A stretch of 64,000 nucleotides of DNA, taken from assembly GCF_014642075.1 (NCBI RefSeq), contig NZ_BMIK01000007.1, forward strand, positions 1 to 64,000. Direction: 5' to 3'. The first letter of the stretch is position 1; every line of letters starts with the position of its first letter. Shown here in pieces: positions 1 through 64,000 of the stretch. Under the pieces are notes generated by a model. It was not told the origin of the DNA and ran no database searches. It saw only the letters and a list, made by a program, of their open reading frames with translations. Source of the DNA: Parapedobacter defluvii. Lineage in GTDB: Bacteria > Bacteroidota > Bacteroidia > Sphingobacteriales > Sphingobacteriaceae. The translations under genes and the position numbers were made by a program.

Positions 1-48
1 GGGAATAAGAATATCCCCGGTAAACGGACCCGATAAATATAAAAAACG

Positions 49-78
49 AAAAAAACCGTCTCGGTACTTTTGAGACGG
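49..78 (-). terminator. Rho-independent terminator of the first polysaccharide locus
   Basis: Read on the minus strand, a perfect 7-bp stem (CCGTCTC paired with GAGACGG, 9-nt loop) is followed by seven T residues. It lies 34 bases beyond the stop of the Gfo/Idh/MocA gene and so marks the likely 3' end of the long minus-strand operon. Bases 1-48 hold nothing I can assign. Confidence 0.85.
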
Positions 79-111
79 CCTCACTTTCGGTTTATGAAAT
101 ACGGAGAGAAA

Positions 112-1557
112 TCAGCTCTCCTTTATTTCCCAACCTCTGCGGTATTCCCGCTTCACGAAGCGATTCACTTCATCAAAATTGGTAACTTTCATTGCATCGT
201 TGTCCCAAAGTAGCTTCATATTCCTTGCAGGATACTTTCCATCGATCTGCAGATCTGCTCCACGGATGGCCAGGTTCGCCATCAGCAACGCCTCGGTCAG
301 CGGACCGGAAATTTCAAAAGGAGCACTAACGGCTTTCTTTCCATAACCGGCCAAGCAAGCCTCCACCCACTGTGCATAGTGTCCTTCAGCTCCACCGGGA
401 ACACGCTCATATTTCTTGGGGACATTTAATTCCTCCATACGGGATAAAGGCAAAAGGCGGGCATTCTGTCCATACGTATCAGCCAATGCTTTCCCTTTCG
501 TACCAACAAGCAGGATGCCGTTACCGCCGTCTCCGAATACTTCGTTGGGTCCAAGCTCGTCCGGGCGTTCCGGCTGTATGCCGCCATCCATCCAGTGTAA
601 TTTAATGGGACCTGCTGTTTTCGCCGTCTTCGGGAATGTCATGACCGCGTGACTGGAAGGCGGGCAGCTTTCGGGAAAATATCCCCGCTTAAACTCATCC
701 ACATATACAGTTCCGACACTTGCCTGCACATCTTGCAAATAGGTTAACCCCAATACGCTGAAAGGAACCTCCAGCAGGTGACATCCCATGTCGCCCAGTG
801 CGCCGGTTCCATAGTCCCACCATCCCCGCCAATTAAACGGCACCAATTTATCCACATAATTCTGTTGGGGCGCAGTACCGAGCCACAGGTCCCAATCCAG
901 CTCCTGGGGAACCGGGGCGGTAGCTTTAGGCCACGCGATGCCCTGCGGCCAAACCGGCCGGTCGGTCCAGCAGTAAACGGTGTGGACATCGCCAAGCAGT
1001 CCCGCTTCTACCCATTCCCGAATGTCGCGGGGTCCATCACTGGAAGCTCCCTGGTTTCCCATCTGGGTAACAACTTTATACTTTTTCGCAGCTTTCGTCA
1101 GTAGGCGTGCTTCCCACACGTCATGCGTCAATGGCTTTTGCACATATACATGTTTACCCAATTGCATGGCTGCCAGTGCTTGGATGGCATGATTATGATC
1201 CGGCGTGGAAACGGACACCGCGTCAATATGCTTGTGCTCCTTATCCAGCATCTCCCGGTAGTCTTTGTAATATTTCGCATTCGGGAACCGCTTCACGGAA
1301 TTGGTCGCTCTACGGTCGTCCACATCACATAAGTAGGCAATTTGTGCCTTACCGCTTTGGTCGAACATGGCGATATCAGATTCCCCTTTACCGCCCACAC
1401 CGATACCGGCTACGACCAGTTTATCACTCGGTGCAATAAATCCCTTTCCTCCTAAAACATGCCGGGGAACCACCATAAATCCGGCCGCAGATGCAGCGCC
1501 CAACCGGATAAAATCCCTGCGGGATACCGCAGAACTGTTTGTGCTTTTTTCGTTCAT
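112..1557 (-). CDS. Gfo/Idh/MocA family oxidoreductase, Tat-exported
   Basis: A 481-residue NAD(P)-dependent sugar-type oxidoreductase. The N-terminus carries a twin-arginine signal (SRRDFIRLGAASAAG, about residues 12-26), so it is probably exported folded with its cofactor. A Rossmann glycine motif follows (GIGVGGKG, about 52-59). The usual E-K-P active-site motif appears as QKP (HVYVQKPL), which keeps the key lysine. The C-terminal half (GDMGCHLLEVPF) is typical of the exported Bacteroidota subgroup. Members of this family act on sugars, including glycosidase chemistry through 3-keto intermediates, but the substrate here is unknown. It is the last gene of the locus, 118 bp after a second Gfo/Idh gene, and is followed by a terminator. 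Confidence 0.9.
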   Translation of the reverse strand: MNEKSTNSSAVSRRDFIRLGAASAAGFMVVPRHVLGGKGFIAPSDKLVVAGIGVGGKGESDIAMFDQSGKAQIAYLCDVDDRRATNSVKRFPNAKYYKDYREMLDKEHKHIDAVSVSTPDHNHAIQALAAMQLGKHVYVQKPLTHDVWEARLLTKAAKKYKVVTQMGNQGASSDGPRDIREWVEAGLLGDVHTVYCWTDRPVWPQGIAWPKATAPVPQELDWDLWLGTAPQQNYVDKLVPFNWRGWWDYGTGALGDMGCHLLEVPFSVLGLTYLQDVQASVGTVYVDEFKRGYFPESCPPSSHAVMTFPKTAKTAGPIKLHWMDGGIQPERPDELGPNEVFGDGGNGILLVGTKGKALADTYGQNARLLPLSRMEELNVPKKYERVPGGAEGHYAQWVEACLAGYGKKAVSAPFEISGPLTEALLMANLAIRGADLQIDGKYPARNMKLLWDNDAMKVTNFDEVNRFVKREYRRGWEIKES

Positions 1558-1675
1558 TGAGTATGTTGCTTTTTAGTTTCTGTATTTAATGGGTAAAGTT
1601 ATATTTTCAATGCATTTATTCCCATCCTTTCACTAAAAAGTTATAAAAAGCAATCCAGATTCACAAGAATGGTAA

Positions 1676-2755
1676 TTACAAGTAGACCGGTTTACTCGTT
1701 TTCACGGATTCGTCACAGGCCAAGGCGATCTGCAGGCTGCTGATGGCATGAGCTGTCACCTCGGTCAAATTCAAATCTTCCTGAATTGCTTTCAGAAAAA
1801 AACGCTGCTCACGGTTGCACAACTCCTGATGATCCGGCTCATCCGTCAGGTCAATCCACTCGTCTGGCCTCACAAATGCGTTATGATTATCCAGATCCGC
1901 AAGGTGCAGTCGCAGTGACTCCGTTTTCGTATGGGCAGACACATTGTCTGAGTTGCCCACTCCCCCTGCATCTTTGGCTACAATGGAAAGCGATCCCTTT
2001 GGTCCGAAAACATCTTTTACAAAGAACGCTGTTTCACTCACCATCGGGCCCCACCCCGCCTCATACCACCCTACCGAACCGTCTTCAAAACGGATCTGCA
2101 GCTGGCCGTAGTTGTAGTTATCTGCTGGGATGTCATCGGTAAGTCTTGCCCCGATGGCGTTCACCTGAACCGGCTTGCTTCCCGTCATCTGGCACATCAC
2201 ATCGATATAATGCACCCCGCAGTCCACGATGGGGCTGAGACTTTTCATCAGATTACGATGCACATCCCACATCCGGCCATGGCTCTGCTGATTTAGATTC
2301 ATCCGCATCACCAAAGGCTTTCCCAGTTGCCCGCTCAATTCAACAAACCGTTGCCAGGAAGGATGGTACCGCAGGATATAACCTATCACCAGCTTCCTGC
2401 CCAACCGTTCGGCCGTAGCCGCAACACGCCTAGCCCCTTCCAGGGTATCGGCAAGCGGTTTCTCGGTAAAGACGTGGCAATCGTGCTCCATGGCCTGGAT
2501 GGCATATTCTTCATGCGTATCCGGATACGTTGATATACAGACCGCATCCGGGCGGGTTTCTGTCAACGCCGTTGCATAATCATCAAACAAGGCATAGCCA
2601 CCCCCCAGCTGTTCATTGAGTTGTTTCTTGCTGGCACCCCGGGAAACCAGTCCGCAGATTTCAAAACCATCGATTGCGTGGTAGGCCGCCGCATGAGAAG
2701 CCCCCATATTGCCACAACCTACAACCAGTACACGTACTTTTTTAGCGTGCTTCAT
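1676..2755 (-). CDS. Gfo/Idh/MocA family oxidoreductase, cytoplasmic
   Basis: A 359-residue oxidoreductase with an N-terminal Rossmann fold (VLVVGCGNMGASHA, about residues 9-22) and a canonical EKP motif (HVFTEKPLADT). No signal peptide is seen, so it should act in the cytoplasm on an imported sugar or a derivative, unlike the Tat-exported paralogue downstream. The start codon overlaps the end of the upstream MFS transporter gene by 14 bp, which indicates translational coupling and a link between import and oxidation or reduction. The exact substrate cannot be told from sequence; inositol, glucose-fructose and 3-keto-sugar activities all occur in the family. Confidence 0.88.
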   Translation of the reverse strand: MKHAKKVRVLVVGCGNMGASHAAAYHAIDGFEICGLVSRGASKKQLNEQLGGGYALFDDYATALTETRPDAVCISTYPDTHEEYAIQAMEHDCHVFTEKPLADTLEGARRVAATAERLGRKLVIGYILRYHPSWQRFVELSGQLGKPLVMRMNLNQQSHGRMWDVHRNLMKSLSPIVDCGVHYIDVMCQMTGSKPVQVNAIGARLTDDIPADNYNYGQLQIRFEDGSVGWYEAGWGPMVSETAFFVKDVFGPKGSLSIVAKDAGGVGNSDNVSAHTKTESLRLHLADLDNHNAFVRPDEWIDLTDEPDHQELCNREQRFFLKAIQEDLNLTEVTAHAISSLQIALACDESVKTSKPVYL

Positions 2756-3989
2756 TTGCGTTATCCTTATTATTACGTTTGTTGTTATTCACCTTTTCAC
2801 GTTGCTCCTCACGGAACGTGATTAAAAACACCACCAATACTGCTGCGGCTATGCCTGCCGGGATAAGCCAAACCCCTTGCCAGTCAAACTGCACACCCCC
2901 TCCTTTTGGAAGGGCAAACCGTCCGGTGACCAGCCCCGAGACATACGACCCGATCAGCATACCCACCCCATACGTTGCGAAGGTAATTAAACCCTGTGCG
3001 GCACTACGGATACGCTCGCCCGCAGCACGGTCTACATAGATCTGCCCGGTTACAAAAAAGAAATCATAGCATACCCCGTGCAACAGGATGCCCACGTACA
3101 ACATGCCCATCCGACTGTCCGCATCGCCGTAGGCAAACAGCACATAACGGATAACCCAGGCGACGATCCCTACGGCAAGCATCGCTTTGATACCAAACCG
3201 TTTAAAAGCAAGCGGTATCACCAGTAAAAACAGAAATTCCGAGAGCTGTCCCAGGGTCATCTTTCCCGCTGCATTCGTGATGCACAGGTCGTTCAGAAAC
3301 GGATTGGCAAAACTGTAATAAAAAGACAGTGGAATACAGATTGCCAGCGAGGAAAGAAAAAACACCAGAAAGGAACGCTTCCTGAACAATACCAATGCCT
3401 CCTTCCCCAGCACAGAACCTAAGCTGGCACCTTCCGTGCGGTCCGGGGGCGTATCGGGAAGTGTAAAACTCACCAGGCCGAGCACTGCAGAGGACCCCGC
3501 CGCCAAGTAAAACAGTGATGCGCTGCTTTCCATGCCCAAGTAACCCAGCAGCAGTCCGGCAACGATCCAGCCTACCGTGCCAAATACCCGGATCAGGGGG
3601 AACTCCCTGCCTCCATCCCTAAGTTGCCGAAAGGTAACGGAATTCATCAGGGCCATGGTGGGCGCATATAGCAGCGTATACAGCAGCAATAGCCACCAGA
3701 ACGGCCCATAATCGTCAGTACGCGCCAGCAATATCAATACGCCCGCACCCAGCAGGTGCAGCACGCCCAACACCCGCTGGGCCGCGAAATAACGGTCGGC
3801 CACCAACCCCACAAACACCGGCGATAGCGCCGCGGCAAGGGAAAAGTTGGCATAGGCCGATCCGACTTGCACAGCGCTTGCGCCGAACCGATCGAATAAA
3901 TAGGTTCCCAACGTAACGTACCAGGCACCCCACGTGAAAAATTCCAAGAACATGGCCAGCGAAAGCCGGAATCGCAGCGATATCGGCAT
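2742..3989 (-). CDS. MFS transporter, nucleoside/H+ symporter-like (NupG/XapB type)
   Basis: A 415-residue inner-membrane protein with about twelve hydrophobic segments. The N-terminus (FRLSLAMFLEFFTWGAWYVTLGTYL) and the segment APTMALMNSVTFRQL are characteristic of the nucleoside:H+ symporter branch of the MFS. In Bacteroidota polysaccharide loci such proteins are often misnamed nucleoside permeases and probably carry sugars or sugar derivatives. It is 9 bp from the quinoprotein gene upstream and overlaps the Gfo/Idh gene downstream. A charged Asn/Lys-rich tail (about residues 400-415) ends the protein. It is likely the importer for a product made in the periplasm by the upstream enzymes. 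Confidence 0.87.
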   Translation of the reverse strand: MPISLRFRLSLAMFLEFFTWGAWYVTLGTYLFDRFGASAVQVGSAYANFSLAAALSPVFVGLVADRYFAAQRVLGVLHLLGAGVLILLARTDDYGPFWWLLLLYTLLYAPTMALMNSVTFRQLRDGGREFPLIRVFGTVGWIVAGLLLGYLGMESSASLFYLAAGSSAVLGLVSFTLPDTPPDRTEGASLGSVLGKEALVLFRKRSFLVFFLSSLAICIPLSFYYSFANPFLNDLCITNAAGKMTLGQLSEFLFLLVIPLAFKRFGIKAMLAVGIVAWVIRYVLFAYGDADSRMGMLYVGILLHGVCYDFFFVTGQIYVDRAAGERIRSAAQGLITFATYGVGMLIGSYVSGLVTGRFALPKGGGVQFDWQGVWLIPAGIAAAVLVVFLITFREEQREKVNNNKRNNKDNANEAR

Positions 3990-3998
3990 AACTCTCCC

Positions 3999-6668
3999 TT
4001 ACCGGTTATAGAATTTCAGCCAGTCGATGCTGAACAGTGCTTTATCTCCCGCCTCACCGTTCACAAATACGAAGTAAAGGTCATGCTTTCCCTGGCTTTC
4101 GTCCACCGATCCCACCATCTCTTTCCAGCCGCTTTCCGCACCGCTGAAATTACCCGCCGGTATCTCCAAACGGGAAACCACCGGCCCACCGATGCTGTCC
4201 AGGTGCAGCTCGACGGTACCTCCGGCACCGCTGGCCTGCGCCCGGTAGCCGATATGGCGTACATGTGCCAGGTCAACCCCGCGGAATAAAATGTAACTGC
4301 CGTTGCGGATTCCGTACACATACGACATAAAGGCTGTGGTAACCGTCGCAATGCTTACATTACCCGCATCAAAATCCTCGGCCTGCACCAGCGGGTTGCG
4401 CAGCAGGATGTGGTCATGTCCGTTCAAGGGCGGGATCCCGTTGGCACCCTGATCCGTATAGCGGGCACTGAGCAGGTATACACCGTCCGTATCCCCGTCG
4501 CGATGTGCATCGAGTAGCAGGCGTCCCTCCGGCGGCAGCTTTTGCCGCTGTTGTCCCAGCGACAAGATGTAGCGCACCATTTCCCGTGCGTCTCCTTCCG
4601 CCAATTCCGGATGCGGGGACATCGCACGCTCGCCCCAGTTGCCGCTGCCTCCCTTGATGATTTTATCGATCAACAGGTTTTCAACCCCTGGTTTCCCTGC
4701 ATACCGGACAGCCACTGCCTGATACGTAGGGCCTACGGATTCTTTATCAATGGAATGACAGGATTTACAGTCAAGGTCGGCAATCAGTTGCTGTCCCTTC
4801 AGGTAACGTAGGCTGTTCGGATCCTGTCCACCGCTTAGCACCAACGCGGCGTCCTTGCCATGGGGTATATAGCCGAACGCAAGAGCCACATCTCCTACAG
4901 ACACGCTGTCTTCGTTATCGCTTGCTTCCACCCTATAATCCAGCGTACTGCCGTCCCAATAGAAGCTGCGGTTGGAAGTTGTACGGATATGGACTTCCGG
5001 CGGTGTATTGCCCACATAAATGCGGGTCGACGACGTTCCCTTACCGCCATGGTTATCGCTTACAGTCAGCTCCACGTCGTATATCCCCGGCTTGGTAAAT
5101 GTATGGGAGGCAGTTGCACCCTCATAATTATCCCCATCAGCAAGCCAGCTGAAGGAGAGCTTATCCCCCTCGTCATGGTCCATGGATCCGCTAGCCGACA
5201 GGGATACGGTCAACGGTGCCGCGCCGTATTGCTTGTCCACGGTGATGGAAGCAACCGGCTTACGATTACCCTCGGCATATTCGATGCGTATCAACCGGGC
5301 ATTGGTATTCTTGGAGAACCAGTTTGTACCGTACTCCAGTAGGTAAATCGCGCCGTCAGATGCAAATTGCATATCCACGGGCGCATCGAACTTCCAATGG
5401 TCCAGGAAAGGTTCCATCTCTTTGAAGTTCCCGGCTTCATCAAAGCTGACCGCCATGATCCATCCCCTGATCCATTCATAGATAAAAAGCTTCCCGTCGT
5501 AATAATCGGAAAGTTTATACGGTGCGTTCTTGAAATGTTTGCTGTAATAAACAGGTCCCGCCATGGCGCTGGCTCCGCCGTTGCCCACCAATGGAAAATA
5601 TTTCGAATTATTCTTTCCATACCAAATCATTGCGGGCCTGGCCGGAGGCAATTCCCGCATTCCGGTGTTATTGGGCGATTCATTCAGCGGCTTCGAAGGA
5701 TCCTTTCCGGGACCGAGTTCTCCCGTCGCGTAATCGTATTTCCCGAAGACCTCATTGTTACCCAGAAAGTAGGGCCAGCCGTAGTACCCCGGTTTCCGCA
5801 CCTGGTTGATCTCGTCGAAGCTCATCAGCTCGCCGTCCGAGGCCTTCAGCTTGGTATCCGGACCGACATCCCCGAAATACAGGTAACCTGTTTCGGCGTC
5901 GATGCTATAGCGGTAGGGATTGCGCGCACCCATCACATAGATCTCCGGCCGTGTGCCCGCTGTGCCCTTTGGAAACAGGTTCCCTTCCGGTATGGCATAT
6001 CCCCCTTCCGGCAGCGGCTTAATCCGCAGGATTTTTCCCCGCAGGTCGTTGGTATTGGCTGTAGTGGCCTGGTCGTCGGACAGTTCCCTGCCGGGGCGTT
6101 CGTCCACCGGCGTGTAACCATTTGTCTCTTCCGCGTTGGTGTTATCGCCCGTAGAGAGATAGAGGTTGCCAGCCTTGTCAAACTTGAGGTACCCCGCCGA
6201 ATGGCAGCAGTAGATACGCTGTGTCGGAATTTCAAGGATGATGGTTTCTGTCGACCGCAGTAGGCTGTCGTTGCGGAATTCCATCCGCGACAGCCTGCTT
6301 ACCGCCTTCTCGCCCGCCACTGCATAATAGAAATACAGCCAGTGGTTCTTCTCGTAATCCGGATCGGCAACGACTCCTAGCAACCCGTCTTCGATGCCGC
6401 TGAACACCTCGAAATTAGCCACTGCACGGAGCTCCTTCGTAGCGTCTTTGTACAGCCGCACCCCGCCCTTGCGCTCCACAAACAGCACATCGTTGCCCGG
6501 AAGGATCACCATCTCCATCGGCTCATCGAGCCCCTCTGCAAGTACCGTGCGGGTGTAATGGCTGCTGTCGGGTTTCACGGATCTGTTATCACCCGATCCA
6601 TGATTACACGAGGCGAATATCCCTAAAAGCAAGCACGATGAAATAACGGCTTTTATATACCAATTCAT
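3999..6668 (-). CDS. PQQ-type sugar dehydrogenase / PKD / cytochrome c / CBM6 lipoprotein
   Basis: An 889-residue lipoprotein (SSCLLLGIFASC before the acylated Cys). Domains in order are a soluble quinoprotein glucose/sorbosone dehydrogenase-like beta-propeller (about 40-455), a PKD domain (about 469-559), a class I cytochrome c with CKSCH (about 631-635), and a C-terminal CBM6-like domain (about 760-889, VQAEDFDAG ... FSIDWLKFYNR). This should bind a glycan, oxidise a sugar and pass electrons to the attached haem. I chose the ATG at 6668 because it starts the lipoprotein signal. A GTG/ATG-type start 24 bases upstream would overlap the SGNH gene. The four-domain chain occurs in Bacteroidota, but its substrate is not established. 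Confidence 0.85.
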   Translation of the reverse strand: MNWYIKAVISSCLLLGIFASCNHGSGDNRSVKPDSSHYTRTVLAEGLDEPMEMVILPGNDVLFVERKGGVRLYKDATKELRAVANFEVFSGIEDGLLGVVADPDYEKNHWLYFYYAVAGEKAVSRLSRMEFRNDSLLRSTETIILEIPTQRIYCCHSAGYLKFDKAGNLYLSTGDNTNAEETNGYTPVDERPGRELSDDQATTANTNDLRGKILRIKPLPEGGYAIPEGNLFPKGTAGTRPEIYVMGARNPYRYSIDAETGYLYFGDVGPDTKLKASDGELMSFDEINQVRKPGYYGWPYFLGNNEVFGKYDYATGELGPGKDPSKPLNESPNNTGMRELPPARPAMIWYGKNNSKYFPLVGNGGASAMAGPVYYSKHFKNAPYKLSDYYDGKLFIYEWIRGWIMAVSFDEAGNFKEMEPFLDHWKFDAPVDMQFASDGAIYLLEYGTNWFSKNTNARLIRIEYAEGNRKPVASITVDKQYGAAPLTVSLSASGSMDHDEGDKLSFSWLADGDNYEGATASHTFTKPGIYDVELTVSDNHGGKGTSSTRIYVGNTPPEVHIRTTSNRSFYWDGSTLDYRVEASDNEDSVSVGDVALAFGYIPHGKDAALVLSGGQDPNSLRYLKGQQLIADLDCKSCHSIDKESVGPTYQAVAVRYAGKPGVENLLIDKIIKGGSGNWGERAMSPHPELAEGDAREMVRYILSLGQQRQKLPPEGRLLLDAHRDGDTDGVYLLSARYTDQGANGIPPLNGHDHILLRNPLVQAEDFDAGNVSIATVTTAFMSYVYGIRNGSYILFRGVDLAHVRHIGYRAQASGAGGTVELHLDSIGGPVVSRLEIPAGNFSGAESGWKEMVGSVDESQGKHDLYFVFVNGEAGDKALFSIDWLKFYNR

Positions 6669-6669
6669 A

Positions 6670-8061
6670 CTAATTTCCCGATCGCCTGACACAGATGAGA
6701 TGCGTCTTCGGTTTATTGATCTCGTAAATTTTCGAGATCAGTATATCCACCTGATCCTGATAGGCTTCCCTCACCTCCCGGTGCATGAGCAATGCATATT
6801 GATTCCGCCTTCCGGTCAGCCATTTATCATGGGGAATCGCCGCGTTCAATGCCTCCATAGCAACCTTGTCATCCGCATACAGCAAACCTCTCTTTTCGAA
6901 AAAATAATATTGGATCCACGTATAATCCCTTAATTCCCGTTCAATCCGCCACCTTCTCTCGTTGAGATGCATGATAGCCAGGGCCTGTTGATACTGCGGT
7001 GTCCACGGTATCTCGGCCAGATTAATCCCTTCTTCCAGCTCTTTGCGGGTCCACGAACCAATCCGTACACTGTCGATCAACACTTCGTAAATACCTTCAT
7101 CCAACCCTTTCACTTTCAACGCTTCGTTATTCATCTCTTTCATGAATGGAACGATCCTCAACGCATCGGATTGCCTCGCATTGTATTCACCGTTTAGGGG
7201 TATCGTGTCAATGGGGTATGGCAATGAATTGGCAAGATATGCAAATGTCAGTTGATGTGCATCGCGCGTGATGTTCGAAATGGAGCAGTTTTGCTGAGCC
7301 GATGCCCTTGCTTTGCGGGCATCGATCTCGACCTGGGCAACCGGCTGATTGGCCAAACCCTGTGCCTTTAAAAACAGGTATGCCATGACCATGTGCCCGT
7401 CATTGTCGGGGTGTATGCGGTCGAAGCCCGACAAACTGAATGCCGGATCGATGCGCTGGAACTTTCTGTTCAAATCAGTCATGGGCTCATTGAAATCAAA
7501 GAACCCCCAACCGTTGTCCCGGGCTGACTGCCGTTGATAGTCGACAATCTTTTGCATGGCGCTGTGCTTCCCCACAAAAGGCTCTGTCTCCCTCACAGAC
7601 GTCTCATCGTAGGGTGTGCTACCCAACAGCGAAACCTCAACATCCGGCAGGGCCTGCAGCCGCCGTTCCATTTGCTGATAGTTGCGATCGGATTCCGCCA
7701 CTATTTTTTCTCCAAAAACACCGGGATCTTCCGTAAGGTACTCGCTATAACCCGAATCGTTCATTCCGAATATGAGGAACAGCTTGGTTGGCTTTCTGGC
7801 CAAAACGTCAGCGTCAAGCCGCTTCTCCATCTCCACAACCCGGTCTCCGCCTATGCCGCCGTTATAAATGGTTACTGCCCTATCGGGGAACCGCGTCATA
7901 TAATACAACCAGATAAATGAGTGATAGCGCCCTCCGTCGGTTATGCTATTGCCCAAAAAAGCGACTCGGTCTCCATCCGAAAACGGAGAAAGCGATTGCC
8001 CCAACGCCGAAAACGCTACAAGAGAAAGAAATAGTAGTCCGATTCCTGTTCTTCTAATCAT
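6670..8061 (-). CDS. Secreted SGNH/GDSL-family hydrolase (probable carbohydrate esterase)
   Basis: A 463-residue exported protein with a Sec signal (IGLLFLSLVAFSALGQ). The SGNH blocks are clear: block I GNSITDGG, block II GGIGGD, block III GMNDSG, and block V DRIHPDNDGH with the Asp-x-x-His dyad. The catalytic domain takes roughly residues 25-235. The remaining 230 residues contain no domain I recognise. Within a polysaccharide locus the likely job is removing acetyl or similar esters from the glycan, directly after the GH78 gene (16 bp) and before the quinoprotein gene (1 bp). The substrate is inferred from context only. Confidence 0.85.
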   Translation of the reverse strand: MIRRTGIGLLFLSLVAFSALGQSLSPFSDGDRVAFLGNSITDGGRYHSFIWLYYMTRFPDRAVTIYNGGIGGDRVVEMEKRLDADVLARKPTKLFLIFGMNDSGYSEYLTEDPGVFGEKIVAESDRNYQQMERRLQALPDVEVSLLGSTPYDETSVRETEPFVGKHSAMQKIVDYQRQSARDNGWGFFDFNEPMTDLNRKFQRIDPAFSLSGFDRIHPDNDGHMVMAYLFLKAQGLANQPVAQVEIDARKARASAQQNCSISNITRDAHQLTFAYLANSLPYPIDTIPLNGEYNARQSDALRIVPFMKEMNNEALKVKGLDEGIYEVLIDSVRIGSWTRKELEEGINLAEIPWTPQYQQALAIMHLNERRWRIERELRDYTWIQYYFFEKRGLLYADDKVAMEALNAAIPHDKWLTGRRNQYALLMHREVREAYQDQVDILISKIYEINKPKTHLICVRRSGN

Positions 8062-8076
8062 ACGGTATCCAATTGA

Positions 8077-10776
8077 TTAATGTATACGATCCGCCACAAG
8101 AAACCGATAGGAACCTGATCCTAAATGGAAATCCCCATTCCCGGTCCGGCTATCGATGCCTATAGGCATTCCGGTATTACTGTCTATGGCCGAAACAACA
8201 TCTTCCAGCCGGACGGTAGCCTGGGTATTCGGGGGGATCGTAAGGTCGAATGCCACCCGGTCATTGATCCGATTCCAGGAAGACACGATCTCTCCGCCGG
8301 GTGAATCGTATATCGCCCGGAAACTGTCCATTCCTTTTACAAAATGCGGCCTGACAACAAACGTACGGAATCCCGGGTTTTGTTCATCTGCATTAATTCC
8401 TCCCAAAGCTTTATAAAACCAGGCACTGATCTCTCCGAACATCACATGGTTTCTCGACAGTGTTTCTGTCTCTATCTTCCAGGTTTCATAGAGCGTCGTC
8501 GCCCCATTTCGGATCCACCATCCCCAGGAAGGATAGGTCTGCTGGGTGGCTACTTCAAAAGCCAGATCCGCATACCCATTATCGCTCAATGCACCCAAAA
8601 GGGTCTTTGAACCAAGCAGGCCGACATCCAAATGCTTATCGTCTGCGACGACCCGCTTAGCCAGATTGTCGGCAACCTGCTGCCTGTACGCTTCCGGAAC
8701 GACTCCCCAATACAACGGCCCGCTTAATTCAGCCTGGCTCCCGGTTGCATAAATCGCCTTCTCTTTATCCAGGAACTTATCGTTGATGGCTTGCTTGATT
8801 TTATGTGCCACCTGTCCGTAAGCCACCGAGTCCTGCCGATGTCCCAATAGGCCTGCAGTTTTTGATAAAATCAACGCATCCTGATAATAATACAGGGAGA
8901 TCAGCAATTGCTTATCTGCAATGGTCTTATAAGGCACCCAATCTCCCAATCCCCAGTCCGTCAAGCCTTCCGGGGCGATTGAGGTGACGTAATCGACGAA
9001 GCGCTTCATGCTGGAATAATTTTGTAAAAGTGCACGCGCATCTCCGTAGTACCGATACAATGTCCAAGGAATGATGACTGTCGAACTGGTCCAATCCACA
9101 CCGTTCCCCCAATCGTAACCCCACGTAGAGGTGGGGATAATTGCCGGCAAAACACCGTTTTCGAGCTGTGCATCGCGATGATCCGCCAGCCATTTTTCAT
9201 AAACCGTGATGGCATCGTAGTTGAACAAGGCTGCCTCAATCGCAATGTGTGCATCGCCCGTCCAGCCGTTCTTTTCACGCTGCGGGCAATCGGTGGGATA
9301 ACCGTGGAGATTTGACAGGTAAGAACGATTGGTTGCTGCCCAGATTTTGTTCACCAATTCATTGGACGACTCAATCTTTCCAACGGGACGGACATCGCTG
9401 TTGATCCGGTAAGCCGTTAGGTTGTTGGCCCGTAAATCGACAGGGCGGTCTGCAGTAACTTCGACATACTGGAACCCCTTGTAATTGAACCGCGGCATAA
9501 ATTCTTCAAGCCCTTCGCCTTTCAATATGAAGATATCCGTCTGAAAAGGGTCCAATCCGTTCTTTTGGTCGCTATAGATGTCAATCGTTGATTGGTCTAC
9601 ATGATTATGGTGATCGATGGTTTCCCCGTGTTTAATCCGAAAGGTGGTCCCCCGCTCTCCCTGCACACTGAGCTTGGTTATGCCGGCAATATTTTCGGGC
9701 AGCTTATACAGATAAGCTGAGTCACTGATCTTCGTAATTTCAAGCTGCCCGAACTTATCGACGATCCGGATCGGTTCCAGCGCCTGGGCAATGATCCGTG
9801 GCGAGGGTGCCTCCCGGCCGATGGCCGGATGCCACCCCGCATCGTCAAATGAAGATAGGTTCCAACCCCTCTGTTCCTTTCGCGCATCGTAGTGTTCCCC
9901 CGTATAGATGCTGTTGAAAATAATCGGGCCCAAGGCCGTTTTCCAGGTAGCGTCCGAATAGATCTTTTCCGAGCTACCGTCGGCATAATCCACGTGTATT
10001 TCCATGCAGAAAGCGGGTCTGTCCCGCCAAACCGCTTTATGGAAATCCCATTCGGACCACGATTGGTGATTGTACCACCCGTTGCCCAAAATCATGCCGA
10101 TGGCATTTTCTCCTTTTTGAATCACTCCGGTGACATCAAGCGTTAAATAAAGGTTCCGCTTGTCGAAACGGGTAAACATCGGATTCAGCAGTCCGTCGCC
10201 GATTTTTCGTCCGTTTACGGATAGCTCAAATAAACCTGCTGCAGCAATATAAGCCCTTGCCGACACCACTTTCTTACCCAATGAAACTACTTTCCTGAAA
10301 TAGGCTGCCGGTTGAATCGCCGTGTCTCTTACATCGGTGATCCATTGTGCCCGCCAGGGTTCGTCCAGCTTGCCCGTCTCGAAATAAGCAAATGTCCGCG
10401 CGGCCGACTTTGTTCCGTTCTCATCCCATGTGGAAACCATCCAATAGTAACGCGTTCGCGGCTTCAATTTTTTCCCATTGTATGCCACCAGCGTCCTAGC
10501 TCCGGAGACCTTACCACTGTGCCACGCGTTTCCAACGCCCTTTTGCAATAAACTGACGTCGTCACTGACGATGATTTCATATGCGCCCTGCTGAAATTGA
10601 GCGTCATCCGTCGCTATTTTCCAGGCCAAACGTGGTTTCTCCGCATCAATTCCGATGGGATCGGTTAAATGTTCACAGGTCAGTGAGGTTGGGAAAAAGG
10701 ATTGGCCATATGCACCGGCTGTAAGCAGCAACAAAACAATCCCCGCATAAAACGTTGTACAGCACTTATCGATCAT
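8077..10776 (-). CDS. Secreted alpha-L-rhamnosidase, GH78 family
   Basis: An 899-residue exported enzyme (signal ending TAGAYGQ). It has the GH78 layout: an N-terminal beta domain (HLTDPIGIDAEKPRLAWKI), a Bac_rhamnosid_N-like region (YFRKVVSLGKKV...ISVNGxKIGDG-type, about 155-320), the (alpha/alpha)6 catalytic domain with the family motif DCPQREKNGWTGDA (about residue 500), and a C-terminal beta domain. It should release terminal alpha-L-rhamnose from a polysaccharide or glycoconjugate in the periplasm or outside. It is the only standard glycoside hydrolase of the locus, so it is the best pointer to a rhamnose-containing substrate. Confidence 0.93.
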   Translation of the reverse strand: MIDKCCTTFYAGIVLLLLTAGAYGQSFFPTSLTCEHLTDPIGIDAEKPRLAWKIATDDAQFQQGAYEIIVSDDVSLLQKGVGNAWHSGKVSGARTLVAYNGKKLKPRTRYYWMVSTWDENGTKSAARTFAYFETGKLDEPWRAQWITDVRDTAIQPAAYFRKVVSLGKKVVSARAYIAAAGLFELSVNGRKIGDGLLNPMFTRFDKRNLYLTLDVTGVIQKGENAIGMILGNGWYNHQSWSEWDFHKAVWRDRPAFCMEIHVDYADGSSEKIYSDATWKTALGPIIFNSIYTGEHYDARKEQRGWNLSSFDDAGWHPAIGREAPSPRIIAQALEPIRIVDKFGQLEITKISDSAYLYKLPENIAGITKLSVQGERGTTFRIKHGETIDHHNHVDQSTIDIYSDQKNGLDPFQTDIFILKGEGLEEFMPRFNYKGFQYVEVTADRPVDLRANNLTAYRINSDVRPVGKIESSNELVNKIWAATNRSYLSNLHGYPTDCPQREKNGWTGDAHIAIEAALFNYDAITVYEKWLADHRDAQLENGVLPAIIPTSTWGYDWGNGVDWTSSTVIIPWTLYRYYGDARALLQNYSSMKRFVDYVTSIAPEGLTDWGLGDWVPYKTIADKQLLISLYYYQDALILSKTAGLLGHRQDSVAYGQVAHKIKQAINDKFLDKEKAIYATGSQAELSGPLYWGVVPEAYRQQVADNLAKRVVADDKHLDVGLLGSKTLLGALSDNGYADLAFEVATQQTYPSWGWWIRNGATTLYETWKIETETLSRNHVMFGEISAWFYKALGGINADEQNPGFRTFVVRPHFVKGMDSFRAIYDSPGGEIVSSWNRINDRVAFDLTIPPNTQATVRLEDVVSAIDSNTGMPIGIDSRTGNGDFHLGSGSYRFLVADRIH

Positions 10777-10789
10777 TTTATTCTTTCAA

Positions 10790-11920
10790 TTAGTTGCCGC
10801 CCACCGCCGTTGCATCAAAATGGTCGGGCGTATTACAGATCCACAAAAACTCAAAGCCCAATGCTTTCTGATTCATTATTTCCTGCCGCACTACGTCCTT
10901 CAGGTCTTTCTCCTCAATACCTGACGGCAGGAACCACAGTGTCCCATTTAATTTCGGGCGGGTCAGTTTGCCTGCACCGGGGTCTTCGGGTACCATCTCC
11001 AAATACGCCTGATACGCTTCGTAATTTGCCTTTCTTTTGGAAAGATCTACCTCCTGTCCGTCAATGTTCTGAATCGTCAGCGAACTGTGTTCTTCCATTG
11101 GATTCATCAACGGATAATAGCCCCAGTTCACAATACCAGTTCCATATTCGGCAGCCAATTCCAGCTTCTGCTTCAACCAGTCAATCTCGGTAAAAGCCCA
11201 TGCCCGTTGGAAGTCTTTTTCCATCTGCAGGGCATGAGCCCAATCCCGAGCTACGACCTGCCCTGTTTCCACATTTAACCAAAATTCTTTCCCTGCTTTC
11301 CTGCATGCGTTGGCAAAGGCCTCAAAAAAAGGCCTCCTGTCCTCAATCGTGAAAAAAGAAAGGTGCTCGGCACCGGAGTCCTGCAGCATCAGAATGTCAA
11401 TACCGGCATCTTTCATGGTGTGATACCACCATTCCTCATATTCTTTGGGTTCCAAATACTTAAAACCGCGCAGACTCTGCTTGTCCAGCAGGAAAAACGG
11501 TGAAATGGTTACCTTGGATTGGGGTGCCACCTGGTGGCACTTGTCCACGATCGATTTCCATATGGTCCGCCAATAGGCAGACTGTTCCAGGTCGTCATTT
11601 TCTATCGGGTTGATCTCATTATTCAGGTACCAGCCCCAAAATGAATCGTGATTTCCATACTTTTTATGGTATTCTTCGATGTAACGGTCGCTTTTTGCAG
11701 TAAGTTCGGCCACGGATTTCTTTCGGTAGAGATCTCCTCCCCGCAGATCGATGTCACAGATCACTTTCATATCCAACTCATCGGCAACCGAATAGATTAA
11801 CTCCAAAACATCCGTTTCATTCTTGCGGGCTGTGTCTCCTTTTTCAGAACCACAGGACGGCTGCACAATCAGCAATGCGCACAACAGCCATACTCCACCG
11901 ATTTTTTTTCGTAACATCAT
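10790..11920 (-). CDS. DUF4434-like exported protein, candidate glycoside hydrolase (copy 1)
   Basis: A 376-residue protein with a lipoprotein-type signal (LLCALLIVQPSC). It is a TIM-barrel-like protein closely related to its upstream neighbour. Conserved features are WGWYLNNEINP (a Glu after Asn, as in GH-A-type acid/base residues), SPFFLLDKQ, DILMLQDSGAEHLSFF, and LNVETGQV (a second candidate Glu). The segment normally forming the first strand and helix of DUF4434 proteins (GTLWFLPSG ... ALGFEFLWICNTP) sits at the C-terminus, so the barrel looks circularly permuted. The function is unknown. Its place between SusD and GH78 suggests action on the same glycan. Confidence 0.75.
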   Translation of the reverse strand: MMLRKKIGGVWLLCALLIVQPSCGSEKGDTARKNETDVLELIYSVADELDMKVICDIDLRGGDLYRKKSVAELTAKSDRYIEEYHKKYGNHDSFWGWYLNNEINPIENDDLEQSAYWRTIWKSIVDKCHQVAPQSKVTISPFFLLDKQSLRGFKYLEPKEYEEWWYHTMKDAGIDILMLQDSGAEHLSFFTIEDRRPFFEAFANACRKAGKEFWLNVETGQVVARDWAHALQMEKDFQRAWAFTEIDWLKQKLELAAEYGTGIVNWGYYPLMNPMEEHSSLTIQNIDGQEVDLSKRKANYEAYQAYLEMVPEDPGAGKLTRPKLNGTLWFLPSGIEEKDLKDVVRQEIMNQKALGFEFLWICNTPDHFDATAVGGN

Positions 11921-11962
11921 TGTAATTAATTATTAACTCGTTTATCTTAAATAGAACATGGG

Positions 11963-13120
11963 TTACCTTTCCGCCACTATCGCCCATTCCATATTGGCCG
12001 GTGCATTAACAATCCATAACATATCGAAGCCCAATGCCGCCTGCTCATCTATCTGCTCCCTGATGGCATTTTCCAGTGCTTCTTCTGACCATCCTTCATA
12101 CATCACCGGTAACCACCATAAGGTTCCCCGCATGAGGGGCTTTGTCTGTTCGGGTGATTCGACAGGTTGATCTTTCACCTGTTCATAGTATGTTTTGTAG
12201 GAACGGTAGCTGTCGCTGCGGAGCGATGCCGGCAGCTCATTGCTCAGATAAGGCCCCGGATTTACCGTCGGCACCATAAAGGGATAGTACCCCCAGTTGA
12301 CAATGTTTGTGCTGTATGCCGCAGCAAGCTCCAGTTTCTGAGCCAACCACGCTGTGGGGGTATACACCCAATTCTGGGTACCTTCGCGTTCTGCGGCTAC
12401 CGCTTCCTGCCAATCGTTCGCATCCACTTCTCCGCTTTCCACATTTAGCCAAAGTTCGCTGCCCGCCTGATCACAGGCATTTTTAAATGCCTGGAAAAAC
12501 GGGCGGCGATCCTCCAGTGAGAAAAAGCTCAGGTGTTCCGCTCCGGAATCCTGAAGCATTAAAATGTCGATACCGGTGTGGGCCAATGTTTTGGCCCACC
12601 ACCGTTCGTAATCAAGCGGCTCTAGAAAATCGAATCCACGGTGCTTTTCCCTATCCATGATAAAGAAGGGCGAAATGGTCACCACACTTTCGGGAGCCGT
12701 TTCCTTGCAGGCATCTACGGCCGACTTCCACACGGTTCTCCAGAAACCGGATACCTCGGTTTCTTCGGGCTTTAGTGGATTCAGCTCGTTGTTTATGTAC
12801 CAACCCCAGAAAGATTTGTATCCTCCGTACCGTTTATGGAATCGTGGGATATACGTCCGGTAATGAGCTGCCACTTCATCCGTGGTATACTGTGTAAACA
12901 ACTCACCACCACCCATATTCAGGTCTGCCACTACACGCATGCCTTTTTCTTCAGCGATGGAATAAATCATGCGGAGTACATCGATTGTGTTGTTTTCCTC
13001 AGCGGGTTTCGGCCCTACTACATTCGGACCGGCTACCTCATTACTGCAGCACAGCGTCGTACCCAGCACAAGCAGGGGCATCAAACAAATCCCTCCGACC
13101 AGTCGGCTCATTCTTTTCAT
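11963..13120 (-). CDS. DUF4434-like exported protein, candidate glycoside hydrolase (copy 2)
   Basis: A 385-residue lipoprotein (LLVLGTTLCC before SNE). It is a paralogue of the next gene with the same motif order: WGWYINNELNP, SPFFIMDRE, DILMLQDSGAEHLSFFSLEDRRPFF, LNVESGEV, and a C-terminal GTLWWLPV ... ALGFDMLWIVNAP unit. The ATG at 13120 is preferred over a TTG at 13126: it overlaps the SusD stop by one base (TAATG), indicating translational coupling. The paired candidate acidic residues fit a retaining glycoside hydrolase, but no activity is established for either copy, and they may instead be surface glycan-binding proteins. Confidence 0.75.
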   Translation of the reverse strand: MKRMSRLVGGICLMPLLVLGTTLCCSNEVAGPNVVGPKPAEENNTIDVLRMIYSIAEEKGMRVVADLNMGGGELFTQYTTDEVAAHYRTYIPRFHKRYGGYKSFWGWYINNELNPLKPEETEVSGFWRTVWKSAVDACKETAPESVVTISPFFIMDREKHRGFDFLEPLDYERWWAKTLAHTGIDILMLQDSGAEHLSFFSLEDRRPFFQAFKNACDQAGSELWLNVESGEVDANDWQEAVAAEREGTQNWVYTPTAWLAQKLELAAAYSTNIVNWGYYPFMVPTVNPGPYLSNELPASLRSDSYRSYKTYYEQVKDQPVESPEQTKPLMRGTLWWLPVMYEGWSEEALENAIREQIDEQAALGFDMLWIVNAPANMEWAIVAER

Positions 13121-15294
13121 TACCAACCCGGATTTTGGTTCATACGGAAATCCGGGATAATTGACACATCGGTAATCGGTATCGGGAACACCAGGAACTT
13201 ATCGTCCCAAGCATTCCGGCGTTCTGTCACGAACCGGGAGTACGTATAACTGGCCGAGCCACCTCCCTGATCTCCGCCACCTACTCGCACCAGCTCAAAA
13301 TCATCAAACAAGCCTTTACCCCCTGCAGGCCACCAGGTGAAGATATCAGCAGACGTACTGTTGGGCCCCGTGGTGAACCGGACTTTTTGCTGTTTCAAAC
13401 CGTCTTCGGGAAGGGCCTGCGCCAGAACTTCGTCTCCACCGTAGTTTCTTACTCCCACATAGCCGGTTTCTTCCTGCACCATCATGAGCAACGATACTTC
13501 GTAGGTGGTGCTGGGTGTAAGGCCGTTTATTGTGGCCCATACGTGTCCGCCATCCGAAATCTGAACGACGTTACTGCTGGTATGTCCGTCGATCGCAATA
13601 ACTTCAGCTCCCGGATAAAACGTCCATCCGTCGGTACCCGATTCAAAACTTGCGTTGTCTATATTGATCGTGCTCGGTCCGGCATTCCCACCGGTCTTCC
13701 TGATTTCCATACCGGTAACCAGTTTGTCCGTCTCATGCAGTATCTTCCACCGTCTGACATCCCAGAACCGGTGCTCCTCCCATACCAATTCAACCCTGCG
13801 CTCCCTATGGATACGCTCACGCATCTCTTCTTTGCTCAATCCCAGGGGAAGATTTGGCATGTTCACACGATTACGTATCGTATTTATCGCTTCATACACC
13901 TCGCCCGTCGGCCCGTTGGCTTCGTTTGCGGCTTCCGCCAGATTCAGATACAGTTCGGCCAGCCGGTATTTCTTAAATCGTGCGGAAGATATCTGGTTAA
14001 TCGCCAGCTTCGGATCAATGAACTTCCGCAGGTAATAACCCGTATGTGTATTGATCCGGTTGGGCGGCGACTTGATAAGCTGATCGGCTCCGCCGACAAA
14101 CGTTTCTACCGTGTGTACTTTACCATTGATATTATCGTACTGTGCGCCGTTGAACCATACCGTTGCATAAAAACGGGGGTCCCTATTCACATAGGGCTGC
14201 TGCTCATCATATCCTGAATTGGGATTGATGATGGGCTGCAGGTGGTCCGCGTCACGGTAACCTGTGATGGCAGGCTCGCCCGTACTTTGCATGTCATAGC
14301 TATCCACAAGCTCCTGCGAGGGGGTAGCTCCCAACATCCACGATCCTTCTTTGCTGGGCAGGCCCGTAGTTGACAGGGGAATGTCAAAACCCTTGATCTC
14401 AAAAATCGTTTCCCGGTCACGGGGAGAGGCACTGATATCCGAAGTATTCAAAAAATAATCTCCATAATCATCCGCAAGCGCATAGCCACCCGATCCGGTC
14501 AGCGCGGCTAACCCTTCTTTGGATGCTGTTGCCGCAGCAGTCCACTTTGACACATCATTCTGTGGGTTCCACAAGGGGCTGGCATTATACAGCAGGGCTT
14601 CGGATTTCAGCATGTACGCAACTGCTTTGGTAAACCGACCACGCTCAGATTCAACGGAAATCCGCATCGGAAATGCCGTACTGGCGATTACCCTGTCGCT
14701 TTCTGCAACGATAAAATCAATACATTCCTGGAAATTGGGGCGTATCAGTGCGGTATAATCAAAAGCTGGGTCGAAAGGATTGGTCACAACCGGCATCGGA
14801 CCGAATTGCTTGATCAACTCGAAATAGAAGAACGCACGCAGCAACGTTGCCTCGGCAATTAATCTTGCCTTTTTTTCGTCATTGGCAAACTGCACATCGT
14901 TGATATAATGCAAAAAGACATTGGCATCCCGGATGCCCGCCCAGAATGTTGTGTAGCGATCCTGTCCACGACCGGCACTGCCACCCTGTGCCAGGGGATT
15001 AAAACTAGGAGTCAGGCTGCCAATGTTCCATGCAGACGGCATATTGCCTGAAAAATTCCCTACCTCGGCATCTTTCGCTTCATCGGTAACGCCTGCCAGA
15101 AATGCCCACTGATTGTAGTGGTCAAAATAGGTGGGAACGGAGAGATAGACCGTATTCAGATAGGCCTCGGTTTGTATCTCATTTTTGAATATATCCTCTA
15201 ATGACATCCGGCCGTCAGGCGTTATGTCCAAGGGGTCGTTCTTACATGCTGCAAGAAAAATGCAAGAAAGGACCAACAATAGCTTCTGTTTCAT
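13120..15294 (-). CDS. SusD/RagB-family glycan-binding lipoprotein with inserted CBM-like domain
   Basis: A 724-residue outer-membrane lipoprotein (LLLVLSCIFLAAC before KNDPLD). The SusD helical scaffold is clear: DEAKDAEVGNF near the N-terminus, ARLIAEATLLRAFFYFELIKQFGPMPV, SARFKKYRLAELYLNLAEAANEA and MRERIHRERRVELVWEEHRFWDVRRWK. It is about 150-200 residues longer than usual. The excess is one block, about residues 535-680 (DNASFESGTDGW ... GLFDDFELVRV), resembling a CBM4/9-type beta-sandwich placed before the final SusD segment (NAWDDKFLVFPIPITDV). The ATG at 15294 begins the lipoprotein signal and lies 5 bp from the SusC stop. It should capture glycan for the SusC pore. Confidence 0.92.
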   Translation of the reverse strand: MKQKLLLVLSCIFLAACKNDPLDITPDGRMSLEDIFKNEIQTEAYLNTVYLSVPTYFDHYNQWAFLAGVTDEAKDAEVGNFSGNMPSAWNIGSLTPSFNPLAQGGSAGRGQDRYTTFWAGIRDANVFLHYINDVQFANDEKKARLIAEATLLRAFFYFELIKQFGPMPVVTNPFDPAFDYTALIRPNFQECIDFIVAESDRVIASTAFPMRISVESERGRFTKAVAYMLKSEALLYNASPLWNPQNDVSKWTAAATASKEGLAALTGSGGYALADDYGDYFLNTSDISASPRDRETIFEIKGFDIPLSTTGLPSKEGSWMLGATPSQELVDSYDMQSTGEPAITGYRDADHLQPIINPNSGYDEQQPYVNRDPRFYATVWFNGAQYDNINGKVHTVETFVGGADQLIKSPPNRINTHTGYYLRKFIDPKLAINQISSARFKKYRLAELYLNLAEAANEANGPTGEVYEAINTIRNRVNMPNLPLGLSKEEMRERIHRERRVELVWEEHRFWDVRRWKILHETDKLVTGMEIRKTGGNAGPSTINIDNASFESGTDGWTFYPGAEVIAIDGHTSSNVVQISDGGHVWATINGLTPSTTYEVSLLMMVQEETGYVGVRNYGGDEVLAQALPEDGLKQQKVRFTTGPNSTSADIFTWWPAGGKGLFDDFELVRVGGGDQGGGSASYTYSRFVTERRNAWDDKFLVFPIPITDVSIIPDFRMNQNPGW

Positions 15295-15298
15295 GATC

Positions 15299-18200
15299 TT
15301 AGAAAATAAAGTTAAGGCCAAAATTGTAAAGTCTCGATATGGGGTACGTGAATATGCTGGTCATTTCCGGATCGAAGTCTTTCACCGGCAACCGATCCCA
15401 CGTCAACAGGTTGATCCCGTTGGCATAAATGCGCAGGCTCCGGGCACCGATCCGCTTAGACCAGTTGCTTGGGAACGTATAACCAACTTCTACGTTCTTC
15501 AGCCGTAAGTAGCTCCCATCGTTGATGAAGAACGAATTTTCCATTTCATTGGGATTTGTCTGCGTGGTCAGCCTCGGATAACGGATCGGGGCGCCGCTGG
15601 CAGCCCGTTCTTCCGTCCAGCTTTCCAAATGCCGGTCACGGAAATTAGATCCCATGGCAAAAATTCCGTAGCCGCCGTAATAGTTATGGACATGAGTTAC
15701 CCCCTGCAGCAGCACGCTTACGTCAATCTGTTTGTATACGACATTGACCGCTGCTCCGAATTGATACTCCGGAATGGACGAATAGCCAATCGGCGAGATG
15801 TCTTTCTCATCTACTACCCCGTCTTGGTTCACGTCCACATACTTGAAATCTCCCGGGCGGGATTCGTGCCCCGGAACGTTCTGTTTCGGGGAATTCGCGA
15901 TATCCTCTTCATCCCTGAAATAGCGGTCAACGATATAACCGAAATTCTGGCCGATCCGGTAGCCGGTTTCGCGATACTGATAAGCATAGCTGTCATCCAA
16001 CATGGGCTCATCGGCAAAAACCTGCCTGTTAGTCGCGTAGTTCAGATTCAGCTTACCCAATATGGATAAATCCTGATTGATTGCTTTCCGGTAATTCAAT
16101 TCGATTTCATATCCTTTGTTCTCTACCACACCGATATTCACGGGAGGCAATACCGATACGGGCAGCCCGTTCAATACGGGTATCGTTCCACGGTTCCGCA
16201 GAATGTTATCCCTTCTTTCCTTGAAAACGTCAACGGTCAGGTCAAGTGCGTTAAACACCTTGACATCCAACCCGATGTTATATTTATTGGAGACTTCCCA
16301 CTGCAATGCTTCGTTTTTCAACAGGTTGGTCCACACCAATTGGCCGAGGCCCAGGCTCGACGAATAACCGCCCCCGCTTACCTGCACATCATCCAGGTAA
16401 AGGAACCGCCGTGAACCGATCCGGTCATTACCGACCCTGCCGTAAGAAGCACGTATCTTCAGATTATTCAGGAAGTCAATATCTTCCATAAACTGTTCGT
16501 TCGAAATCAGCCATGCAGCAGAAACTGCCGGGAAAAAACCAAATCGACGGCCTTTTTTGAACTGTTCCGACCCGTTATATCCCATATTGAATTCGGCAAA
16601 GTACCTCGAATCGTAACCGTAAGTAACGCGGCTAGCAATACCCCGCAGGTTATACGGAAGCTGCGCGTCAATGATGTTCTTTTGCTGCTGATACATCAAA
16701 AGCCCCGTGACCGTGTGGCGGCCAAACGAATTGGCGTAATTCAGATAACCCTGAAAATTGGATAAGGTGGTGAAATACCGTGCTCCGAAAAGATTCAGCG
16801 AAGTATTCCGGCTATCTCCCATATTCCGGAAATAGACTGTGTCCCTTCCGTCGGCTGTCGGTTCAACCACCTGCACCAACTTAAGGTATTCACGGCTTGC
16901 CATCATGTTGTTGGTTGTCTTCGAGTCAAAAGACATCCATCCCTTGGCAGAAAGTCCTTCGACTAAAAAGCCCAGGTCCTGTTCCAAACCAAAGGTTGCC
17001 ATGATATTATTGCGCGTTTGCTGCACGTAACCGGACCGGTTCAATGAGCCATAAGGCGGATAGAATCCACCTTGCCACGTCACCACTTCCCCATCAGGAG
17101 TCACCGGACCGGGTATTGTCGCATTTTGGTCAACAGTCATCTGCGCCAGGATGTGCATCGCCGGAGAAACTGTCGACAAAAAGTCAAGATTATTGTAGAT
17201 ACCCGCTGGCATATTCTGCTTCTCCAGGTAACCACCGAGGTTCAGCATAGCCGTTAGCGACTTGGTTAATTGGATGTCAATATTGGACCGGAAATTATAG
17301 CGGTCCAGTTTGAAGGAAGGATCGTAGCTCAGGTCTTTCTCAGTGTTGAACATCCCGCCCTGTTTAAGATAACCCGCGTTCACGAAATATTTTACGCGTT
17401 GCCCGGCCCCCGAAACGTTGAGGTTATAACGCTGTTGCGTGGAATAATCACGCATCAGGATACTTTTCCAATCGGTATTCGGGAACTGCACCGGATCATC
17501 GCCCAGCCGATAATGTTCCAGGATTTCTGCCGAGTAGGCATCCCCAAGCCCGTCGTTATGTTGCATCAGGTTTCTTGTCATCGCATAATCATAGGAGCTG
17601 GCCAGCGACGGGAACCGCGGGAAATCCTGCGCACTCACTTCGGTCGTAAAGTTGATTTCCGGGATCTCCGATTTCCCGCGTTTCGTGGTTACGAGGATAA
17701 CACCGTTAGCACCCCTGACCCCGAAAATAGCCGTAGAGGAGGCATCTTTAAGAATCGTGATGGATTCGATTTCATTGGGATCGATGTAGGTAAGATCCCG
17801 CTCTATACCATCTACGAGGATTATGGGACTTTGTGCATTGATTGTACCCTGCCCACGGATAAACAATTGAGTGATGTCTCTGCCCGGTTCTCCGCTGCGC
17901 TGGATTGCCGTCAGTCCCGGCAACCGTCCCGCCAGTGTCACCGCCAGGTTAGCGGCCGGGCTCTGCTTGATTTCCTTGGTGGACACCGAAGCAATGGAAC
18001 CTGTCAACGTCTCTTTCTTCTGGGTACCATAGCCGACGATGACAACTTCATCCAACGACGACTCATCTCTTTGCATGACCACATCCAGCGGTGCATCGAT
18101 CACTGCCCCAATCTCGACAGTGAGATAACCGACGGCCGAAAACCGGAGGATATCACCCTTTTTTGCCGCAATGGAATACGCCCCTTCCGCATTGGTCGAG

Positions 18201-18439
18201 GTACTTGCAGCCGCACCCACCACAGCAACCGTTACCCCCTCTATCGGCAAAGCTGACTCGTCGGTAACCTTGCCCGTAGCCCCAACTTGTGCTACATCGC
18301 TGAATGTAGCGTGCAGAACGTCCCCATAAACCATTGAACCCGTAAACAATGGCCCTAATAATACCGAAAGCAGCGCTGCTAATACGCGCTTATTGCTTAT
18401 CATCGGTAACAAAACATTAAGTATGTAAATACCTTTCAT
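15299..18439 (-). CDS. SusC/RagA-family TonB-dependent outer-membrane glycan transporter
   Basis: A 1046-residue outer-membrane receptor. The order is a signal peptide, a carboxypeptidase-regulatory-like domain (TGKVTDESALPIEGVTVAVVG, about 55-130), a TonB-box-like segment (DEVVIVGYGTQKK), a plug domain (LFIRGQGTINAQSPIILVDGIERD ... SITILKDASSTAIFGVRGANGV) and a 22-strand-type barrel ending in a C-terminal aromatic residue (YNFGLNFIF). It pairs with the SusD gene 4 bp downstream to form the energised uptake complex. A hairpin and T-run lie in the 154-bp gap to the upstream permease gene, so its expression may be set separately from the epimerase/permease pair. Confidence 0.95.
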   Translation of the reverse strand: MKGIYILNVLLPMISNKRVLAALLSVLLGPLFTGSMVYGDVLHATFSDVAQVGATGKVTDESALPIEGVTVAVVGAAASTSTNAEGAYSIAAKKGDILRFSAVGYLTVEIGAVIDAPLDVVMQRDESSLDEVVIVGYGTQKKETLTGSIASVSTKEIKQSPAANLAVTLAGRLPGLTAIQRSGEPGRDITQLFIRGQGTINAQSPIILVDGIERDLTYIDPNEIESITILKDASSTAIFGVRGANGVILVTTKRGKSEIPEINFTTEVSAQDFPRFPSLASSYDYAMTRNLMQHNDGLGDAYSAEILEHYRLGDDPVQFPNTDWKSILMRDYSTQQRYNLNVSGAGQRVKYFVNAGYLKQGGMFNTEKDLSYDPSFKLDRYNFRSNIDIQLTKSLTAMLNLGGYLEKQNMPAGIYNNLDFLSTVSPAMHILAQMTVDQNATIPGPVTPDGEVVTWQGGFYPPYGSLNRSGYVQQTRNNIMATFGLEQDLGFLVEGLSAKGWMSFDSKTTNNMMASREYLKLVQVVEPTADGRDTVYFRNMGDSRNTSLNLFGARYFTTLSNFQGYLNYANSFGRHTVTGLLMYQQQKNIIDAQLPYNLRGIASRVTYGYDSRYFAEFNMGYNGSEQFKKGRRFGFFPAVSAAWLISNEQFMEDIDFLNNLKIRASYGRVGNDRIGSRRFLYLDDVQVSGGGYSSSLGLGQLVWTNLLKNEALQWEVSNKYNIGLDVKVFNALDLTVDVFKERRDNILRNRGTIPVLNGLPVSVLPPVNIGVVENKGYEIELNYRKAINQDLSILGKLNLNYATNRQVFADEPMLDDSYAYQYRETGYRIGQNFGYIVDRYFRDEEDIANSPKQNVPGHESRPGDFKYVDVNQDGVVDEKDISPIGYSSIPEYQFGAAVNVVYKQIDVSVLLQGVTHVHNYYGGYGIFAMGSNFRDRHLESWTEERAASGAPIRYPRLTTQTNPNEMENSFFINDGSYLRLKNVEVGYTFPSNWSKRIGARSLRIYANGINLLTWDRLPVKDFDPEMTSIFTYPISRLYNFGLNFIF

Positions 18440-18460
18440 AAAATTTGATTGTTTAAGGTC

Positions 18461-18491
18461 AAAAAACCGTTCACTTCATTGGTGAATGAAC
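18461..18491 (-). terminator. Hairpin with T-run between permease and SusC genes
   Basis: On the minus strand, GTTCATTCA pairs with TGAAGTGAAC (one bulged base) and is followed by GG and six T residues. It lies after the FHS permease stop and only 22 bases before the SusC start. This is either a terminator separating two units or an attenuator that lowers or conditions SusC expression. The rest of the 18440-18593 gap is AT-rich, with no gene. Confidence 0.55.
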
Positions 18492-18593
18492 TTTATTGTC
18501 CACCTGATTAGCTGAAATTGAATGTCTGTTTTCTCTCATAATTATTAATGTTTAAATAATTGGTAATAAGCATATTGATAGTTATCTTAAGTT

Positions 18594-19838
18594 TTAAGAA
18601 TCTTTTCGCCTATACCCCTGCATTGCAAAAAAGATGATATAGAGATAGCATCCCATCGGCAACAGGAATGCAGTGGTCCAATCGAAACGATCGATCAGCA
18701 ATCCTTGGAGGTAGGGAATAACGGCACCCCCGGCAATTGCCGACGAAAGCATGCCAGATGCCCGCGTTGCATAACTGCCCAGGCCGGCGATAGACAGCGA
18801 AAAAATGATGGCAAACATCACGGAATTGCAAAGTCCGACGGCGATCATCGACCAAACGGCTATGCTCCCCGACGACAGGACGGAGAGTACGATAAGGAAT
18901 GTGGAGACTATTGCTGCCCACCGGAGCACGACATTGGGCTGGGCCAATTTAAGCACAAACGATCCGATCAGACGGCCAACTAGCATTCCGCCCCAATACA
19001 AAGACACGTAACTATTTGCCAAGTGCTCTTCGATGTGCAATGCATCTGCAATGTAGTTGGTCAAGAACGTACCGATGGCCACTTCGGCCCCTACATACAT
19101 GAAAATGCCCACCATGCCGAATTTCAGGTTGCGAAAGGCGAAGATACTTTTACGCGGTTGCGTGTCATCCGCGCGATCTGGTTGGCCGGGCCGACTGCCC
19201 ACCGCCGGCAGGGCCAGCTTATACACCACCAGCGCAATCAGGAAGAGTACACCTCCGATGGCTAAGTATGGCCTGCTTACCGCATCCGAAGAAGCGGCTG
19301 AGGCCGAAATTTCCGATAAAATGAAATGCGCACCGAAGAGCGGAGCCAAGGTTGTGCCCAATGACCCCACCCCCTGTATCAATGCAAGCCGGGAAGATGC
19401 TGTCTCCGGCTTTCCCAGCAATGTGATGTAGGGATTGGCCGCTACCTGGAGCAACACGATGCCGATTGCCAAAATGAACAGAGCACATAAGAAAAGCGAG
19501 TATTGGTGCCACCAAGAAGCAGGAAAAAACAACAATGCGCCGACACCGGCCGTGGTAAATCCCGTTACCATTCCACGCTGATACCCGATCCGCTCCACGA
19601 TCTTCCCGGCAGGAATCGACATCACCGCATAGGTCAGGAAAAAGTAGAACTGCACCAGCGAAGATTCGGCATAACTCAATGTAAACCCGGTTTTGAAAAA
19701 TGGTACCAACGTATCATTCAGACACGTTACAAATCCCATCATGAAATACAGTACCGCAAGGGTTACCAGCGCCGGCATATAGCGCTTACTCCCTTGTTCT
19801 GCCACTAAGGCTGTATGGTCTACCGGTATGAGCGCCAT
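18594..19838 (-). CDS. FHS-family sugar MFS transporter (glucose/galactose/fucose permease-like)
   Basis: A 414-residue, roughly 12-segment inner-membrane permease. Hallmarks of the FHS branch are LYFMMGFVTCLNDTLVPFFK at the first helix, LQVAANPYITLLG, and SSRLALIQGVGSLGTTLAPLFGA. It should import a monosaccharide by proton symport. Its start lies 1 bp after the AGE epimerase stop, and it points in the same direction, so import and epimerisation are probably co-expressed. The usual partners of this pair in Bacteroidota are mannose- or N-acylhexosamine-type sugars, but the specificity is not readable here. Confidence 0.92.
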   Translation of the reverse strand: MALIPVDHTALVAEQGSKRYMPALVTLAVLYFMMGFVTCLNDTLVPFFKTGFTLSYAESSLVQFYFFLTYAVMSIPAGKIVERIGYQRGMVTGFTTAGVGALLFFPASWWHQYSLFLCALFILAIGIVLLQVAANPYITLLGKPETASSRLALIQGVGSLGTTLAPLFGAHFILSEISASAASSDAVSRPYLAIGGVLFLIALVVYKLALPAVGSRPGQPDRADDTQPRKSIFAFRNLKFGMVGIFMYVGAEVAIGTFLTNYIADALHIEEHLANSYVSLYWGGMLVGRLIGSFVLKLAQPNVVLRWAAIVSTFLIVLSVLSSGSIAVWSMIAVGLCNSVMFAIIFSLSIAGLGSYATRASGMLSSAIAGGAVIPYLQGLLIDRFDWTTAFLLPMGCYLYIIFFAMQGYRRKDS

Positions 19839-19839
19839 T

Positions 19840-21039
19840 TCAGTGATCTTGAATAATCAAATTTTGCTGTTTCGTCCGGATTGCTTCCATGGTCTTCCAA
19901 AGCTGAAATAGCCCCCGGGGTACATGAAAACATCCTTTCCATTTGCCGCCCTTTAGGGTCAGCAGCTTCTCGCCCCTGCGGTCCAGGTATCCGAACCATT
20001 CGCCGAACTCCGGGTCCGGAAAATGCAACCATGTATAGTCGTGCACTTTTTTGTACCATTTTGCACACCGTTCATCGCCGGTATGCAAAAATCCCTTCGC
20101 CAGGCTGATCATCGCCTCAATATGCACCCACCACAGTTTCTGGTCCCATTCGAGCTGCTGAGGAGGTTTCCCCAGTACGTCAAGGAAATAAAAAATCCCA
20201 CCATGCGTTTTATCCCATCCGTATTCGATGAGTTCGACCGTCACATCCGTCGCCTTCTTCATCAATTCCACATCGCTGGAACGTATTGCCAAATCCATGA
20301 TGAACCACATCGCCTCCAAGCCATGTCCGGGGTTGACAAGCCGCCCATCAAACGAATCCGAGAACTGACCATCGTTGGCAATATTCTCCAGAATGACTCC
20401 TTTCTCAGCCCAGTAAAATTTTTCCATCACGGTTTGAACACCCGCTTGTACCGTATCTTCAACCAGCACAGGGTCCAGCAAATGCTCGATCTCCAACACC
20501 AGGTTACATAAGATCATCGGGAGGGCAAAGTTCTGAAGCGGCCGGGTAGCCGGATCCTGTTTGTTGTATTTCCCTTTAGGATCGGTACGACGTGCCAATA
20601 TATTATAAAATGTATTTTTGGCAATTTCCAAATATTCTTCGTCTCCCTTTGCTTTGTAAAGCTGTCCGAACGCCATCGTTGCGAAGCAATCCGAAAAGAT
20701 ATTATAGGCCCCTGTCAATGGCTTGCCTGCCTGATCCAAGGAAAAATACCAACTGCCTTTCTCGTCCCTCCCATGGGCTTTTAAAAACGCAGCACCCTTC
20801 AGTGCAAAATCAAGCCATTCCTGCTTGCGTTCCACTTCGTTGTAAAGCATCGAAAAACACCACACCTGCCGAGCCTGCAACCAAATAAATTTATCCGTAT
20901 CGAACACCTTTCCCTGCCGATCCAGGCAGGTAAAGTATCCACCATATTCAGTGTCTGCCGAATTTTTCAACCAGAATGGAACCACATTATCTAAGAGCTG
21001 GCTTTTATATAACCTCGCTAGCGCGTCTGCATCAATCAT
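19840..21039 (-). CDS. AGE-family epimerase/isomerase
   Basis: A 399-residue cytoplasmic enzyme of the N-acylglucosamine 2-epimerase family, an (alpha/alpha)6 barrel. Typical motifs are WLQARQVWCFSMLYNEVE near the N-terminus, RLVNPGHGLEAMWFIMD with the catalytic-type His in the middle, LWWVHIEAMISLA, and FGEWFGYLDRRGE near the C-terminus. The family includes N-acylglucosamine 2-epimerase, cellobiose 2-epimerase and sugar isomerases (mannose, sulfoquinovose). Which one applies cannot be settled from sequence. It heads the minus-strand operon, divergent from the ROK regulator at 21368, which may sense its substrate or product. Confidence 0.92.
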   Translation of the reverse strand: MIDADALARLYKSQLLDNVVPFWLKNSADTEYGGYFTCLDRQGKVFDTDKFIWLQARQVWCFSMLYNEVERKQEWLDFALKGAAFLKAHGRDEKGSWYFSLDQAGKPLTGAYNIFSDCFATMAFGQLYKAKGDEEYLEIAKNTFYNILARRTDPKGKYNKQDPATRPLQNFALPMILCNLVLEIEHLLDPVLVEDTVQAGVQTVMEKFYWAEKGVILENIANDGQFSDSFDGRLVNPGHGLEAMWFIMDLAIRSSDVELMKKATDVTVELIEYGWDKTHGGIFYFLDVLGKPPQQLEWDQKLWWVHIEAMISLAKGFLHTGDERCAKWYKKVHDYTWLHFPDPEFGEWFGYLDRRGEKLLTLKGGKWKGCFHVPRGLFQLWKTMEAIRTKQQNLIIQDH

Positions 21040-21367
21040 ATCGTATTTTATTCATTTTTGGCGTTACCGAACTCTCAACCAAATTATCGGAGGACTTCTC
21101 TGATCCTGATCTGAAATTGGCAACGGATTTATAATGCTAAATAATAATATTTTTTTCATTTAAACAAATTGTTTTTAAATTTTTTTATAAAACAATTTAT
21201 ATTAATAATTTATTTAAAATACATGTTCCGTATTATCGCTAAAAACCAACTCAGTTTCCTTATGAAGCTGGATAGCGCCTACTAAACGCCCAGTTTCATC
21301 TGGATATATTTTTAATTTTTTTTAAAAACACTTATCTTTGTAAACCTTATCGGTTAACCCCTATTAA
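21040..21367. promoter_or_regulatory. Divergent promoter/operator region between AGE epimerase and ROK regulator
   Basis: A 328-bp strongly AT-rich gap with no gene. It holds a palindrome AAACAA-A-TTGTTT at 21162-21174 and a further AAAACAA half-site at 21189-21195. Both are plausible binding sites for the neighbouring ROK regulator, since autoregulation across a divergent gap is common in that family. A promoter element for the ROK gene is listed separately. The operator assignment is inference. Confidence 0.45.
21333..21340 (+). promoter_or_regulatory. Bacteroidota-type -7 promoter element of the ROK gene
   Basis: TATCTTTG matches the Bacteroidota -7 consensus TAnnTTTG exactly and lies 28 bases before the ATG of the ROK gene. 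The upstream region is T-rich and offers no clean TTTG -33 box. Confidence 0.6.
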
Positions 21368-22603
21368 ATGGCTACAAATACCAATTTTTTCGAGGAATTG
21401 CATAGCACGGAACTCACTGGCGTTGCCTATAAAAATGTTTGGCTTAAAAAGCAAATGTTGACTCATTTCGCAAATGAGGGCAATGCTACCGTGGCTGACC
21501 TAAGTAGAACACTCAACACCAGCATCCCTAAAACCAGCGAACTGGTAAATGAACTCCTAGCAGATGGTTTGGTAAAAGATTACGGTAAGACCGACTCGGG
21601 TGTAGGCCGCAAACCCAATCTTTATGGCCTGGAACCCGCCTCTGCCTTTTTTGTGGGCGTCGAAGTGAAGAACCTCCATGTCAATATCGGCCTAATGGAT
21701 TTCAGGCGAAGCCTGGTGAAGACTTCCAGGGGAATCCCTTATTTATTGAACAATACCGAGGAGTCACTGCATACATTATGCACCATTGTCTGCGACTTTA
21801 TCAATACCAGCAGTGTACAGCTTGAAAAAATCCTCGGTATCGGCATCAACCTTACCGGCCGTATCAACTACCGGACCGGCTACAGCTATAGTTTTTTCAA
21901 TTTCCACGAAGACCCGCTCAGCAAGATCATCGAATCGGTTGTCGGTATCCATACGTATCTGGAAAACGATTCCCGGGCAATGGCTTATGGCGAATTTTGC
22001 AGCGGCGGCGTCAAAGACGAAAAGAACGTTTTGTTTGTTAACCTCGATCACGGCATCGGCATGGGAATCATGGTAGGCGGACAGCTTTATTACGGCAAAT
22101 CAGGTTTTGCGGGAGAGGTCGGCCATATTCCGATGTTCAATAACGAGATCCTATGCCACTGCGGCAAAAAAGGTTGCCTCGAAACGGAAGCTTCCGGGGC
22201 GGCCATTACCCGTATTTTCAAGGAAAGACTCGCCGAAGGGGCAAGCAGTATCGTCACCAATAAGCGCACTAACCCTGAAGATATCGTGCTCGAAGACATC
22301 ATCGAAGCGGCCAATAACGACGATACCCTTGCCATTGAAATCATTACGGAAGCAGGTGAGAAAATCGGCAAAGGCATGGCCACATTGGTCAACCTCTTCA
22401 ACCCCGAACTGATCATTCTCGGCGGCAGCCTGTCTGCAACGGGCGACTATATCAGGCTCCCGATAAAAAATGCACTCAATAAGTATTCACTCAGCCTGGT
22501 CAATAACGATACCCAACTGAGCATCTCCCAATTGGGCGATAAAGCCGGCATCATCGGGGCTTGCCTGCTCGTAAGGGATCGGCTGCTGGCCATCACTTCT
22601 TAA
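21368..22603 (+). CDS. ROK-family transcriptional regulator (NagC/Mlc-like)
   Basis: A 411-residue repressor-type protein. The N-terminal winged helix-turn-helix (about residues 20-85, NATVADLSRTLNTSIPKTSELVNELL) precedes a ROK sugar-kinase-like domain. The ROK zinc motif is present as CHCGKKGCLE (about 262-271), as is the signature region LFVNLDHGIGMGIMVGGQLYYG. Proteins of this kind release DNA when a sugar binds. The gene is divergent from the AGE/FHS/SusCD operon and is its likely regulator. Its 3' end converges with the amidohydrolase gene, leaving 14 bp and no visible terminator. Confidence 0.92.
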   Translation: MATNTNFFEELHSTELTGVAYKNVWLKKQMLTHFANEGNATVADLSRTLNTSIPKTSELVNELLADGLVKDYGKTDSGVGRKPNLYGLEPASAFFVGVEVKNLHVNIGLMDFRRSLVKTSRGIPYLLNNTEESLHTLCTIVCDFINTSSVQLEKILGIGINLTGRINYRTGYSYSFFNFHEDPLSKIIESVVGIHTYLENDSRAMAYGEFCSGGVKDEKNVLFVNLDHGIGMGIMVGGQLYYGKSGFAGEVGHIPMFNNEILCHCGKKGCLETEASGAAITRIFKERLAEGASSIVTNKRTNPEDIVLEDIIEAANNDDTLAIEIITEAGEKIGKGMATLVNLFNPELIILGGSLSATGDYIRLPIKNALNKYSLSLVNNDTQLSISQLGDKAGIIGACLLVRDRLLAITS

Positions 22604-22617
22604 GAGAGGCAACCATT

Positions 22618-23724
22618 TTAAATACCGGGAAACCACTTCTCGGCATTTATCCGGTAAATTTTATCGATTACCTGCCTCGGCAATTTCAGCCCGTTAAACT
22701 TTCCGTTGACACTGGACACTTCCATGGGATCATCAGACGTAAAAAACTGCCAGTCGCGCAACCAAACCTGATGGAGGTTCTGAGCCGTCGACGTGGGATC
22801 TGCTTCCGGCATCAATGCCTGATCTGTACTGTAAATCAGCCGATCTTGATACTTAATCATAAAATTCCGTACTTTCTCACGGTTTGCAATCGACTGGTGT
22901 TGCAGGTGTGAAATCCTCGCAGCCATATCTACTGCCATATTCGGATAGGTATCCAGGCACTTTGCCAGCTCGTCAACATCCCACTCCAAACTTCCCAAAT
23001 GAGCACCGACAAAGCGCAGGTTGGGATGCTTCTCCAGCAAATGATTCCGGGCATTGATCTGATCCTGGTAGAGTGGATAGTCTTTATGCACAAACATGTG
23101 GTATTCCGGATGTGCCGTAAAATAGCGTTTGTCGCCATTGATTGTCATTTTTTCTACAGGCAACCAGGCATTCAATGGCTCTCCCAGGTGTCCAAGCAAG
23201 GTGATCTGATGTTTTTCAATCCATTCGATGATCGGTTCGAAACTCGGATCGTCGACCATCACGAAATTGCCTTTTTTGTCTTGCAGAGACATACCAATAT
23301 TTTTCCAGATTTTTACGGCAATTGCACCCTTTTCAAACGAGTCCTCCAGATACGCCAAGTTCTTCTTTAACCAACCCCGTTTGCCCCAGCCCGTCACATC
23401 AAAGGCCGTTGCATACGCCACTTGTTCGGGAAATGCTTGCTTTAACTCCAAAGCTACCTCTTGCTGCACCTCCAACGCGGGATAGTAGGGGGTATTAACA
23501 TTCACCGTCAGCAAATGGAAGCCGTCTTGTTCTGCTTGCCTCACAAAAGCTGTGTCATATTTATTGATGTGGACATGCGTATCGTATTTCTTGACTGAGG
23601 CAAAGTCCGCTATACCGTAATATTGATCGTCCGACTCAGTCTCCTGTGCGCTGACCCCGATGGCGAACACCCAAAAGCACGCTACCAGCAGGCCCTGTGC
23701 GATTCCATAACCAAGTTGCTTCAT
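22618..23724 (-). CDS. Exported amidohydrolase-family (metal-dependent TIM-barrel) protein, copy 1
   Basis: A 368-residue exported protein (signal LLVACFWVFAIGVSAQ). It belongs to the amidohydrolase-2 type: HVHIN near the start of the barrel (metal-binding HxH), VKIWKNIGM, LLGHLGEP, FVGAHLGSLEWD and a late STD (YSTDQAL) supplying the final Asp. Known relatives hydrolyse lactones or decarboxylate, so the name amidohydrolase does not fix the reaction. The ATG at 23724 is preferred because it begins the signal peptide; a longer frame would run into the upstream membrane-protein gene. A paralogue lies at 25000. It is last in the second SusCD operon. Confidence 0.85.
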   Translation of the reverse strand: MKQLGYGIAQGLLVACFWVFAIGVSAQETESDDQYYGIADFASVKKYDTHVHINKYDTAFVRQAEQDGFHLLTVNVNTPYYPALEVQQEVALELKQAFPEQVAYATAFDVTGWGKRGWLKKNLAYLEDSFEKGAIAVKIWKNIGMSLQDKKGNFVMVDDPSFEPIIEWIEKHQITLLGHLGEPLNAWLPVEKMTINGDKRYFTAHPEYHMFVHKDYPLYQDQINARNHLLEKHPNLRFVGAHLGSLEWDVDELAKCLDTYPNMAVDMAARISHLQHQSIANREKVRNFMIKYQDRLIYSTDQALMPEADPTSTAQNLHQVWLRDWQFFTSDDPMEVSSVNGKFNGLKLPRQVIDKIYRINAEKWFPGI

Positions 23725-23767
23725 TTTGTATAAATTTAAGTTCTCAATTGCATCAGTGATTTCCCTC

Positions 23768-24937
23768 TTATATCTTAATGAAAATTTTCTGTTTGTACAT
23801 CCAATGCAGCACCAGCCATTCCAGCAAGAGCACGAGAGATCCTGAGACCAATGTCGCATAAGCCGAGCCGAACAGCTGATCGAAACCCTGTCCTAAATGA
23901 ATATGAAGCGACCGGTCAAAAAACGTCCGAATGCCGCCGTCGGCAATGACATACGCTGCGATCGAATTGACACCGATCACTTTCAGGAAAAAGGACCATC
24001 TATCTTTCTTGGCCACATCAATGATCCAGTAGAACGCCGTCAGGAACAGGAAACAGACTCCACCACTGAAGAGTGTCCAAGCAGGCGTCCATATCCGCTT
24101 AACGATTGGGTTTATACCGGTGAAATGGAAGAATAAGGCTACCAGCATCAGCCCCACACCCCATTGCAGAAATAGCCGTATCCGCTTCAATGGCTCCAGA
24201 TCGGCACGCAATATATTGCCGGCAACGAGCCCCAATATCATGGTGCCCAACGTCGGAATAAAACTGAGTGTAGCATACCCGCCTCCATTGTACAAAAAGA
24301 CTTTCTCCCTGGGAAACAGGTTAAGGAACCAGGTATCAAATGCCCAGGCTGCATTGGTGTTTTTATTCCAGTGAGCAGCAAACCCGTCCATGTTGTAGGG
24401 CCAATTTGGGGGAACACCTACGGCCCGATAGTCAAAATCCGGCCCTGGAAGCGGGTATACCGCAAACAGCAGCCAGTAACCGATCAAAATGGCACCCAGC
24501 GTAATCAGCTGTGTCCGGGGTTTGCAAAACGCCAGCATCACTAAAAAGGTATACCCCAATCCAATCTGGGTGAGGGTGTCCTCAAACGTGAAATAGGTTT
24601 GGTTGGCGTGCATGGAACGCAGAAATATCCCCAACAGGATCAAAATGATTGACCGCTTGATGGTGTGTTTCAATAACGACCCAAACGTAGCTCCCCTGCT
24701 TTTGCGGCTGGCAATGGAATAAGGTAACACCACACCAACCAAAAAACTGAATGAGGGCTGGATCGTATCGTGCAGGCTGAGCCATTGCCATTCTACGTGA
24801 CTTTGGTTAAATGCCAACAGATGCCAAAATGCACTATCGGGCAAAGCCCTTGATACCGCCGAGAGATTCAACACTTCGCCCATCATCAGCAACATGACAA
24901 AACCTCGGTAAACGTCTACAGATGCAACTCGCTGCAT
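23768..24937 (-). CDS. DUF5009/HGSNAT-like multi-pass membrane acyltransferase
   Basis: A 389-residue membrane protein with about ten hydrophobic segments. The N-terminus (VASVDVYRGFVMLLMMGEVL) and the segment QWLSLHDTIQPSFSFLVGVVLPYSI match bacterial relatives of heparan-alpha-glucosaminide N-acetyltransferase (DUF5009/YeiB-like). These are proposed to move acyl groups across the membrane, and the conserved His is a candidate acyl carrier. It lies between two exported amidohydrolase genes (43 and 62 bp gaps), suggesting that an acyl or amide group of the substrate is added or removed in the periplasm. The direction and the substrate are unknown. Confidence 0.82.
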   Translation of the reverse strand: MQRVASVDVYRGFVMLLMMGEVLNLSAVSRALPDSAFWHLLAFNQSHVEWQWLSLHDTIQPSFSFLVGVVLPYSIASRKSRGATFGSLLKHTIKRSIILILLGIFLRSMHANQTYFTFEDTLTQIGLGYTFLVMLAFCKPRTQLITLGAILIGYWLLFAVYPLPGPDFDYRAVGVPPNWPYNMDGFAAHWNKNTNAAWAFDTWFLNLFPREKVFLYNGGGYATLSFIPTLGTMILGLVAGNILRADLEPLKRIRLFLQWGVGLMLVALFFHFTGINPIVKRIWTPAWTLFSGGVCFLFLTAFYWIIDVAKKDRWSFFLKVIGVNSIAAYVIADGGIRTFFDRSLHIHLGQGFDQLFGSAYATLVSGSLVLLLEWLVLHWMYKQKIFIKI

Positions 24938-24999
24938 AGCCTTTTTTTTAATTTTTTAACTAATATGATTACTCCAAAAATAAGCTTATTGGGTGACTT

Positions 25000-26109
25000 T
25001 TAGCTGTCAGCTTTACCGGTGAGCCACCGCTCTGCATTTTTCAAATAGATCTTATCCACGACGCCCTTCGGCAAATGAAGCCCCCTCAATTCGCCATGCC
25101 CTCTTAACGTGATGGGCTCTTCCGTCACATAAAATTTCCAGTCGCGTAACCAACCCTCGTGTATACCCTGTTTAAAGGCCGCGGTATCCTGTTGATCACT
25201 GATGCCGCGATCTGTCCCATACACCAACCGATCCTGATAATTGATAAAAAATTCACGGGTTTTTTCCCAATCTGTCTTGGCGTGCAGCTGCAGATAGGGC
25301 ATCCGCGAGAGGTCTACAAGCATATTCGGATAGCTATCCAGTCGTTTGGCCAGCTCATCCAAGCTCCATTCCAAACTTCCGAGGTGTGCACCGATAAATG
25401 CCAAATCCGGATGTTTCGCCAACATACGATCCCTCGCATCAATCTGATCCTGGTAACTCGGATATTCCGGATGCAGATACATATGGTATTCGGGGTGCTC
25501 ACTGTAGTACCCCCTACTGAAAGTCATGCTGTCCAAGGGTAGCCAGCAGTCTCTTGGTTCACCATTGTGGCCAATTACCGCAATGTGATTTTTTGCCAAA
25601 TGGTCAAACACAGGATCCAGCCGTTCGTCATCCAACATGACAAACGCTCCATTTTTATCACGGAGGTCCATGCCGATGTTTTTCCAGACTTTGACCGCCC
25701 TTACCCCTTTGGCAAACTGCTTGTCCAAATAAGACAACGTATTCGGTAACCATTCGGGGGTATCCCAATCGGCGACCGAAAAGGTCGTAGCCACATCCAT
25801 GAGCGCCGGAAAGTTCTTCAAGTGACGATCCACTATTTCCTGCTGTTCGTACATCGTCAGGCCAAATGGACGATCGTCAACAATCGTCAGAAACTTGAAA
25901 TTGTCTGCTTTTGCCTGTTCCATAAACGTGGTTTCAACGGTATTGACGTGAATGTGTACATCAAATTTTTCCACCGAAGTAAAATCATCCATCGTGTAAA
26001 ACTGCGCAGTGGTATCCACATTCCCTGCGGTTGATTTAGTTTGCTGGTTACACGTGCACAGGCAAAAACCAACGATACACAGTCCGAAAAAAAAGAAAGC
26101 TGTTTTCAT
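25000..26109 (-). CDS. Amidohydrolase-family lipoprotein, copy 2
   Basis: A 369-residue lipoprotein (FFGLCIVGFCLCTC before NQQ). It is paralogous to the gene at 22618, with the same motif order: HIHVN, VKVWKNIGM, VIGHNGEP, FIGAHLGSLEWSLDEL and YGTDRG. The lipidation signal suggests membrane anchoring, whereas copy 1 looks soluble, so the two may act in different places or in sequence. The ATG at 26109 is chosen because it starts the lipoprotein signal; a frame reaching 26157 adds an unlikely Lys-rich leader. A long hairpin separates it from the SusD gene. Confidence 0.86.
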   Translation of the reverse strand: MKTAFFFFGLCIVGFCLCTCNQQTKSTAGNVDTTAQFYTMDDFTSVEKFDVHIHVNTVETTFMEQAKADNFKFLTIVDDRPFGLTMYEQQEIVDRHLKNFPALMDVATTFSVADWDTPEWLPNTLSYLDKQFAKGVRAVKVWKNIGMDLRDKNGAFVMLDDERLDPVFDHLAKNHIAVIGHNGEPRDCWLPLDSMTFSRGYYSEHPEYHMYLHPEYPSYQDQIDARDRMLAKHPDLAFIGAHLGSLEWSLDELAKRLDSYPNMLVDLSRMPYLQLHAKTDWEKTREFFINYQDRLVYGTDRGISDQQDTAAFKQGIHEGWLRDWKFYVTEEPITLRGHGELRGLHLPKGVVDKIYLKNAERWLTGKADS

Positions 26110-26159
26110 CTGTTTATTTTTTTGCTTTTTTATTGTCAGTACTTTGTCCCGCTTCACTG

Positions 26160-26200
26160 GATGAACCCGACGTGATTAAAATAATCAGGTCGGGTTCATC
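26160..26200. repeat. Long intergenic hairpin between SusD and amidohydrolase genes
   Basis: Perfect 12-bp arms (GATGAACCCGAC at 26160-26171, GTCGGGTTCATC at 26189-26200) continue inward, after a G:G mismatch, into a 5-bp TGATT/AATCA stem with a 5-base loop. It follows the SusD stop by 6 bases. No strong T-run follows on the minus strand, so it may act as an RNA-stability or processing structure that lowers expression of downstream genes, or as a weak terminator. Confidence 0.7.
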
Positions 26201-26205
26201 TAATT

Positions 26206-27678
26206 TTAGGGGTTTTGTTCCAGATTCGGGTTAATTTGCACTTCCCTGTCCGGGAGGAAAAATACCACCCGGGCATCGGTAGGATTAATTGTCTGATTAT
26301 ACCGATCCAAACTATGGAACCCGGGATAAGCACGGACCAGGGGACGATTATTCCGGAAGAGGTCTCCCGCCCGGTGCCCTTCAAATGCCAACTCCAGCCG
26401 CAATTCTTCCAACACCACGTCCAATACGCTTTCGTGGCCCTTCAGATCACCAAGTTGGTACAGTGCCGAGCCCGATAGTCCGGCGCGTTGTCGAATGACA
26501 TTCACGTCGTCCAGTGCCAGTTGATCATTACCCAGTTTCGCATTTGCCTCTGCCCGGATCAGGTACATCTCAGCCAATCGCAGGTATACCGGAGAACTCA
26601 GGTTTGCAATATTTTCCTGCCAGTTGTATTTGTTGATATAAAATTTCGGGACGTTTCCCCGCTTAAGCGTATCTCCATTCGCGTCCAGTTGCAGTTCGAT
26701 AAAGCTGTGTCTCGCATCTTCCGGATATTTATTTAGCAAATTGATGTAATCCATGGAAGCATAGATTTCCCCCCAACCGGTAGATTGGGTAACCGGATCG
26801 TTGTAGTACATCGACCCGATAGCCCCTTTTAACCGGTTATCGGCAATGGTGTGCCGGATCGCAAAGATCGTCTCCGGATTACTCTCGGGTACCGGCCTGA
26901 AATAGGTTTTGTATGCCGCCGTCTCAACCAGTTGATAACGGCCCGAATTAATCACTAAATCGGCGTATTCTATTGCTTTATCAAGCTGTCCGGCATAGAG
27001 ATAGATACGCGAAAGCAGTGCATAAGCGACTTCCTTCGATGCATACCGGGAATCCTTGGATATTCGCATCTGCTCCGCCGCCTTCAGCAGATCGGCAATG
27101 ATAAAGTCATATACTTCGCTTACACGGCTCCTGGTCGGCAGCGGATCACCGTCCGTGCGATCCGCAATCACAACGCCGGGATGCTCACTTGCGCCCTGCG
27201 AATAAGGCCGGCCAAAAAAACGGACAAGATCAAAGTGAGCCATTGATCGGAGATACCGGTTTTCGCCCTGTAGCTGATCAAGCACCTCCGATTCACCCTC
27301 GTTAATATGTTCAATGATTTGGTTGGCTGAGAAAATAACCTTATAGGCTTGGCGCCAGAAGGAGGTGGTTATATTATTACCGGGGAAATCCGTATAATTA
27401 TACACATTGTAGAGGGGGTCGGTGGTAGTTCCGCTCAATGCGACGTTATCTCCCGGATATTCGGAGAGAATATGCTGAAAACGTGTATAGTCGGCGTGAA
27501 CCAAGCCGGCATATGCACCATAGGTAGCCGTCTGCAAATCTTCCGGTGTACCCAGCGCTTGCTTATCTGTTTTGCTATCGAAGGGCTGTAGATTCTTATC
27601 GCATGCCATGAGTGTTATAACACTCAGAAAAAAAGCAAATCCTATTTTTTTTCCGATTGTAAATTTCATTTTTTCCAT
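26206..27678 (-). CDS. SusD/RagB-family substrate-binding lipoprotein
   Basis: A 490-residue outer-membrane lipoprotein (FFLSVITLMAC before DKNLQPF). Typical SusD regions are YLRSMAHFDLVRFFGRPYSQG, EVAYALLSRIYLYAGQLDKAIEYADLVI (TPR-like), PVYLRLAEMYLIRAEANAKLG and LEELRLELAFEGHRAGDLFRNNR. Length and order are standard, with no inserted domain. The start is either ATG 27678 or ATG 27669; both lie just before the lipoprotein signal. It lies 4 bp from the stop of its SusC partner. Confidence 0.93.
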   Translation of the reverse strand: MEKMKFTIGKKIGFAFFLSVITLMACDKNLQPFDSKTDKQALGTPEDLQTATYGAYAGLVHADYTRFQHILSEYPGDNVALSGTTTDPLYNVYNYTDFPGNNITTSFWRQAYKVIFSANQIIEHINEGESEVLDQLQGENRYLRSMAHFDLVRFFGRPYSQGASEHPGVVIADRTDGDPLPTRSRVSEVYDFIIADLLKAAEQMRISKDSRYASKEVAYALLSRIYLYAGQLDKAIEYADLVINSGRYQLVETAAYKTYFRPVPESNPETIFAIRHTIADNRLKGAIGSMYYNDPVTQSTGWGEIYASMDYINLLNKYPEDARHSFIELQLDANGDTLKRGNVPKFYINKYNWQENIANLSSPVYLRLAEMYLIRAEANAKLGNDQLALDDVNVIRQRAGLSGSALYQLGDLKGHESVLDVVLEELRLELAFEGHRAGDLFRNNRPLVRAYPGFHSLDRYNQTINPTDARVVFFLPDREVQINPNLEQNP

Positions 27679-27682
27679 CGCG

Positions 27683-30645
27683 CTATAGTCCAATGTTAAT
27701 ACCGAATAATACCTTTTTGCTGATCGGATACCGATTGGAGGACTCACCTCCATCAACGTCCAAGTTTACCTCCGGATCCATTCCAGAAAAATCCGTGAAA
27801 GTCAACAGGTTGTCTCCGCTCACAAAAACACGTGCATTTGCTACTTTTATCCGCTTCAAGAAATCAGCGGGGAGGTCATAGGAAAGGCGAACGTTCCGCA
27901 AACGGAGATAGCTGCCGTCTTCCAGGTACCTCGAACTGACCCTGTTTGAATTCTTATTTCCCCCGAATACCGATTTCGGGTGTGTAGCAATATCTCCTTC
28001 TTTTTCCCATCGACTCCATCCGTCTGCCAGCACCATTGTATTGACCGTTTCATATGCGCCATCGGAATCATAGCTCTGCCGCGATCCGTTATACACGCTG
28101 TTGCCGCTCACAAAATTGAAAAAGGCACTCAGTGTAACCGCTTTGTAACTAAAGGTATTGTTCATCCCTCCGGTAAATTTGGGCGAGTAGGTGCCTACAA
28201 TCTGGGGTGTGGCATCGCTCAGCACATTCGTTGTGGAAATCACCTGTTGTCCATTTTCGTTGGTCGTGATTTTCTCCCACAGGGGGTCACCGTTTGCTGG
28301 ATCGACACCGGCCCATTTGCGCATATAAAAACTATTCATATCCTCGCCGATGCGGATAATTTTGGGTGGGCTGAATCCGTCATCCGCTACAATATCCCGA
28401 TCCTGGTCTAATCTCAGCACCCTGTTCTTGTTAAATGAAATGTTGAAGTTGGTTTCCCACTTGAATTCGCCCGTGAAGTTCTGGGTATTCAGGTTAATTT
28501 CCAGTCCGCGGTTTCTGACCGATCCGACATTGCGGATGATGGAGGTAAACCCACTGGTGTAAGGCAACTGCACGTTCAGCAATAACGCTGCGGAAGTTTT
28601 CTGATACAAGTCGACGTTGAGGGAAATCCGGTTGAAAAGGCTGACGTCCAGACCGAAATTCGTTGTTTTTGCTTTCTCCCAAGTCAGGTCGTCATTGGCC
28701 AGTTGCGACGGAATGGAAGCCGAATTACCTGCATATTGTGCCGAAAAGCTATAAAGCCCCAGTGTTTGGTAATTTTCGATTTCGGCATTTCCGGTTTCGC
28801 CGTAACTCGCTCTCAGTTTCAACAGATTGAACAGCAATTGATCGCTCATAAATGTTTCGTTGCTCAATATCCAGGATCCACCGATGGTATAGAAATTGCC
28901 GGATCGGTTATTTGCACCGAACCGGGAAGATGCTTCATTGATGTAAGAACCGACTATATAATACCGGTTATCGTAATTATAATCGACCTGTACCAGGCCC
29001 TTACTGAAAGCGTTTTCAAATGCATTGCCGTTGTCGGCTCCCTGGCTCTGTATCTGAGATGCGGCTCCCATCACATGTAATCCCGGCACAAAACCTTGTC
29101 CCAGCACACTGTTTTCTTCCATGTAATTTTTCTCCGCTTCATAAACGGCAATTGCACTGACATTGTGGACGCCAAAGCTTTTATTGTACAACAACCGGTT
29201 TGAAGTGATTAATCCGCGGCTAAAAGCGGACGATTCCGTCAACTGTCCCAAACCGATCCCTGCTTTTGCCCGTACATCGTAGTACAGTTGATCCCGGTGA
29301 TTGCTGATCGACACCCGGTTATTGGTTGAAAAGGTCAGGCCTTCAACGATTGTATAATCCAATTTCACATCGCCGGTGGTGGCCATCCGTCGCCCGTTAT
29401 CAAAATTAAATTGCCAACCGTGCAGAAAATTATCCCGTTCTCTGCCCAGCCATCCTTCCTCGGTTCCCATCTTAATCGATCCGTCGGGGTTAAAAGGGTT
29501 GTCCCACGGTAAATTACGGGTCGAGCCGATAATTGCCCCATAGTTGCCGGATGCCTCCGTTTCGGTATTCCGGTAGGAACCGTCCAGCCGCACGGTTAGT
29601 TTCAGTTTGTTACTGAGGCTTTGTGTCACATTTGCCCTCAAGTTATAAGTTCTGTTTCCGGAATGCCTGACCGTTCCTTCTTCATCGTAAAAGTTGCCGG
29701 AGACATATACCTGTGTGCGCTCAGATCCTCCCGATACGGAAACCAAATAATTTTGAGTCATTCCGGTTCGAAAGGCCAGATCGTGCCAGTTGGTATTGGT
29801 CTCCAACAGGCTTGCAGGCCTCTGCGTTGCGAAATCTTGAGGCGTGAAGAATGTTTTATGGTAATCGTACAATTGTTGGGAGTTCATCACCTGGAAATTG
29901 CCCATGGACGCATTGTTAAAACCGGTCGTCGCATTTACATTTACCTGGGTCTTCCCTGCTTTCCCGCTTTTGGTCGTAATGATAATCACTCCGTTTCCGG
30001 CCCGCGACCCATATAATCCGGTTGCAGCTGCGTCTTTCAAAACGGTCATCGACTCAATGTCATTCGGATTGGCTGTTCCTCCGATGATACCATCGACCAC
30101 GTAAAGCGGCTCTGAGCCCGCGGTGATGGAACTGGATCCGCGGATGGTAACGAAGGGGTCGCGTTCGGATCACCCGAAGGACTCGAAACGATGACACCGG
30201 GTGCTTTTCCCTGCAACATCGAAGATACGTCGTTAGACGTTACGTCCCGAAGCTTTTCTCCCGAAACAACGGATACCGAACTGGATAATTCGGAAACCTG
30301 CTTTGCCGTATACCCCACCACCACAACTTCGCTCAATTCATTTGCATCCGCTTCGAGTGCAACATTGAGCATTCCGGTCGTGCTGATCGCAACAGTTTGG
30401 CTTAAATATCCAATGTACCTGAATTCAAGCTCGCGGGCATCTTCAGGAACCGTGATCGTGAATTGCCCATTTTCATCCGTATTTCCGCCCTGAGAGGTTC
30501 CCTTGATTAGCACAGTCACGCCCGATAGCGGCTGACCGTCTTCTTTCGCCGTGACCGTACCGGATACGGTTCGAACTTGTGCATGCACCACGCTTACAAA
30601 TAAGATGGCCATTGCCTGTATAAAGATTTGCAACATTCTTTTCAT
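27683..30645 (-). pseudogene. SusC/RagA-family TonB-dependent transporter, interrupted by a single frameshift
   Basis: The gene reads as two overlapping pieces. The N-terminal piece (30645 down to about 30157) has a signal peptide, a carboxypeptidase-regulatory-like domain (VSGTVTAKEDGQPLSGVTVLIKG), a TonB-box-like SEVVVVGYTAKQ and the start of the plug. The rest is in another frame (VTIRGSSSITAGSEPLYVVDG ... full barrel ending KKVLFGINIGL). Restoring one C in the coding-strand run ACCCCTTC, at 30155-30158, gives the expected ATPFVTIRG and one product of about 987 residues. The break is therefore recent or a sequencing error. Without it this would be a normal SusC paired with the SusD at 26206. 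Confidence 0.9.
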
Positions 30646-31297
30646 AATTTCATTTATGTTATTACGGTAGGTAAAAAACGCTATTAGTTACTGCCAAAAT
30701 CGGGAGAATATGTTTCGCTATCCTTTCATACACATCAGATTTAAATAATCGCCTATATAATTGAGTCCGTCCTTTATTCGAAGAGTTATAAGTTATATCT
30801 ATCAAATAGTCGCGCTTTGGTTTTACTCACCAAACCATAAATCAATTCTCGCACGCCTCAAAAAAATACGACGATTCACTAATTGGTTAAGCAATTCTAC
30901 AGTAAAGTCAAGCATTTAACAAACGTTATCGGAAGTCAACCGTTTGCGTAATTTGTATTTTACAAGATCAAACGATTGCGTACTTTTTTAATGTAACTCA
31001 AACCGAAAGATTTTACACCAATGGCGACCATTCTAAAGGGACAGATGTAAAAAGAACTTCCAATGTTTCATCTTAAAATGCCGGATCGGCCACTGCTGAA
31101 TTGCCAAGAAAATGGGCAATAACTGTTCAATGTTTCTTCAAATAATCAGTAGATAATTAATATATAATAGGGTTTTTATAGGGACTTCATAGGGGCAAAT
31201 ACCTATTAATTACTTTTTATCTATGAATAATTTACCATTTGAATTTTATTTAATTAAAGGAACAAGGTATATTTGGGAATGAAACAATAATAGCGTT
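30646..31297. other. 652-bp intergenic region, no gene seen
   Basis: An AT-rich stretch upstream of both the minus-strand SusC and the plus-strand DUF6266 gene, so it should hold two divergent promoters. The only clean element is on the plus strand (listed separately). A weak TTTGG/CCAAA dyad occurs near 30820-30845. I see no open frame with coding character, RNA gene or repeat. Confidence 0.6.
31268..31275 (+). promoter_or_regulatory. Candidate -7 promoter element of the DUF6266 gene
   Basis: TATATTTG fits the Bacteroidota TAnnTTTG element and lies 22 bases before the ATG. A TTTG at 31238-31241 is further away than the usual -33 spacing, so the assignment is tentative. Confidence 0.45.
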
Positions 31298-31951
31298 ATG
31301 GCAATATTAACGAATGGTCCCAACGGGGGGTTCAGCGGCAAAGTGGGGAGTGTAGTAGGTTACAAATGGAAAAATAAAGACGTGATCCGCGGTCTGCCCC
31401 GCAAAAGCCACAAACCCAGGAGCGAAGCCCGGTTAGCCAACGAACAGGCGATGAAACTGATCATGAAATCACTGAAGCCGCTCAAGATCATTGTGCGACG
31501 GACTTTTCGCCAAGCGGCCGAGTCATTGAATATGAGCGCATTTAACCTAGCACTTTCCATCAATAAAAAGCTGGCAATCGTTGGTGAGTATCCCGAGCTA
31601 ACGATCGACTGGAGCCAATTTACGATCAGCAAGGGTCCTTTACCCGGTTTAACACAGGTAACCACAGCCTGGGTAGGTGATGGTCTGAAGGTCACATGGA
31701 ACGACAATTCCAGCGAACCCGATGCCGGCCGTGACGATCAGGTGACCTTCACTCTCTATTCGTATAAATTTGACCACTGGTTTTTTTTTCCAAACGAAGC
31801 GACCCGGAGCACGACCCAATGTACCTTATCCGTAGAGGACGATTGGGTAGGAACGGAAGTGGAGTTATTTGGCTTCTTTATGACATTCGGCGGAGAAACC
31901 GTATCCGACAGCCACCACTGCCATGTAACGGCTCTCGTTAACGAACTTTAA
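31298..31951 (+). CDS. DUF6266 family protein
   Basis: A 217-residue protein with the family's N-terminal signature MAILTNGPNGGFSGKVGSVVGYKWK followed by RGLPRKSHKPRSEARLANEQ. The family is common in Sphingobacteriaceae and usually near this length. No function is established. No signal peptide or membrane segment is seen. The C-terminal half is beta-rich by eye (alternating hydrophobic stretches) and may be an immunoglobulin-like fold. It stands alone, between the second SusCD locus and a lipoprotein gene in the same direction 244 bp downstream. Confidence 0.85.
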   Translation: MAILTNGPNGGFSGKVGSVVGYKWKNKDVIRGLPRKSHKPRSEARLANEQAMKLIMKSLKPLKIIVRRTFRQAAESLNMSAFNLALSINKKLAIVGEYPELTIDWSQFTISKGPLPGLTQVTTAWVGDGLKVTWNDNSSEPDAGRDDQVTFTLYSYKFDHWFFFPNEATRSTTQCTLSVEDDWVGTEVELFGFFMTFGGETVSDSHHCHVTALVNEL

Positions 31952-32195
31952 GAATCGCATAGACAATTTATTCGTGAGGGTTGCAGAACAGGAACGTATG
32001 TAAGGTGGAAAGGCACAGCCAAGGGATAGCGAAAACCTTGCTAAAACGATTTTAATGTTGTAGGTTTGCTATCGTAACCAATTATGTGAATGGATTCCAA
32101 AGAAAAAATGGAAATCATGTATCCAAGAGAATCCGGGTAGTAAAGGGAACGTACTGGGGTCCGATGTATATTGAATAGGTAATTACACATCCATT

Positions 32196-34403
32196 ATGAA
32201 GAAAATAACGATTCTATCCTGTTGTCTGTTAACCCTTGCTTCATGTGCAAACCGAAAGCAGCTTGGCCATACCGGGAAAACAACAACACGGGAGAAAACC
32301 AGTTTCCAGACTTCACAGCATTGGAAGCCCGTTACTGACACCCGTGCCGACATAGCGATGGTATATGGTGTGGGAGGAAATCCATCCGACAAGCACAAGG
32401 GGAAATCCTTCGAAGAGCGTGTGCAATCCTGGCGGGAACGCGGGTACAGCACTCACTTCATGACCGGGATTGCGTGGGGAGAATACCAGGATTACTTTAC
32501 CGGACAATGGGACGGCAAATGGCACCTGGACGAAGGGCAGGTGGAGCGCAGTGGCGATACCATTTGGCATGGTCACTTGGTTCCCTATATCGTGCCTACC
32601 GCCAACTACCTGAAATACCTCAAGGAGAAGCATGTAAAGCGTGTGATCGATGCAGGCATCGACGCCATCTACCTAGAAGAACCGGAATTCTGGGCCCGCG
32701 CCGGATACAGCGGAGCATTTAAACGGGAGTGGCAAGCGTATTACGGCTTCCCCTGGCGCCCCCAGCATGAATCGCCCGAAAACACCTACCTTTCCAACAA
32801 GCTGAAATATCAGCTGTATTACAATGCCCTGAAAGATGTGTTCACCTATGCCAAGGAATACGGGAAAAGCAAGGGCATGAACGTTCGCTGTTACGTTCCC
32901 ACACACTCGCTGGTCAACTATTCGCAGTGGCAGATCGTCAGTCCAGAAGCCAGCCTCGCTTCCCTCGACTGCGTGGATGGCTATATCGCGCAGGTATGGA
33001 CCGGCACCTCACGCGAACCGAATTATTTCAACGGGACAGCGAAAGAACGTGTCTTCGAAACCGCCTTTCTGGAATACGGTTCGATGGAATCAATGACCGC
33101 CCCTACGGGCAGAAAGATGTTTTTTCTTACCGATCCGATCGAAGATTGGCCGCGCGATTGGGTAGATTACAAAAAGAACTACGAAGCCACATTCACGGCC
33201 CAATTGCTGTACCCTAAAATTGCGGATTATGAGGTGATGCCCTGGCCGGACCGGATTTATGAAGGGCTATACCGCGTCAGTAAAGACAGCGACGTCAAAG
33301 CGCCTATCCCGCGGCATTATTCCACACAGATGCAGGTGATGATCAATACGCTGAATCATATGCCGTTGTCAGAAAACACCGTATCCGGAAGCCATGGCAT
33401 CAGTGTATTGATGGCTAATTCACTGATGTTTCAACGGTTTCCAACACACGACAGTTACGAAGACCCGCAACTGGCGAATTTCTATGGGCAGGCACTGCCC
33501 TTCCTGAAACGGGGGATTCCTGTCAAGACGGTTCACCTGGAAAACGTATCGTACAAAGAAACCCTGAAAGACACCAAAGTACTGCTGATGACCTATTCCA
33601 ACATGAAGCCCTTATCGGCGGAAGGTCATCAATACATCGCAAAGTGGGTAAAGGCAGGTGGTGCGCTGGTATACAGTGGCCGCGACGAAGATCCTTACCA
33701 GACCGTTACCGAATGGTGGAACACCAACGGGAACCACTACGCACGCCCGCTCGACCATCTTCTTGAAAAGATGGGTATTCCGGCGGGAGCCGCCGGCGGC
33801 GAATACACTTACGGCAAAGGCACGGTGTATATTCTCCGGAATGACCCGAAGGAGTACGTGTTGAAAGCGGGCGGTGACCAGCAGCTTATTCAGGTGGTCA
33901 AGGATCTGTATGGTCGGAAATCGACCGAAGGTCTCGTGTTCAAAAACCATCTGTACCTGGAAAGAGGACCTTATGATATCGTTGCCGTCCTAGACGAAAT
34001 GGAAGATGCACAACCCTTCACCGTCGCCGGGCCCGTGATTGACCTATATGACCCCACACTTCCCGTGCTTACCGAAAAGGTAATCCAGCCGGGACGCCAG
34101 GCACTTCTGTATCAGCTCAAGCGGGTTTCCGATCCGGCCAAACCCCAGGTACTTGCCTCCGCTTCGCGGATCTATGACGAACAGGTTTCGGGAAATAGCT
34201 ATGCATTTGTTTGTAAAAGTCCGCTGAATACCACGAATGTCATGCGCGTGCTATTGCCCGCGGCACCCCGTCAGTTCTCGGTAACGGACCCGACCGGAAA
34301 TCCGGTCAGTGATGTTAAAACATCCTGGGACGATTCATCCCATACCTATTTCTTTCAGTTTGAAAACCACCCGGACGGAATGCATGTCAAAGTGGATTGG
34401 TAA
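32196..34403 (+). CDS. Large lipoprotein, candidate glycoside hydrolase (TIM barrel plus amidotransferase-like domain)
   Basis: A 735-residue lipoprotein (LSCCLLTLASC before ANRKQ). I do not recognise an established family. The first 370 residues look like a TIM barrel with clustered aromatic and acidic residues (YGVGGNPSDKH, AIYLEEPEFWARAGYSGAF, PTHSLVNYSQWQIVSPEAS). Residues about 395-560 (ISVLMANSLMFQ ... VLLMTYSNMKPLSAEGHQYIAKWVKAGGALVYSGRDE) resemble the glutamine-amidotransferase-like domain found after GH42 barrels. A beta domain follows. EEPEF is a plausible site for a catalytic Glu. A hydrolase role is an inference. It is single, not in a SusCD operon, and followed by a terminator. 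Confidence 0.7.
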   Translation: MKKITILSCCLLTLASCANRKQLGHTGKTTTREKTSFQTSQHWKPVTDTRADIAMVYGVGGNPSDKHKGKSFEERVQSWRERGYSTHFMTGIAWGEYQDYFTGQWDGKWHLDEGQVERSGDTIWHGHLVPYIVPTANYLKYLKEKHVKRVIDAGIDAIYLEEPEFWARAGYSGAFKREWQAYYGFPWRPQHESPENTYLSNKLKYQLYYNALKDVFTYAKEYGKSKGMNVRCYVPTHSLVNYSQWQIVSPEASLASLDCVDGYIAQVWTGTSREPNYFNGTAKERVFETAFLEYGSMESMTAPTGRKMFFLTDPIEDWPRDWVDYKKNYEATFTAQLLYPKIADYEVMPWPDRIYEGLYRVSKDSDVKAPIPRHYSTQMQVMINTLNHMPLSENTVSGSHGISVLMANSLMFQRFPTHDSYEDPQLANFYGQALPFLKRGIPVKTVHLENVSYKETLKDTKVLLMTYSNMKPLSAEGHQYIAKWVKAGGALVYSGRDEDPYQTVTEWWNTNGNHYARPLDHLLEKMGIPAGAAGGEYTYGKGTVYILRNDPKEYVLKAGGDQQLIQVVKDLYGRKSTEGLVFKNHLYLERGPYDIVAVLDEMEDAQPFTVAGPVIDLYDPTLPVLTEKVIQPGRQALLYQLKRVSDPAKPQVLASASRIYDEQVSGNSYAFVCKSPLNTTNVMRVLLPAAPRQFSVTDPTGNPVSDVKTSWDDSSHTYFFQFENHPDGMHVKVDW

Positions 34404-34414
34404 CGTGATGCTAT

Positions 34415-34450
34415 GGCCTCCAAGCCCATGGTTTGGAAGCCATTTATTTT
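34415..34450 (+). terminator. Terminator after the lipoprotein gene
   Basis: GGCCTCCAA (34415-34423) pairs with TTGGAAGCC (34433-34441), with one mismatch and a 9-base loop, followed by ATTTATTTT. It begins 12 bases after the stop codon. Confidence 0.7.
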
Positions 34451-34484
34451 ATCAACCCTAACCGCTCTCTCGGCAAAGATCAGC

Positions 34485-34522
34485 TGTTCGCAACCGAACA
34501 ACAGACTGTCCGATATCGGACA
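34485..34522. promoter_or_regulatory. Paired 16-bp palindromes (TGTyCG-N4-CGrACA), set 1
   Basis: TGTTCG-CAAC-CGAACA at 34485-34500 and TGTCCG-ATAT-CGGACA at 34507-34522, centres 22 bp apart. The second is the core of a 26-bp perfect palindrome (34502-34527). The pair lies about 215 bases before the ABC ATPase start. Similar pairs occur at 39371, 41100 and 56244, which argues for a binding site of one dimeric regulator acting as a tetramer. Confidence 0.75.
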
Positions 34523-34737
34523 GTCTGACAACCCCATAAAGAACCAATAAACTGATTCTCAATATACTAAAAAATTGGAACGATAATGAATAGTTCAGGA
34601 ATAAAGATTCAAGGCGCAAGGATTAAAAGCAGGGATTATTGAAAGCCGATAGCTGAAAACCGATAGCCAAGAACAACAAGTAACGAACCACGCACAAGGC
34701 TGAATGCTGATGGCCGACTGCTGATAGCTATATAAAC

Positions 34738-35412
34738 ATGATTAAAATTACCGAACTACAAAAATTTTACCGTACCGAAGAAGTCGAAACGGTGGCGCTC
34801 AACAACCTGAGCATCCACGTAAAGGAGGGCGAATTCGTGGCTGTAATGGGGCCTTCGGGTTGCGGTAAATCCACGCTGCTCAACATCGTCGGCTTATTGG
34901 ATGATCTGGACAACGGCAGTTACCTATTCAACGGCATCGAAGTTGCCAAGTTTAACGAGCGCAAGCGTTCAGACCTACGCAAGCACAACATTGGATTTGT
35001 TTTCCAAAGCTTCAACCTGATTGACGAATTGACCGTATTTGAAAATGTGGAATTGCCCCTCATTTACACGAAAGTTCCTGCAGCAGAGCGCAAGAAACGC
35101 GTGGAAGAAGTATTGGAGAAAGTACAGATCATGCATAGGCGCAACCACTTCCCGCAACAGCTTTCGGGCGGTCAGCAACAACGTGTAGCCGTAGCCCGGG
35201 CCGTGGTAAACCGACCAAAACTCATTCTTGCGGACGAACCAACGGGTAACCTCGACTCGAATAACGGTAATGAGGTGATGCAGCTGCTCACCGAACTCAA
35301 TGAGGCGGGTACTACCATTGTGATGGTCACACACAGTGAGCACGATGCCCGCTATGCCGACCGCATCATCCGCATGCTGGACGGGCAGGTGCTGATGGAA
35401 ACGGTGGGGTGA
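34738..35412 (+). CDS. ABC transporter ATP-binding protein, LolD/MacB type
   Basis: A 224-residue ATPase with Walker A GPSGCGKST (about 40-48), Q-loop VFQSFNLID, signature LSGGQQQRVA, Walker B LILADEPTGNLDS and switch histidine VTHSEHD. This is the subfamily that powers FtsX/MacB-type permeases, which do mechanical work on periplasmic or outer-membrane substrates rather than classic transport. It is followed after 185 bp by an intact permease and two permease relics. No TolC or periplasmic adaptor gene is in the window, so the full complex is not defined. Confidence 0.95.
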   Translation: MIKITELQKFYRTEEVETVALNNLSIHVKEGEFVAVMGPSGCGKSTLLNIVGLLDDLDNGSYLFNGIEVAKFNERKRSDLRKHNIGFVFQSFNLIDELTVFENVELPLIYTKVPAAERKKRVEEVLEKVQIMHRRNHFPQQLSGGQQQRVAVARAVVNRPKLILADEPTGNLDSNNGNEVMQLLTELNEAGTTIVMVTHSEHDARYADRIIRMLDGQVLMETVG

Positions 35413-35519
35413 TTGGGGTTTTGGTCCGTTGCTCCACGACTGGATCCGTGGCGCTACGCTGACGTCTCTTAGGCCGTGTCTGCAAGGTGCTAAAACGGTT
35501 AGGGTAGGAAGAGAATTTG

Positions 35520-35539
35520 GGGATGAATGATTTAATGGA
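35520..35539 (+). repeat. 20-bp direct repeat of a permease 3' end (copy 1)
   Basis: GGGATGAATGATTTAATGGA here is identical to 37960-37979, where it spans the last codons and stop of the permease (…D-E-stop) and the bases after it. Its presence upstream of the permease suggests that another permease gene once ended here and was lost by recombination. Confidence 0.6.
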
Positions 35540-35597
35540 GAAAGGATGAAAAGAGCAAGGAATAAGGAACGCTCGTGCTAACTACTAAGTACTAAAA

Positions 35598-37970
35598 ATG
35601 ATCAAGAACTATTTCAAAACCGCGTGGCGGAATTTGAAGGAACACAAATTCCATACTTTTGTTAACATCAGTGGTTTGGCCCTTGGCCTTGCTACCGCCA
35701 TCTTACTGCTCCTTTGGGTGCAGCATGAGCGGAGCTACGATCGTTTTCACCCAGACTATTCCCGCATTTACCGATTTACCGCACAATTGGATGTCAATAC
35801 CGTCTGGGAAGGCGTACCCGGACCACTAGCCGTATATGCCCAATCGCTGCCCGAGGTTGAGGCTATTGTACGTGTCAATGAATGGAATGGTCAGGTATTA
35901 GCTACGAAAGACCGAAGCACCGTGCTAGACGGTTTTACGACAACCTACGTAGATAGCACGTTCTTTACGCTATTTAACTTCGAGCTACTTGACGGAAAAC
36001 CAACTGAGCTATTTCCCAATCCACATAGCATCGCCCTGACCGAATCTACGGCAAAGAAATTCTTTGGCAATGATAACCCCATCGGCAAAGTAATCCTGTT
36101 CCGGGGTGATAACCTAACCGTTACCGGTTTGCTCCGCGATTGTCCCGACAATTCGTCTATCATGTTTGATGCCCTGCTGCCCATGAGCTTATATGCACAG
36201 CGATTTACCGCAAACGGCGGCAACGGCGAATGGAAGACCATCGACGTAGATATGGGCAACTACTCTTTTACTACTTTTGTCAAGTTACGTGACACTACGA
36301 ATCCGGAGGCAGTCGGGAAAAAATTCACTCAATTGTACACCGATGCCCGCAACGGGGAAAGCACCGTACAATTCAAGCTGCAACCACTGGCGGACCAGCA
36401 TCTGGTCAGCATAGACGGAAACAATGCCGCCGCAAGGATGGTACAGATTTTTTTGCTCATTGCCATCATGGTGCTGGCTATTGCAGCGGTCAACTACATC
36501 AACCTGACCACTGCCCGTGCACTGGTGCGGGCCCGTGAGGTTGGTATCCGCAAAGTCGTCGGAGCCAATAAGCTCCAACTGTTTTTGCAATTTATCGTGG
36601 AAACAGCGCTGCTGTTTTGCTTCGCCTTGCTGCTTGCCATTGGATTGATTTTCTTATTCCTGCCCTTATATAGTAACATTGCCGGCAAGCAGCTTCATTT
36701 TTCGCCATCCAACGTAGGGATTTGGAAGGTCATCGGTTATTCGGCATTGGGCACGTTACTGGCGGCGTCCATTTATCCTGCACTCCTGCTTTCCGGTTTC
36801 CAGCCGCTCCAGGTGATGAAAGGCAAAATGGCTTCCGGCAGGGGCGCCTCGCTATTACGCAAGGTTCTCGTCGTTTTCCAATTCTCCATCTCCATGGTAT
36901 TGATCGTTGCCACACTGGCCGTTAGCCGCCAGATGACCTACATGCGGACGCTCGATCTCGGCTACGATAAAAATTATGTATTCAGTGTATCACTTCCTGA
37001 TGATGCGGTGGAGCACATCGATGCCGTAAAAAATGAGTTAAGGAATCATCCCGGCATTGTTGATGTAGCCCTTTCGGACATGTATGACATTACCCATATG
37101 GGGAGTGCGACCGGCGACCTGGAGTGGCCGGGTAAACCTGCCAATAGCAGCCTTATTATTACCCAATCATCGATTGACAAGGATTTCATCCCGACCATGG
37201 GCATCCAATTGTTGGAAGGCCAGAATTTAACTGGCACCCCTGCCGACAGCAATTTATATGTTGTTAATGAGGCTGCCGTGAGGGAGATGGGCCTCACCCC
37301 ACCCTATGTGGGGACACCGATCAGTTTCCACAATCGGCCGGGAACGATCGCTGGCGTCGTTAAGGATTTCAATTTCAAGTCTCTTAAAGAGAAAATTGGT
37401 CCCTTGCTCTTTTTCCACTGGTGGGATGGCAGCATGTTGTACGTGCGTACCACCGCCACGGAAGCCGCGGAGGCCATTAAGGCCGTTGAACAGCAGTACA
37501 AAAAATACGCAGGCGATAACCCCGCTCCTTTCAAGTACAACTTCGTCGACCAACAGTTTGAGGCCAAGTACCGGGCAGATCAACGCGCCGGCCTGTTATT
37601 CAATATATTCGCCGGCATTGCCATTTTCATTTCCTGCCTCGGCCTCTTGGGGCTGTCTATGTATACCGTTCGCCAACGGGTAAAGGAAATCGGCATCCGC
37701 AAGGTATTGGGGGCAAGTGTGGGAAGCATTGTACAGCTTCTATCCGCCGGGTCCATTCTTTTGGTGGTCCTGGCCGTTGTCGTTGCTTCACCCATTGCAT
37801 GGTGGGCCATGAACAACTGGTTGAACGATTTTGCATTCCGGATCAACATAGAATGGTGGATGTTTGCCGTAGCCGGACTGGCAGCGGTAATGATCGCATT
37901 GCTTACGGTGGGTTGGCAAGCTATGCGGGCCGCAATTGCCAATCCCGTCGATTCACTGAGGGATGAATGA
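35598..37970 (+). CDS. FtsX/MacB-type ABC transporter permease, full length
   Basis: A 790-residue inner-membrane protein with two MacB-type periplasmic domains and two FtsX domains. The first helix is at about residues 21-42 (ISGLALGLATAILLLLWVQ). FtsX core segments are ALVRAREVGIRKVVGANKLQL (about 305-325) and VKEIGIRKVLGASVGSIVQLL (about 695-715), and it ends NPVDSLRDE. Both halves carry the IRKV-GA coupling motif. It should couple to the ATPase encoded 185 bp upstream. Its closest intact counterpart in the window is at 56451, and truncated relatives lie at 38010 and 39511. The substrate is unknown; resistance or envelope-stress roles are usual for the family. Confidence 0.94.
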   Translation: MIKNYFKTAWRNLKEHKFHTFVNISGLALGLATAILLLLWVQHERSYDRFHPDYSRIYRFTAQLDVNTVWEGVPGPLAVYAQSLPEVEAIVRVNEWNGQVLATKDRSTVLDGFTTTYVDSTFFTLFNFELLDGKPTELFPNPHSIALTESTAKKFFGNDNPIGKVILFRGDNLTVTGLLRDCPDNSSIMFDALLPMSLYAQRFTANGGNGEWKTIDVDMGNYSFTTFVKLRDTTNPEAVGKKFTQLYTDARNGESTVQFKLQPLADQHLVSIDGNNAAARMVQIFLLIAIMVLAIAAVNYINLTTARALVRAREVGIRKVVGANKLQLFLQFIVETALLFCFALLLAIGLIFLFLPLYSNIAGKQLHFSPSNVGIWKVIGYSALGTLLAASIYPALLLSGFQPLQVMKGKMASGRGASLLRKVLVVFQFSISMVLIVATLAVSRQMTYMRTLDLGYDKNYVFSVSLPDDAVEHIDAVKNELRNHPGIVDVALSDMYDITHMGSATGDLEWPGKPANSSLIITQSSIDKDFIPTMGIQLLEGQNLTGTPADSNLYVVNEAAVREMGLTPPYVGTPISFHNRPGTIAGVVKDFNFKSLKEKIGPLLFFHWWDGSMLYVRTTATEAAEAIKAVEQQYKKYAGDNPAPFKYNFVDQQFEAKYRADQRAGLLFNIFAGIAIFISCLGLLGLSMYTVRQRVKEIGIRKVLGASVGSIVQLLSAGSILLVVLAVVVASPIAWWAMNNWLNDFAFRINIEWWMFAVAGLAAVMIALLTVGWQAMRAAIANPVDSLRDE

Positions 37971-37979
37971 TTTAATGGA
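37960..37979 (+). repeat. 20-bp direct repeat of a permease 3' end (copy 2)
   Basis: Identical to 35520-35539. It covers the stop codon of the intact permease and nine bases beyond. Confidence 0.6.
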
Positions 37980-38009
37980 ACAAGGAATAAGGACTGGACT
38001 AACTAAAAA

Positions 38010-38498
38010 ATGATTCCTAATTACTTCAAAACTGCATTGCGGCAGCTTTGGCGCAATAAGTTCATCTCGGCGCTGACACGAGGCATATGCACGGAAATTC
38101 GCGGAAGAACAGCGTATCGCAACATTGACAGCCCTGTTTGCTGCGATTGCCATTTCAATCGCGTGTTTGGGTTTATTCGGCCTTCTGCGTTCACTGCCCA
38201 ACAGAAAACCAAAGAAATCGGCATCCGCAAGGTACTTGGTGCTTCCGTAGCGGGCATCGTAACCCTGCTTTCAAAAGACTTTGTACAATTGGTATGTTTG
38301 GCCATTTTCATCGCCTCCCCCGTTGCCTGGTGGGCGATGAATAGGTGGCTGGAAGATTTTGTGTATCGGATCGATATCCAATGGTGGATGTTTGCATTGG
38401 CAGGCGTGGTAGCCGTGGTCATTGCGTTGCTCACGGTAAGTTGGCAAGCCATTCGGGCAGCGGTGGCGAATCCGGTGGATAGTTTGCGGGATGAGTAG
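38010..38498 (+). pseudogene. Decayed FtsX-type permease, large internal deletion plus frameshifts
   Basis: The first 22 codons (MIPNYFKTALRQLWRNKFISAL) match a permease N-terminus. The sequence then jumps to the last periplasmic stretch in another frame (AYARKFAEEQRIATLTALFAAIAISIACLGLFGL), and one missing T near 38183 restores the first frame for SAFTAQQKTKEIGIRKVLGAS and the C-terminus (NPVDSLRDE). About 600 residues are absent compared with the intact 790-residue permease 40 bp upstream. The start-to-stop frame encodes 162 residues, but its middle is out of frame, so it is a relic rather than a working permease. Confidence 0.85.
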
Positions 38499-38604
38499 TT
38501 AACTGCTTTCTGCAGTCGGCTATCGGTCATCAGCTGGTTTGGCCTGCGGCCCGTGGGATTCGGGGTAAGAGTAATGGAGTAGCGATATAATTCAGGCCAT
38601 AAAA

Positions 38605-39063
38605 TTATGCGCCAAGATTTTCTAGATCATCTAAATCCTTTGGCCTTCCACTTTGCTTTTTGGCTTCAAGGAGATTATCTTTATGTATCGTACAAATACG
38701 CAAATCATCGTCTTCAAAATAGACAGCATCCCGATAGCATGTATCGAAATCCAGCCCTTTTACGCGAATCATGATGTCTATGGCGACAGGCGGGACCCCG
38801 AATGTAAACACATCCCATATCGGATGCGACAGAAAATTATCAGCAGTCATATCGAAAACTGGCATACCGAACTGTTCGAATGCTTTGCGTAGTCGCTGAT
38901 AATTCTCTTCGGTACGCTCCACCCAAATATCCATATCGCCTGTCGTGCGCGAATAGCCATGCAATATTACCGCGAAACCTCCCACCAAAAGATACCGTAC
39001 CTCTTGCTGATTTAATGCAGATAAAAAGTCCCTAAAATCTTCATTAAAGATGTTGCCTCTCAA
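38605..39063 (-). CDS. Nucleotidyltransferase-fold protein (DUF6036/MNT-like)
   Basis: A 152-residue protein of the minimal nucleotidyltransferase type: LLVGGFAVILHGYSRTTGDMDIWVE (about 24-49) has the GG-strand and the DxD metal motif (D-M-D), and the C-terminus has DDLRICTIHKDNLLEAKKQSGRPKDLDDLENL, seen in AbiEii/MNT-like proteins. I place the start at a TTG at 39063. A strong GGAGG lies 7-8 bases upstream, and this TTG is one base after the stop of the small upstream gene. The extra residues of a longer frame would lie inside that gene. The pair resembles a toxin-antitoxin-like or regulatory module; no activity is shown. Confidence 0.82.
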   Translation of the reverse strand: MRGNIFNEDFRDFLSALNQQEVRYLLVGGFAVILHGYSRTTGDMDIWVERTEENYQRLRKAFEQFGMPVFDMTADNFLSHPIWDVFTFGVPPVAIDIMIRVKGLDFDTCYRDAVYFEDDDLRICTIHKDNLLEAKKQSGRPKDLDDLENLGA

Positions 39064-39080
39064 GTTAGTTCCTCCCTCTA
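39061..39080 (-). promoter_or_regulatory. Ribosome binding site and TTG start of the nucleotidyltransferase gene
   Basis: On the minus strand the end of the small gene reads AGAGGGAGGAACTAACTTG. It contains GGAGG, the TAA stop, one base, then TTG. This strong Shine-Dalgarno sequence, rare in this window, decides the otherwise unusual start and implies coupled translation. Confidence 0.75.
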
Positions 39081-39268
39081 GCACTAAATCTGGTTCGGTC
39101 AAGGTGGGGGGGTGAATCGATCGGATAGTTATAAGCCACACTATTTAAGTAGGTTGCTATAGCCAATCGCTCCGTCCAGTGTTTATTTTTGTAGTAGATC
39201 GCATGATTGGCTGCCTCATGTGCAGTTTGTGCCTTAAATGCGTTCCTATCTAAACGGAATTTCGTCAT
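39065..39268 (-). CDS. Small conserved protein paired with the nucleotidyltransferase gene
   Basis: A 67-residue protein starting MTKFRLDRNAFKAQTAHEAA and ending DRTRFSARGRN, with a helix-rich middle (HWTERLAIATYLNSVAYNYP). The two ends repeat a LDRxxF-type motif. Small proteins of this form occur next to DUF6036-type nucleotidyltransferases in Bacteroidota, so the pair is probably functional. The ATG at 39268 is preferred over an upstream frame start that adds 26 residues with no coding character. The role is unknown; an antitoxin or a partner subunit is possible. Confidence 0.7.
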   Translation of the reverse strand: MTKFRLDRNAFKAQTAHEAANHAIYYKNKHWTERLAIATYLNSVAYNYPIDSPPHLDRTRFSARGRN

Positions 39269-39370
39269 CGTCGCTGTGTATTTATAGATTCGGATACTAA
39301 TTAAGCAAAAGTAATAAAATTTCTGCGGTGCTTCGCAAGTTGCCAAGTCTGTATTGAGCTTGTTGGAAAG

Positions 39371-39407
39371 CGTACGCTATTGAACATCCAGTGTTCGATA
39401 TCGAACA
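39371..39407. promoter_or_regulatory. Paired palindromes (TGTyCG-N4-CGrACA), set 2
   Basis: TGTTCG-ATAT-CGAACA at 39392-39407 is perfect (extended to an 18-bp palindrome, 39391-39408). A degenerate copy CGTACG-CTAT-TGAACA lies exactly 21 bp upstream (39371-39386, 9 of 12 defined bases match). The pair is about 105 bases before the shortened permease at 39511. Confidence 0.65.
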
Positions 39408-39510
39408 CCTAAGTACGGAAACACCAAAATAATTACCTAATTATCAATAACTTAATAATTTGTCGTAATAACTGTAATGACGATTATATGAACGGGCTAA
39501 TTGAAAAGAC

Positions 39511-39771
39511 ATGATCAGCAATTACCTCAAAACCACCCTCCGCCACCTGTGGCGAAACCGACTTCTCACAGCGTTAAACGTATGGGCCTCGCCCATTGCC
39601 TGGTGGGCAATGAATAAATGGCTAGAAGATTTTGCGTACCGGATCGATATTGAATGGTGGATGTTTGTATTGGCAGGCGCGGTAGCCGTGGTCATCGCCC
39701 TGCTTACGGTAAGCGGACAGGCCATCCGGGCGGCAGTGGCCAATCCGGTGGATAGTCTGAGAGATGAGTGA
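39511..39771 (+). pseudogene. Permease relic: N-terminus fused in frame to C-terminus
   Basis: An 86-codon open frame joins a permease start (MISNYLKTTLRHLWRNRLLTALN) to the last transmembrane region (WASPIAWWAMNKWLEDFAYRIDIEWWMFVLAGAVAVVIALLTVSGQ ... NPVDSLRDE in separate parts). About 700 residues are missing, yet the join keeps the frame and a candidate operator pair remains upstream. It resembles the relic at 38010 more closely than the intact permease. It could be translated into a small one- or two-helix membrane protein, but I treat it as a deletion product. Confidence 0.8.
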
Positions 39772-39879
39772 TGGGTAGTCTGTGGCCGGTGATAAAAGCT
39801 AACGCAAAGATAAAGGAACAAGGATAAAGCTGCTAAGGCTGCATAGATGAATATCACGAATTTAGGGGATGAGCTATTT

Positions 39880-39925
39880 GTAACCAAAAGGTTAGTATCC
39901 TTTTGGTTACTAACCTTTTGGTTAC
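39880..39925. promoter_or_regulatory. 18-bp inverted repeat with three AACC-N4-GGTT-like units upstream of the AAA ATPase
   Basis: GTAACCAAAAGGTTAGTA (39880-39897) and its exact reverse complement (39908-39925) flank a 10-base spacer. The block contains three spaced units of the form AACC-(A/T)4-GGTT, the central one imperfect. It ends 42 bases before the ATPase ATG, where an operator would be expected. A transcript hairpin is an alternative reading. Confidence 0.65.
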
Positions 39926-39967
39926 ATAAAAAGCACCTTTACCAAACAAAAACACTATATTTGCGAG

Positions 39968-41095
39968 ATGAAATCGCCATTTTTGTTTGGAAGAAGTGTT
40001 AGCACTGAAGGATTTACCAATCGCAAGAAAGAGATAAAGCGACTGAAAAGTAATTTTCAGCATTGTATAAATACTTTATTGATCTCTCCGAGGCGATGGG
40101 GAAAATCATCGTTGGTCAAACGCGTTGCTCATGAGGTAACAACCAAAAAACTCCGCATTGTACAATTAGATCTATTGGGTTTGCAGGATGAAATGGAATT
40201 CTACAAAGCATTGGCCACTGCCACCATCAAAGGTACCAGCAGCAAATTCGAAGAATGGGTAACAGCTGGCAAGGAATTCTTCAAGCAGTTGACGCCTAAA
40301 ATCAGCTTAGGCCCCGATCCAATGCATGATTTCGAAATCAGTTTTGATTGGCAGGAACTGGAAAAGAATTATCAGGAGATTCTAAATCTACCTGAACGGA
40401 TTGCCAAAAAAAAGGGCATACAGATCGTGGTTTGCATTGATGAATTCCAAAACTTAGCCAATTTCAAGCAACCGCTGCTCTTTCAGAAGCGTCTACGGAG
40501 CGAATGGCAACATCACCAGCAGACATGCTATTGTTTATATGGCAGCCAGCAGCACATGATGATGTCTTTGTTTGAACGGCAATCCATGCCGTTTTACAAA
40601 TTCGGCGATGTCATGTACCTTAGCAAAATCAGCCGGAAGGATTGGATTTCATTTATCATCAAGGCTTTTGATTCCACCCGTAAACACATAGACGATGTAT
40701 TGGCAGATCACATTGCTTCGCTGGTACAGGATCATTCGTATTATGTGCAGCAACTCTCACACATGGTCTGGATCAGTACAGAAAAAAATGTAACCCGATC
40801 CATTGTGGAGGAGTCGTTGGAGAACCTGTTGGAACAAAACGCCATCCTATACACACGGGATACCGAAAACCTTTCCAGCAGTCAGCTGGCCTATCTCAAG
40901 GCATTGGCAGACGGCATTTCGGCAGGCCTCAGCAGCAAAGCGGTCATCGACAAATACCGTTTAGGTTCATCGGCAACGGTCGCCAAAGCCAAAAAAGCAC
41001 TCCTCAACAAAGAACTTATCGAAATACGTAACAGCCAATCCTTCTTTCTTGACCCAGTGTATGAACTATGGTTTAGGCGATTTATAAGGAGCTAA
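39968..41095 (+). CDS. AAA-family ATPase (archaeal ATPase/AAA_14-like)
   Basis: A 375-residue cytoplasmic protein with an atypical Walker A SPRRWGKSSLV (about residues 40-50), Walker B VVCIDEFQNL (about 155-164) and a sensor-like YGSQQHMM. The C-terminal 90 residues carry a winged-helix-like region (SSSQLAYLKALADGISAGLSSKAVIDKYRLGSSATVAKAKKAL), as in related ATPases with DNA-binding ends. The opening FLFGRSVSTEGFTNRKKEIKRL is typical of this group. Such genes are common singletons in Bacteroidota and their role is not established. A large inverted repeat just upstream suggests tight regulation, perhaps by the protein itself. Confidence 0.85.
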   Translation: MKSPFLFGRSVSTEGFTNRKKEIKRLKSNFQHCINTLLISPRRWGKSSLVKRVAHEVTTKKLRIVQLDLLGLQDEMEFYKALATATIKGTSSKFEEWVTAGKEFFKQLTPKISLGPDPMHDFEISFDWQELEKNYQEILNLPERIAKKKGIQIVVCIDEFQNLANFKQPLLFQKRLRSEWQHHQQTCYCLYGSQQHMMMSLFERQSMPFYKFGDVMYLSKISRKDWISFIIKAFDSTRKHIDDVLADHIASLVQDHSYYVQQLSHMVWISTEKNVTRSIVEESLENLLEQNAILYTRDTENLSSSQLAYLKALADGISAGLSSKAVIDKYRLGSSATVAKAKKALLNKELIEIRNSQSFFLDPVYELWFRRFIRS

Positions 41096-41487
41096 CAACT
41101 GTCCGAAATCGAACAGTGGATGTCCGAATCCGAACACCTGAGAGTGGGTCTTCTTTTCATTCCGTATCCATAATGCCTTTTTTGGTATTGGCCGTTTAGT
41201 TGTGGCATAGTAGTGGGTGGTGGGTGACCGGTGGTGGATGGTCACCGAACACCGTTCACTGAGCACCGAACACTGAAATGCAATGATCACATACCAAACA
41301 AATAAAAACAGCTTATGTTTTGGGGTGGACGGGCTGTTTAACGCTACTATTAACGTCTTATCGACTTCCACTGCACGTTATCGAAATCAAAAATTTGCTT
41401 ATCGATATCCCATTAGCTTTGCTGAAAACAGGGTATAAAACTTAGCATAAATCACGCTGAGCAATCCAACTCAAAAAATTTATTCGA
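41096..41487. other. 392-bp intergenic region with operator-like repeats
   Basis: It starts with a third pair of palindromes (separate entry). It then contains CACCGAACAC twice, 21 bp apart (41243 and 41264), in a low-complexity GT/CA-rich stretch, and a TTGGC-N7-TTGT string (41188-41203) loosely resembling a sigma-54 promoter. No convincing gene is present. Confidence 0.6.
41100..41136. promoter_or_regulatory. Paired 16-bp palindromes (TGTyCG-N4-CGrACA), set 3
   Basis: TGTCCG-AAAT-CGAACA (41100-41115) and TGTCCG-AATC-CGAACA (41121-41136), 21 bp apart, start 5 bases after the AAA ATPase stop. Nothing resembling a permease lies directly downstream now. The next genes are the small protein at 41488 and the exported protein at 41687. 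Confidence 0.7.
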
Positions 41488-41685
41488 ATGACAAATACCA
41501 AACTCGATTCGCCCAGCGCATACATGAAAATGTTCGGGCTCCTTGCAAAGTCAAATGCGTCCTTCCACAAAAAGCAAAACAATCCAGCCGACTACAAGCA
41601 GCTCAATGAGTTAATCAAGCAGGCGGAACCTATACATCTCAATTGCTTCGAAGCCCATTTGTTTTCATTACTAGCCTTAGACTAA
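41488..41685 (+). CDS. Small hypothetical protein
   Basis: A 65-residue frame (MTNTKLDSPSAYMKMFGLLA ... CFEAHLFSLLALD) with no family I recognise, no signal and no clear Shine-Dalgarno. It is kept because its stop is one base from the ATG of the next gene, as expected for a coupled pair, and because its composition is protein-like. It could be spurious. Confidence 0.4.
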   Translation: MTNTKLDSPSAYMKMFGLLAKSNASFHKKQNNPADYKQLNELIKQAEPIHLNCFEAHLFSLLALD

Positions 41686-41686
41686 G

Positions 41687-43108
41687 ATGAGACAGACCGT
41701 ATTAAAACTAGGTGTTGTAATGTTGATTTATTTTCCTGTCTGCAATGCGCAGCCCAGCCTATCCGACAGCTTACCAAATTATCCCTTGCAGATTGATTTG
41801 CCGCTGTTGGATCTGCCGTTCCAGCGGGATGCGTCCCGTACAGGGGAACTGTTCGACAGCTATTCTATGCAGCAAGCATTGGCCGTAACGCAAAACCTGC
41901 ACCGCGTCAACTACCATTTCAACAACAAACTGTGGCACCGTATCCTCCGGCCGGATACGAAGCGTAAGCAGATTTACAACCGTATTGCCGCCAACGTGAC
42001 TTCGGGGTTGGTCGACTACGTATTCACCTATTACGGTGTGGTATTATCACCGCAGTGGATGCACGAGGAATTCCACCGCGCCGGGCTGACCATACGCGGT
42101 ATCCGGTCTTACGACGAAACCTATAACCGCTTCAATGGTGGATTTGCCAACGGGTCGGTGAGCCGCGTGAAAGACGAGGACCTGGTACGGCTGAAAAAGG
42201 AAGCGCCGCAGGAGCTGGTGCGCAGCTTTGCAGCAGGCATTGAAAGTGAATTCCTGTTGCTTCGCGGGTTGCAGAAAGATAATTTCTACAGCGGTTCAAG
42301 GCATGCCAACATTGCGCTGAACATCCTGCTCACCAGGCATGCCATCGACTACGTAAATCAATTTAAGCAGGAAGGTTACAACGCCAGCATTGACAGCATG
42401 AACGCGCATGGGTTGACTGTGGCCGACCGCGATTTCGTGGGCTGGGATTTTACGCCGTGGGTGTACGACCTGCATCGGCCGGACGAGCCTTATGAGGCAC
42501 GCGGCACACACCCCAGCGGTGTGGGCATTGACCGGGCGATCAAAACGAGCAAGCTGACTAACGAAGAATACCGGTATTTGGAAAAGATGGGCAGGATGCA
42601 GTACCTCAATTTCCTGTCTCCGTTTATGATTGGCATCAACCGCATCCGGCTGAATGAACAGACGGCCTTCAATTTTGCCGTTCGCCACTACCCCAACTCG
42701 TTCGGCTACGACCTCTCTGCCGACTTCTTTATCGATCATCGTGAAAAGCAGTACCTCATCAGCCTGCACGGCTACCGCAATAAACATCGGCTGCTGCCGG
42801 GTATTGAAGTGGAACGTAGTCCCTACGCATTCCATAATATCGGAAAGAAACGCCTGCTACTGCAACCCTCGGCCCTACTGTGGCTGCAGCCCCGCGATTT
42901 CTACGACCGCAAGGCGACGCCGGGTGGACTGCTCCGTCTGCAGGGTAGCTACCTGCTGGGTAAGACGTGGCGCGTTGTGGCCATCGCGGAGGGAAAGACG
43001 AAAGGTTGGGTGGCCGGGAACCCTTACCTGGATGCCAAGTTCGGTTTCCGGCTGGGCATATCGGCTTCCTTTGACAGCGACGGTAAACGTGCTACGGTCC
43101 TGCTGTGA
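41687..43108 (+). CDS. Exported protein of unknown function with an HEEFH motif
   Basis: A 473-residue protein with a Sec signal (LGVVMLIYFPVCNAQ). I do not recognise the family. Around residues 125-129 is WMHEEFHRAGL, a match to the zinc-metalloprotease HExxH pattern, within a hydrophobic helix-like stretch preceded by LVDYVFTYYGVVLSPQ. The C-terminal 150 residues alternate polar and hydrophobic residues (FAVRHYPNSFGYDLSADFFIDHREKQYLISLHGYRNKH) like outer-membrane beta strands, and the protein ends shortly after GKRATVLL. It may therefore be an outer-membrane protein with a periplasmic or membrane-embedded enzymatic part. Neither idea is proven. Confidence 0.7.
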   Translation: MRQTVLKLGVVMLIYFPVCNAQPSLSDSLPNYPLQIDLPLLDLPFQRDASRTGELFDSYSMQQALAVTQNLHRVNYHFNNKLWHRILRPDTKRKQIYNRIAANVTSGLVDYVFTYYGVVLSPQWMHEEFHRAGLTIRGIRSYDETYNRFNGGFANGSVSRVKDEDLVRLKKEAPQELVRSFAAGIESEFLLLRGLQKDNFYSGSRHANIALNILLTRHAIDYVNQFKQEGYNASIDSMNAHGLTVADRDFVGWDFTPWVYDLHRPDEPYEARGTHPSGVGIDRAIKTSKLTNEEYRYLEKMGRMQYLNFLSPFMIGINRIRLNEQTAFNFAVRHYPNSFGYDLSADFFIDHREKQYLISLHGYRNKHRLLPGIEVERSPYAFHNIGKKRLLLQPSALLWLQPRDFYDRKATPGGLLRLQGSYLLGKTWRVVAIAEGKTKGWVAGNPYLDAKFGFRLGISASFDSDGKRATVLL

Positions 43109-43233
43109 TGACCGCCGGTGTGAAATATGGCCTGCTACGGATCGTCTTCACCCTTTGGTTGGGAGGGTTAGGTGCTCATTCGAATTGAATATCGCTGCTT
43201 CCCATGACATCGGGATAGGCAATTGAAGCACAA

Positions 43234-43710
43234 TCACAGGCTTGCTTTGAATAGAATCATATCCTTCAGCTGCAACCCGTTTTCAAAGATAGGTTCCGGA
43301 TAGTTTTCGATGAAAAAATTCTTCCGGATACCCGATTTTACAAACCCATTCCGGAGATAGAATGAGTGCTGCCGGTATCCGGCATCAGCCGTGCCTACCA
43401 CTACCTCTTTATAACCTGCTTCCCTTGCCAATTGTTTAATTTCGGACAGCAACCAGCTACCGATCCCTTGGCCCTGGTACCTTTCATTTACAGCAATGTT
43501 CTTGATTTCAACTATGTCATCCTCCTGCCGAAACAGGGCACAAATCGCAATGGGATCAGAGATTCTATCCGCATATGCCACATACACGTCCGAGTGGTGG
43601 ATGTATTTTTCGATGGCTGCGGTCGTTTCGTCTGCCAGCAGCAACAAGGTCATCGGCAACGGCTCGGTTGCACTTAATTTTCGGAGCCGGAACGGTAAGG
43701 ACTTATCCAT
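43234..43710 (-). CDS. GNAT-family N-acetyltransferase
   Basis: A 158-residue enzyme with the GNAT core: VEIKNIAVNERYQGQGIGSWLLSEIKQLA contains motif A with the acetyl-CoA pyrophosphate loop Q-G-Q-G-I-G (about 76-81), followed by VVVGTADAGYRQHSFYLRNGFVKSG (motif B). The size is normal for a small-molecule or protein acetyltransferase. The acceptor is unknown. It is a single gene on the minus strand, separated from its neighbours by 125 and 25 bases, and not clearly part of an operon. Confidence 0.92.
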   Translation of the reverse strand: MDKSLPFRLRKLSATEPLPMTLLLLADETTAAIEKYIHHSDVYVAYADRISDPIAICALFRQEDDIVEIKNIAVNERYQGQGIGSWLLSEIKQLAREAGYKEVVVGTADAGYRQHSFYLRNGFVKSGIRKNFFIENYPEPIFENGLQLKDMILFKASL

Positions 43711-43735
43711 CCGTCAAAGCTATGAAACTTAGTCG

Positions 43736-44533
43736 TTATTTATACGGCTCCAATGCTTCCACCAACTCGCGGTAATCCTTGCGTGTCAGTCCGGGCCCAT
43801 CCGTAATCTCCCACAGTGCTGCTTGTATCAGCGTGTAGATGACCCGCCATTCGGGCACTTTGTAGTCTTCGTCAAACATTTCTTGTGGGTTGTAGTGCTG
43901 CGTAAGCCGCAGCTTCGGATAACCCTTGAGCAGATCCAGCAGCTTCACGATATTGGGATCGGTCGTTACCACCCCCGGCTCGTACATGTCTTTGCCGATG
44001 GGATAATCCCGGGTATCCAACTGTTGGTTTTCCTCCCAGGGAAACGCCATGGAATAGTTGAGGCACCCGAGGCCGAGGTATACGGTGGTGGTGTCGGAAG
44101 GGGTCTTGCCATCGGGATAGGTAGGCGGCACCTGCACGCGCACGGAGGAGGTCAGCAGCCCGTTTTGAGTACGTCCCTCGTACTTGAAGAGACAGATCAG
44201 TCCACCGGGGATCTCCACCGTGATGGTCACATTCCGGTCGTTAACGAAGTTGACATCCGCATAAAACGTATTCAGGTTGCCGTATAACAATCCGGGATTG
44301 GGATCGAACGGCTTATCCGGCCGGGCGACCACAGCAATGCCCTCGGGGAGTTCCCATGGCGTACCGCCTGGCAGCCCGTCCGTATTTCCTATGCCCGGCT
44401 GGTCCTTTGACGATGGGATGACGATATCCCAGTCGTTTCCCTCCGCCAACGGATCCGGCAAATCAGATTCCCCGTCTTTTGCACATCCGATCAACAGCAG
44501 CCCAATGAGGGCGTATCCAATATTCCTTTTCAT
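43736..44533 (-). CDS. Lipoprotein of unknown function with a thioester-domain-like motif
   Basis: A 265-residue lipoprotein (ALIGLLLIGC before AKDGES). No firm family assignment. The N-terminal third is Pro/Gly-rich linker. The middle has VNDRNVTITVEIPGGLICLF and LGLGCLNYSMAFPW. Near the C-terminus YTLIQAALWEITDG resembles the (T)QxAIWxxTdG motif of thioester domains of surface adhesins, with the upstream Cys as a possible partner. The ATG at 44533 begins the lipoprotein signal; a GTG frame start at 44626 lies inside the OmpA gene. It follows that gene by 4 bases and probably shares its transcript. Confidence 0.7.
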   Translation of the reverse strand: MKRNIGYALIGLLLIGCAKDGESDLPDPLAEGNDWDIVIPSSKDQPGIGNTDGLPGGTPWELPEGIAVVARPDKPFDPNPGLLYGNLNTFYADVNFVNDRNVTITVEIPGGLICLFKYEGRTQNGLLTSSVRVQVPPTYPDGKTPSDTTTVYLGLGCLNYSMAFPWEENQQLDTRDYPIGKDMYEPGVVTTDPNIVKLLDLLKGYPKLRLTQHYNPQEMFDEDYKVPEWRVIYTLIQAALWEITDGPGLTRKDYRELVEALEPYK

Positions 44534-44537
44534 ATCG

Positions 44538-45914
44538 TTATTGCTTGATAAATTCCACACGTCTGTTCTGTGCCCTACCTGCCGCAGTGGCATTGTCGGC
44601 CACGGGCTCGGCCTCCCCTTTTCCACGGATCTGCAGCCGCGTACCGTCGATCTGGTATACGGTTTGCAGGGCTTCTTTCACGGCAGCGGCCCGGCGCTCG
44701 CTGAGTTCGAGGTTGGCGGTATCGTCGCCCACTGCATCGGTATGCCCGACGATGAGCACGCTTACATCCGCATGCTGGGTGAAGACTGCTGCAATGGCCT
44801 TTAACACCCCTGCAGATTCGGGTTTGATGGTGGCCGACCCCGTATCGAACAGGATGCCCGTCGTACTGAACCGACCCTCCTCCATCAACTTGTGCCGGGT
44901 ATCGGGCAACCCTTTGGCAATCTTGATATTGCCCAGGTATACGCCGATCTGCTCGTCTTCGTACGGGCTGCTGCTCAGCTGGAAAAACAGCTGGTTGAAT
45001 TCGCCTCCTTTTGGGATGCCTTTCGGTACATCATACAGTTTTTCCCCATCCACCCAGATGCGCAGCCGTTCTTTCTGTCCCTGTATGGCTACGTGCGATA
45101 CCTTGTCATACCAACGGGCAACCAGTGCATTCCGCGTAGGCGGGTGGTTGAAGTAGCGGATGTATTTTTCGTAGCTTTCCAGCATGAGGTTCCCTGCATC
45201 CGCAAGCGGGGAGATTTCCACGTAAAAGGATTTGTCGCCTTTCGGGTCGGATAGCAGCGTATTGGACGTAGTAGATGCCGTGCCCGTGGCCAACGCACCA
45301 AACTTCAACGACGGAGGCATCCACCCCTTGAAATCATAGTGCAGCACCATGTCAAATTCCACCGTAAAGTCCGGCCCGAACGACGTTTCATTATCCGTTA
45401 AGACGACCGTCCGCTGCGCCATGCGCAGCCATTGGCCGGGGATGCCGTCGAGCGTGACGATGACTGAGCTGCCATTGCTGTTCCATCCGGCCGGCAATTC
45501 GCCGATGGCTTCTCCGGCAAAATCATTGGCGTACAACACCGAATCCCCCGGAACAAAATCATACTTGCTGAATGCCTGGATGGCTTTTTTTTGGTTGGCG
45601 GCCGTATCGCTGCCAGTTGCCATGGATTCGCCCGCTGCCGGGGGCTTGCCGCCCGGCTCCGAAGACTTCCCGCCAGTCGGCGTCGTCGCCGATTCGATGG
45701 CTTTGTCGATACCCTTGGAGACGGCCTTATCGGTCTCATTCAATACTTTCTGAGTGGCGGTCTGCGCCGCGCGGTCCTTTACCTTGTTGAGGATGGACTG
45801 TGCCGATGCCGGGAGGGATAGCATCCCCAAAGAAATACCCATAACCGTGGCAATGGTTACCTGCTTGAGCTGTCGATTGTTCATTTGTTTACGATTCATC
45901 TTCTTAATCTTCAA
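44538..45914 (-). CDS. OmpA-family outer-membrane protein with a lectin-like middle domain
   Basis: A 458-residue exported protein (signal ending LPASAQ; start possibly at the third Met, MNNRQL). After an Ala/Thr/Gly-rich linker comes a concanavalin/LamG-like segment (about 130-330, FTVEFDMVLHYDFKGWMPPSLKFG ... KERLRIWVDGEKLYDVP). The OmpA C-terminal domain follows (about 340-458: FDTGSATIKPESAGVLKAIAAVF, VLIVGHTDAVGDDTANLELSERRAAAV, RIQIRGKGEAEPV-type, NRRVEF), which binds peptidoglycan. It likely tethers the envelope and perhaps binds glycan. It is upstream of and coupled to the lipoprotein gene. Confidence 0.9.
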   Translation of the reverse strand: MKIKKMNRKQMNNRQLKQVTIATVMGISLGMLSLPASAQSILNKVKDRAAQTATQKVLNETDKAVSKGIDKAIESATTPTGGKSSEPGGKPPAAGESMATGSDTAANQKKAIQAFSKYDFVPGDSVLYANDFAGEAIGELPAGWNSNGSSVIVTLDGIPGQWLRMAQRTVVLTDNETSFGPDFTVEFDMVLHYDFKGWMPPSLKFGALATGTASTTSNTLLSDPKGDKSFYVEISPLADAGNLMLESYEKYIRYFNHPPTRNALVARWYDKVSHVAIQGQKERLRIWVDGEKLYDVPKGIPKGGEFNQLFFQLSSSPYEDEQIGVYLGNIKIAKGLPDTRHKLMEEGRFSTTGILFDTGSATIKPESAGVLKAIAAVFTQHADVSVLIVGHTDAVGDDTANLELSERRAAAVKEALQTVYQIDGTRLQIRGKGEAEPVADNATAAGRAQNRRVEFIKQ

Positions 45915-46163
45915 CGGTCGGGACTGATCCTGCCAATTCAGGCTACAGCCCCGAATGATGCCCCAAAGGTAGCTGCCCCGTCCGACCGCTTTTCTCCGAT
46001 TCGATGAACGGCAATATGGGAGTACGAACGTGCTATGGGTTCGACGAAATTCCCTGTCTTCCCATCGCTGTTTTCGGTTGTTTCATCGGGCTTATCGATC
46101 GTTTGTCGAAACCCAACGAAACGGATGCGGGTCAATCCCGATACTTGTCTGAAAAAACAGCTC

Positions 46164-46775
46164 ATGAACGCCTATAAACTCATTGCCTACCTATTCATCT
46201 GTGGAGTGCCGCTCCTGTTGGCGATTTCCTGCCGAAAGGATGCACCGTCCCTTGACGAGCCGCGCCCTGTATTTGGGGATCCGGTGACCAAGCCCAAGGG
46301 GCAACCCGTGGGCGATGCGGTCTCGACCGTCATCGATGCCCGGGGTGGCACCCTCTGGTTTCACGGGGCGGTGCGATTGGAAATCCCACCCGGCGCAGTG
46401 GAACAACTCACGGCTTTCGGCATCCAGCCCATCACCAATACGCTGGACGAGGCTTCGCCTTATCCCGCGTTCCGGCTGACCCCGGAAGGTACCCACTTCA
46501 AGAAACCCATCCAGGTGTCGTTTTTATATGAGCCCGAAACGGGTGGCCATCCGCAGACACGCATGGTCGCATTCCAGAACGACAAAGGCATCTGGTGTGG
46601 CGTTTCCACCGCATTGGACGAAACCCAACGACAGCTCACCGTAGAAACCACGCATTTCAGCGACTGGGTGTGGTTTGATCTGCTTTCACTCCGGAAAGAC
46701 CGGGAATCGGTAGGTGCCGGAGGGACGGTGAGCCTCAAGCTCCTGCAGCAGCAAATCGGTGAAATGCACATTTAA
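46164..46775 (+). CDS. Lipoprotein with a ZU5-like domain
   Basis: A 203-residue lipoprotein (LFICGVPLLLAISC before RKDAPS). Residues about 50-140 (VIDARGGTLWFHGAVRLEIPPGAVEQ ... FRLTPEGTHFKKPIQVSFLYEPE in separate parts) resemble the ZU5-type beta domain: a Gly-Gly-x-L start, IPPGA, and pressure-like PxxFxKPI. The end has DWVWFDLLSL. The function is unknown; related Bacteroidota lipoproteins are exported and often paired with secreted repeats. The ATG at 46164 starts the lipoprotein signal; the frame is open further upstream. It is followed after 29 bp by another lipoprotein gene. Confidence 0.75.
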   Translation: MNAYKLIAYLFICGVPLLLAISCRKDAPSLDEPRPVFGDPVTKPKGQPVGDAVSTVIDARGGTLWFHGAVRLEIPPGAVEQLTAFGIQPITNTLDEASPYPAFRLTPEGTHFKKPIQVSFLYEPETGGHPQTRMVAFQNDKGIWCGVSTALDETQRQLTVETTHFSDWVWFDLLSLRKDRESVGAGGTVSLKLLQQQIGEMHI

Positions 46776-46804
46776 GATCAAGCAACATTCATTTATCGAA
46801 GACT

Positions 46805-47566
46805 ATGGAATATACTAAACAACGATTCATGTGGGGCGTTATGCTGTTGGCGCTGGGCCTGATGTCCCTGATGCACAGCGGCTGCTCCAAAGCAAAGGGA
46901 GGATCCGATGATGACGACGACGTGCCCAAGGCAGGCTACGTAACAGGTACGGCTAAGGACCAGGCGGGCAAACCGCTGGCAGGTACGCGCATCATCATTG
47001 ACCACAGCATCTTTTTCAATGCCAACATCTCTACGCTCACCAACGGCCAAGGGAAATATGCAGTCAAGGTACCGACGGGATCGTGGTATGCATTTGCCAT
47101 CCAGGAAGTGGCATACAACGGCAAAACGTATTCGTTTTACCTGCATCCGGACAATCCGGCCGGTTTTGGCGGGGAGGGTGCCGTGCGCAATTTCGTGTGG
47201 AAACTGTCGGGTACCAGGCCACAGCCGCTCTCGGGCAACTATGGGGGGTTGGTGACCATCGATCATTTCCCCGGTGTCTACATTGACAACGACAAGATCG
47301 ACTTTGTTTTCACGCCCCTGGGGCCGCTGATCGATGGCAGCCAAGGGGAGGTGCTCCGTCTGCGGGCGGAAGACGCGTATACCATCAAGGACATTCCCAT
47401 CGGCCGGTATCGGCTGACCGCCACCTACGAGGGGAAACCTGTATTATTCCGCCGACGGAATTCGGATGAAACGTTTGTGGAAGACTATGAACTCAATTTT
47501 GAGCCACAGCTAGCCGCGCAATGCGACAACTGTGCAGCATTGGAATATTATTTGGGGAAAAAATAA
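46805..47566 (+). CDS. Lipoprotein with a carboxypeptidase-regulatory-like domain
   Basis: A 253-residue lipoprotein (LALGLMSLMHSGC before SKAKGG). An acidic DDDDD linker is followed by a carboxypeptidase-regulatory-like beta domain (YVTGTAKDQAGKPLAGTRIII ... TNGQGKYAVKVPTGSWYAFA, about 45-115). The remainder is unassigned and has a late CDNC pair (about 239-242). It probably shares a transcript with the ZU5-like lipoprotein upstream. Its role at the cell surface is unknown. Confidence 0.75.
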   Translation: MEYTKQRFMWGVMLLALGLMSLMHSGCSKAKGGSDDDDDVPKAGYVTGTAKDQAGKPLAGTRIIIDHSIFFNANISTLTNGQGKYAVKVPTGSWYAFAIQEVAYNGKTYSFYLHPDNPAGFGGEGAVRNFVWKLSGTRPQPLSGNYGGLVTIDHFPGVYIDNDKIDFVFTPLGPLIDGSQGEVLRLRAEDAYTIKDIPIGRYRLTATYEGKPVLFRRRNSDETFVEDYELNFEPQLAAQCDNCAALEYYLGKK

Positions 47567-47628
47567 CGAACTTTGTCCCTGTTCTGCTATCTCGATCGTC
47601 ATTAGCGCAAACATTAATTTTTTAAGTG

Positions 47629-47970
47629 ATGAAAGAATTTGCATTAATTTTCAGACTGAATGACATGAAAGATTTCCAGCCATCGCCCGAGCAGATGCAG
47701 GAACGGATGAATTGGTTAGGAAGCATTGCTGCTCAAAACAAATTAGCAGACAAAGGGAATACACTTTTGCCTATTCCAGGAAGTGCAAAAACCGTAAAAC
47801 CCGATCACGTGGTAACAGACGGGCCTTACACGGAAATCAAAGAATTTATCAGCGGTTACATCGTTGTCAGAACTGAAACCATTGACGAAGCGGTAGAAAT
47901 CGCTAAGGCAAATCCAATTTTTAAAATTGGCGGCAGCATTGAGGTAAGAGAAGTGTTAAAACGTGATTAA
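47629..47970 (+). CDS. YciI/DGPF-family protein
   Basis: A 113-residue protein with the family elements EFALIFRLNDMKDFQPSPEQMQERMNWL and VTDGPYTEIKEFISGYIVV (the DGPF-type motif, here DGPYTE). ATG 47629 is chosen over an immediately preceding GTG. The next gene is a sigma factor with a TTG start 2 bases after this stop, the classic partner arrangement of ECF sigma factors of the DGPF-linked group (ECF42). The partner's role is not settled. The pair is more AT-rich than its surroundings. Confidence 0.9.
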   Translation: MKEFALIFRLNDMKDFQPSPEQMQERMNWLGSIAAQNKLADKGNTLLPIPGSAKTVKPDHVVTDGPYTEIKEFISGYIVVRTETIDEAVEIAKANPIFKIGGSIEVREVLKRD

Positions 47971-47972
47971 TA

Positions 47973-49244
47973 TTGGGAAACCTAACATCACATAACGAAC
48001 TTTTACCGTATTTATTCCGACAGGAATATGCTAAAATGACGGTCGTATTGTGCCGTCATTTTGGTTTAAAACACATGGAGATTGCCGAAGATATTGCAAG
48101 CGAAACGTTTCTAAAAGCTTCTGAAAATTGGGCCATTGGCGGAGTTCCTGAAAATCCGACAGCGTGGCTTTATACCGTTGCCAAAAATAAAATCAAAGAT
48201 TATTTTAAAAATTTATCGGTTTTTGAAACCAAAATAAAAAGTAAGCCACCGGAAAACAGTCAATCCGAACACGATTTTGAATTTAACAATCAACTGATTT
48301 CCGACAGCCAATTGGCCATGATTTTTGCCGTTTGTAGCCCTGCAAATTCAACCGGATCACAAATTTGTTTGGCACTTCAAATCCTTTGTGGTTTCAGCGT
48401 GGAAGAAATCGCAAATGCCTTTCTAACCAAACCTGAAACGATTAAAAAACGACTTCAACGGGCAAAAACCAGTCTCCGTAACGATAATTTTCAATTACAA
48501 TCGTTAAACGAAACCCAAATAAAATCGAGGTTAGACACCGTTTTAAAGACGTTATATTTGTTGTTTAACGAGGGATATTTTTCCAAAACCAACAATCAGC
48601 AAATCAGAAAAGAGCTGTGCTCGGAAGCGGTACGGCTAACGCTGCTATTAACGGAAAACCCGTTGACAAATACACCACCAACCCATGCGTTACTGGCGTT
48701 AATGTGTTTTCAAAGTTCACGGTTAGAAGCACGAATGAATCCGAAAGGCGAAGTCATTTTGTTTAACGATCAGGATCGAAGCTTATGGGACAAATCCCTG
48801 ATTGAAAGGGGGAATTATTATTTGGTAAATGCGACGGATGGATCTGCCAACTGGCGGACAAAATACCATTTGGAAGCAGGCATTGCCTATTGGCACACCA
48901 CGCCTACCGATGCCAACAAATGGCAGCACATTTTACAGCTCTATAACCAGCTTATTTTAATTGAATACTCACCGATAACGGCACTCAACCGAACATTTGC
49001 CTTCGCCAAAGTTTACGGAAACAAAAAAGCAATTGCCGAAGCGGAAAAGTTAAATCTAACAGGTAATCATTATTATCACGAATTGTTAGGTTATTTGTAT
49101 TCAGACACAAACCCCTTAAAAGCGATCGAGCATTATCAACGTGCTATCGGACTGACTAAATCCGAAACAGAAAAACAGACGCTGACCACAGAAATAGAAC
49201 GACTAACCCAAAAGAAAAACCATGAGCACCCATCGCCCGGTTAA
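47973..49244 (+). CDS. ECF-type RNA polymerase sigma factor with TPR-like C-terminal extension (ECF42 type)
   Basis: A 423-residue sigma factor, far longer than a usual ECF protein. Sigma region 2 is at about residues 10-75 (EYAKMTVVLCRHFGLKHMEIAEDIASETFLKA) and region 4 at about 115-165 (CLALQILCGFSVEEIANAFLTKPETIKKRLQRAK). The C-terminal 250 residues (DUF6596/SnoaL-free, TPR-like; LFNEGY ... LLALMCFQSSRLEAR) are typical of ECF42, whose regulation is thought to lie in this extension rather than in an anti-sigma factor. The start is TTG at 47973. The gene is visibly AT-rich beside GC-richer neighbours, hinting at transfer. It likely controls the YciI gene. Confidence 0.9.
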   Translation: MGNLTSHNELLPYLFRQEYAKMTVVLCRHFGLKHMEIAEDIASETFLKASENWAIGGVPENPTAWLYTVAKNKIKDYFKNLSVFETKIKSKPPENSQSEHDFEFNNQLISDSQLAMIFAVCSPANSTGSQICLALQILCGFSVEEIANAFLTKPETIKKRLQRAKTSLRNDNFQLQSLNETQIKSRLDTVLKTLYLLFNEGYFSKTNNQQIRKELCSEAVRLTLLLTENPLTNTPPTHALLALMCFQSSRLEARMNPKGEVILFNDQDRSLWDKSLIERGNYYLVNATDGSANWRTKYHLEAGIAYWHTTPTDANKWQHILQLYNQLILIEYSPITALNRTFAFAKVYGNKKAIAEAEKLNLTGNHYYHELLGYLYSDTNPLKAIEHYQRAIGLTKSETEKQTLTTEIERLTQKKNHEHPSPG

Positions 49245-49957
49245 AGGATGAGGGATTTGATGCTGTTCAGGTAATGCTTGCCGACACCGATCTCCTGCCC
49301 ATTTTCCATCACCAGGTAAAGCCTGCCGATATCCCGATAGCACGCGTCAATGCGCTCGACGTTGACGATAAACGAACGATGTACCCGCAAAAACTGCGCG
49401 GCATCCAGTCGGCGCTCAACGCTGCCGATGCCCGAAGAACTCAGAAACTCGCCCTGCTCCGTATAAACGACGGTATAGTCGCCCGCCGCTTTCAGGTAGC
49501 GGATATTGCTCAGGGCGACACGGCGCAGCCGGCCACCATCCTCCACAAACAGGTGCCGATGACGGGGGAGCAGTGGCAGTGTACGGTCCGGCACATCGTT
49601 GGCGACGGCCAGCGTGGCCGCTTTCCGCAGTGCCGCATCCAGCCGCGCTGCACCATACGGTTTCAACAGGTAATCGAGTGCCTGGTGGTCAAATGCTTGC
49701 AGGGCATAAGACTCACTCTGCGCCGTATAGATCACCTTGGGCAGGTGGTCGGTTTGCCGGATGAGGTCAAAAGCATGCTCGCCGCCAAGCTGTACATCCA
49801 GGAAAAGTACGTCGGGTTCCAGCGCGTTGACAGAGCGGATGGTCTCGTGGCAATTCCCGCATTCACCTATGACACGGAATCCGGGACGGCTATCGATATG
49901 GCGCCTGATCTGCTGGCGGTGTGCCGGCTCCCGATCGGCAATTAAAATCGTATTCAT
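49241..49957 (-). CDS. LytTR-family response regulator
   Basis: A 238-residue regulator. The receiver domain (about 1-120) has the phosphoacceptor Asp in DVLFLDVQLGG and the Lys in YLLKPYG. A LytTR DNA-binding domain follows (about 135-238, LFVEDGGRLRRVALSNIRYLKAAGDYTVV ... FLRVHRSFIVNVERID). The ATG at 49957 is chosen over an upstream TTG. No histidine kinase is adjacent. It converges with the sigma-factor gene (4-bp overlap of ends). A CGTA-N4-TACG palindrome lies about 80 bases upstream. A paralogue at 54448 has lost the phosphoacceptor. Confidence 0.93.
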   Translation of the reverse strand: MNTILIADREPAHRQQIRRHIDSRPGFRVIGECGNCHETIRSVNALEPDVLFLDVQLGGEHAFDLIRQTDHLPKVIYTAQSESYALQAFDHQALDYLLKPYGAARLDAALRKAATLAVANDVPDRTLPLLPRHRHLFVEDGGRLRRVALSNIRYLKAAGDYTVVYTEQGEFLSSSGIGSVERRLDAAQFLRVHRSFIVNVERIDACYRDIGRLYLVMENGQEIGVGKHYLNSIKSLIL

Positions 49958-50032
49958 ACACAATCCATTTTTAAAACAAAGTTAGGAGGCTGCCTGTATT
50001 ACCTTAAGCGTAGTGCAGCCGGGAAACACATT

Positions 50033-50052
50033 TACGTAGTAATACGTAGTAT
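50033..50052. promoter_or_regulatory. Tandem TACGTAGTA units / CGTA-N4-TACG palindrome
   Basis: TACGTAGTAA and TACGTAGTAT lie head to tail (10-bp period), forming CGTA-GTAA-TACG at 50035-50046, between the divergent LytTR and universal-stress genes. The same CGTA-N4-TACG form occurs at 53015-53026 before a NarL-type regulator gene, so it is a candidate regulator site. Confidence 0.5.
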
Positions 50053-50170
50053 GAAGGGGGTGGAACGGCAGGCAACTGAGGATAGGGTATGTTAAGATAT
50101 CATGAATTGTGATCTTGGACATTTTTGGTACCCTCGGCAATGCTTACTTTTATAAAAAAAAGGAGAGGCC

Positions 50171-51016
50171 ATGCAAACGATCATCATCACCACAGACTTT
50201 TCGGAATCGTCCCTGAACGCCGCGAAATATGGCGCTGCTTTGGCAAAGCCACTCGGAGTGGGCCACATTATACTTTACCATTCGTATGACAACGCCCCCC
50301 TGGCTACGGAAGTCCCCGTAGCCGAGATGGACACCCCGCTTGCACACGAAGGGAGCCTGCTGGCGCTGGAAATCGTCGAAGAGGCGCTCAAACAAGTGCT
50401 GGGGGATGCAGCGAATGTGTCCATTGAACTCGTTGCAAACGGTAGCCCGCTCGTATTCGGGGTCCAGCAGCTTGCCGAGCAACACCGTGCAGCATTGGTG
50501 GTGGCGGGTGCCACGGGCAAGAGCAGCCTGGAGCGAATGCTGATCGGAAGCAGTGCGGTGGGTTTGGCGTCCGATCACAAGGTGCCCCTGCTGATCGTGC
50601 CGAAAGAGGCGCGTTTTACACCCATTGAAAAAGTGGTGTTTGCCTGTGACCTGAAACAGGTGTCGCATACCACTCCGGTAGCTGAAATCGGTATTTGGTT
50701 GGAACGCCTGCGTGCCAAATTGCTGGTGCTCCATGTAGCGTTGGAAGGGAAACGTTTCAACCCGGATTTAATCCCCGAACAATATACCATGCACAGCCTG
50801 CTGGACGGCTTTGATCCGGAATACCATTACACAGAAAGCGACGACATCGCCGATGAAATTGAGGATTTTGCGGAAGACCACAATGCAGGGCTGATCATCA
50901 CCATTCCGAAATCGTACGGCTTCTTTGAACGGCTGTTTCACCGCAGTGTCAGCAAGCGACTGATCAAGGCATCGGAAATTCCGCTGCTGCTGTTGCGGGA
51001 ACGGGGTAGCGTGTAA
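50171..51016 (+). CDS. Universal stress protein, tandem Usp domains
   Basis: A 281-residue cytoplasmic protein with two Usp domains. Domain 1 (about 1-145) begins QTIIITTDFSESSLNAAKYGAALA and has LVVAGATGKSSLERMLIGSSAV, the G-2x-G-9x-G-S type ATP-binding loop. Domain 2 (about 150-281, KVVFACDLKQV ... LIITIPKSYGFFERLFHRSVSK) lacks that loop. The start is well supported by AGGAG six bases before the ATG. It is probably monocistronic; a CGTA-N4-TACG motif lies about 125 bases upstream. It resembles stress and low-oxygen induced Usp proteins of Bacteroidota. Confidence 0.94.
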   Translation: MQTIIITTDFSESSLNAAKYGAALAKPLGVGHIILYHSYDNAPLATEVPVAEMDTPLAHEGSLLALEIVEEALKQVLGDAANVSIELVANGSPLVFGVQQLAEQHRAALVVAGATGKSSLERMLIGSSAVGLASDHKVPLLIVPKEARFTPIEKVVFACDLKQVSHTTPVAEIGIWLERLRAKLLVLHVALEGKRFNPDLIPEQYTMHSLLDGFDPEYHYTESDDIADEIEDFAEDHNAGLIITIPKSYGFFERLFHRSVSKRLIKASEIPLLLLRERGSV

Positions 51017-51058
51017 CATTCCGCGTGGTTTGCTCGTCTACTAGGTATTTTTACCGAG

Positions 51059-53005
51059 ATGATGCTAACCATGAGATACCTCCTTTTCCTTTGCCTGGCC
51101 CTTTTCATCGTGGACAACGCCAAGGGGCAGCCCGCAACTAACGACACGGCCCGGGTACACCAACTCATCGAATCCGCCCGGGAGAAACAACAACAGGGAC
51201 TAGCCGAAGCGGCAGAACGCGATTTCCGCCAAGCGGGTGAATTGGCCGAGCAGCTGAATTTCGACCGGGGGCTGCAGCTATATGCGGGGTACTATTGCGT
51301 ATTCCTGTACCAACAGGTGCGATATGAGGAGGCCCTACACATGGGCCAGCTCCAACTGGAGGTCAGCGAACGGCTGGATGACAAGCCACGCATGGGCTAT
51401 GCCTACAACAACATCTCCCTGCAATACCAGGCACAGGGGAAATTGCGGCAGGCGGCAGAATTCCTGATGAAAGCGCTTGAGATATCGTCAGAAATTGAAA
51501 GCCTCACCCCCCGCGACCGCTCCGACCGCCGGAAGTATTACAATAACCTCAGCTCACTCCTACTGGACATGGACGACCTCGAAAAAGGGAAGGAATATGC
51601 CCTGCAAGCACTCGAAATTGCCGAAGAGTTACAGGATACCCTCGCTATGGGTAGGAGCCTGGTCAACGTACTGGTGGCAGAAGCCATGGCAGACGACCTG
51701 AATGCAGCCGAGCTACATGGCCTGCAGTTGTTGGCCATCGGACAGTCCCTCAATGACATACAGACTGAACTGACAGCTTATATCAACCTCAGCGACATTT
51801 ACCGCAGGCAAAAACGGTATCCCCTTGCATTGGAAACCTATCAAAAGGCCTTGGGCCTGGTACAAAAGGCACCGCCCGGCAACGAGGTATACATCCTCTC
51901 GGGCATCTCTTCGGTCTACAAGGACATGGCCGCGTATGGGCAAGCCAATGCCTATTTTGACAGGGCCCTTGCACTCGCCGAAATGGAGCTCACCAAACCC
52001 AAGCTCATCGAACTGTACCTGTCGGGGGCTGAAATCAAGGAGCGCATGAGAGCTTATCAAGAGGCGCTCCTACTCCGGAAGCAGTATGAGCAGCTCAACG
52101 ATTCGCTGCGCAACCAGGAGACCCACAACACCATTCAGGAACTGGAAGTCAAATACCAGACCTCCGAAAAGGAAAAGGCACTGGCAGAGCGCGACCTGAA
52201 AATCAGCGAACAGCGCAGCGAGCTGGAGCGGATGAACAAGTGGATCGTGGTAGCGGTTGCACTGCTTGTCCTGTTGACCATCCTGTTGCTATCTGGCCGG
52301 CTGATCAACCAGCAGAAGCGTAAGACCGCGGCATCCGAGCAGGCAAACCGCCTGCTGGAAGCACAATTGCGCGGCGAGGAAACCGAACGTGCCCGCACGG
52401 CGCGGGAGCTGCACGATGGCGTGGCCAGCATCCTATCGGCCGCAAAGCTCCGCATCCACGCGAGGAATGGCGAGGACGCGGCAGCCCAAGCATTGGTGGG
52501 TGAACTGATCGAAACGGCAGTACAGGAAATCCGCAACATCTCGCACAACCTGGCGCCAGAAATCGTGCTCAACGAGGGATTTGCCCAGGCGGTGCAGGAA
52601 TTCTGCCGTCGAGTAAACCACCCCGGCCTGCAATTGGAATGTTACGTGGTGGGCGAACTACCGAAGCTGGATAAAAATACCGAGCTCATCCTATACCGGA
52701 TCATCCAGGAAGCGGTGACCAATACGATGAAACACGCCGAAGCTACCGAAAGTATCGTGCAACTGGTGGGAGAGGGAACCCGGCTTTCCATCACCATCGA
52801 AGATAACGGAAAGGGGTTTGATCTCCAGCAGCTGAAACATACGGGCATTGGGCTTCACAACCTTTCCTCACGGATGCAGCTGCTGCGGGGTAGCCATGAA
52901 ATCCATTCGGCTCCCCGCAAGGGGACATCGATTTACATCGAGATCGATGCGCTTCACACCACGTCGCAACCCGTCGGTAAACTGGAAACGCAAGACTTCG
53001 TATAA
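51059..53005 (+). CDS. TPR-containing sensor histidine kinase (NarX/HisKA_3 type)
   Basis: A 648-residue membrane kinase. A signal peptide (YLLFLCLALFIVDNAKGQ) leads to six or so TPR repeats in the periplasm (about 45-370), a short coiled coil, one transmembrane helix (about 395-414, WIVVAVALLVLLTILLLSG), and a cytoplasmic HisKA_3 dimerisation domain with phosphoacceptor His in ARELHDGVAS (about 453). The ATPase domain follows (EAVTNTMKHAEA, DNGKGFD, TGIGLHNLSSR). The start may be Met1 or Met5. It lies 77 bp before its NarL-type response regulator, forming a two-component pair. Confidence 0.94.
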   Translation: MMLTMRYLLFLCLALFIVDNAKGQPATNDTARVHQLIESAREKQQQGLAEAAERDFRQAGELAEQLNFDRGLQLYAGYYCVFLYQQVRYEEALHMGQLQLEVSERLDDKPRMGYAYNNISLQYQAQGKLRQAAEFLMKALEISSEIESLTPRDRSDRRKYYNNLSSLLLDMDDLEKGKEYALQALEIAEELQDTLAMGRSLVNVLVAEAMADDLNAAELHGLQLLAIGQSLNDIQTELTAYINLSDIYRRQKRYPLALETYQKALGLVQKAPPGNEVYILSGISSVYKDMAAYGQANAYFDRALALAEMELTKPKLIELYLSGAEIKERMRAYQEALLLRKQYEQLNDSLRNQETHNTIQELEVKYQTSEKEKALAERDLKISEQRSELERMNKWIVVAVALLVLLTILLLSGRLINQQKRKTAASEQANRLLEAQLRGEETERARTARELHDGVASILSAAKLRIHARNGEDAAAQALVGELIETAVQEIRNISHNLAPEIVLNEGFAQAVQEFCRRVNHPGLQLECYVVGELPKLDKNTELILYRIIQEAVTNTMKHAEATESIVQLVGEGTRLSITIEDNGKGFDLQQLKHTGIGLHNLSSRMQLLRGSHEIHSAPRKGTSIYIEIDALHTTSQPVGKLETQDFV

Positions 53006-53014
53006 GAAAACTTG

Positions 53015-53026
53015 CGTAGTGGTACG
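53015..53026. promoter_or_regulatory. CGTA-N4-TACG palindrome before the NarL-type regulator
   Basis: CGTAGTGGTACG lies in the 77-bp gap between kinase and regulator genes. It shares its arms with the motif at 50035-50046. A site for the neighbouring NarL-type regulator is possible but unproven. Confidence 0.4.
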
Positions 53027-53082
53027 GATACGATGCCGGCATATTTTATTTTAATTTGCACAAACTTAGGAGAATACCTATC

Positions 53083-53712
53083 ATGATCACTATCGGAATC
53101 GTGGATGACCATTCGCTGATCATCAGCGGACTGGTCCATATGCTGGGCGACCTACCGGACTACTCCGTCCTCTTCACCGCCAACAATGGCAAACAGTTGA
53201 TGACGGAGCTGGATCGCCAATTGCCGGATGTCCTGTTACTGGATATCGAGTTGCCGGATAGCAACGGCATTGAACTGTGCACAGACATCCTGAAAAAGTA
53301 TCCGTCACTACCGATCATCGCACTCACCAACCACGATGAGGTGGTTTACGTGAAAAAGATGATGCGCAGCGGGGCCAAGGGATACCTACTGAAAGGAACC
53401 GATAAACGTAACCTGCTGAATGCCATTGACACGGTATATGGGGGGCAGCAGTTCCTGGACCGCCAGGTCGAGCAGGCCATCCTGCAACAGACCCTTTCGG
53501 GCAGGCGTACCTCCTTTGTTGTCAAGCTGACCAAACGGGAAAGCGAAATCCTTGCGTTGGTTGCCAACGAATACTCCAACCAGGAAATTGCCGACAAGCT
53601 GTTTCTGAGCGTGCGCACCGTGGAATCGCACCGGCATAGCCTCAACCAGAAACTGAACATCAAAAATTCGGCGGGACTGGTAAAGGAAGCCTATCTCCGT
53701 GGATTGATTTAA
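53083..53712 (+). CDS. NarL/LuxR-type response regulator
   Basis: A 209-residue regulator. The receiver domain has GIVDDHSLI, the phosphoacceptor Asp in DVLLLDIELPD and Lys in GAKGYLLKGTD. The LuxR-type HTH is at about 145-205 (LTKRESEILALVANEYSNQEIADKLFLSVRTVESHR). The ATG at 53083 is preferred because AGGAG lies 10 bases upstream. It is the partner of the TPR kinase at 51059. Its end is 2 bases from the convergent Crp/Fnr gene. Confidence 0.95.
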   Translation: MITIGIVDDHSLIISGLVHMLGDLPDYSVLFTANNGKQLMTELDRQLPDVLLLDIELPDSNGIELCTDILKKYPSLPIIALTNHDEVVYVKKMMRSGAKGYLLKGTDKRNLLNAIDTVYGGQQFLDRQVEQAILQQTLSGRRTSFVVKLTKRESEILALVANEYSNQEIADKLFLSVRTVESHRHSLNQKLNIKNSAGLVKEAYLRGLI

Positions 53713-53714
53713 CG

Positions 53715-54308
53715 TTACTTCTGGCCCAACGTTTTCCGAATGCGACTGAGGCTGTCTTGATGGATGGCCAAAAGTGAAGCGATGTACTTCAACGGTACCT
53801 GCCGGATGACCTCAGGCTGGACTTCCATCATTTTCCGGTAACGCTCTTCGGCCGTCATACATATTGCATCGATCTGGTTGTCCTGCAACCAATTCAACAA
53901 CCGATCCATGATGGCCAATTCCAAATCATACATCTTGGGCAGGTTTTGTTTCAGTGCCAAAGCGCTTTCCTTATCCCACACCAATACGTCGATTTCCGTC
54001 AGGGACTCCAACGCGCACGTCGAGAGTTGCCCGCTTTGGAGGTATAGCGGCGTGGAGAGGAAGTAATTACCGGATACGATGCCCAGGGTATGATCGACCC
54101 CTTTTTCTACCCGATACAACCGGGCAATGCCGCTATTCAGGAAATACAGCGCATTCACCACCTTGCCCTGCTCCATCAGTACGCTATGCGGTGGCAAAAC
54201 CCGGTGTTGGGTATGCGCGTTGATGAGCTCGTATTCCGCTGGGGTAAATAGTATGCCGTATTGCTGTGCAAAAGCACATGCCCGTTCGAAATGCTTCCGT
54301 GGTATCAT
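53715..54308 (-). CDS. Crp/Fnr-family transcriptional regulator
   Basis: A 197-residue protein with a cyclic-nucleotide-binding-like beta barrel (about 25-120, HRVLPPHSVLMEQGKVVNALYFLNSGIARLYR) and a C-terminal HTH (MMEVQPEVIRQVPLKYIASLLAIHQDSLSRIRK). This short form is common in Bacteroidota. No FNR-type cysteine cluster is seen. It is divergent from the LytTR gene at 54448, and a palindrome lies between them. Confidence 0.92.
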   Translation of the reverse strand: MIPRKHFERACAFAQQYGILFTPAEYELINAHTQHRVLPPHSVLMEQGKVVNALYFLNSGIARLYRVEKGVDHTLGIVSGNYFLSTPLYLQSGQLSTCALESLTEIDVLVWDKESALALKQNLPKMYDLELAIMDRLLNWLQDNQIDAICMTAEERYRKMMEVQPEVIRQVPLKYIASLLAIHQDSLSRIRKTLGQK

Positions 54309-54376
54309 TGGTCAACCGCTTCGTGTTCAGTTCAGTACGCCCCTAAAATAGCAAAAAAAACCGGCCGCCCAAATTT

Positions 54377-54403
54377 CTGACATATGTCAGTTACACGTGA
54401 CAT
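54377..54403. promoter_or_regulatory. TGACAT palindrome between Crp/Fnr and LytTR genes
   Basis: CTGACATATGTCAG (54377-54390) is a perfect 14-bp palindrome. A third TGACAT half-site at 54398-54403 forms ATGTCA-N8-TGACAT with it. It lies 11 bases upstream of the LytTR promoter element and about 70 bases before the Crp/Fnr start. The TGTCA half-sites suit a Crp/Fnr-family dimer, so autoregulation or control of the LytTR gene is plausible. Confidence 0.55.
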
Positions 54404-54413
54404 CGGGGTACGT

Positions 54414-54421
54414 TAATTTTG
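54414..54421 (+). promoter_or_regulatory. Candidate -7 promoter element of the LytTR gene
   Basis: TAATTTTG fits TAnnTTTG and is 26 bases before the ATG at 54448, directly downstream of the TGACAT palindrome. Confidence 0.5.
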
Positions 54422-54447
54422 CGTCAGCAGAAAGAAAGTAGACCGAG

Positions 54448-55173
54448 ATGAGAAAGCAACTTGTACTGATCGTAGACTACGACGATTGCGCCAGACAGAA
54501 ACTCCGGGAGCTGATTCACCAACAGGCCCATCCGGTAGTGCACTGGGAATGTAGCAATGGCCGGGAAGCCATCCGATACATCAACGCCCTTCAACCCGAT
54601 CTGGTCTTTATGAATGTAGCGTTACCCGGCAAAGGCGGCTTTGAGGTACTTGACGTCGTGGAGCATCTGCCCGCCGTTATTTTCGTTTCCGATACCCCGG
54701 CATATGCAGCGAAGGCATTCGACTACCATGCGATCGATTACCTGATAAAACCGCTTGACAGCCGACGCCTACTCGCCGCATGGCACCGGTTTGAACAACA
54801 GCGGGCGTCCTTGCCCCCTCGCGTACCGCCGATGCCCCAAGGAGGGTATCCCAGCCGCATTCTTGTCGAAAAAGGGAAACGGATGACCAGTATTCCAACC
54901 AGCAAGATCACGCACCTTAAGGCAGATAAAGACTATACGTGGATCCATATGCTCAACGGGGAATCGTACCTAAGCACCAACGGCATCGGCCAGCTCGAAC
55001 GCAAACTCAACCCCAGGCGGTTTATCCGCATCCACCGTTCCTACATCATCAACATCGACAATGTACAGGAACTTTACCGCGACATCAATAAACTGTTCGT
55101 GGCGTTGCCCAACAACATTGAGATCAATGTAGGCCGAAATTACTTGCCCGTCATCAAGGAGCTGATGTTTTAA
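54448..55173 (+). CDS. LytTR-family regulator with a non-phosphorylatable receiver (Asp to Asn)
   Basis: A 241-residue paralogue of the regulator at 49241. The receiver domain keeps the acidic pocket (LIVDYDDCAR) and the Lys (YLIKPLD), but the phosphoacceptor site reads DLVFMNVALPG, with Asn where Asp is expected. The LytTR domain is complete (about 140-241, RILVEKGKRMTSIPTSKITHLKAD ... FIRIHRSYIINIDNVQELYRDI). It may act without phosphorylation or respond to a ligand or partner. A promoter element and a TGACAT palindrome precede it. Its last 20 bases overlap the convergent methyltransferase gene. Confidence 0.9.
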   Translation: MRKQLVLIVDYDDCARQKLRELIHQQAHPVVHWECSNGREAIRYINALQPDLVFMNVALPGKGGFEVLDVVEHLPAVIFVSDTPAYAAKAFDYHAIDYLIKPLDSRRLLAAWHRFEQQRASLPPRVPPMPQGGYPSRILVEKGKRMTSIPTSKITHLKADKDYTWIHMLNGESYLSTNGIGQLERKLNPRRFIRIHRSYIINIDNVQELYRDINKLFVALPNNIEINVGRNYLPVIKELMF

Positions 55174-55978
55174 ACGTTCCCGAGGGGCTGTCACTATGGT
55201 TTTCCACAGGGTAGCCCAACAGGTAGCAAACAGGCATCAGGCGACTTTCGGTCTTTCCCACCTCCCAAATGTATGCCTGATCGGGATCGGCACGGTATGC
55301 GAAATCCAGCAGTTCATCCAGTGTATAGGTACGGCATACGCTGACCAAGCCATCCCATAATAGATATGCCGGTACAATTGGCAGCAAATAGGTGAACAGT
55401 ATCCGCCTCCATTTAAACGGCCGGATACCGGGCGTGACCAACCATACGCTTAAGGGCGAGAGGGCTATAAATTTCAACAGATTGAATACATTTCGTTCCT
55501 GCGCCTCCACAATGAGGACAGGTGAACACTGCGCCACCGCGTTGGCCAAAATCTGCTGGGCATCCTGTGCCTCAAAATGGTGGAATGACATAAATTGCGT
55601 ACGGACACCACGAAGGCAAGGAGGTACCTCCAGGGCATCCACCGGGTATGCACAACGTGTAACATGTTCGGGAAACTTGCTTTCCAGTTTTGCAAAAGCC
55701 GCATGATTTGGATAAAGGTCGGTAAGAACCACCTTTACCTCCGGCTTCGACCGGATTAATCGCCGTAAGATTTTCTCCCACCCGCCACCACCGCCGGATG
55801 CTATGTCTATGAATGTGGACTCGTTACTCCGTTCGAGTACCTCATTCATGATGGGAATGATGTGCTCGTAATAATCTGCACGATCTGAAATGGCACGGAG
55901 AAAATCGGTTCCGTAGTCGCGGAGCCAGTTGGGGAACCAGGGGAAATCCTCGAATTCAAACAAATGTAAACGTCTCAT
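55154..55978 (-). CDS. Class I SAM-dependent methyltransferase-like protein
   Basis: A 274-residue protein with the SAM-binding motif FIDIASGGGGGWEKIL (about 55-70) and a second acidic strand VVLTDLYPN. Between them, MNEVLERSNES and DRADYYEHIIPIM are typical of a group of small-molecule methyltransferases. A hydrophobic stretch (about 195-230, WRRILFTYLLPIVPAYLLWDGLVSV) may touch the membrane. The ATG at 55978 is chosen because the upstream frame has no coding character. The substrate is unknown. The 3' end overlaps the LytTR gene tail to tail by 20 bases. Confidence 0.82.
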   Translation of the reverse strand: MRRLHLFEFEDFPWFPNWLRDYGTDFLRAISDRADYYEHIIPIMNEVLERSNESTFIDIASGGGGGWEKILRRLIRSKPEVKVVLTDLYPNHAAFAKLESKFPEHVTRCAYPVDALEVPPCLRGVRTQFMSFHHFEAQDAQQILANAVAQCSPVLIVEAQERNVFNLLKFIALSPLSVWLVTPGIRPFKWRRILFTYLLPIVPAYLLWDGLVSVCRTYTLDELLDFAYRADPDQAYIWEVGKTESRLMPVCYLLGYPVENHSDSPSGTFKTSAP

Positions 55979-56450
55979 TGGTGGCAAAGCTAGCAGTAGC
56001 CCATGTCTCAATGACACCGAATCGTCGAAACACGGCAGTGGGCAGACCAATGTCATTATGGACAGACGAACAACCAACGCTTACCTATTCTTCCGCAGAA
56101 GTACGTAAAAGCCAGGTTCCGTAACAACGTGGTAGATGGGAAATGGCCTTCCGTCGATGGTACCAAAATTGCTTGGTTCGTTATCGGCGTGGGATATGCA
56201 TGGAAGTAGCAGCAAACGGCATCACGCTTAGCCGCGTATTGCATGTTCGGATACGAACAAAATGTGTTCGAAATCGAACAATTTACACATCCATGATCAA
56301 CCCATTACTCTTATAATCAAATATTTGTATTATTGGCTTGGTTGCTGTACCCGAAAAGCAACGAAATAACGAATGAAATTACAGAAGGAATCAGCTAGAA
56401 ACTTCGAACGGAATTTGAAATCGAGGTAGCGGTTAAAAGATGAATTAATC
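55979..56450. other. 472-bp region upstream of the second intact permease
   Basis: It contains a fourth pair of palindromes (separate entry). A plus-strand stretch ending near 56210 is open for about 60 codons without a start. Its tail (WPSVDGTKIAWFVIGVGYAW before a stop) looks faintly like a protein end but matches no family I know. No gene is called. Confidence 0.5.
56244..56280. promoter_or_regulatory. Paired 16-bp palindromes (TGTyCG-N4-CGrACA), set 4
   Basis: TGTTCG-GATA-CGAACA (56244-56259) and TGTTCG-AAAT-CGAACA (56265-56280), centres 21 bp apart, lie 171 bases before the permease ATG. This is 15 kb from set 3 and again upstream of an FtsX-type permease, which supports a shared regulator. 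Confidence 0.75.
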
Positions 56451-58871
56451 ATGTTAGCAAACCACCTAAAAACAGCTTGGCGAAACATCGTCCGTCAGAA
56501 ACAAGCATCGTTCATCAACCTGCTCGGGCTATCGTTGGGGGTTGCAGCCGCGCTCATATTATTTGTGATCGTCCAATACGAATGGAGTTATGACCGTTTC
56601 CACAAAAACTATGACCACATCTACCGAATTGTAACAGAAACGCAGTATGAAAACTCGGCTGACTACAATGCAGGAGTTGCCTATCCGCTACCCAAAGCGC
56701 TTAAGGTAGACATGCCGCAGATCACAGCCATCGTGCCGTTGCATGCTACGGGTGGACAGGTGGACATCCCCGGAAAACATCCGGAAAACCCGGTCGATAA
56801 GTACTCAGAACAAGTACTATTTACCACTCCTGATTTCTTCCGGCTTTTTGATGCGACATACCTTGCGGGGAATGCAACCGCCCTATCGGAACCTAACAGT
56901 GCCGTCCTCGACCGGGAGACCGCCACCCGTTTTTTTGGTTCATGGGAACATGCAATGGGCCAACACTTCCGATTGGCTAATGCCATTCCGCTACACGTTG
57001 CGGCCATTGTAGAAAATGCCCCACCCAACAGCAACTTGCCTTATCATATGCTCGTTTCTTTCCCTACATTGGAGGCAAATCCGGGGCTGTTTGACTATGA
57101 TCCCAATAATTGGAATAGCATAAGCAGCAGCTTCCAAACCTACCTATTGCTCAACCCCGCCGAAGACAAGAATGCTATAGCTAAACAATTGGATGACCTA
57201 TCTAAAAAATATTTCGAAGAAGCAGGAAGGAACAGGATTCTTCACCTACAGCCGCTGAATGATGTCCATTTTGACACACGCTACGGAAATGTGCTTAACG
57301 ACCGGATGATCAAACGGTCAACACTGACCACACTGACACTCATCGGCCTATTCATCCTGGTCATGGCAGCCATCAATTTCATAAACCTTAGCACCGCGCA
57401 GGCGCTCGGCAAAGGCAAAGAAATCGGCGTACGGAAAGTATTGGGCAGTTCGAGGAAAAACCTCATTATACAATCGTTTAGCGAGACATTTCTGGTTGTC
57501 TGCTTTTCGGTAGCAGCAGCCATCGGCATTGCTTATCTCGCGCTCCCGCACCTGCATTACTTTTCCAACATGCCTGAGACACCCACCCTGCTGCAAAGCG
57601 AAACACTCCTATTTCTTTGCGGAACATTGGTGTTGATGACCTTACTTTCCGGCATGTATCCCGCACTGATCTTATCGGGTTTTAAACCAGCAGTAGCCCT
57701 CAAAAACAAAATCAGCACTGCTCAGCTGGGCGGTGTGCCCATACGGAAGGGCCTGGTGGTGGTGCAATTTGCCATTGCCCAATTACTGATGATCGGTACA
57801 CTGGTAGCCGTAAGGCAAATGGCCTTTATCCGGAATGCGGATCTGGGATTTGACAAAGAAGCCGTTTATGTGGTGCAGGTACCTACCGACGATAGCGTAA
57901 GCCAACGGGTGTCTGTCTTCAAGCAACGGCTATTGCAACTGCCACAGGTCCAATCGGTGAGTCTGGCAAGTGATGTTCCTTCATCGGACAACAAATGGCA
58001 GTCAAATTTCTATTTCGATGGTACGGAATCAGGCGATGAAATCAGGTTTCCGACTGCGATGAAATTTGCTGATGCCGATTATTTTGACAACTACACGTTG
58101 CGTTTTGCGGCGGGTAAAGCTTATGCAGAAAGCGATACGGCCAAAGAAGCTGTTATCAACGAGACCATGGTGCATAAATTGCGGTTGACAAGCGCAGAAG
58201 ACGCGGTAGGAAAACGGATCCGGATCGGATTTATGGATACCTGGATGACCGTTGTTGGAGTAGTGAAAGATTTTACTCCCAATTCATTGCGGGAAGAAAC
58301 CGGTCCCATGGTCATCACCGCCCTAAAGCAAAATTACTACGTAGCCGGAGTCAAACTCCGTCCCGGAACCGGAAAGGGTACACTGGATGAAATCAAAAAT
58401 CACTTTGAACAGCTCTATCCCGAACATTATTTTCAGGCAGGCTTTTTAGACGAAAGCATCGCACGCTTTTATGAACAGGAAGAGAAGATGGCGACTGCTT
58501 ACCAACTGTTTGCACTGTTGTCTTTGGTGATATCAGGTATTGGACTCTATGGCATGATTTCCTTTATGCTAGGACAGAAAGTAAAAGAGATCGGCATCCG
58601 GAAAGTATTGGGAGCTAGCGTGGCAAGTATCGTTTACCTGTTTTCGAAAGAGTTTATTTACTTAGTAGCTATCGCATTTTGCATGGCAGCTCCAGTGGCC
58701 TATTATTTCATGGCTGATTGGCTGAATAATTTCGTTTTCCACATAGAGCTGGGCATCGGGTTATTTCTTTCGGTAGTGGCGATTGCCTTACTGCTCGCTA
58801 TGCTGACCATCGGCATTAAAGCGTTCCGTGCGGCGACAGCTAACCCTGTGGACTCGTTGAGGGATGAATAA
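56451..58871 (+). CDS. FtsX/MacB-type ABC transporter permease, full length
   Basis: An 806-residue paralogue of the permease at 35598, with two MacB-type periplasmic domains and two FtsX domains. The first helix is at about 20-42 (LLGLSLGVAAALILFVIVQYEW), followed by GKGKEIGIRKVLG-type cores (ALGKGKEIGVRKVLGSS about 320, VKEIGIRKVLGASVASIVYLF about 715) and the end ANPVDSLRDE. It is alone, with no ATPase gene next to it, so it probably shares an ATPase encoded elsewhere (perhaps 34738). A terminator overlaps its stop codon. Confidence 0.94.
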   Translation: MLANHLKTAWRNIVRQKQASFINLLGLSLGVAAALILFVIVQYEWSYDRFHKNYDHIYRIVTETQYENSADYNAGVAYPLPKALKVDMPQITAIVPLHATGGQVDIPGKHPENPVDKYSEQVLFTTPDFFRLFDATYLAGNATALSEPNSAVLDRETATRFFGSWEHAMGQHFRLANAIPLHVAAIVENAPPNSNLPYHMLVSFPTLEANPGLFDYDPNNWNSISSSFQTYLLLNPAEDKNAIAKQLDDLSKKYFEEAGRNRILHLQPLNDVHFDTRYGNVLNDRMIKRSTLTTLTLIGLFILVMAAINFINLSTAQALGKGKEIGVRKVLGSSRKNLIIQSFSETFLVVCFSVAAAIGIAYLALPHLHYFSNMPETPTLLQSETLLFLCGTLVLMTLLSGMYPALILSGFKPAVALKNKISTAQLGGVPIRKGLVVVQFAIAQLLMIGTLVAVRQMAFIRNADLGFDKEAVYVVQVPTDDSVSQRVSVFKQRLLQLPQVQSVSLASDVPSSDNKWQSNFYFDGTESGDEIRFPTAMKFADADYFDNYTLRFAAGKAYAESDTAKEAVINETMVHKLRLTSAEDAVGKRIRIGFMDTWMTVVGVVKDFTPNSLREETGPMVITALKQNYYVAGVKLRPGTGKGTLDEIKNHFEQLYPEHYFQAGFLDESIARFYEQEEKMATAYQLFALLSLVISGIGLYGMISFMLGQKVKEIGIRKVLGASVASIVYLFSKEFIYLVAIAFCMAAPVAYYFMADWLNNFVFHIELGIGLFLSVVAIALLLAMLTIGIKAFRAATANPVDSLRDE

Positions 58872-58896
58872 CGGGGAATCACCGTTAGTTTTGTTT
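58869..58896 (+). terminator. Terminator after the permease gene, shared with the convergent PhnA gene
   Basis: TAACGG (58869-58874) pairs with CCGTTA (58882-58887) over a 7-base loop, followed by GTTTTGTTT. The stem contains the stop codons of both convergent genes. Confidence 0.65.
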
Positions 58897-59454
58897 CTTC
58901 AGGTACTTTGTAAGAATAACAATAAGCTGTCCCTCTACCCGGCCTTCGATTTGTTGGGGGTTATCTTCTACCAAACGGATGTTCCTGACCACTGTTCCCA
59001 ATTTGGCACTCAGACTGCTGCCTTTTACGTCGAGGGTCTTCGTTAATACCACGGAATCACCATTTTGGAGCGTGTTACCAAATGCATCCTTATGGACAAT
59101 TGCCTCGGTGGGTTCTTCCGGTGCATCCACAGCCTTGGCCCATTCCAATGTTTCATCATCCAGGTAAAGGATATCCAAGGCATCTGCTGCCCAGCTTTCC
59201 CCTTTTAACCGGTTGAGCATGCGCCATGCCAGTACCTGCACGGCAGGTACCTCACTCCACATCGCATCGGGAAGAAAGCGCCACGCTTCGGGATTGAGTG
59301 GTTCGGTTCCCTCGATCTGACCGATCAGGGATTGGCAGATAGCCACCTCATTATCCGTACGGCTATCAGGACCTACCGTATATACCGCCAATTCGGCTTC
59401 CTTACCGCATAATTCACATTTGTTTCCGCTTCGCACGCGTAATGTTTCATTCAT
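58885..59454 (-). CDS. PhnA-domain protein
   Basis: A 189-residue cytoplasmic protein. The N-terminus has a CELCG knuckle (about 13-17), and the C-terminal 70 residues (DAFGNTLQNGDSVVLTKTLDVKGSSLSAKLGTVVRNIRLV) are the PhnA/YjdM domain. The middle (LNPEAWRFLPDAMWSEVPAVQVLAWRML) is typical of the long Bacteroidota form. Despite the name, a role in phosphonate use is not established; the family function is unclear. It ends convergently with the permease. Confidence 0.92.
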   Translation of the reverse strand: MNETLRVRSGNKCELCGKEAELAVYTVGPDSRTDNEVAICQSLIGQIEGTEPLNPEAWRFLPDAMWSEVPAVQVLAWRMLNRLKGESWAADALDILYLDDETLEWAKAVDAPEEPTEAIVHKDAFGNTLQNGDSVVLTKTLDVKGSSLSAKLGTVVRNIRLVEDNPQQIEGRVEGQLIVILTKYLKKQN

Positions 59455-59550
59455 TTTGCACCAGTTCGATAGTAAGTACCGGCGAAGATAGATTTTTTAA
59501 ACAAAAGATCCCAGATACGATGTTATCCGGACTAACTTATTTCCGGAAGA

Positions 59551-60627
59551 TCAATGATACTGCCTGGCCTCCCGGTTTCCGGCAAATTGTTTATTCAGGT
59601 AGTTACGGATGGGGATATCGAAGCCTTTCATCACCACATAGGCAAAAGCCAGCAGCGCAAGTGTGCCAAACAAGATAACGGCAAACAACTGTCCCTCACC
59701 CGGTCCGCTACTAAAATAACCGGCAAATATCCACATGATTGCATAATGCGTCATGTACAGCGGATAAGAAATGTTACCGAACAGCCGGCAAACGCCGGTC
59801 AGGCTGCTTTCCAATCGGGTAGCACTTCCCAATGCGATGATACAGGGAAAGAAAAACAATACAACCAACAGTTCCATCAGCCAATTATGGGCAAAAAAGG
59901 GCATAAGCAGCGCTGCTGCCAGCAATAAAGACAAACCCAGGAATCCCAGTCGGTTTTTAACGGTCCACTTTGCCCGGTAGATCAACATCCCCATAAGAAA
60001 CGAAAAGCCAATGCGGATGCCACCGTCCCAAAAGGTATCGCCATTCCAACCGCCCACCAACAAATCGGACCGATAGGCGACCATCGCCAGCGCCGATGCC
60101 ATGAATACAACCCCCATCGCTAACCATCGCTTACTGATGCGGTATAATACGAGTGCATAGAGCAGACTGGCCATATATTCCCAAAATAAAGACCACGCAG
60201 GCGCATTTAAACCGAATAGATTAAAGTAGCGGTCTTCCATGACCGGGTAGGGAACCATAAAAATAGAGGCAAGGAAAATCAATAAGATTTGCCATGGAGA
60301 ATAATTATCGGAAGCATCGCTATATGGGTCAAAAAGAAATGCCAGCAGTCCCAAAACCGACCCTATAACAACCAGTGGGTGCAGGCGAATGATCCTGCGT
60401 TTGAAAAAGGTAAGCCTACCCATCTCCCGGATTCGGTCATCGTACGCATAGGCAATGACGAAGCCGGAAAGACAGAAGAAAAAATCAACTGCCAGAAATC
60501 CATGCCCCATGAAATTCTTCGTGTAGTCTGTCTGGACAATCTCCATAAAATGAAAGATAACAATGGCTAATGCGGCGATACCACGTAGCCCATCGAGCAC
60601 CTGAAAATGGTGTTTTGTATCCTGCAT
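59551..60627 (-). CDS. OafA/YrhL-type membrane acyltransferase
   Basis: A 358-residue inner-membrane protein with about ten helices of the acyltransferase-3 family. The N-terminal signature is FQVLDGLRGIAALAIVIFHFMEI with the conserved His (about 24), and RRIIRLHPLVVIGS carries the R-x-x-R-x-x-P-like motif. It should O-acylate a surface or secreted carbohydrate. The ATG at 60627 fits the family's start; a longer frame adds a non-conserved basic leader. No sugar operon surrounds it. An orphan hairpin lies about 90 bases upstream. Confidence 0.9.
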   Translation of the reverse strand: MQDTKHHFQVLDGLRGIAALAIVIFHFMEIVQTDYTKNFMGHGFLAVDFFFCLSGFVIAYAYDDRIREMGRLTFFKRRIIRLHPLVVIGSVLGLLAFLFDPYSDASDNYSPWQILLIFLASIFMVPYPVMEDRYFNLFGLNAPAWSLFWEYMASLLYALVLYRISKRWLAMGVVFMASALAMVAYRSDLLVGGWNGDTFWDGGIRIGFSFLMGMLIYRAKWTVKNRLGFLGLSLLLAAALLMPFFAHNWLMELLVVLFFFPCIIALGSATRLESSLTGVCRLFGNISYPLYMTHYAIMWIFAGYFSSGPGEGQLFAVILFGTLALLAFAYVVMKGFDIPIRNYLNKQFAGNREARQYH

Positions 60628-60711
60628 GATTGGAGTGATTTTTTGTCCGGTCCAAGGATAGGGAATAAATAGGAAGGAAACAAATAGGTGATAACATAAA
60701 TCCAGGTCCAT

Positions 60712-60738
60712 AAAAAAACGCGGCGTTCTGCCGCGTTT
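60712..60738 (-). terminator. Orphan terminator-like hairpin
   Basis: AAACGCGGC and GCCGCGTTT form a perfect 9-bp stem with a 5-base loop. On the minus strand it is followed directly by a run of seven T residues overlapping the stem. No gene in the present annotation ends here; it either ends the remnant at 60761 or is an attenuator in the acyltransferase leader. Confidence 0.65.
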
Positions 60739-60760
60739 CCCTTTTTTCAACATGTGCAGA

Positions 60761-60932
60761 CTATTGCCGCGTCCCTTCAAACGTATACATCATACCGGTC
60801 TAGGATGTCGCCTTTGTCACAAAGGTCAGGGCTTTGTTATTCAACGTATAAACAAACACTAAGAGCACCCGCATCACCAGTACTAATCTTGACTTTTTTA
60901 TATCGCTTTTCGTCAACTTTATCGTTTTTCAC
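60761..60932 (-). pseudogene. Possible decayed end of a small gene
   Basis: In the minus frame, LNNKALTFVTKATS, a TAG, then TGMMYTFEGTRQ and a stop at 60761 read like the end of a protein. Upstream, after an apparent one-base shift near 60860, KNDKVDEKRYKKVKISTGDAGALSV continues it in two parts. A strong hairpin with T-run follows 23 bases after the stop, as a native terminator would. I recognise no family, so chance is not excluded. Confidence 0.25.
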
Positions 60933-61054
60933 AAAAGTACTGTGGCCTCCTATTCCACACAATCACCTGATTTTAGGATTTTTACACTCCTCATTTTTGA
61001 GTAGATTATCAACTTTTCCGAAAACTGCGAAACGTTGTTTGTATCATTGTATTC

Positions 61055-63082
61055 ATGAAGGGATTTATGTATTTGCTTGCCACATTCGCTTACATGCAGG
61101 TGGCATTGGCCCAAAAAATGCCTTTCGAAAGCAAACGGTTTGTCGACAGCTTGGAGGACGCACTCGCCCACCATCCATCAGACAGCCTAAAGGCACGGGC
61201 TGCATATCATCTGGCTGAGTTCTGGGCAAAGCAAGATACCAACAAGGCAAGGCCCTATCTGGAAAAGGGAAGGAAATTGGCCGGCAACTCGGTCTACATG
61301 CAAGCGAGCTATCAATATTATGTCGGTAAGTTTTATCTCTCAACCGATTCGGCCAAAAGCGAATTTGCATTCCTCAAGGCTGATTCGATCCTAGCAGTAA
61401 ACCGCCTTACATTCAAGAATGCATATACCTTACGCGCAGCGATTTGGTACAACTATGGGGTATTGCGACAATTGAAAGATGACACGGAGGGGGTTATCAA
61501 AATATTTCTTGAAAAGGTTATTCCCTACACCCGTTTGGCAGGTTTGCAAAATGAATTACCCAGGATGTATTTAGCGGTCGGGCAGCTCTTTGATAATGAA
61601 CTGGATTACGAGCGAGCCGGATTATATTTCGACCAATCGCTGGCGATGTTGGATACCGTGGATGTGGAACCTGAGCTGCAAGCGAACATCTACTCCGCGG
61701 CCGTAGGCAACTTGCTCTCACGGGAAAAGTTTGCCGAAGCGAGGAAGTACCAAAACCAGGTAAAGGAGTTGCTCCAAAACTATCGCGAAACACCCTATTA
61801 CCTAGCCTATCTATTGAATGAAACCGCCTACTTCATCAAGCAAAAATTATACGACGACGCCTTACTTGTAATAAATCAGGGGATTGCGCTTTCCACACGC
61901 CTCGACGATTCGCTCCAGCGGGAATCCTTTCTTCACGAAAAATTCAAGGTGCTTTATTCGCTGGGACAATACCGGGAAGCAAAAGATATTTTGGTGGGCC
62001 TTGCGGAGTCTCCCGTTACCCCATTTATGGGTACTAAAATGATTTTTTATCAGAACTTAAGCGAGGTGTATGAAAAACTGGGCGATTTCGAACAAGCCTA
62101 CCGATGGTTAAAGCCGTATAGCACCATCGCCGACAGTCTCAACCAGGCCCGTTTGAAGGAGAAGATCGTCCAGTTAGAGGCAAAATTCCAAAACGCGGAA
62201 TCGAGACATGAAATTGCATCGCTAAAAGCACAAAAATCAGAAGCAGAATTGGAAGCAAAAAATAGCCGCCTATTCGCCTGGGTACTGGGGTTAAGCTGCT
62301 TTGTCCTCCTACTGGTCGCTACCTTTTCGATCATTTACTACCGCGAACAAAAGCAACTCGGCAAACAAATGGCAATCAACCATCAACAGCAGGTAAAGGA
62401 GCTGGAACAGCATCAGCAATTGGCCGTCACAAAGGCTATACTGGAGGGCGAAGAACGGGAGCGGCAGCGCGTTGCGCGTGACCTGCACGATGGCTTGGGC
62501 GGCATGCTTGCAGGCGTTAAGATCAACCTCTCGGGATGGGCAGCCAACAACCTCGAAGCACCGCAGCATAACTCGTTCTATAAAGTAATTAGCCAATTGG
62601 ACAGCTCAGTAACCGAGCTCAGGAGAATCGCGCGGAATATGATGCCCGAAGCGCTCTTCAAATTCGGCCTTGAGACAGCACTGCGCGACCAATGTGAATT
62701 TTATACCACCGCTGGGATACACATCGATTTCCAACCGTTTGAATTGAGCAATACAAACTCACTTGCGTTTCAGATTACGGTTTATCGCATCGTGCAGGAA
62801 CTGCTCTCCAACGCTGTCCGGCACGGAAAGGCGACCAATATTGTGGTGCAATGCAGTCAGAGCGGCAGTGATTTTCTCATCGCTGTCGAAGACAATGGTA
62901 TGGGTTTTGATAAAACGATAGGGAAACAGAAAAATGGAATCGGCCTTTCAAATATCAAGAGCCGCGTTTCCTATTACAAGGGTGAAATGGAGCTGATCAC
63001 CTCACCCGGGGAAGGAACTACCGTTCATATTGAACTACATGACCATGAGGAAGGATACTATCCGGATCGTATTGGTGGATGA
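61055..63082 (+). CDS. TPR-containing sensor histidine kinase (HisKA_3 type)
   Basis: A 675-residue membrane kinase related in layout to that at 51059. It has a signal peptide (YLLATFAYMQVALAQ), periplasmic TPR-like repeats (about 40-370), one transmembrane helix (about 405-428), and a HisKA_3 domain with phosphoacceptor His in ARDLHDGLGG (about 476). The ATPase domain has ELLSNAVRHGKA, EDNGMGFD and GIGLSNIKSR. Its 3' end overlaps the response regulator gene by 38 bases, showing tight coupling. The signal is not readable. Confidence 0.94.
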   Translation: MKGFMYLLATFAYMQVALAQKMPFESKRFVDSLEDALAHHPSDSLKARAAYHLAEFWAKQDTNKARPYLEKGRKLAGNSVYMQASYQYYVGKFYLSTDSAKSEFAFLKADSILAVNRLTFKNAYTLRAAIWYNYGVLRQLKDDTEGVIKIFLEKVIPYTRLAGLQNELPRMYLAVGQLFDNELDYERAGLYFDQSLAMLDTVDVEPELQANIYSAAVGNLLSREKFAEARKYQNQVKELLQNYRETPYYLAYLLNETAYFIKQKLYDDALLVINQGIALSTRLDDSLQRESFLHEKFKVLYSLGQYREAKDILVGLAESPVTPFMGTKMIFYQNLSEVYEKLGDFEQAYRWLKPYSTIADSLNQARLKEKIVQLEAKFQNAESRHEIASLKAQKSEAELEAKNSRLFAWVLGLSCFVLLLVATFSIIYYREQKQLGKQMAINHQQQVKELEQHQQLAVTKAILEGEERERQRVARDLHDGLGGMLAGVKINLSGWAANNLEAPQHNSFYKVISQLDSSVTELRRIARNMMPEALFKFGLETALRDQCEFYTTAGIHIDFQPFELSNTNSLAFQITVYRIVQELLSNAVRHGKATNIVVQCSQSGSDFLIAVEDNGMGFDKTIGKQKNGIGLSNIKSRVSYYKGEMELITSPGEGTTVHIELHDHEEGYYPDRIGG

Positions 63083-63680
63083 TCATCCCGTTGTAATACA
63101 AGGCCTAAAGACAGCACTGGAAGAAGAGCCTAACTTCACGATTGTGAGCACTTTCTCTTCGGGCTTAGCGCTGCTATCTTTTTTGGAAAGCAACCCAGTA
63201 GACGTCATGTTGCTCGACATCATTTTGCCCGATGGTAATGGCGTGGATTTTTGCCTTGAAATCAAGCGTCTTTATCCCGATATCGTCGTGTTGATCTTGA
63301 GTAACCATGCCGAACGGAGCTTTATCGTGCAAGCGGTACAAAACGGGGCCAGCGGATACCTGCTAAAAAACACTTCCCTTTTAGAGCTGACAACCTGTAT
63401 ACACGAAGCGATAGATGGCCAGGTGACATTCAGCGATGAAGTGAAGAAAATCATGGTCAGGCCCGCCGAGAGTAACATACAGGGAATACCCCAGCTCACC
63501 AAGCGCGAAAAGGAAATATTGAAATTGTTGGCCGACGGTAAAACGAGTGCTGCAATTGCCGATGAATTGCACATCAGCCCGCTCACCATCATCACCCATC
63601 GCCGTAACCTGATGCACAAATTTGATGTGAAGAACGTTGCAGAGCTGATCATGGCAGCAACGCGAAACAACTACCTGTAA
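63045..63680 (+). CDS. NarL/LuxR-type response regulator
   Basis: A 211-residue regulator with receiver motifs VLVDDHPVV, DVMLLDIILPD (phosphoacceptor Asp) and GASGYLLKNTS, and a LuxR-type HTH (LTKREKEILKLLADGKTSAAIADELHISPLTIITHRRNLM, about 150-190 in all). The start could be ATG 63045 or ATG 63039; both lie within the end of the kinase gene. It forms a two-component pair with the kinase at 61055. The gene downstream on the same strand is an SGNH hydrolase. Confidence 0.95.
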   Translation: MRKDTIRIVLVDDHPVVIQGLKTALEEEPNFTIVSTFSSGLALLSFLESNPVDVMLLDIILPDGNGVDFCLEIKRLYPDIVVLILSNHAERSFIVQAVQNGASGYLLKNTSLLELTTCIHEAIDGQVTFSDEVKKIMVRPAESNIQGIPQLTKREKEILKLLADGKTSAAIADELHISPLTIITHRRNLMHKFDVKNVAELIMAATRNNYL

Positions 63681-63744
63681 TGAAACCCAGGCAGACAATC
63701 CCAATAGAAATATATCCAATTTTTATTAGGTTTGTTAGGTATTT

Positions 63745-64000
63745 ATGACATTCACTCAACGCGCAATGAAATATGCTCTTCTGTACACATGGATCCTTCT
63801 GCTTTCCTGCTCTTTCGGCCAAAAACAGCAGACTTGGCTGGCCCTCGGTGATTCCATTACTTACCTGAATGAGCATCCCGATGAAACCGGGCATCGCGTT
63901 AGCAAGGGATATATGACACTTATTACCGAAAAACGGCCGAATATTCAGTACGTTAATCAAGGGCATAACGGCTGGACAGCTGTAGGTATTGCCGAACAGA
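63745..64000 (+). CDS. SGNH/GDSL-type hydrolase, 5' part only
   Basis: An open frame running off the right edge (85 codons visible). A signal-peptide-like start (MKYALLYTWILLLSCSFGQ after either Met1 or the Met at 63766) is followed by TWLALGDSITYLNE, which is SGNH block I with the nucleophile Ser, and NQGHNGWTA, matching block II. It is likely an exported esterase or lipase; the rest lies outside the window. It follows the two-component pair by 64 bases. Confidence 0.85.
   Translation, partial: MTFTQRAMKYALLYTWILLLSCSFGQKQQTWLALGDSITYLNEHPDETGHRVSKGYMTLITEKRPNIQYVNQGHNGWTAVGIAEQ

Follow-up and report, generated by a model that had tools for sequence, protein, structure and literature searches.

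Two adjacent genes in the window, i.e. the entire 64,000-nucleotide stretch of Parapedobacter defluvii DNA analysed here, encode what appear to be tandem paralogues of the DUF4434 (beta/alpha)8 barrel, circularly permuted by two units. The full reading, in which the rotated order arose by tandem duplication and fusion and the products are glycosidases with both termini on the catalytic face, is assigned a probability of roughly 0.8. That both genes encode a DUF4434-family protein with rotated chain order is confirmed by the sequence comparisons described below. The chain would run from a signal peptide over helix 2, strands 3–8 and helix 8 into a linker, followed by strand 1, helix 1, strand 2 and the stop. 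The two proteins are 47% identical, and the gene coordinates given in the first-pass annotation were right:

11963..13120, reverse strand: gene 1, permuted DUF4434 protein (385 aa, counted from the ATG at 13120)
12173..12982, reverse strand: gene 1 body, helix 2 to helix 8 (strands 3–8), N-terminal here (order test, BLASTP)
11978..12139, reverse strand: gene 1 displaced unit, PLMR segment plus strand 1, helix 1 and strand 2, C-terminal here (order test, unit HMM, BLASTP)
10790..11920, reverse strand: gene 2, permuted DUF4434 protein (376 aa)
11852..11920, reverse strand: gene 2 signal peptide up to the cysteine (lipobox-like, lax, by eye)
10955..11812, reverse strand: gene 2 body, helix 2 to helix 8, strands 3–8 (order test, model, BLASTP)
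11615..11617, reverse strand: gene 2 Glu102 codon, after strand 4, putative acid/base (invariant in 35/35 rows)
11267..11269, reverse strand: gene 2 Glu218 codon, after strand 7, putative nucleophile (invariant in 35/35 rows)
10814..10945, reverse strand: gene 2 displaced unit, strand 1 (residues 326–329), helix 1 (337–353) and strand 2 (358–361) (unit HMM, model, BLASTP)

The gene 1 ATG overlaps the stop of the preceding SusD gene; the ORF lister had chosen a TTG at 13126. Genes 1 and 2 share a reading frame with 42 bases between them, so that on the DNA gene 2 comes immediately after the gene 1 tail.

The DUF4434 profile (PF14488) matches both window proteins (90.3 and 77.9 bits, cut-off 30), covering only profile positions 59–278 and 58–279 of 283. 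A match starting near position 58 is not diagnostic in itself because it begins likewise at 56–60 in three normal-order proteins (L100, L105 and L106), whose N-terminal unit is presumably too diverged for the profile. Submitted alone, the C-terminal fragments gave no DUF4434 match in Pfam, and NCBIfam gave none for either full protein. The rotation is seen in the crossed alignment with normal-order relatives, which are 48% (gene 1 and L075) and 51% (gene 2 and L074) identical over the body. In BLASTP, residues 48–323 of gene 1 pair with 94–366 of L075 (E 2e-93) and residues 317–381 with 23–83 (E 3e-14); gene 2 and L074 likewise share two crossed segments (E 7e-104 and 5e-10). Such a pair of homologous segments in exchanged order is the signature of a natural permutant. 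As the first unit of the family's linear order is C-terminal in both window proteins, they represent a permuted variant rather than standard DUF4434 members.

The displaced unit was also detected by an HMM of strand 1, helix 1 and strand 2 built solely from nine close normal-order sisters (L074, L075, L076 and L099–L104). It finds the C-termini of gene 1 (E 2.3e-15) and gene 2 (E 3.4e-10), far below the best value among 4000 shuffled window proteins (E 0.13); the C-terminal unit is thus not a chance match. Together with the crossed BLASTP segments, this bears out the proposal that the missing first unit sits at the C-terminus (GTLWFLP...GFEFLWICN and GTLWWLP...GFDMLWIVN). The accompanying proposal, that the proteins begin directly with the next helix, holds for the body, which begins at helix 2, but not for the chain, since a signal peptide precedes it. 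Truncation or degeneration is ruled out, every part being present.

The rotated order occurs in six genes from three Bacteroidota genomes. An order test returned body–unit in these six and unit–body in the nine close sisters, and the HMM places the unit C-terminally in five of the six (E 2.8e-14, 3.3e-12 and 2.2e-6 beyond the window pair). In the sixth, L077b, the normal-order HMM gave a partial match that was not significant (E 0.36, worse than the best shuffle), and the unit is detected solely by an HMM that includes L077b itself. In a sample of 301 genomes of the window's taxonomic family, own genome excluded, all 70 DUF4434 matches above the Pfam cut-off are contiguous, from profile 1–17 to 275–283; rows under the cut-off were not counted as members. 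Rotation as a trait of the whole DUF4434 family is thereby ruled out, and with the nine unit–body sisters the outcome that could have undone the first-pass proposal, namely all family members having this order, did not occur. The suggested search for homologues of the same order yielded these six genes in one clade. Regarding the searches themselves, a scan of genome contigs with a single protein found no relative, a two-row alignment found seven loci, and a search of viral contigs found one distant match (L126).

The same frame and the 42-base spacing would also fit a false stop that wrongly divides genes of normal order, or translation that continues past the gene 1 stop into gene 2. We consider such a gene-boundary or assembly artefact highly improbable, and it was rejected on the basis of independent loci. 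The rotated order is common to three genomes. Moreover, a signal-peptide-like start stands ahead of each body, the L077 genes overlap in different frames (4001–5146 and 5143–6234), and in Niabella roughly 11 kb separates the two permuted genes, both of which carry a unit of their own.

In a tree of 35 rows computed from the body only, the six permuted rows form one clade (support 100/100) and the order label changes once, a value as low as which was reached in 0 of 500 label shuffles. The other 29 rows, a distant Pfam-type outgroup included, have normal order. A single clade amid normal-order relatives indicates one derived event; crossed order, presence in six genes and single derived origin are thus shown from sequence. 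The reverse polarity, i.e. an ancestral rotated order from which the normal-order proteins were permuted, found no supporting point, is hardly credible given this distribution, and was rejected on the body-only tree. The place of the permuted clade among the nine sisters is weakly supported (56/34 for its join to L074), and the tree program flagged long branches for L077_Bdales_a, L077_Bdales_b and the join of the subfamily group to the sister group. Normal-order labels rest on a unit match ahead of the body for 13 of the 29 rows. Six rows without a unit match (L105, L106, L108, L111, L113 and L114) were assigned by position and checked later, four by a Pfam start at 2–15 and L105 and L106 by eye. 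The outgroup comprises ten rows: L003, L012, L034, L036, L038 and L042, where the Pfam match spans 1–282 or 1–283, L065 (1–283), and L064, L066 and L068, ordered by eye. The matching loci L107 and L116 (partial), L086 and L098 were excluded from the tree.

Structure prediction supports closure of the rotated chain into an eight-strand barrel. The AlphaFold2 model of gene 2 shows the strand order 3–8, 1, 2 (pLDDT 81.9, pTM 0.83), and that of the sister L075 strands 1–8 in normal order (pLDDT 77.1, pTM 0.79). The gene 2 model is therefore complete but rotated; the complete barrel in normal order, which would have spoken against permutation, was not obtained. Its strand count omits two short extra strands (220–222 and 241–243) by analogy with the sister, and confidence is low in residues 1–34 and 370–376. 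It was computed from an alignment of 8 sequences only, so that the packing of the unit in cis depends on the six permuted rows. For both models, 4h41 (BT_0435) ranks first among structural matches in the PDB, consistent with a predicted TIM barrel of this type. Gene 2 aligns with residues 31–310 to 120–366 of the chain (Z 17.4, 237 residues, rmsd 3.6) and the sister with 34–358 to 58–366 (Z 26.5, 283 residues, rmsd 3.2); many other full barrels align to the gene 2 model across about 48–374. By sequence, gene 2 matched no PDB chain up to E 1 and the normal-order profile nothing useful, whereas gene 1 and the permuted profile each gave a weak match to 4h41. BT_0435 belongs to DUF4434 by profile and carries the same glutamates after strands 4 and 7. 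Still, 4h41 and normal-order DUF4434 run from strand 1 to strand 8, whereas in the window proteins strands 1 and 2 come last and helix 2 follows the exported N-terminus.

A barrel with new termini could be open to swapping, and the C-terminal unit might complete the barrel of the other chain, the two tandem gene products exchanging domains or complementing each other in trans. The adjacency of the two genes in one frame, with the gene 1 tail immediately before gene 2, would suit such an arrangement. We nevertheless regard it as improbable, as the single-chain gene 2 model closes in cis and the Niabella genes each retain their own unit over their considerable distance.

The permuted barrel may have originated from normal-order genes that were duplicated in tandem and fused in frame; the outer ends would then have been lost, leaving a signal peptide ahead of helix 2. 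The new linker keeps the segment found before strand 1 in the sisters, as P-x-x-x-G-T-L-W in 6/6 permuted proteins (PLMRGTLWW in gene 1). The sisters share the same unit and the same conserved residues and differ in that their unit is N-terminal.

Where a natural circular permutation is recognised, the proteins compared have often diverged too far for the event to be traced. Here, about half of the residues are identical between rotated and normal forms, the cut and linker can be placed to a few residues, and the polarity is clear. A locus of Bacteroidales with a rotated pair also holds one normal-order DUF4434 gene, and together these features make the duplication–fusion route directly testable, along with any advantage that new termini at the active-site rim give a barrel. 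GH70 and GH13_19 belong to the alpha-amylase clan. Permuted TIM barrels are already known, and the DUF4434 case is a new, still traceable variant. The GH70 glucansucrases and GH13_19 MalS are glycoside hydrolases described with circularly permuted domain order (PMC10223318); they differ in rotating at the domain level and are not DUF4434. Another parallel is transaldolase B, described as rotated by two units relative to class I aldolase, its first unit corresponding to the third of the aldolase (PMC2213659). These are different enzymes, whereas both DUF4434 forms remain similar enough for the cut to be located. A full-text literature search, with most subscription papers and preprints outside its coverage, found no report of a DUF4434 permutation and no mention of DUF4434 or PF14488; judged by title, it returned no paper on BT_0435. 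It should be noted that linear profile searches read such permutants as N-terminally truncated.

In clan GH-A, strands 4 and 7 each carry a catalytic glutamate at the C-terminal end. The gene 2 model fits this pattern, with Glu102 after the strand at 94–99 and Glu218 after that at 212–217; both are present in 35/35 rows, as is Gln180-Asp181. The invariant glutamates at these positions make working glycosidases likely for both genes, presumably exported, mostly lipoprotein-like retaining enzymes of clan GH-A type with Glu102 as acid/base and Glu218 as nucleophile. The neighbouring genes suggest a context for this activity:

6670..8061, reverse strand: GDSL-type esterase (part of this locus; a permuted gene of Niabella has a homologue of this esterase next to it)
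8077..10776, reverse strand: alpha-L-rhamnosidase (Bac_rhamnosid domains), which we take to be of GH78 type
13120..15321, reverse strand: SusD homologue (stop overlaps the gene 1 ATG)
15299..18439, reverse strand: SusC/RagA TonB-dependent transporter
18594..19838, reverse strand: sugar MFS transporter (gluP family above cut-off, NagP-like below cut-off)
19840..21039, reverse strand: N-acyl-D-glucosamine 2-epimerase (NF052547, 698.4 bits, cut-off 600)
21368..22603, forward strand: ROK-family protein, probable regulator

With susC and susD homologues side by side and carbohydrate-active genes around them, the region qualifies as a polysaccharide-utilization locus. It is conserved in the three genomes, and all six permuted genes lie in or near a SusC/SusD locus with an alpha-L-rhamnosidase. 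The glycosidase may act with the SusC/SusD pair and the rhamnosidase on a glycan that contains rhamnose and perhaps N-acetylhexosamine too, the latter being suggested by the epimerase. Conversely, gene 1 occupies the usual place of a surface glycan-binding lipoprotein, immediately following susD, whose stop overlaps its start, and a cysteine ends the signal peptide in five of the six permuted proteins. A permuted barrel that has lost catalysis and binds glycan instead is unlikely, though less so than the alternatives above, considering the strict conservation of both putative catalytic glutamates and Gln180-Asp181 and the extent of body identity with normal-order relatives. In the stretches scanned around eight of the nine sisters (all but L076), no SusC/SusD homologue was found; the sister L074 likewise adjoins an alpha-L-rhamnosidase.

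From the barrel topology, both new chain ends would lie on the catalytic face, whereas the normal-order N-terminus enters from the opposite face. With the cut on the catalytic face, the enzyme may be held active-site-down by a lipid anchor at its N-terminus, which would turn the active site toward the outer membrane and the SusC/SusD complex. We tentatively raise the possibility that permutation was selected for flipping the enzyme in this manner: moving the lipidated N-terminus from the barrel bottom to the catalytic rim might allow cleaved glycan to pass straight to SusC/SusD. If so, flipped anchoring would be a different solution from the spacer domains that other surface glycosidases use. 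In the five cysteine-bearing proteins, 8–21 residues separate the cysteine from the body. By eye, L077a and L077b have fair lipoboxes, those of gene 1, gene 2 and L073 are lax, and L072 has none; the signal peptides of the nine sisters are mostly of the ordinary kind.

The tandem DUF4434 (Pfam PF14488) genes of the window, whose proteins share 47% identity, lie between a SusC/SusD pair and a rhamnosidase gene:

15299-18439, minus strand: SusC, upstream of genes 1 and 2 and paired with SusD
13120-15321, minus strand: SusD, directly before gene 1
11963-13120, minus strand: gene 1, its ATG overlapping the SusD stop
10790-11920, minus strand: gene 2, adjoining gene 1 with 42 bases between
8077-10776, minus strand: alpha-L-rhamnosidase, after gene 2

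Both proteins score well above the Pfam cut-off of 30 bits (90.3 and 77.9 for genes 1 and 2), with profile coverage limited to 59-278 and 58-279 of 283, and both carry the usual first segment (strand 1, helix 1, strand 2: GTLWxLP...LGFxxLWIxN; the unit) at the C-terminus, behind the body of helix 2 to helix 8. The first-pass annotation had read this order as a circular permutation. Sampling of the window's family (301 genomes) gave 72 matches above the cut-off, and all 70 outside the window's genome run contiguously from profile position 1-17 to 275-283, so that rotation is not the rule in the family. As a Pfam start near 58 was also seen in three normal-order proteins (L100, L105 and L106), the case for permutation rests on the position of the unit and not on the Pfam gap. 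Relocation of the unit to the C-terminus was borne out for both proteins by HMM hits at that end and by crossed BLASTP segments against normal-order sisters.

A contig search with a two-row alignment returned seven loci. The proposed search for homologues of the same order was successful at three of these, in two genomes: two permuted genes about 11 kb apart in Niabella drilacis (L072 and L073) and a tandem pair in a Bacteroidales MAG from water buffalo omasum (L077, proteins L077a and L077b). Close sisters of normal order came from a Planctomycetia MAG (L074), a genome labelled Nitrospiraceae yet drawn from the same phylum group as L076 (L075), and a Hydrogenedentota MAG (L076), where the reading frame (2355-3299) is broken near its 3' end; the seventh locus (L078) is a distant match at 23%. 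Six further close sisters, also in normal order, were found in 68 genomes of the L076 phylum group (L099-L104). The Bacteroidales locus additionally holds a normal-order DUF4434 gene about 10 kb from both permuted genes (L119, 218-1315, minus strand; Pfam 1-283, E 1.1e-81), and a distant DUF4434 protein is present on a 262-kb IMG/VR contig (L126, 4001-4561; Pfam 107-281 at E 1.3e-23 within the part of the contig read).

The six permuted proteins supplied body and unit HMMs, with which every reading frame of the loci collected at that stage was searched. Body-then-unit order was detected in 6 distinct genes, and unit-then-body order in the 9 close sisters and, with weak signal, in five more distant rows (L107, L109, L110, L112, L115). 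Reciprocally, with a unit HMM from only the nine sisters, five of the six permuted proteins gave a C-terminal match (E 2.3e-15 to 2.2e-6), that of L077b being insignificant (E 0.36); shuffled versions of both window proteins (4000 in all), the control for this HMM, gave a best E of 0.13. BLASTP of the window proteins against the sisters gave segments in crossed order. The linker KPLMRGTLWWL of gene 1 corresponds to (A/L)PLMRGTLWWL, the sisters' start after the signal peptide; the tail NAPANMEWAI and the new start DVLRMIY of gene 1 correspond to NTPALLEQAI and DVLESVY of L075. These matches place the cut in the loop between strand 2 and helix 2, and at the sequence level the correspondence between rotated and normal forms takes in nearly everything.

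Structure prediction, likewise proposed earlier, gave a concordant picture. The AlphaFold2 model of gene 2 (8-row alignment; pLDDT 81.9, pTM 0.83) has barrel strands assigned at 52-57, 94-99, 136-139, 176-181, 212-217, 262-264, 326-329 and 358-361, the last two of which are predicted to be canonical strands 1 and 2. Two short additional strands (220-222, 241-243), not counted in the barrel, recur in the L075 model, again outside the count; that model (pLDDT 77.1, pTM 0.79) shows eight strands in the usual order. The top PDB match of both is 4h41 (BT_0435, of normal order). Sequential alignment paired only 31-310 of the permuted model with chain positions 120-366 (Z 17.4, 237 residues, rmsd 3.6), leaving 62 positions at the start of the 4h41 range without a partner, whereas L075 aligned over 34-358 with 58-366 (Z 26.5, 283 residues, rmsd 3.2). 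Foldseek agrees, with TM-scores by target of 0.54-0.55 for the permuted model versus 0.72 for L075. Residues ~48-374 of the permuted model align with many other complete barrels (Z 12-14), as would be expected of a closed eight-strand barrel.

In a 35-row tree built from the bodies without the unit, the six permuted proteins form one clade (100/100), nested with the nine close sisters in a 15-row clade (100/100). The 29 non-permuted rows are all normal-order, and the order label changes once, with as few changes in 0 of 500 label shuffles. Judged from these sequences, the permutation is one derived event. Support for joining the permuted clade to L074 is low (56/34), and long branches drew a warning from the tree program. 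Within the clade, gene 1 groups with L072 and L073 of Niabella (95/90), and gene 2 at lower support with the Bacteroidales pair (82/48), making a duplication later than the permutation likely but not proven.

Permuted copies turned up in only three genomes, those of the window, N. drilacis and the Bacteroidales MAG, across samples of the window's genus (9), family (301) and phylum (395), the Niabella genome's family (294), the MAG's order (295), the L074 genome's class (148) and the L076 genome's phylum (68); each count includes the genome on which the sample is centred, and some genomes may be shared between samples. Elsewhere in these seven samples no match had a permuted copy's score or coverage, and the six checked loci among weaker phylum-sample matches outside the window's genome were normal-order by eye or Pfam (L064, L066, L067, L068, L069, L071), as was L065. 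Divergent permuted copies may have escaped the searches. The three genomes share a locus of ROK-family, N-acylglucosamine 2-epimerase, SusC, SusD, permuted DUF4434 and rhamnosidase genes; the MFS transporter and GDSL esterase of the window have homologues in two of the three. Identities to the window are 74% (SusC), 72% (SusD), 66% (rhamnosidase) and 69% (epimerase) for Niabella, and 30%, 23%, 49% and 33% for the Bacteroidales MAG. A locus this conserved but so patchily distributed may have spread horizontally. In the Niabella locus, a YdjC-like gene of the carbohydrate deacetylase family (L118 3103-3897, plus strand) separates a permuted gene from the rhamnosidase gene, which is followed by a DUF4855 gene (6972-8060, plus strand).

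Retaining clan GH-A glycosidases are characterized by glutamates at the ends of strands 4 and 7. Glu102 after strand 4 and Glu218 after strand 7 are invariant in 35/35 rows, as are Tyr98, Gln180, Asp181 and Trp214. In view of these glutamates, the SusC/SusD pair and the rhamnosidase, the most probable role is that of a surface or periplasmic glycosidase for a glycan containing rhamnose. The window's epimerase (698.4 bits, NCBIfam cut-off 600) and a gluP-type transporter in the locus hint at N-acetylhexosamine in the substrate; as the Bacteroidales epimerase fails the same cut-off (332.7) while that of Niabella passes (667.4), the hint is no more than a lead. The strand 2 - helix 2 loop of a (beta/alpha)8 barrel belongs to its catalytic face, and both new termini of the permuted proteins would thus be located there. 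Five of the six have signal peptides ending in cysteine, 8-21 residues before the body, with a fair lipobox in two. If lipidated, the permuted barrel would be tethered by its catalytic rim, an orientation that we infer.

Circular permutation of TIM barrels is already known. Transaldolase differs from class I aldolase by a two-unit shift (PMC2213659), as in the permuted DUF4434 proteins, and permuted glycoside hydrolases include GH13_19 MalS and GH70 (PMC10223318). PMC2395249 catalogues natural permutations together with suggested routes to them, such as duplication/deletion; PMC8250049 mentions the process only as a mechanism of evolution. Full-text search of the accessible literature found no paper on DUF4434 or PF14488, and the permuted lineage, its rotated and normal forms about half identical, thus appears new within the literature searched.

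Several other features of the window were also noted. The SusD homologue (13120-15321) is long, at 733 aa; beyond its last Pfam match (residue 533), a stretch lacking any Pfam hit resembles an inserted domain and has a similar counterpart in Niabella L073. A second SusC-like gene (27683-30645, minus strand) is split by a frameshift, real or a sequencing error, into two overlapping frames; 30046-30645 matches TIGR04056 over positions 1-139 and 27683-30100 over 158-980. Beside the second SusC/SusD set, an amidohydrolase gene (22618-23859) shares bases with the gene of a NagX-like membrane protein (23768-24937, minus strand), which scores 131.2 bits against an NCBIfam cut-off of 480. A gene at 3999-6692 (minus strand) encodes PKD, cytochrome c and CBM6 domains along with a glucose/sorbosone dehydrogenase domain. 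Two Gfo/Idh/MocA oxidoreductases lie nearby, one of them similar to the glycoside 3-dehydrogenase BT_2158 family (474.5 bits, below the cut-off of 750); an oxidative glycoside route beside the locus is possible.
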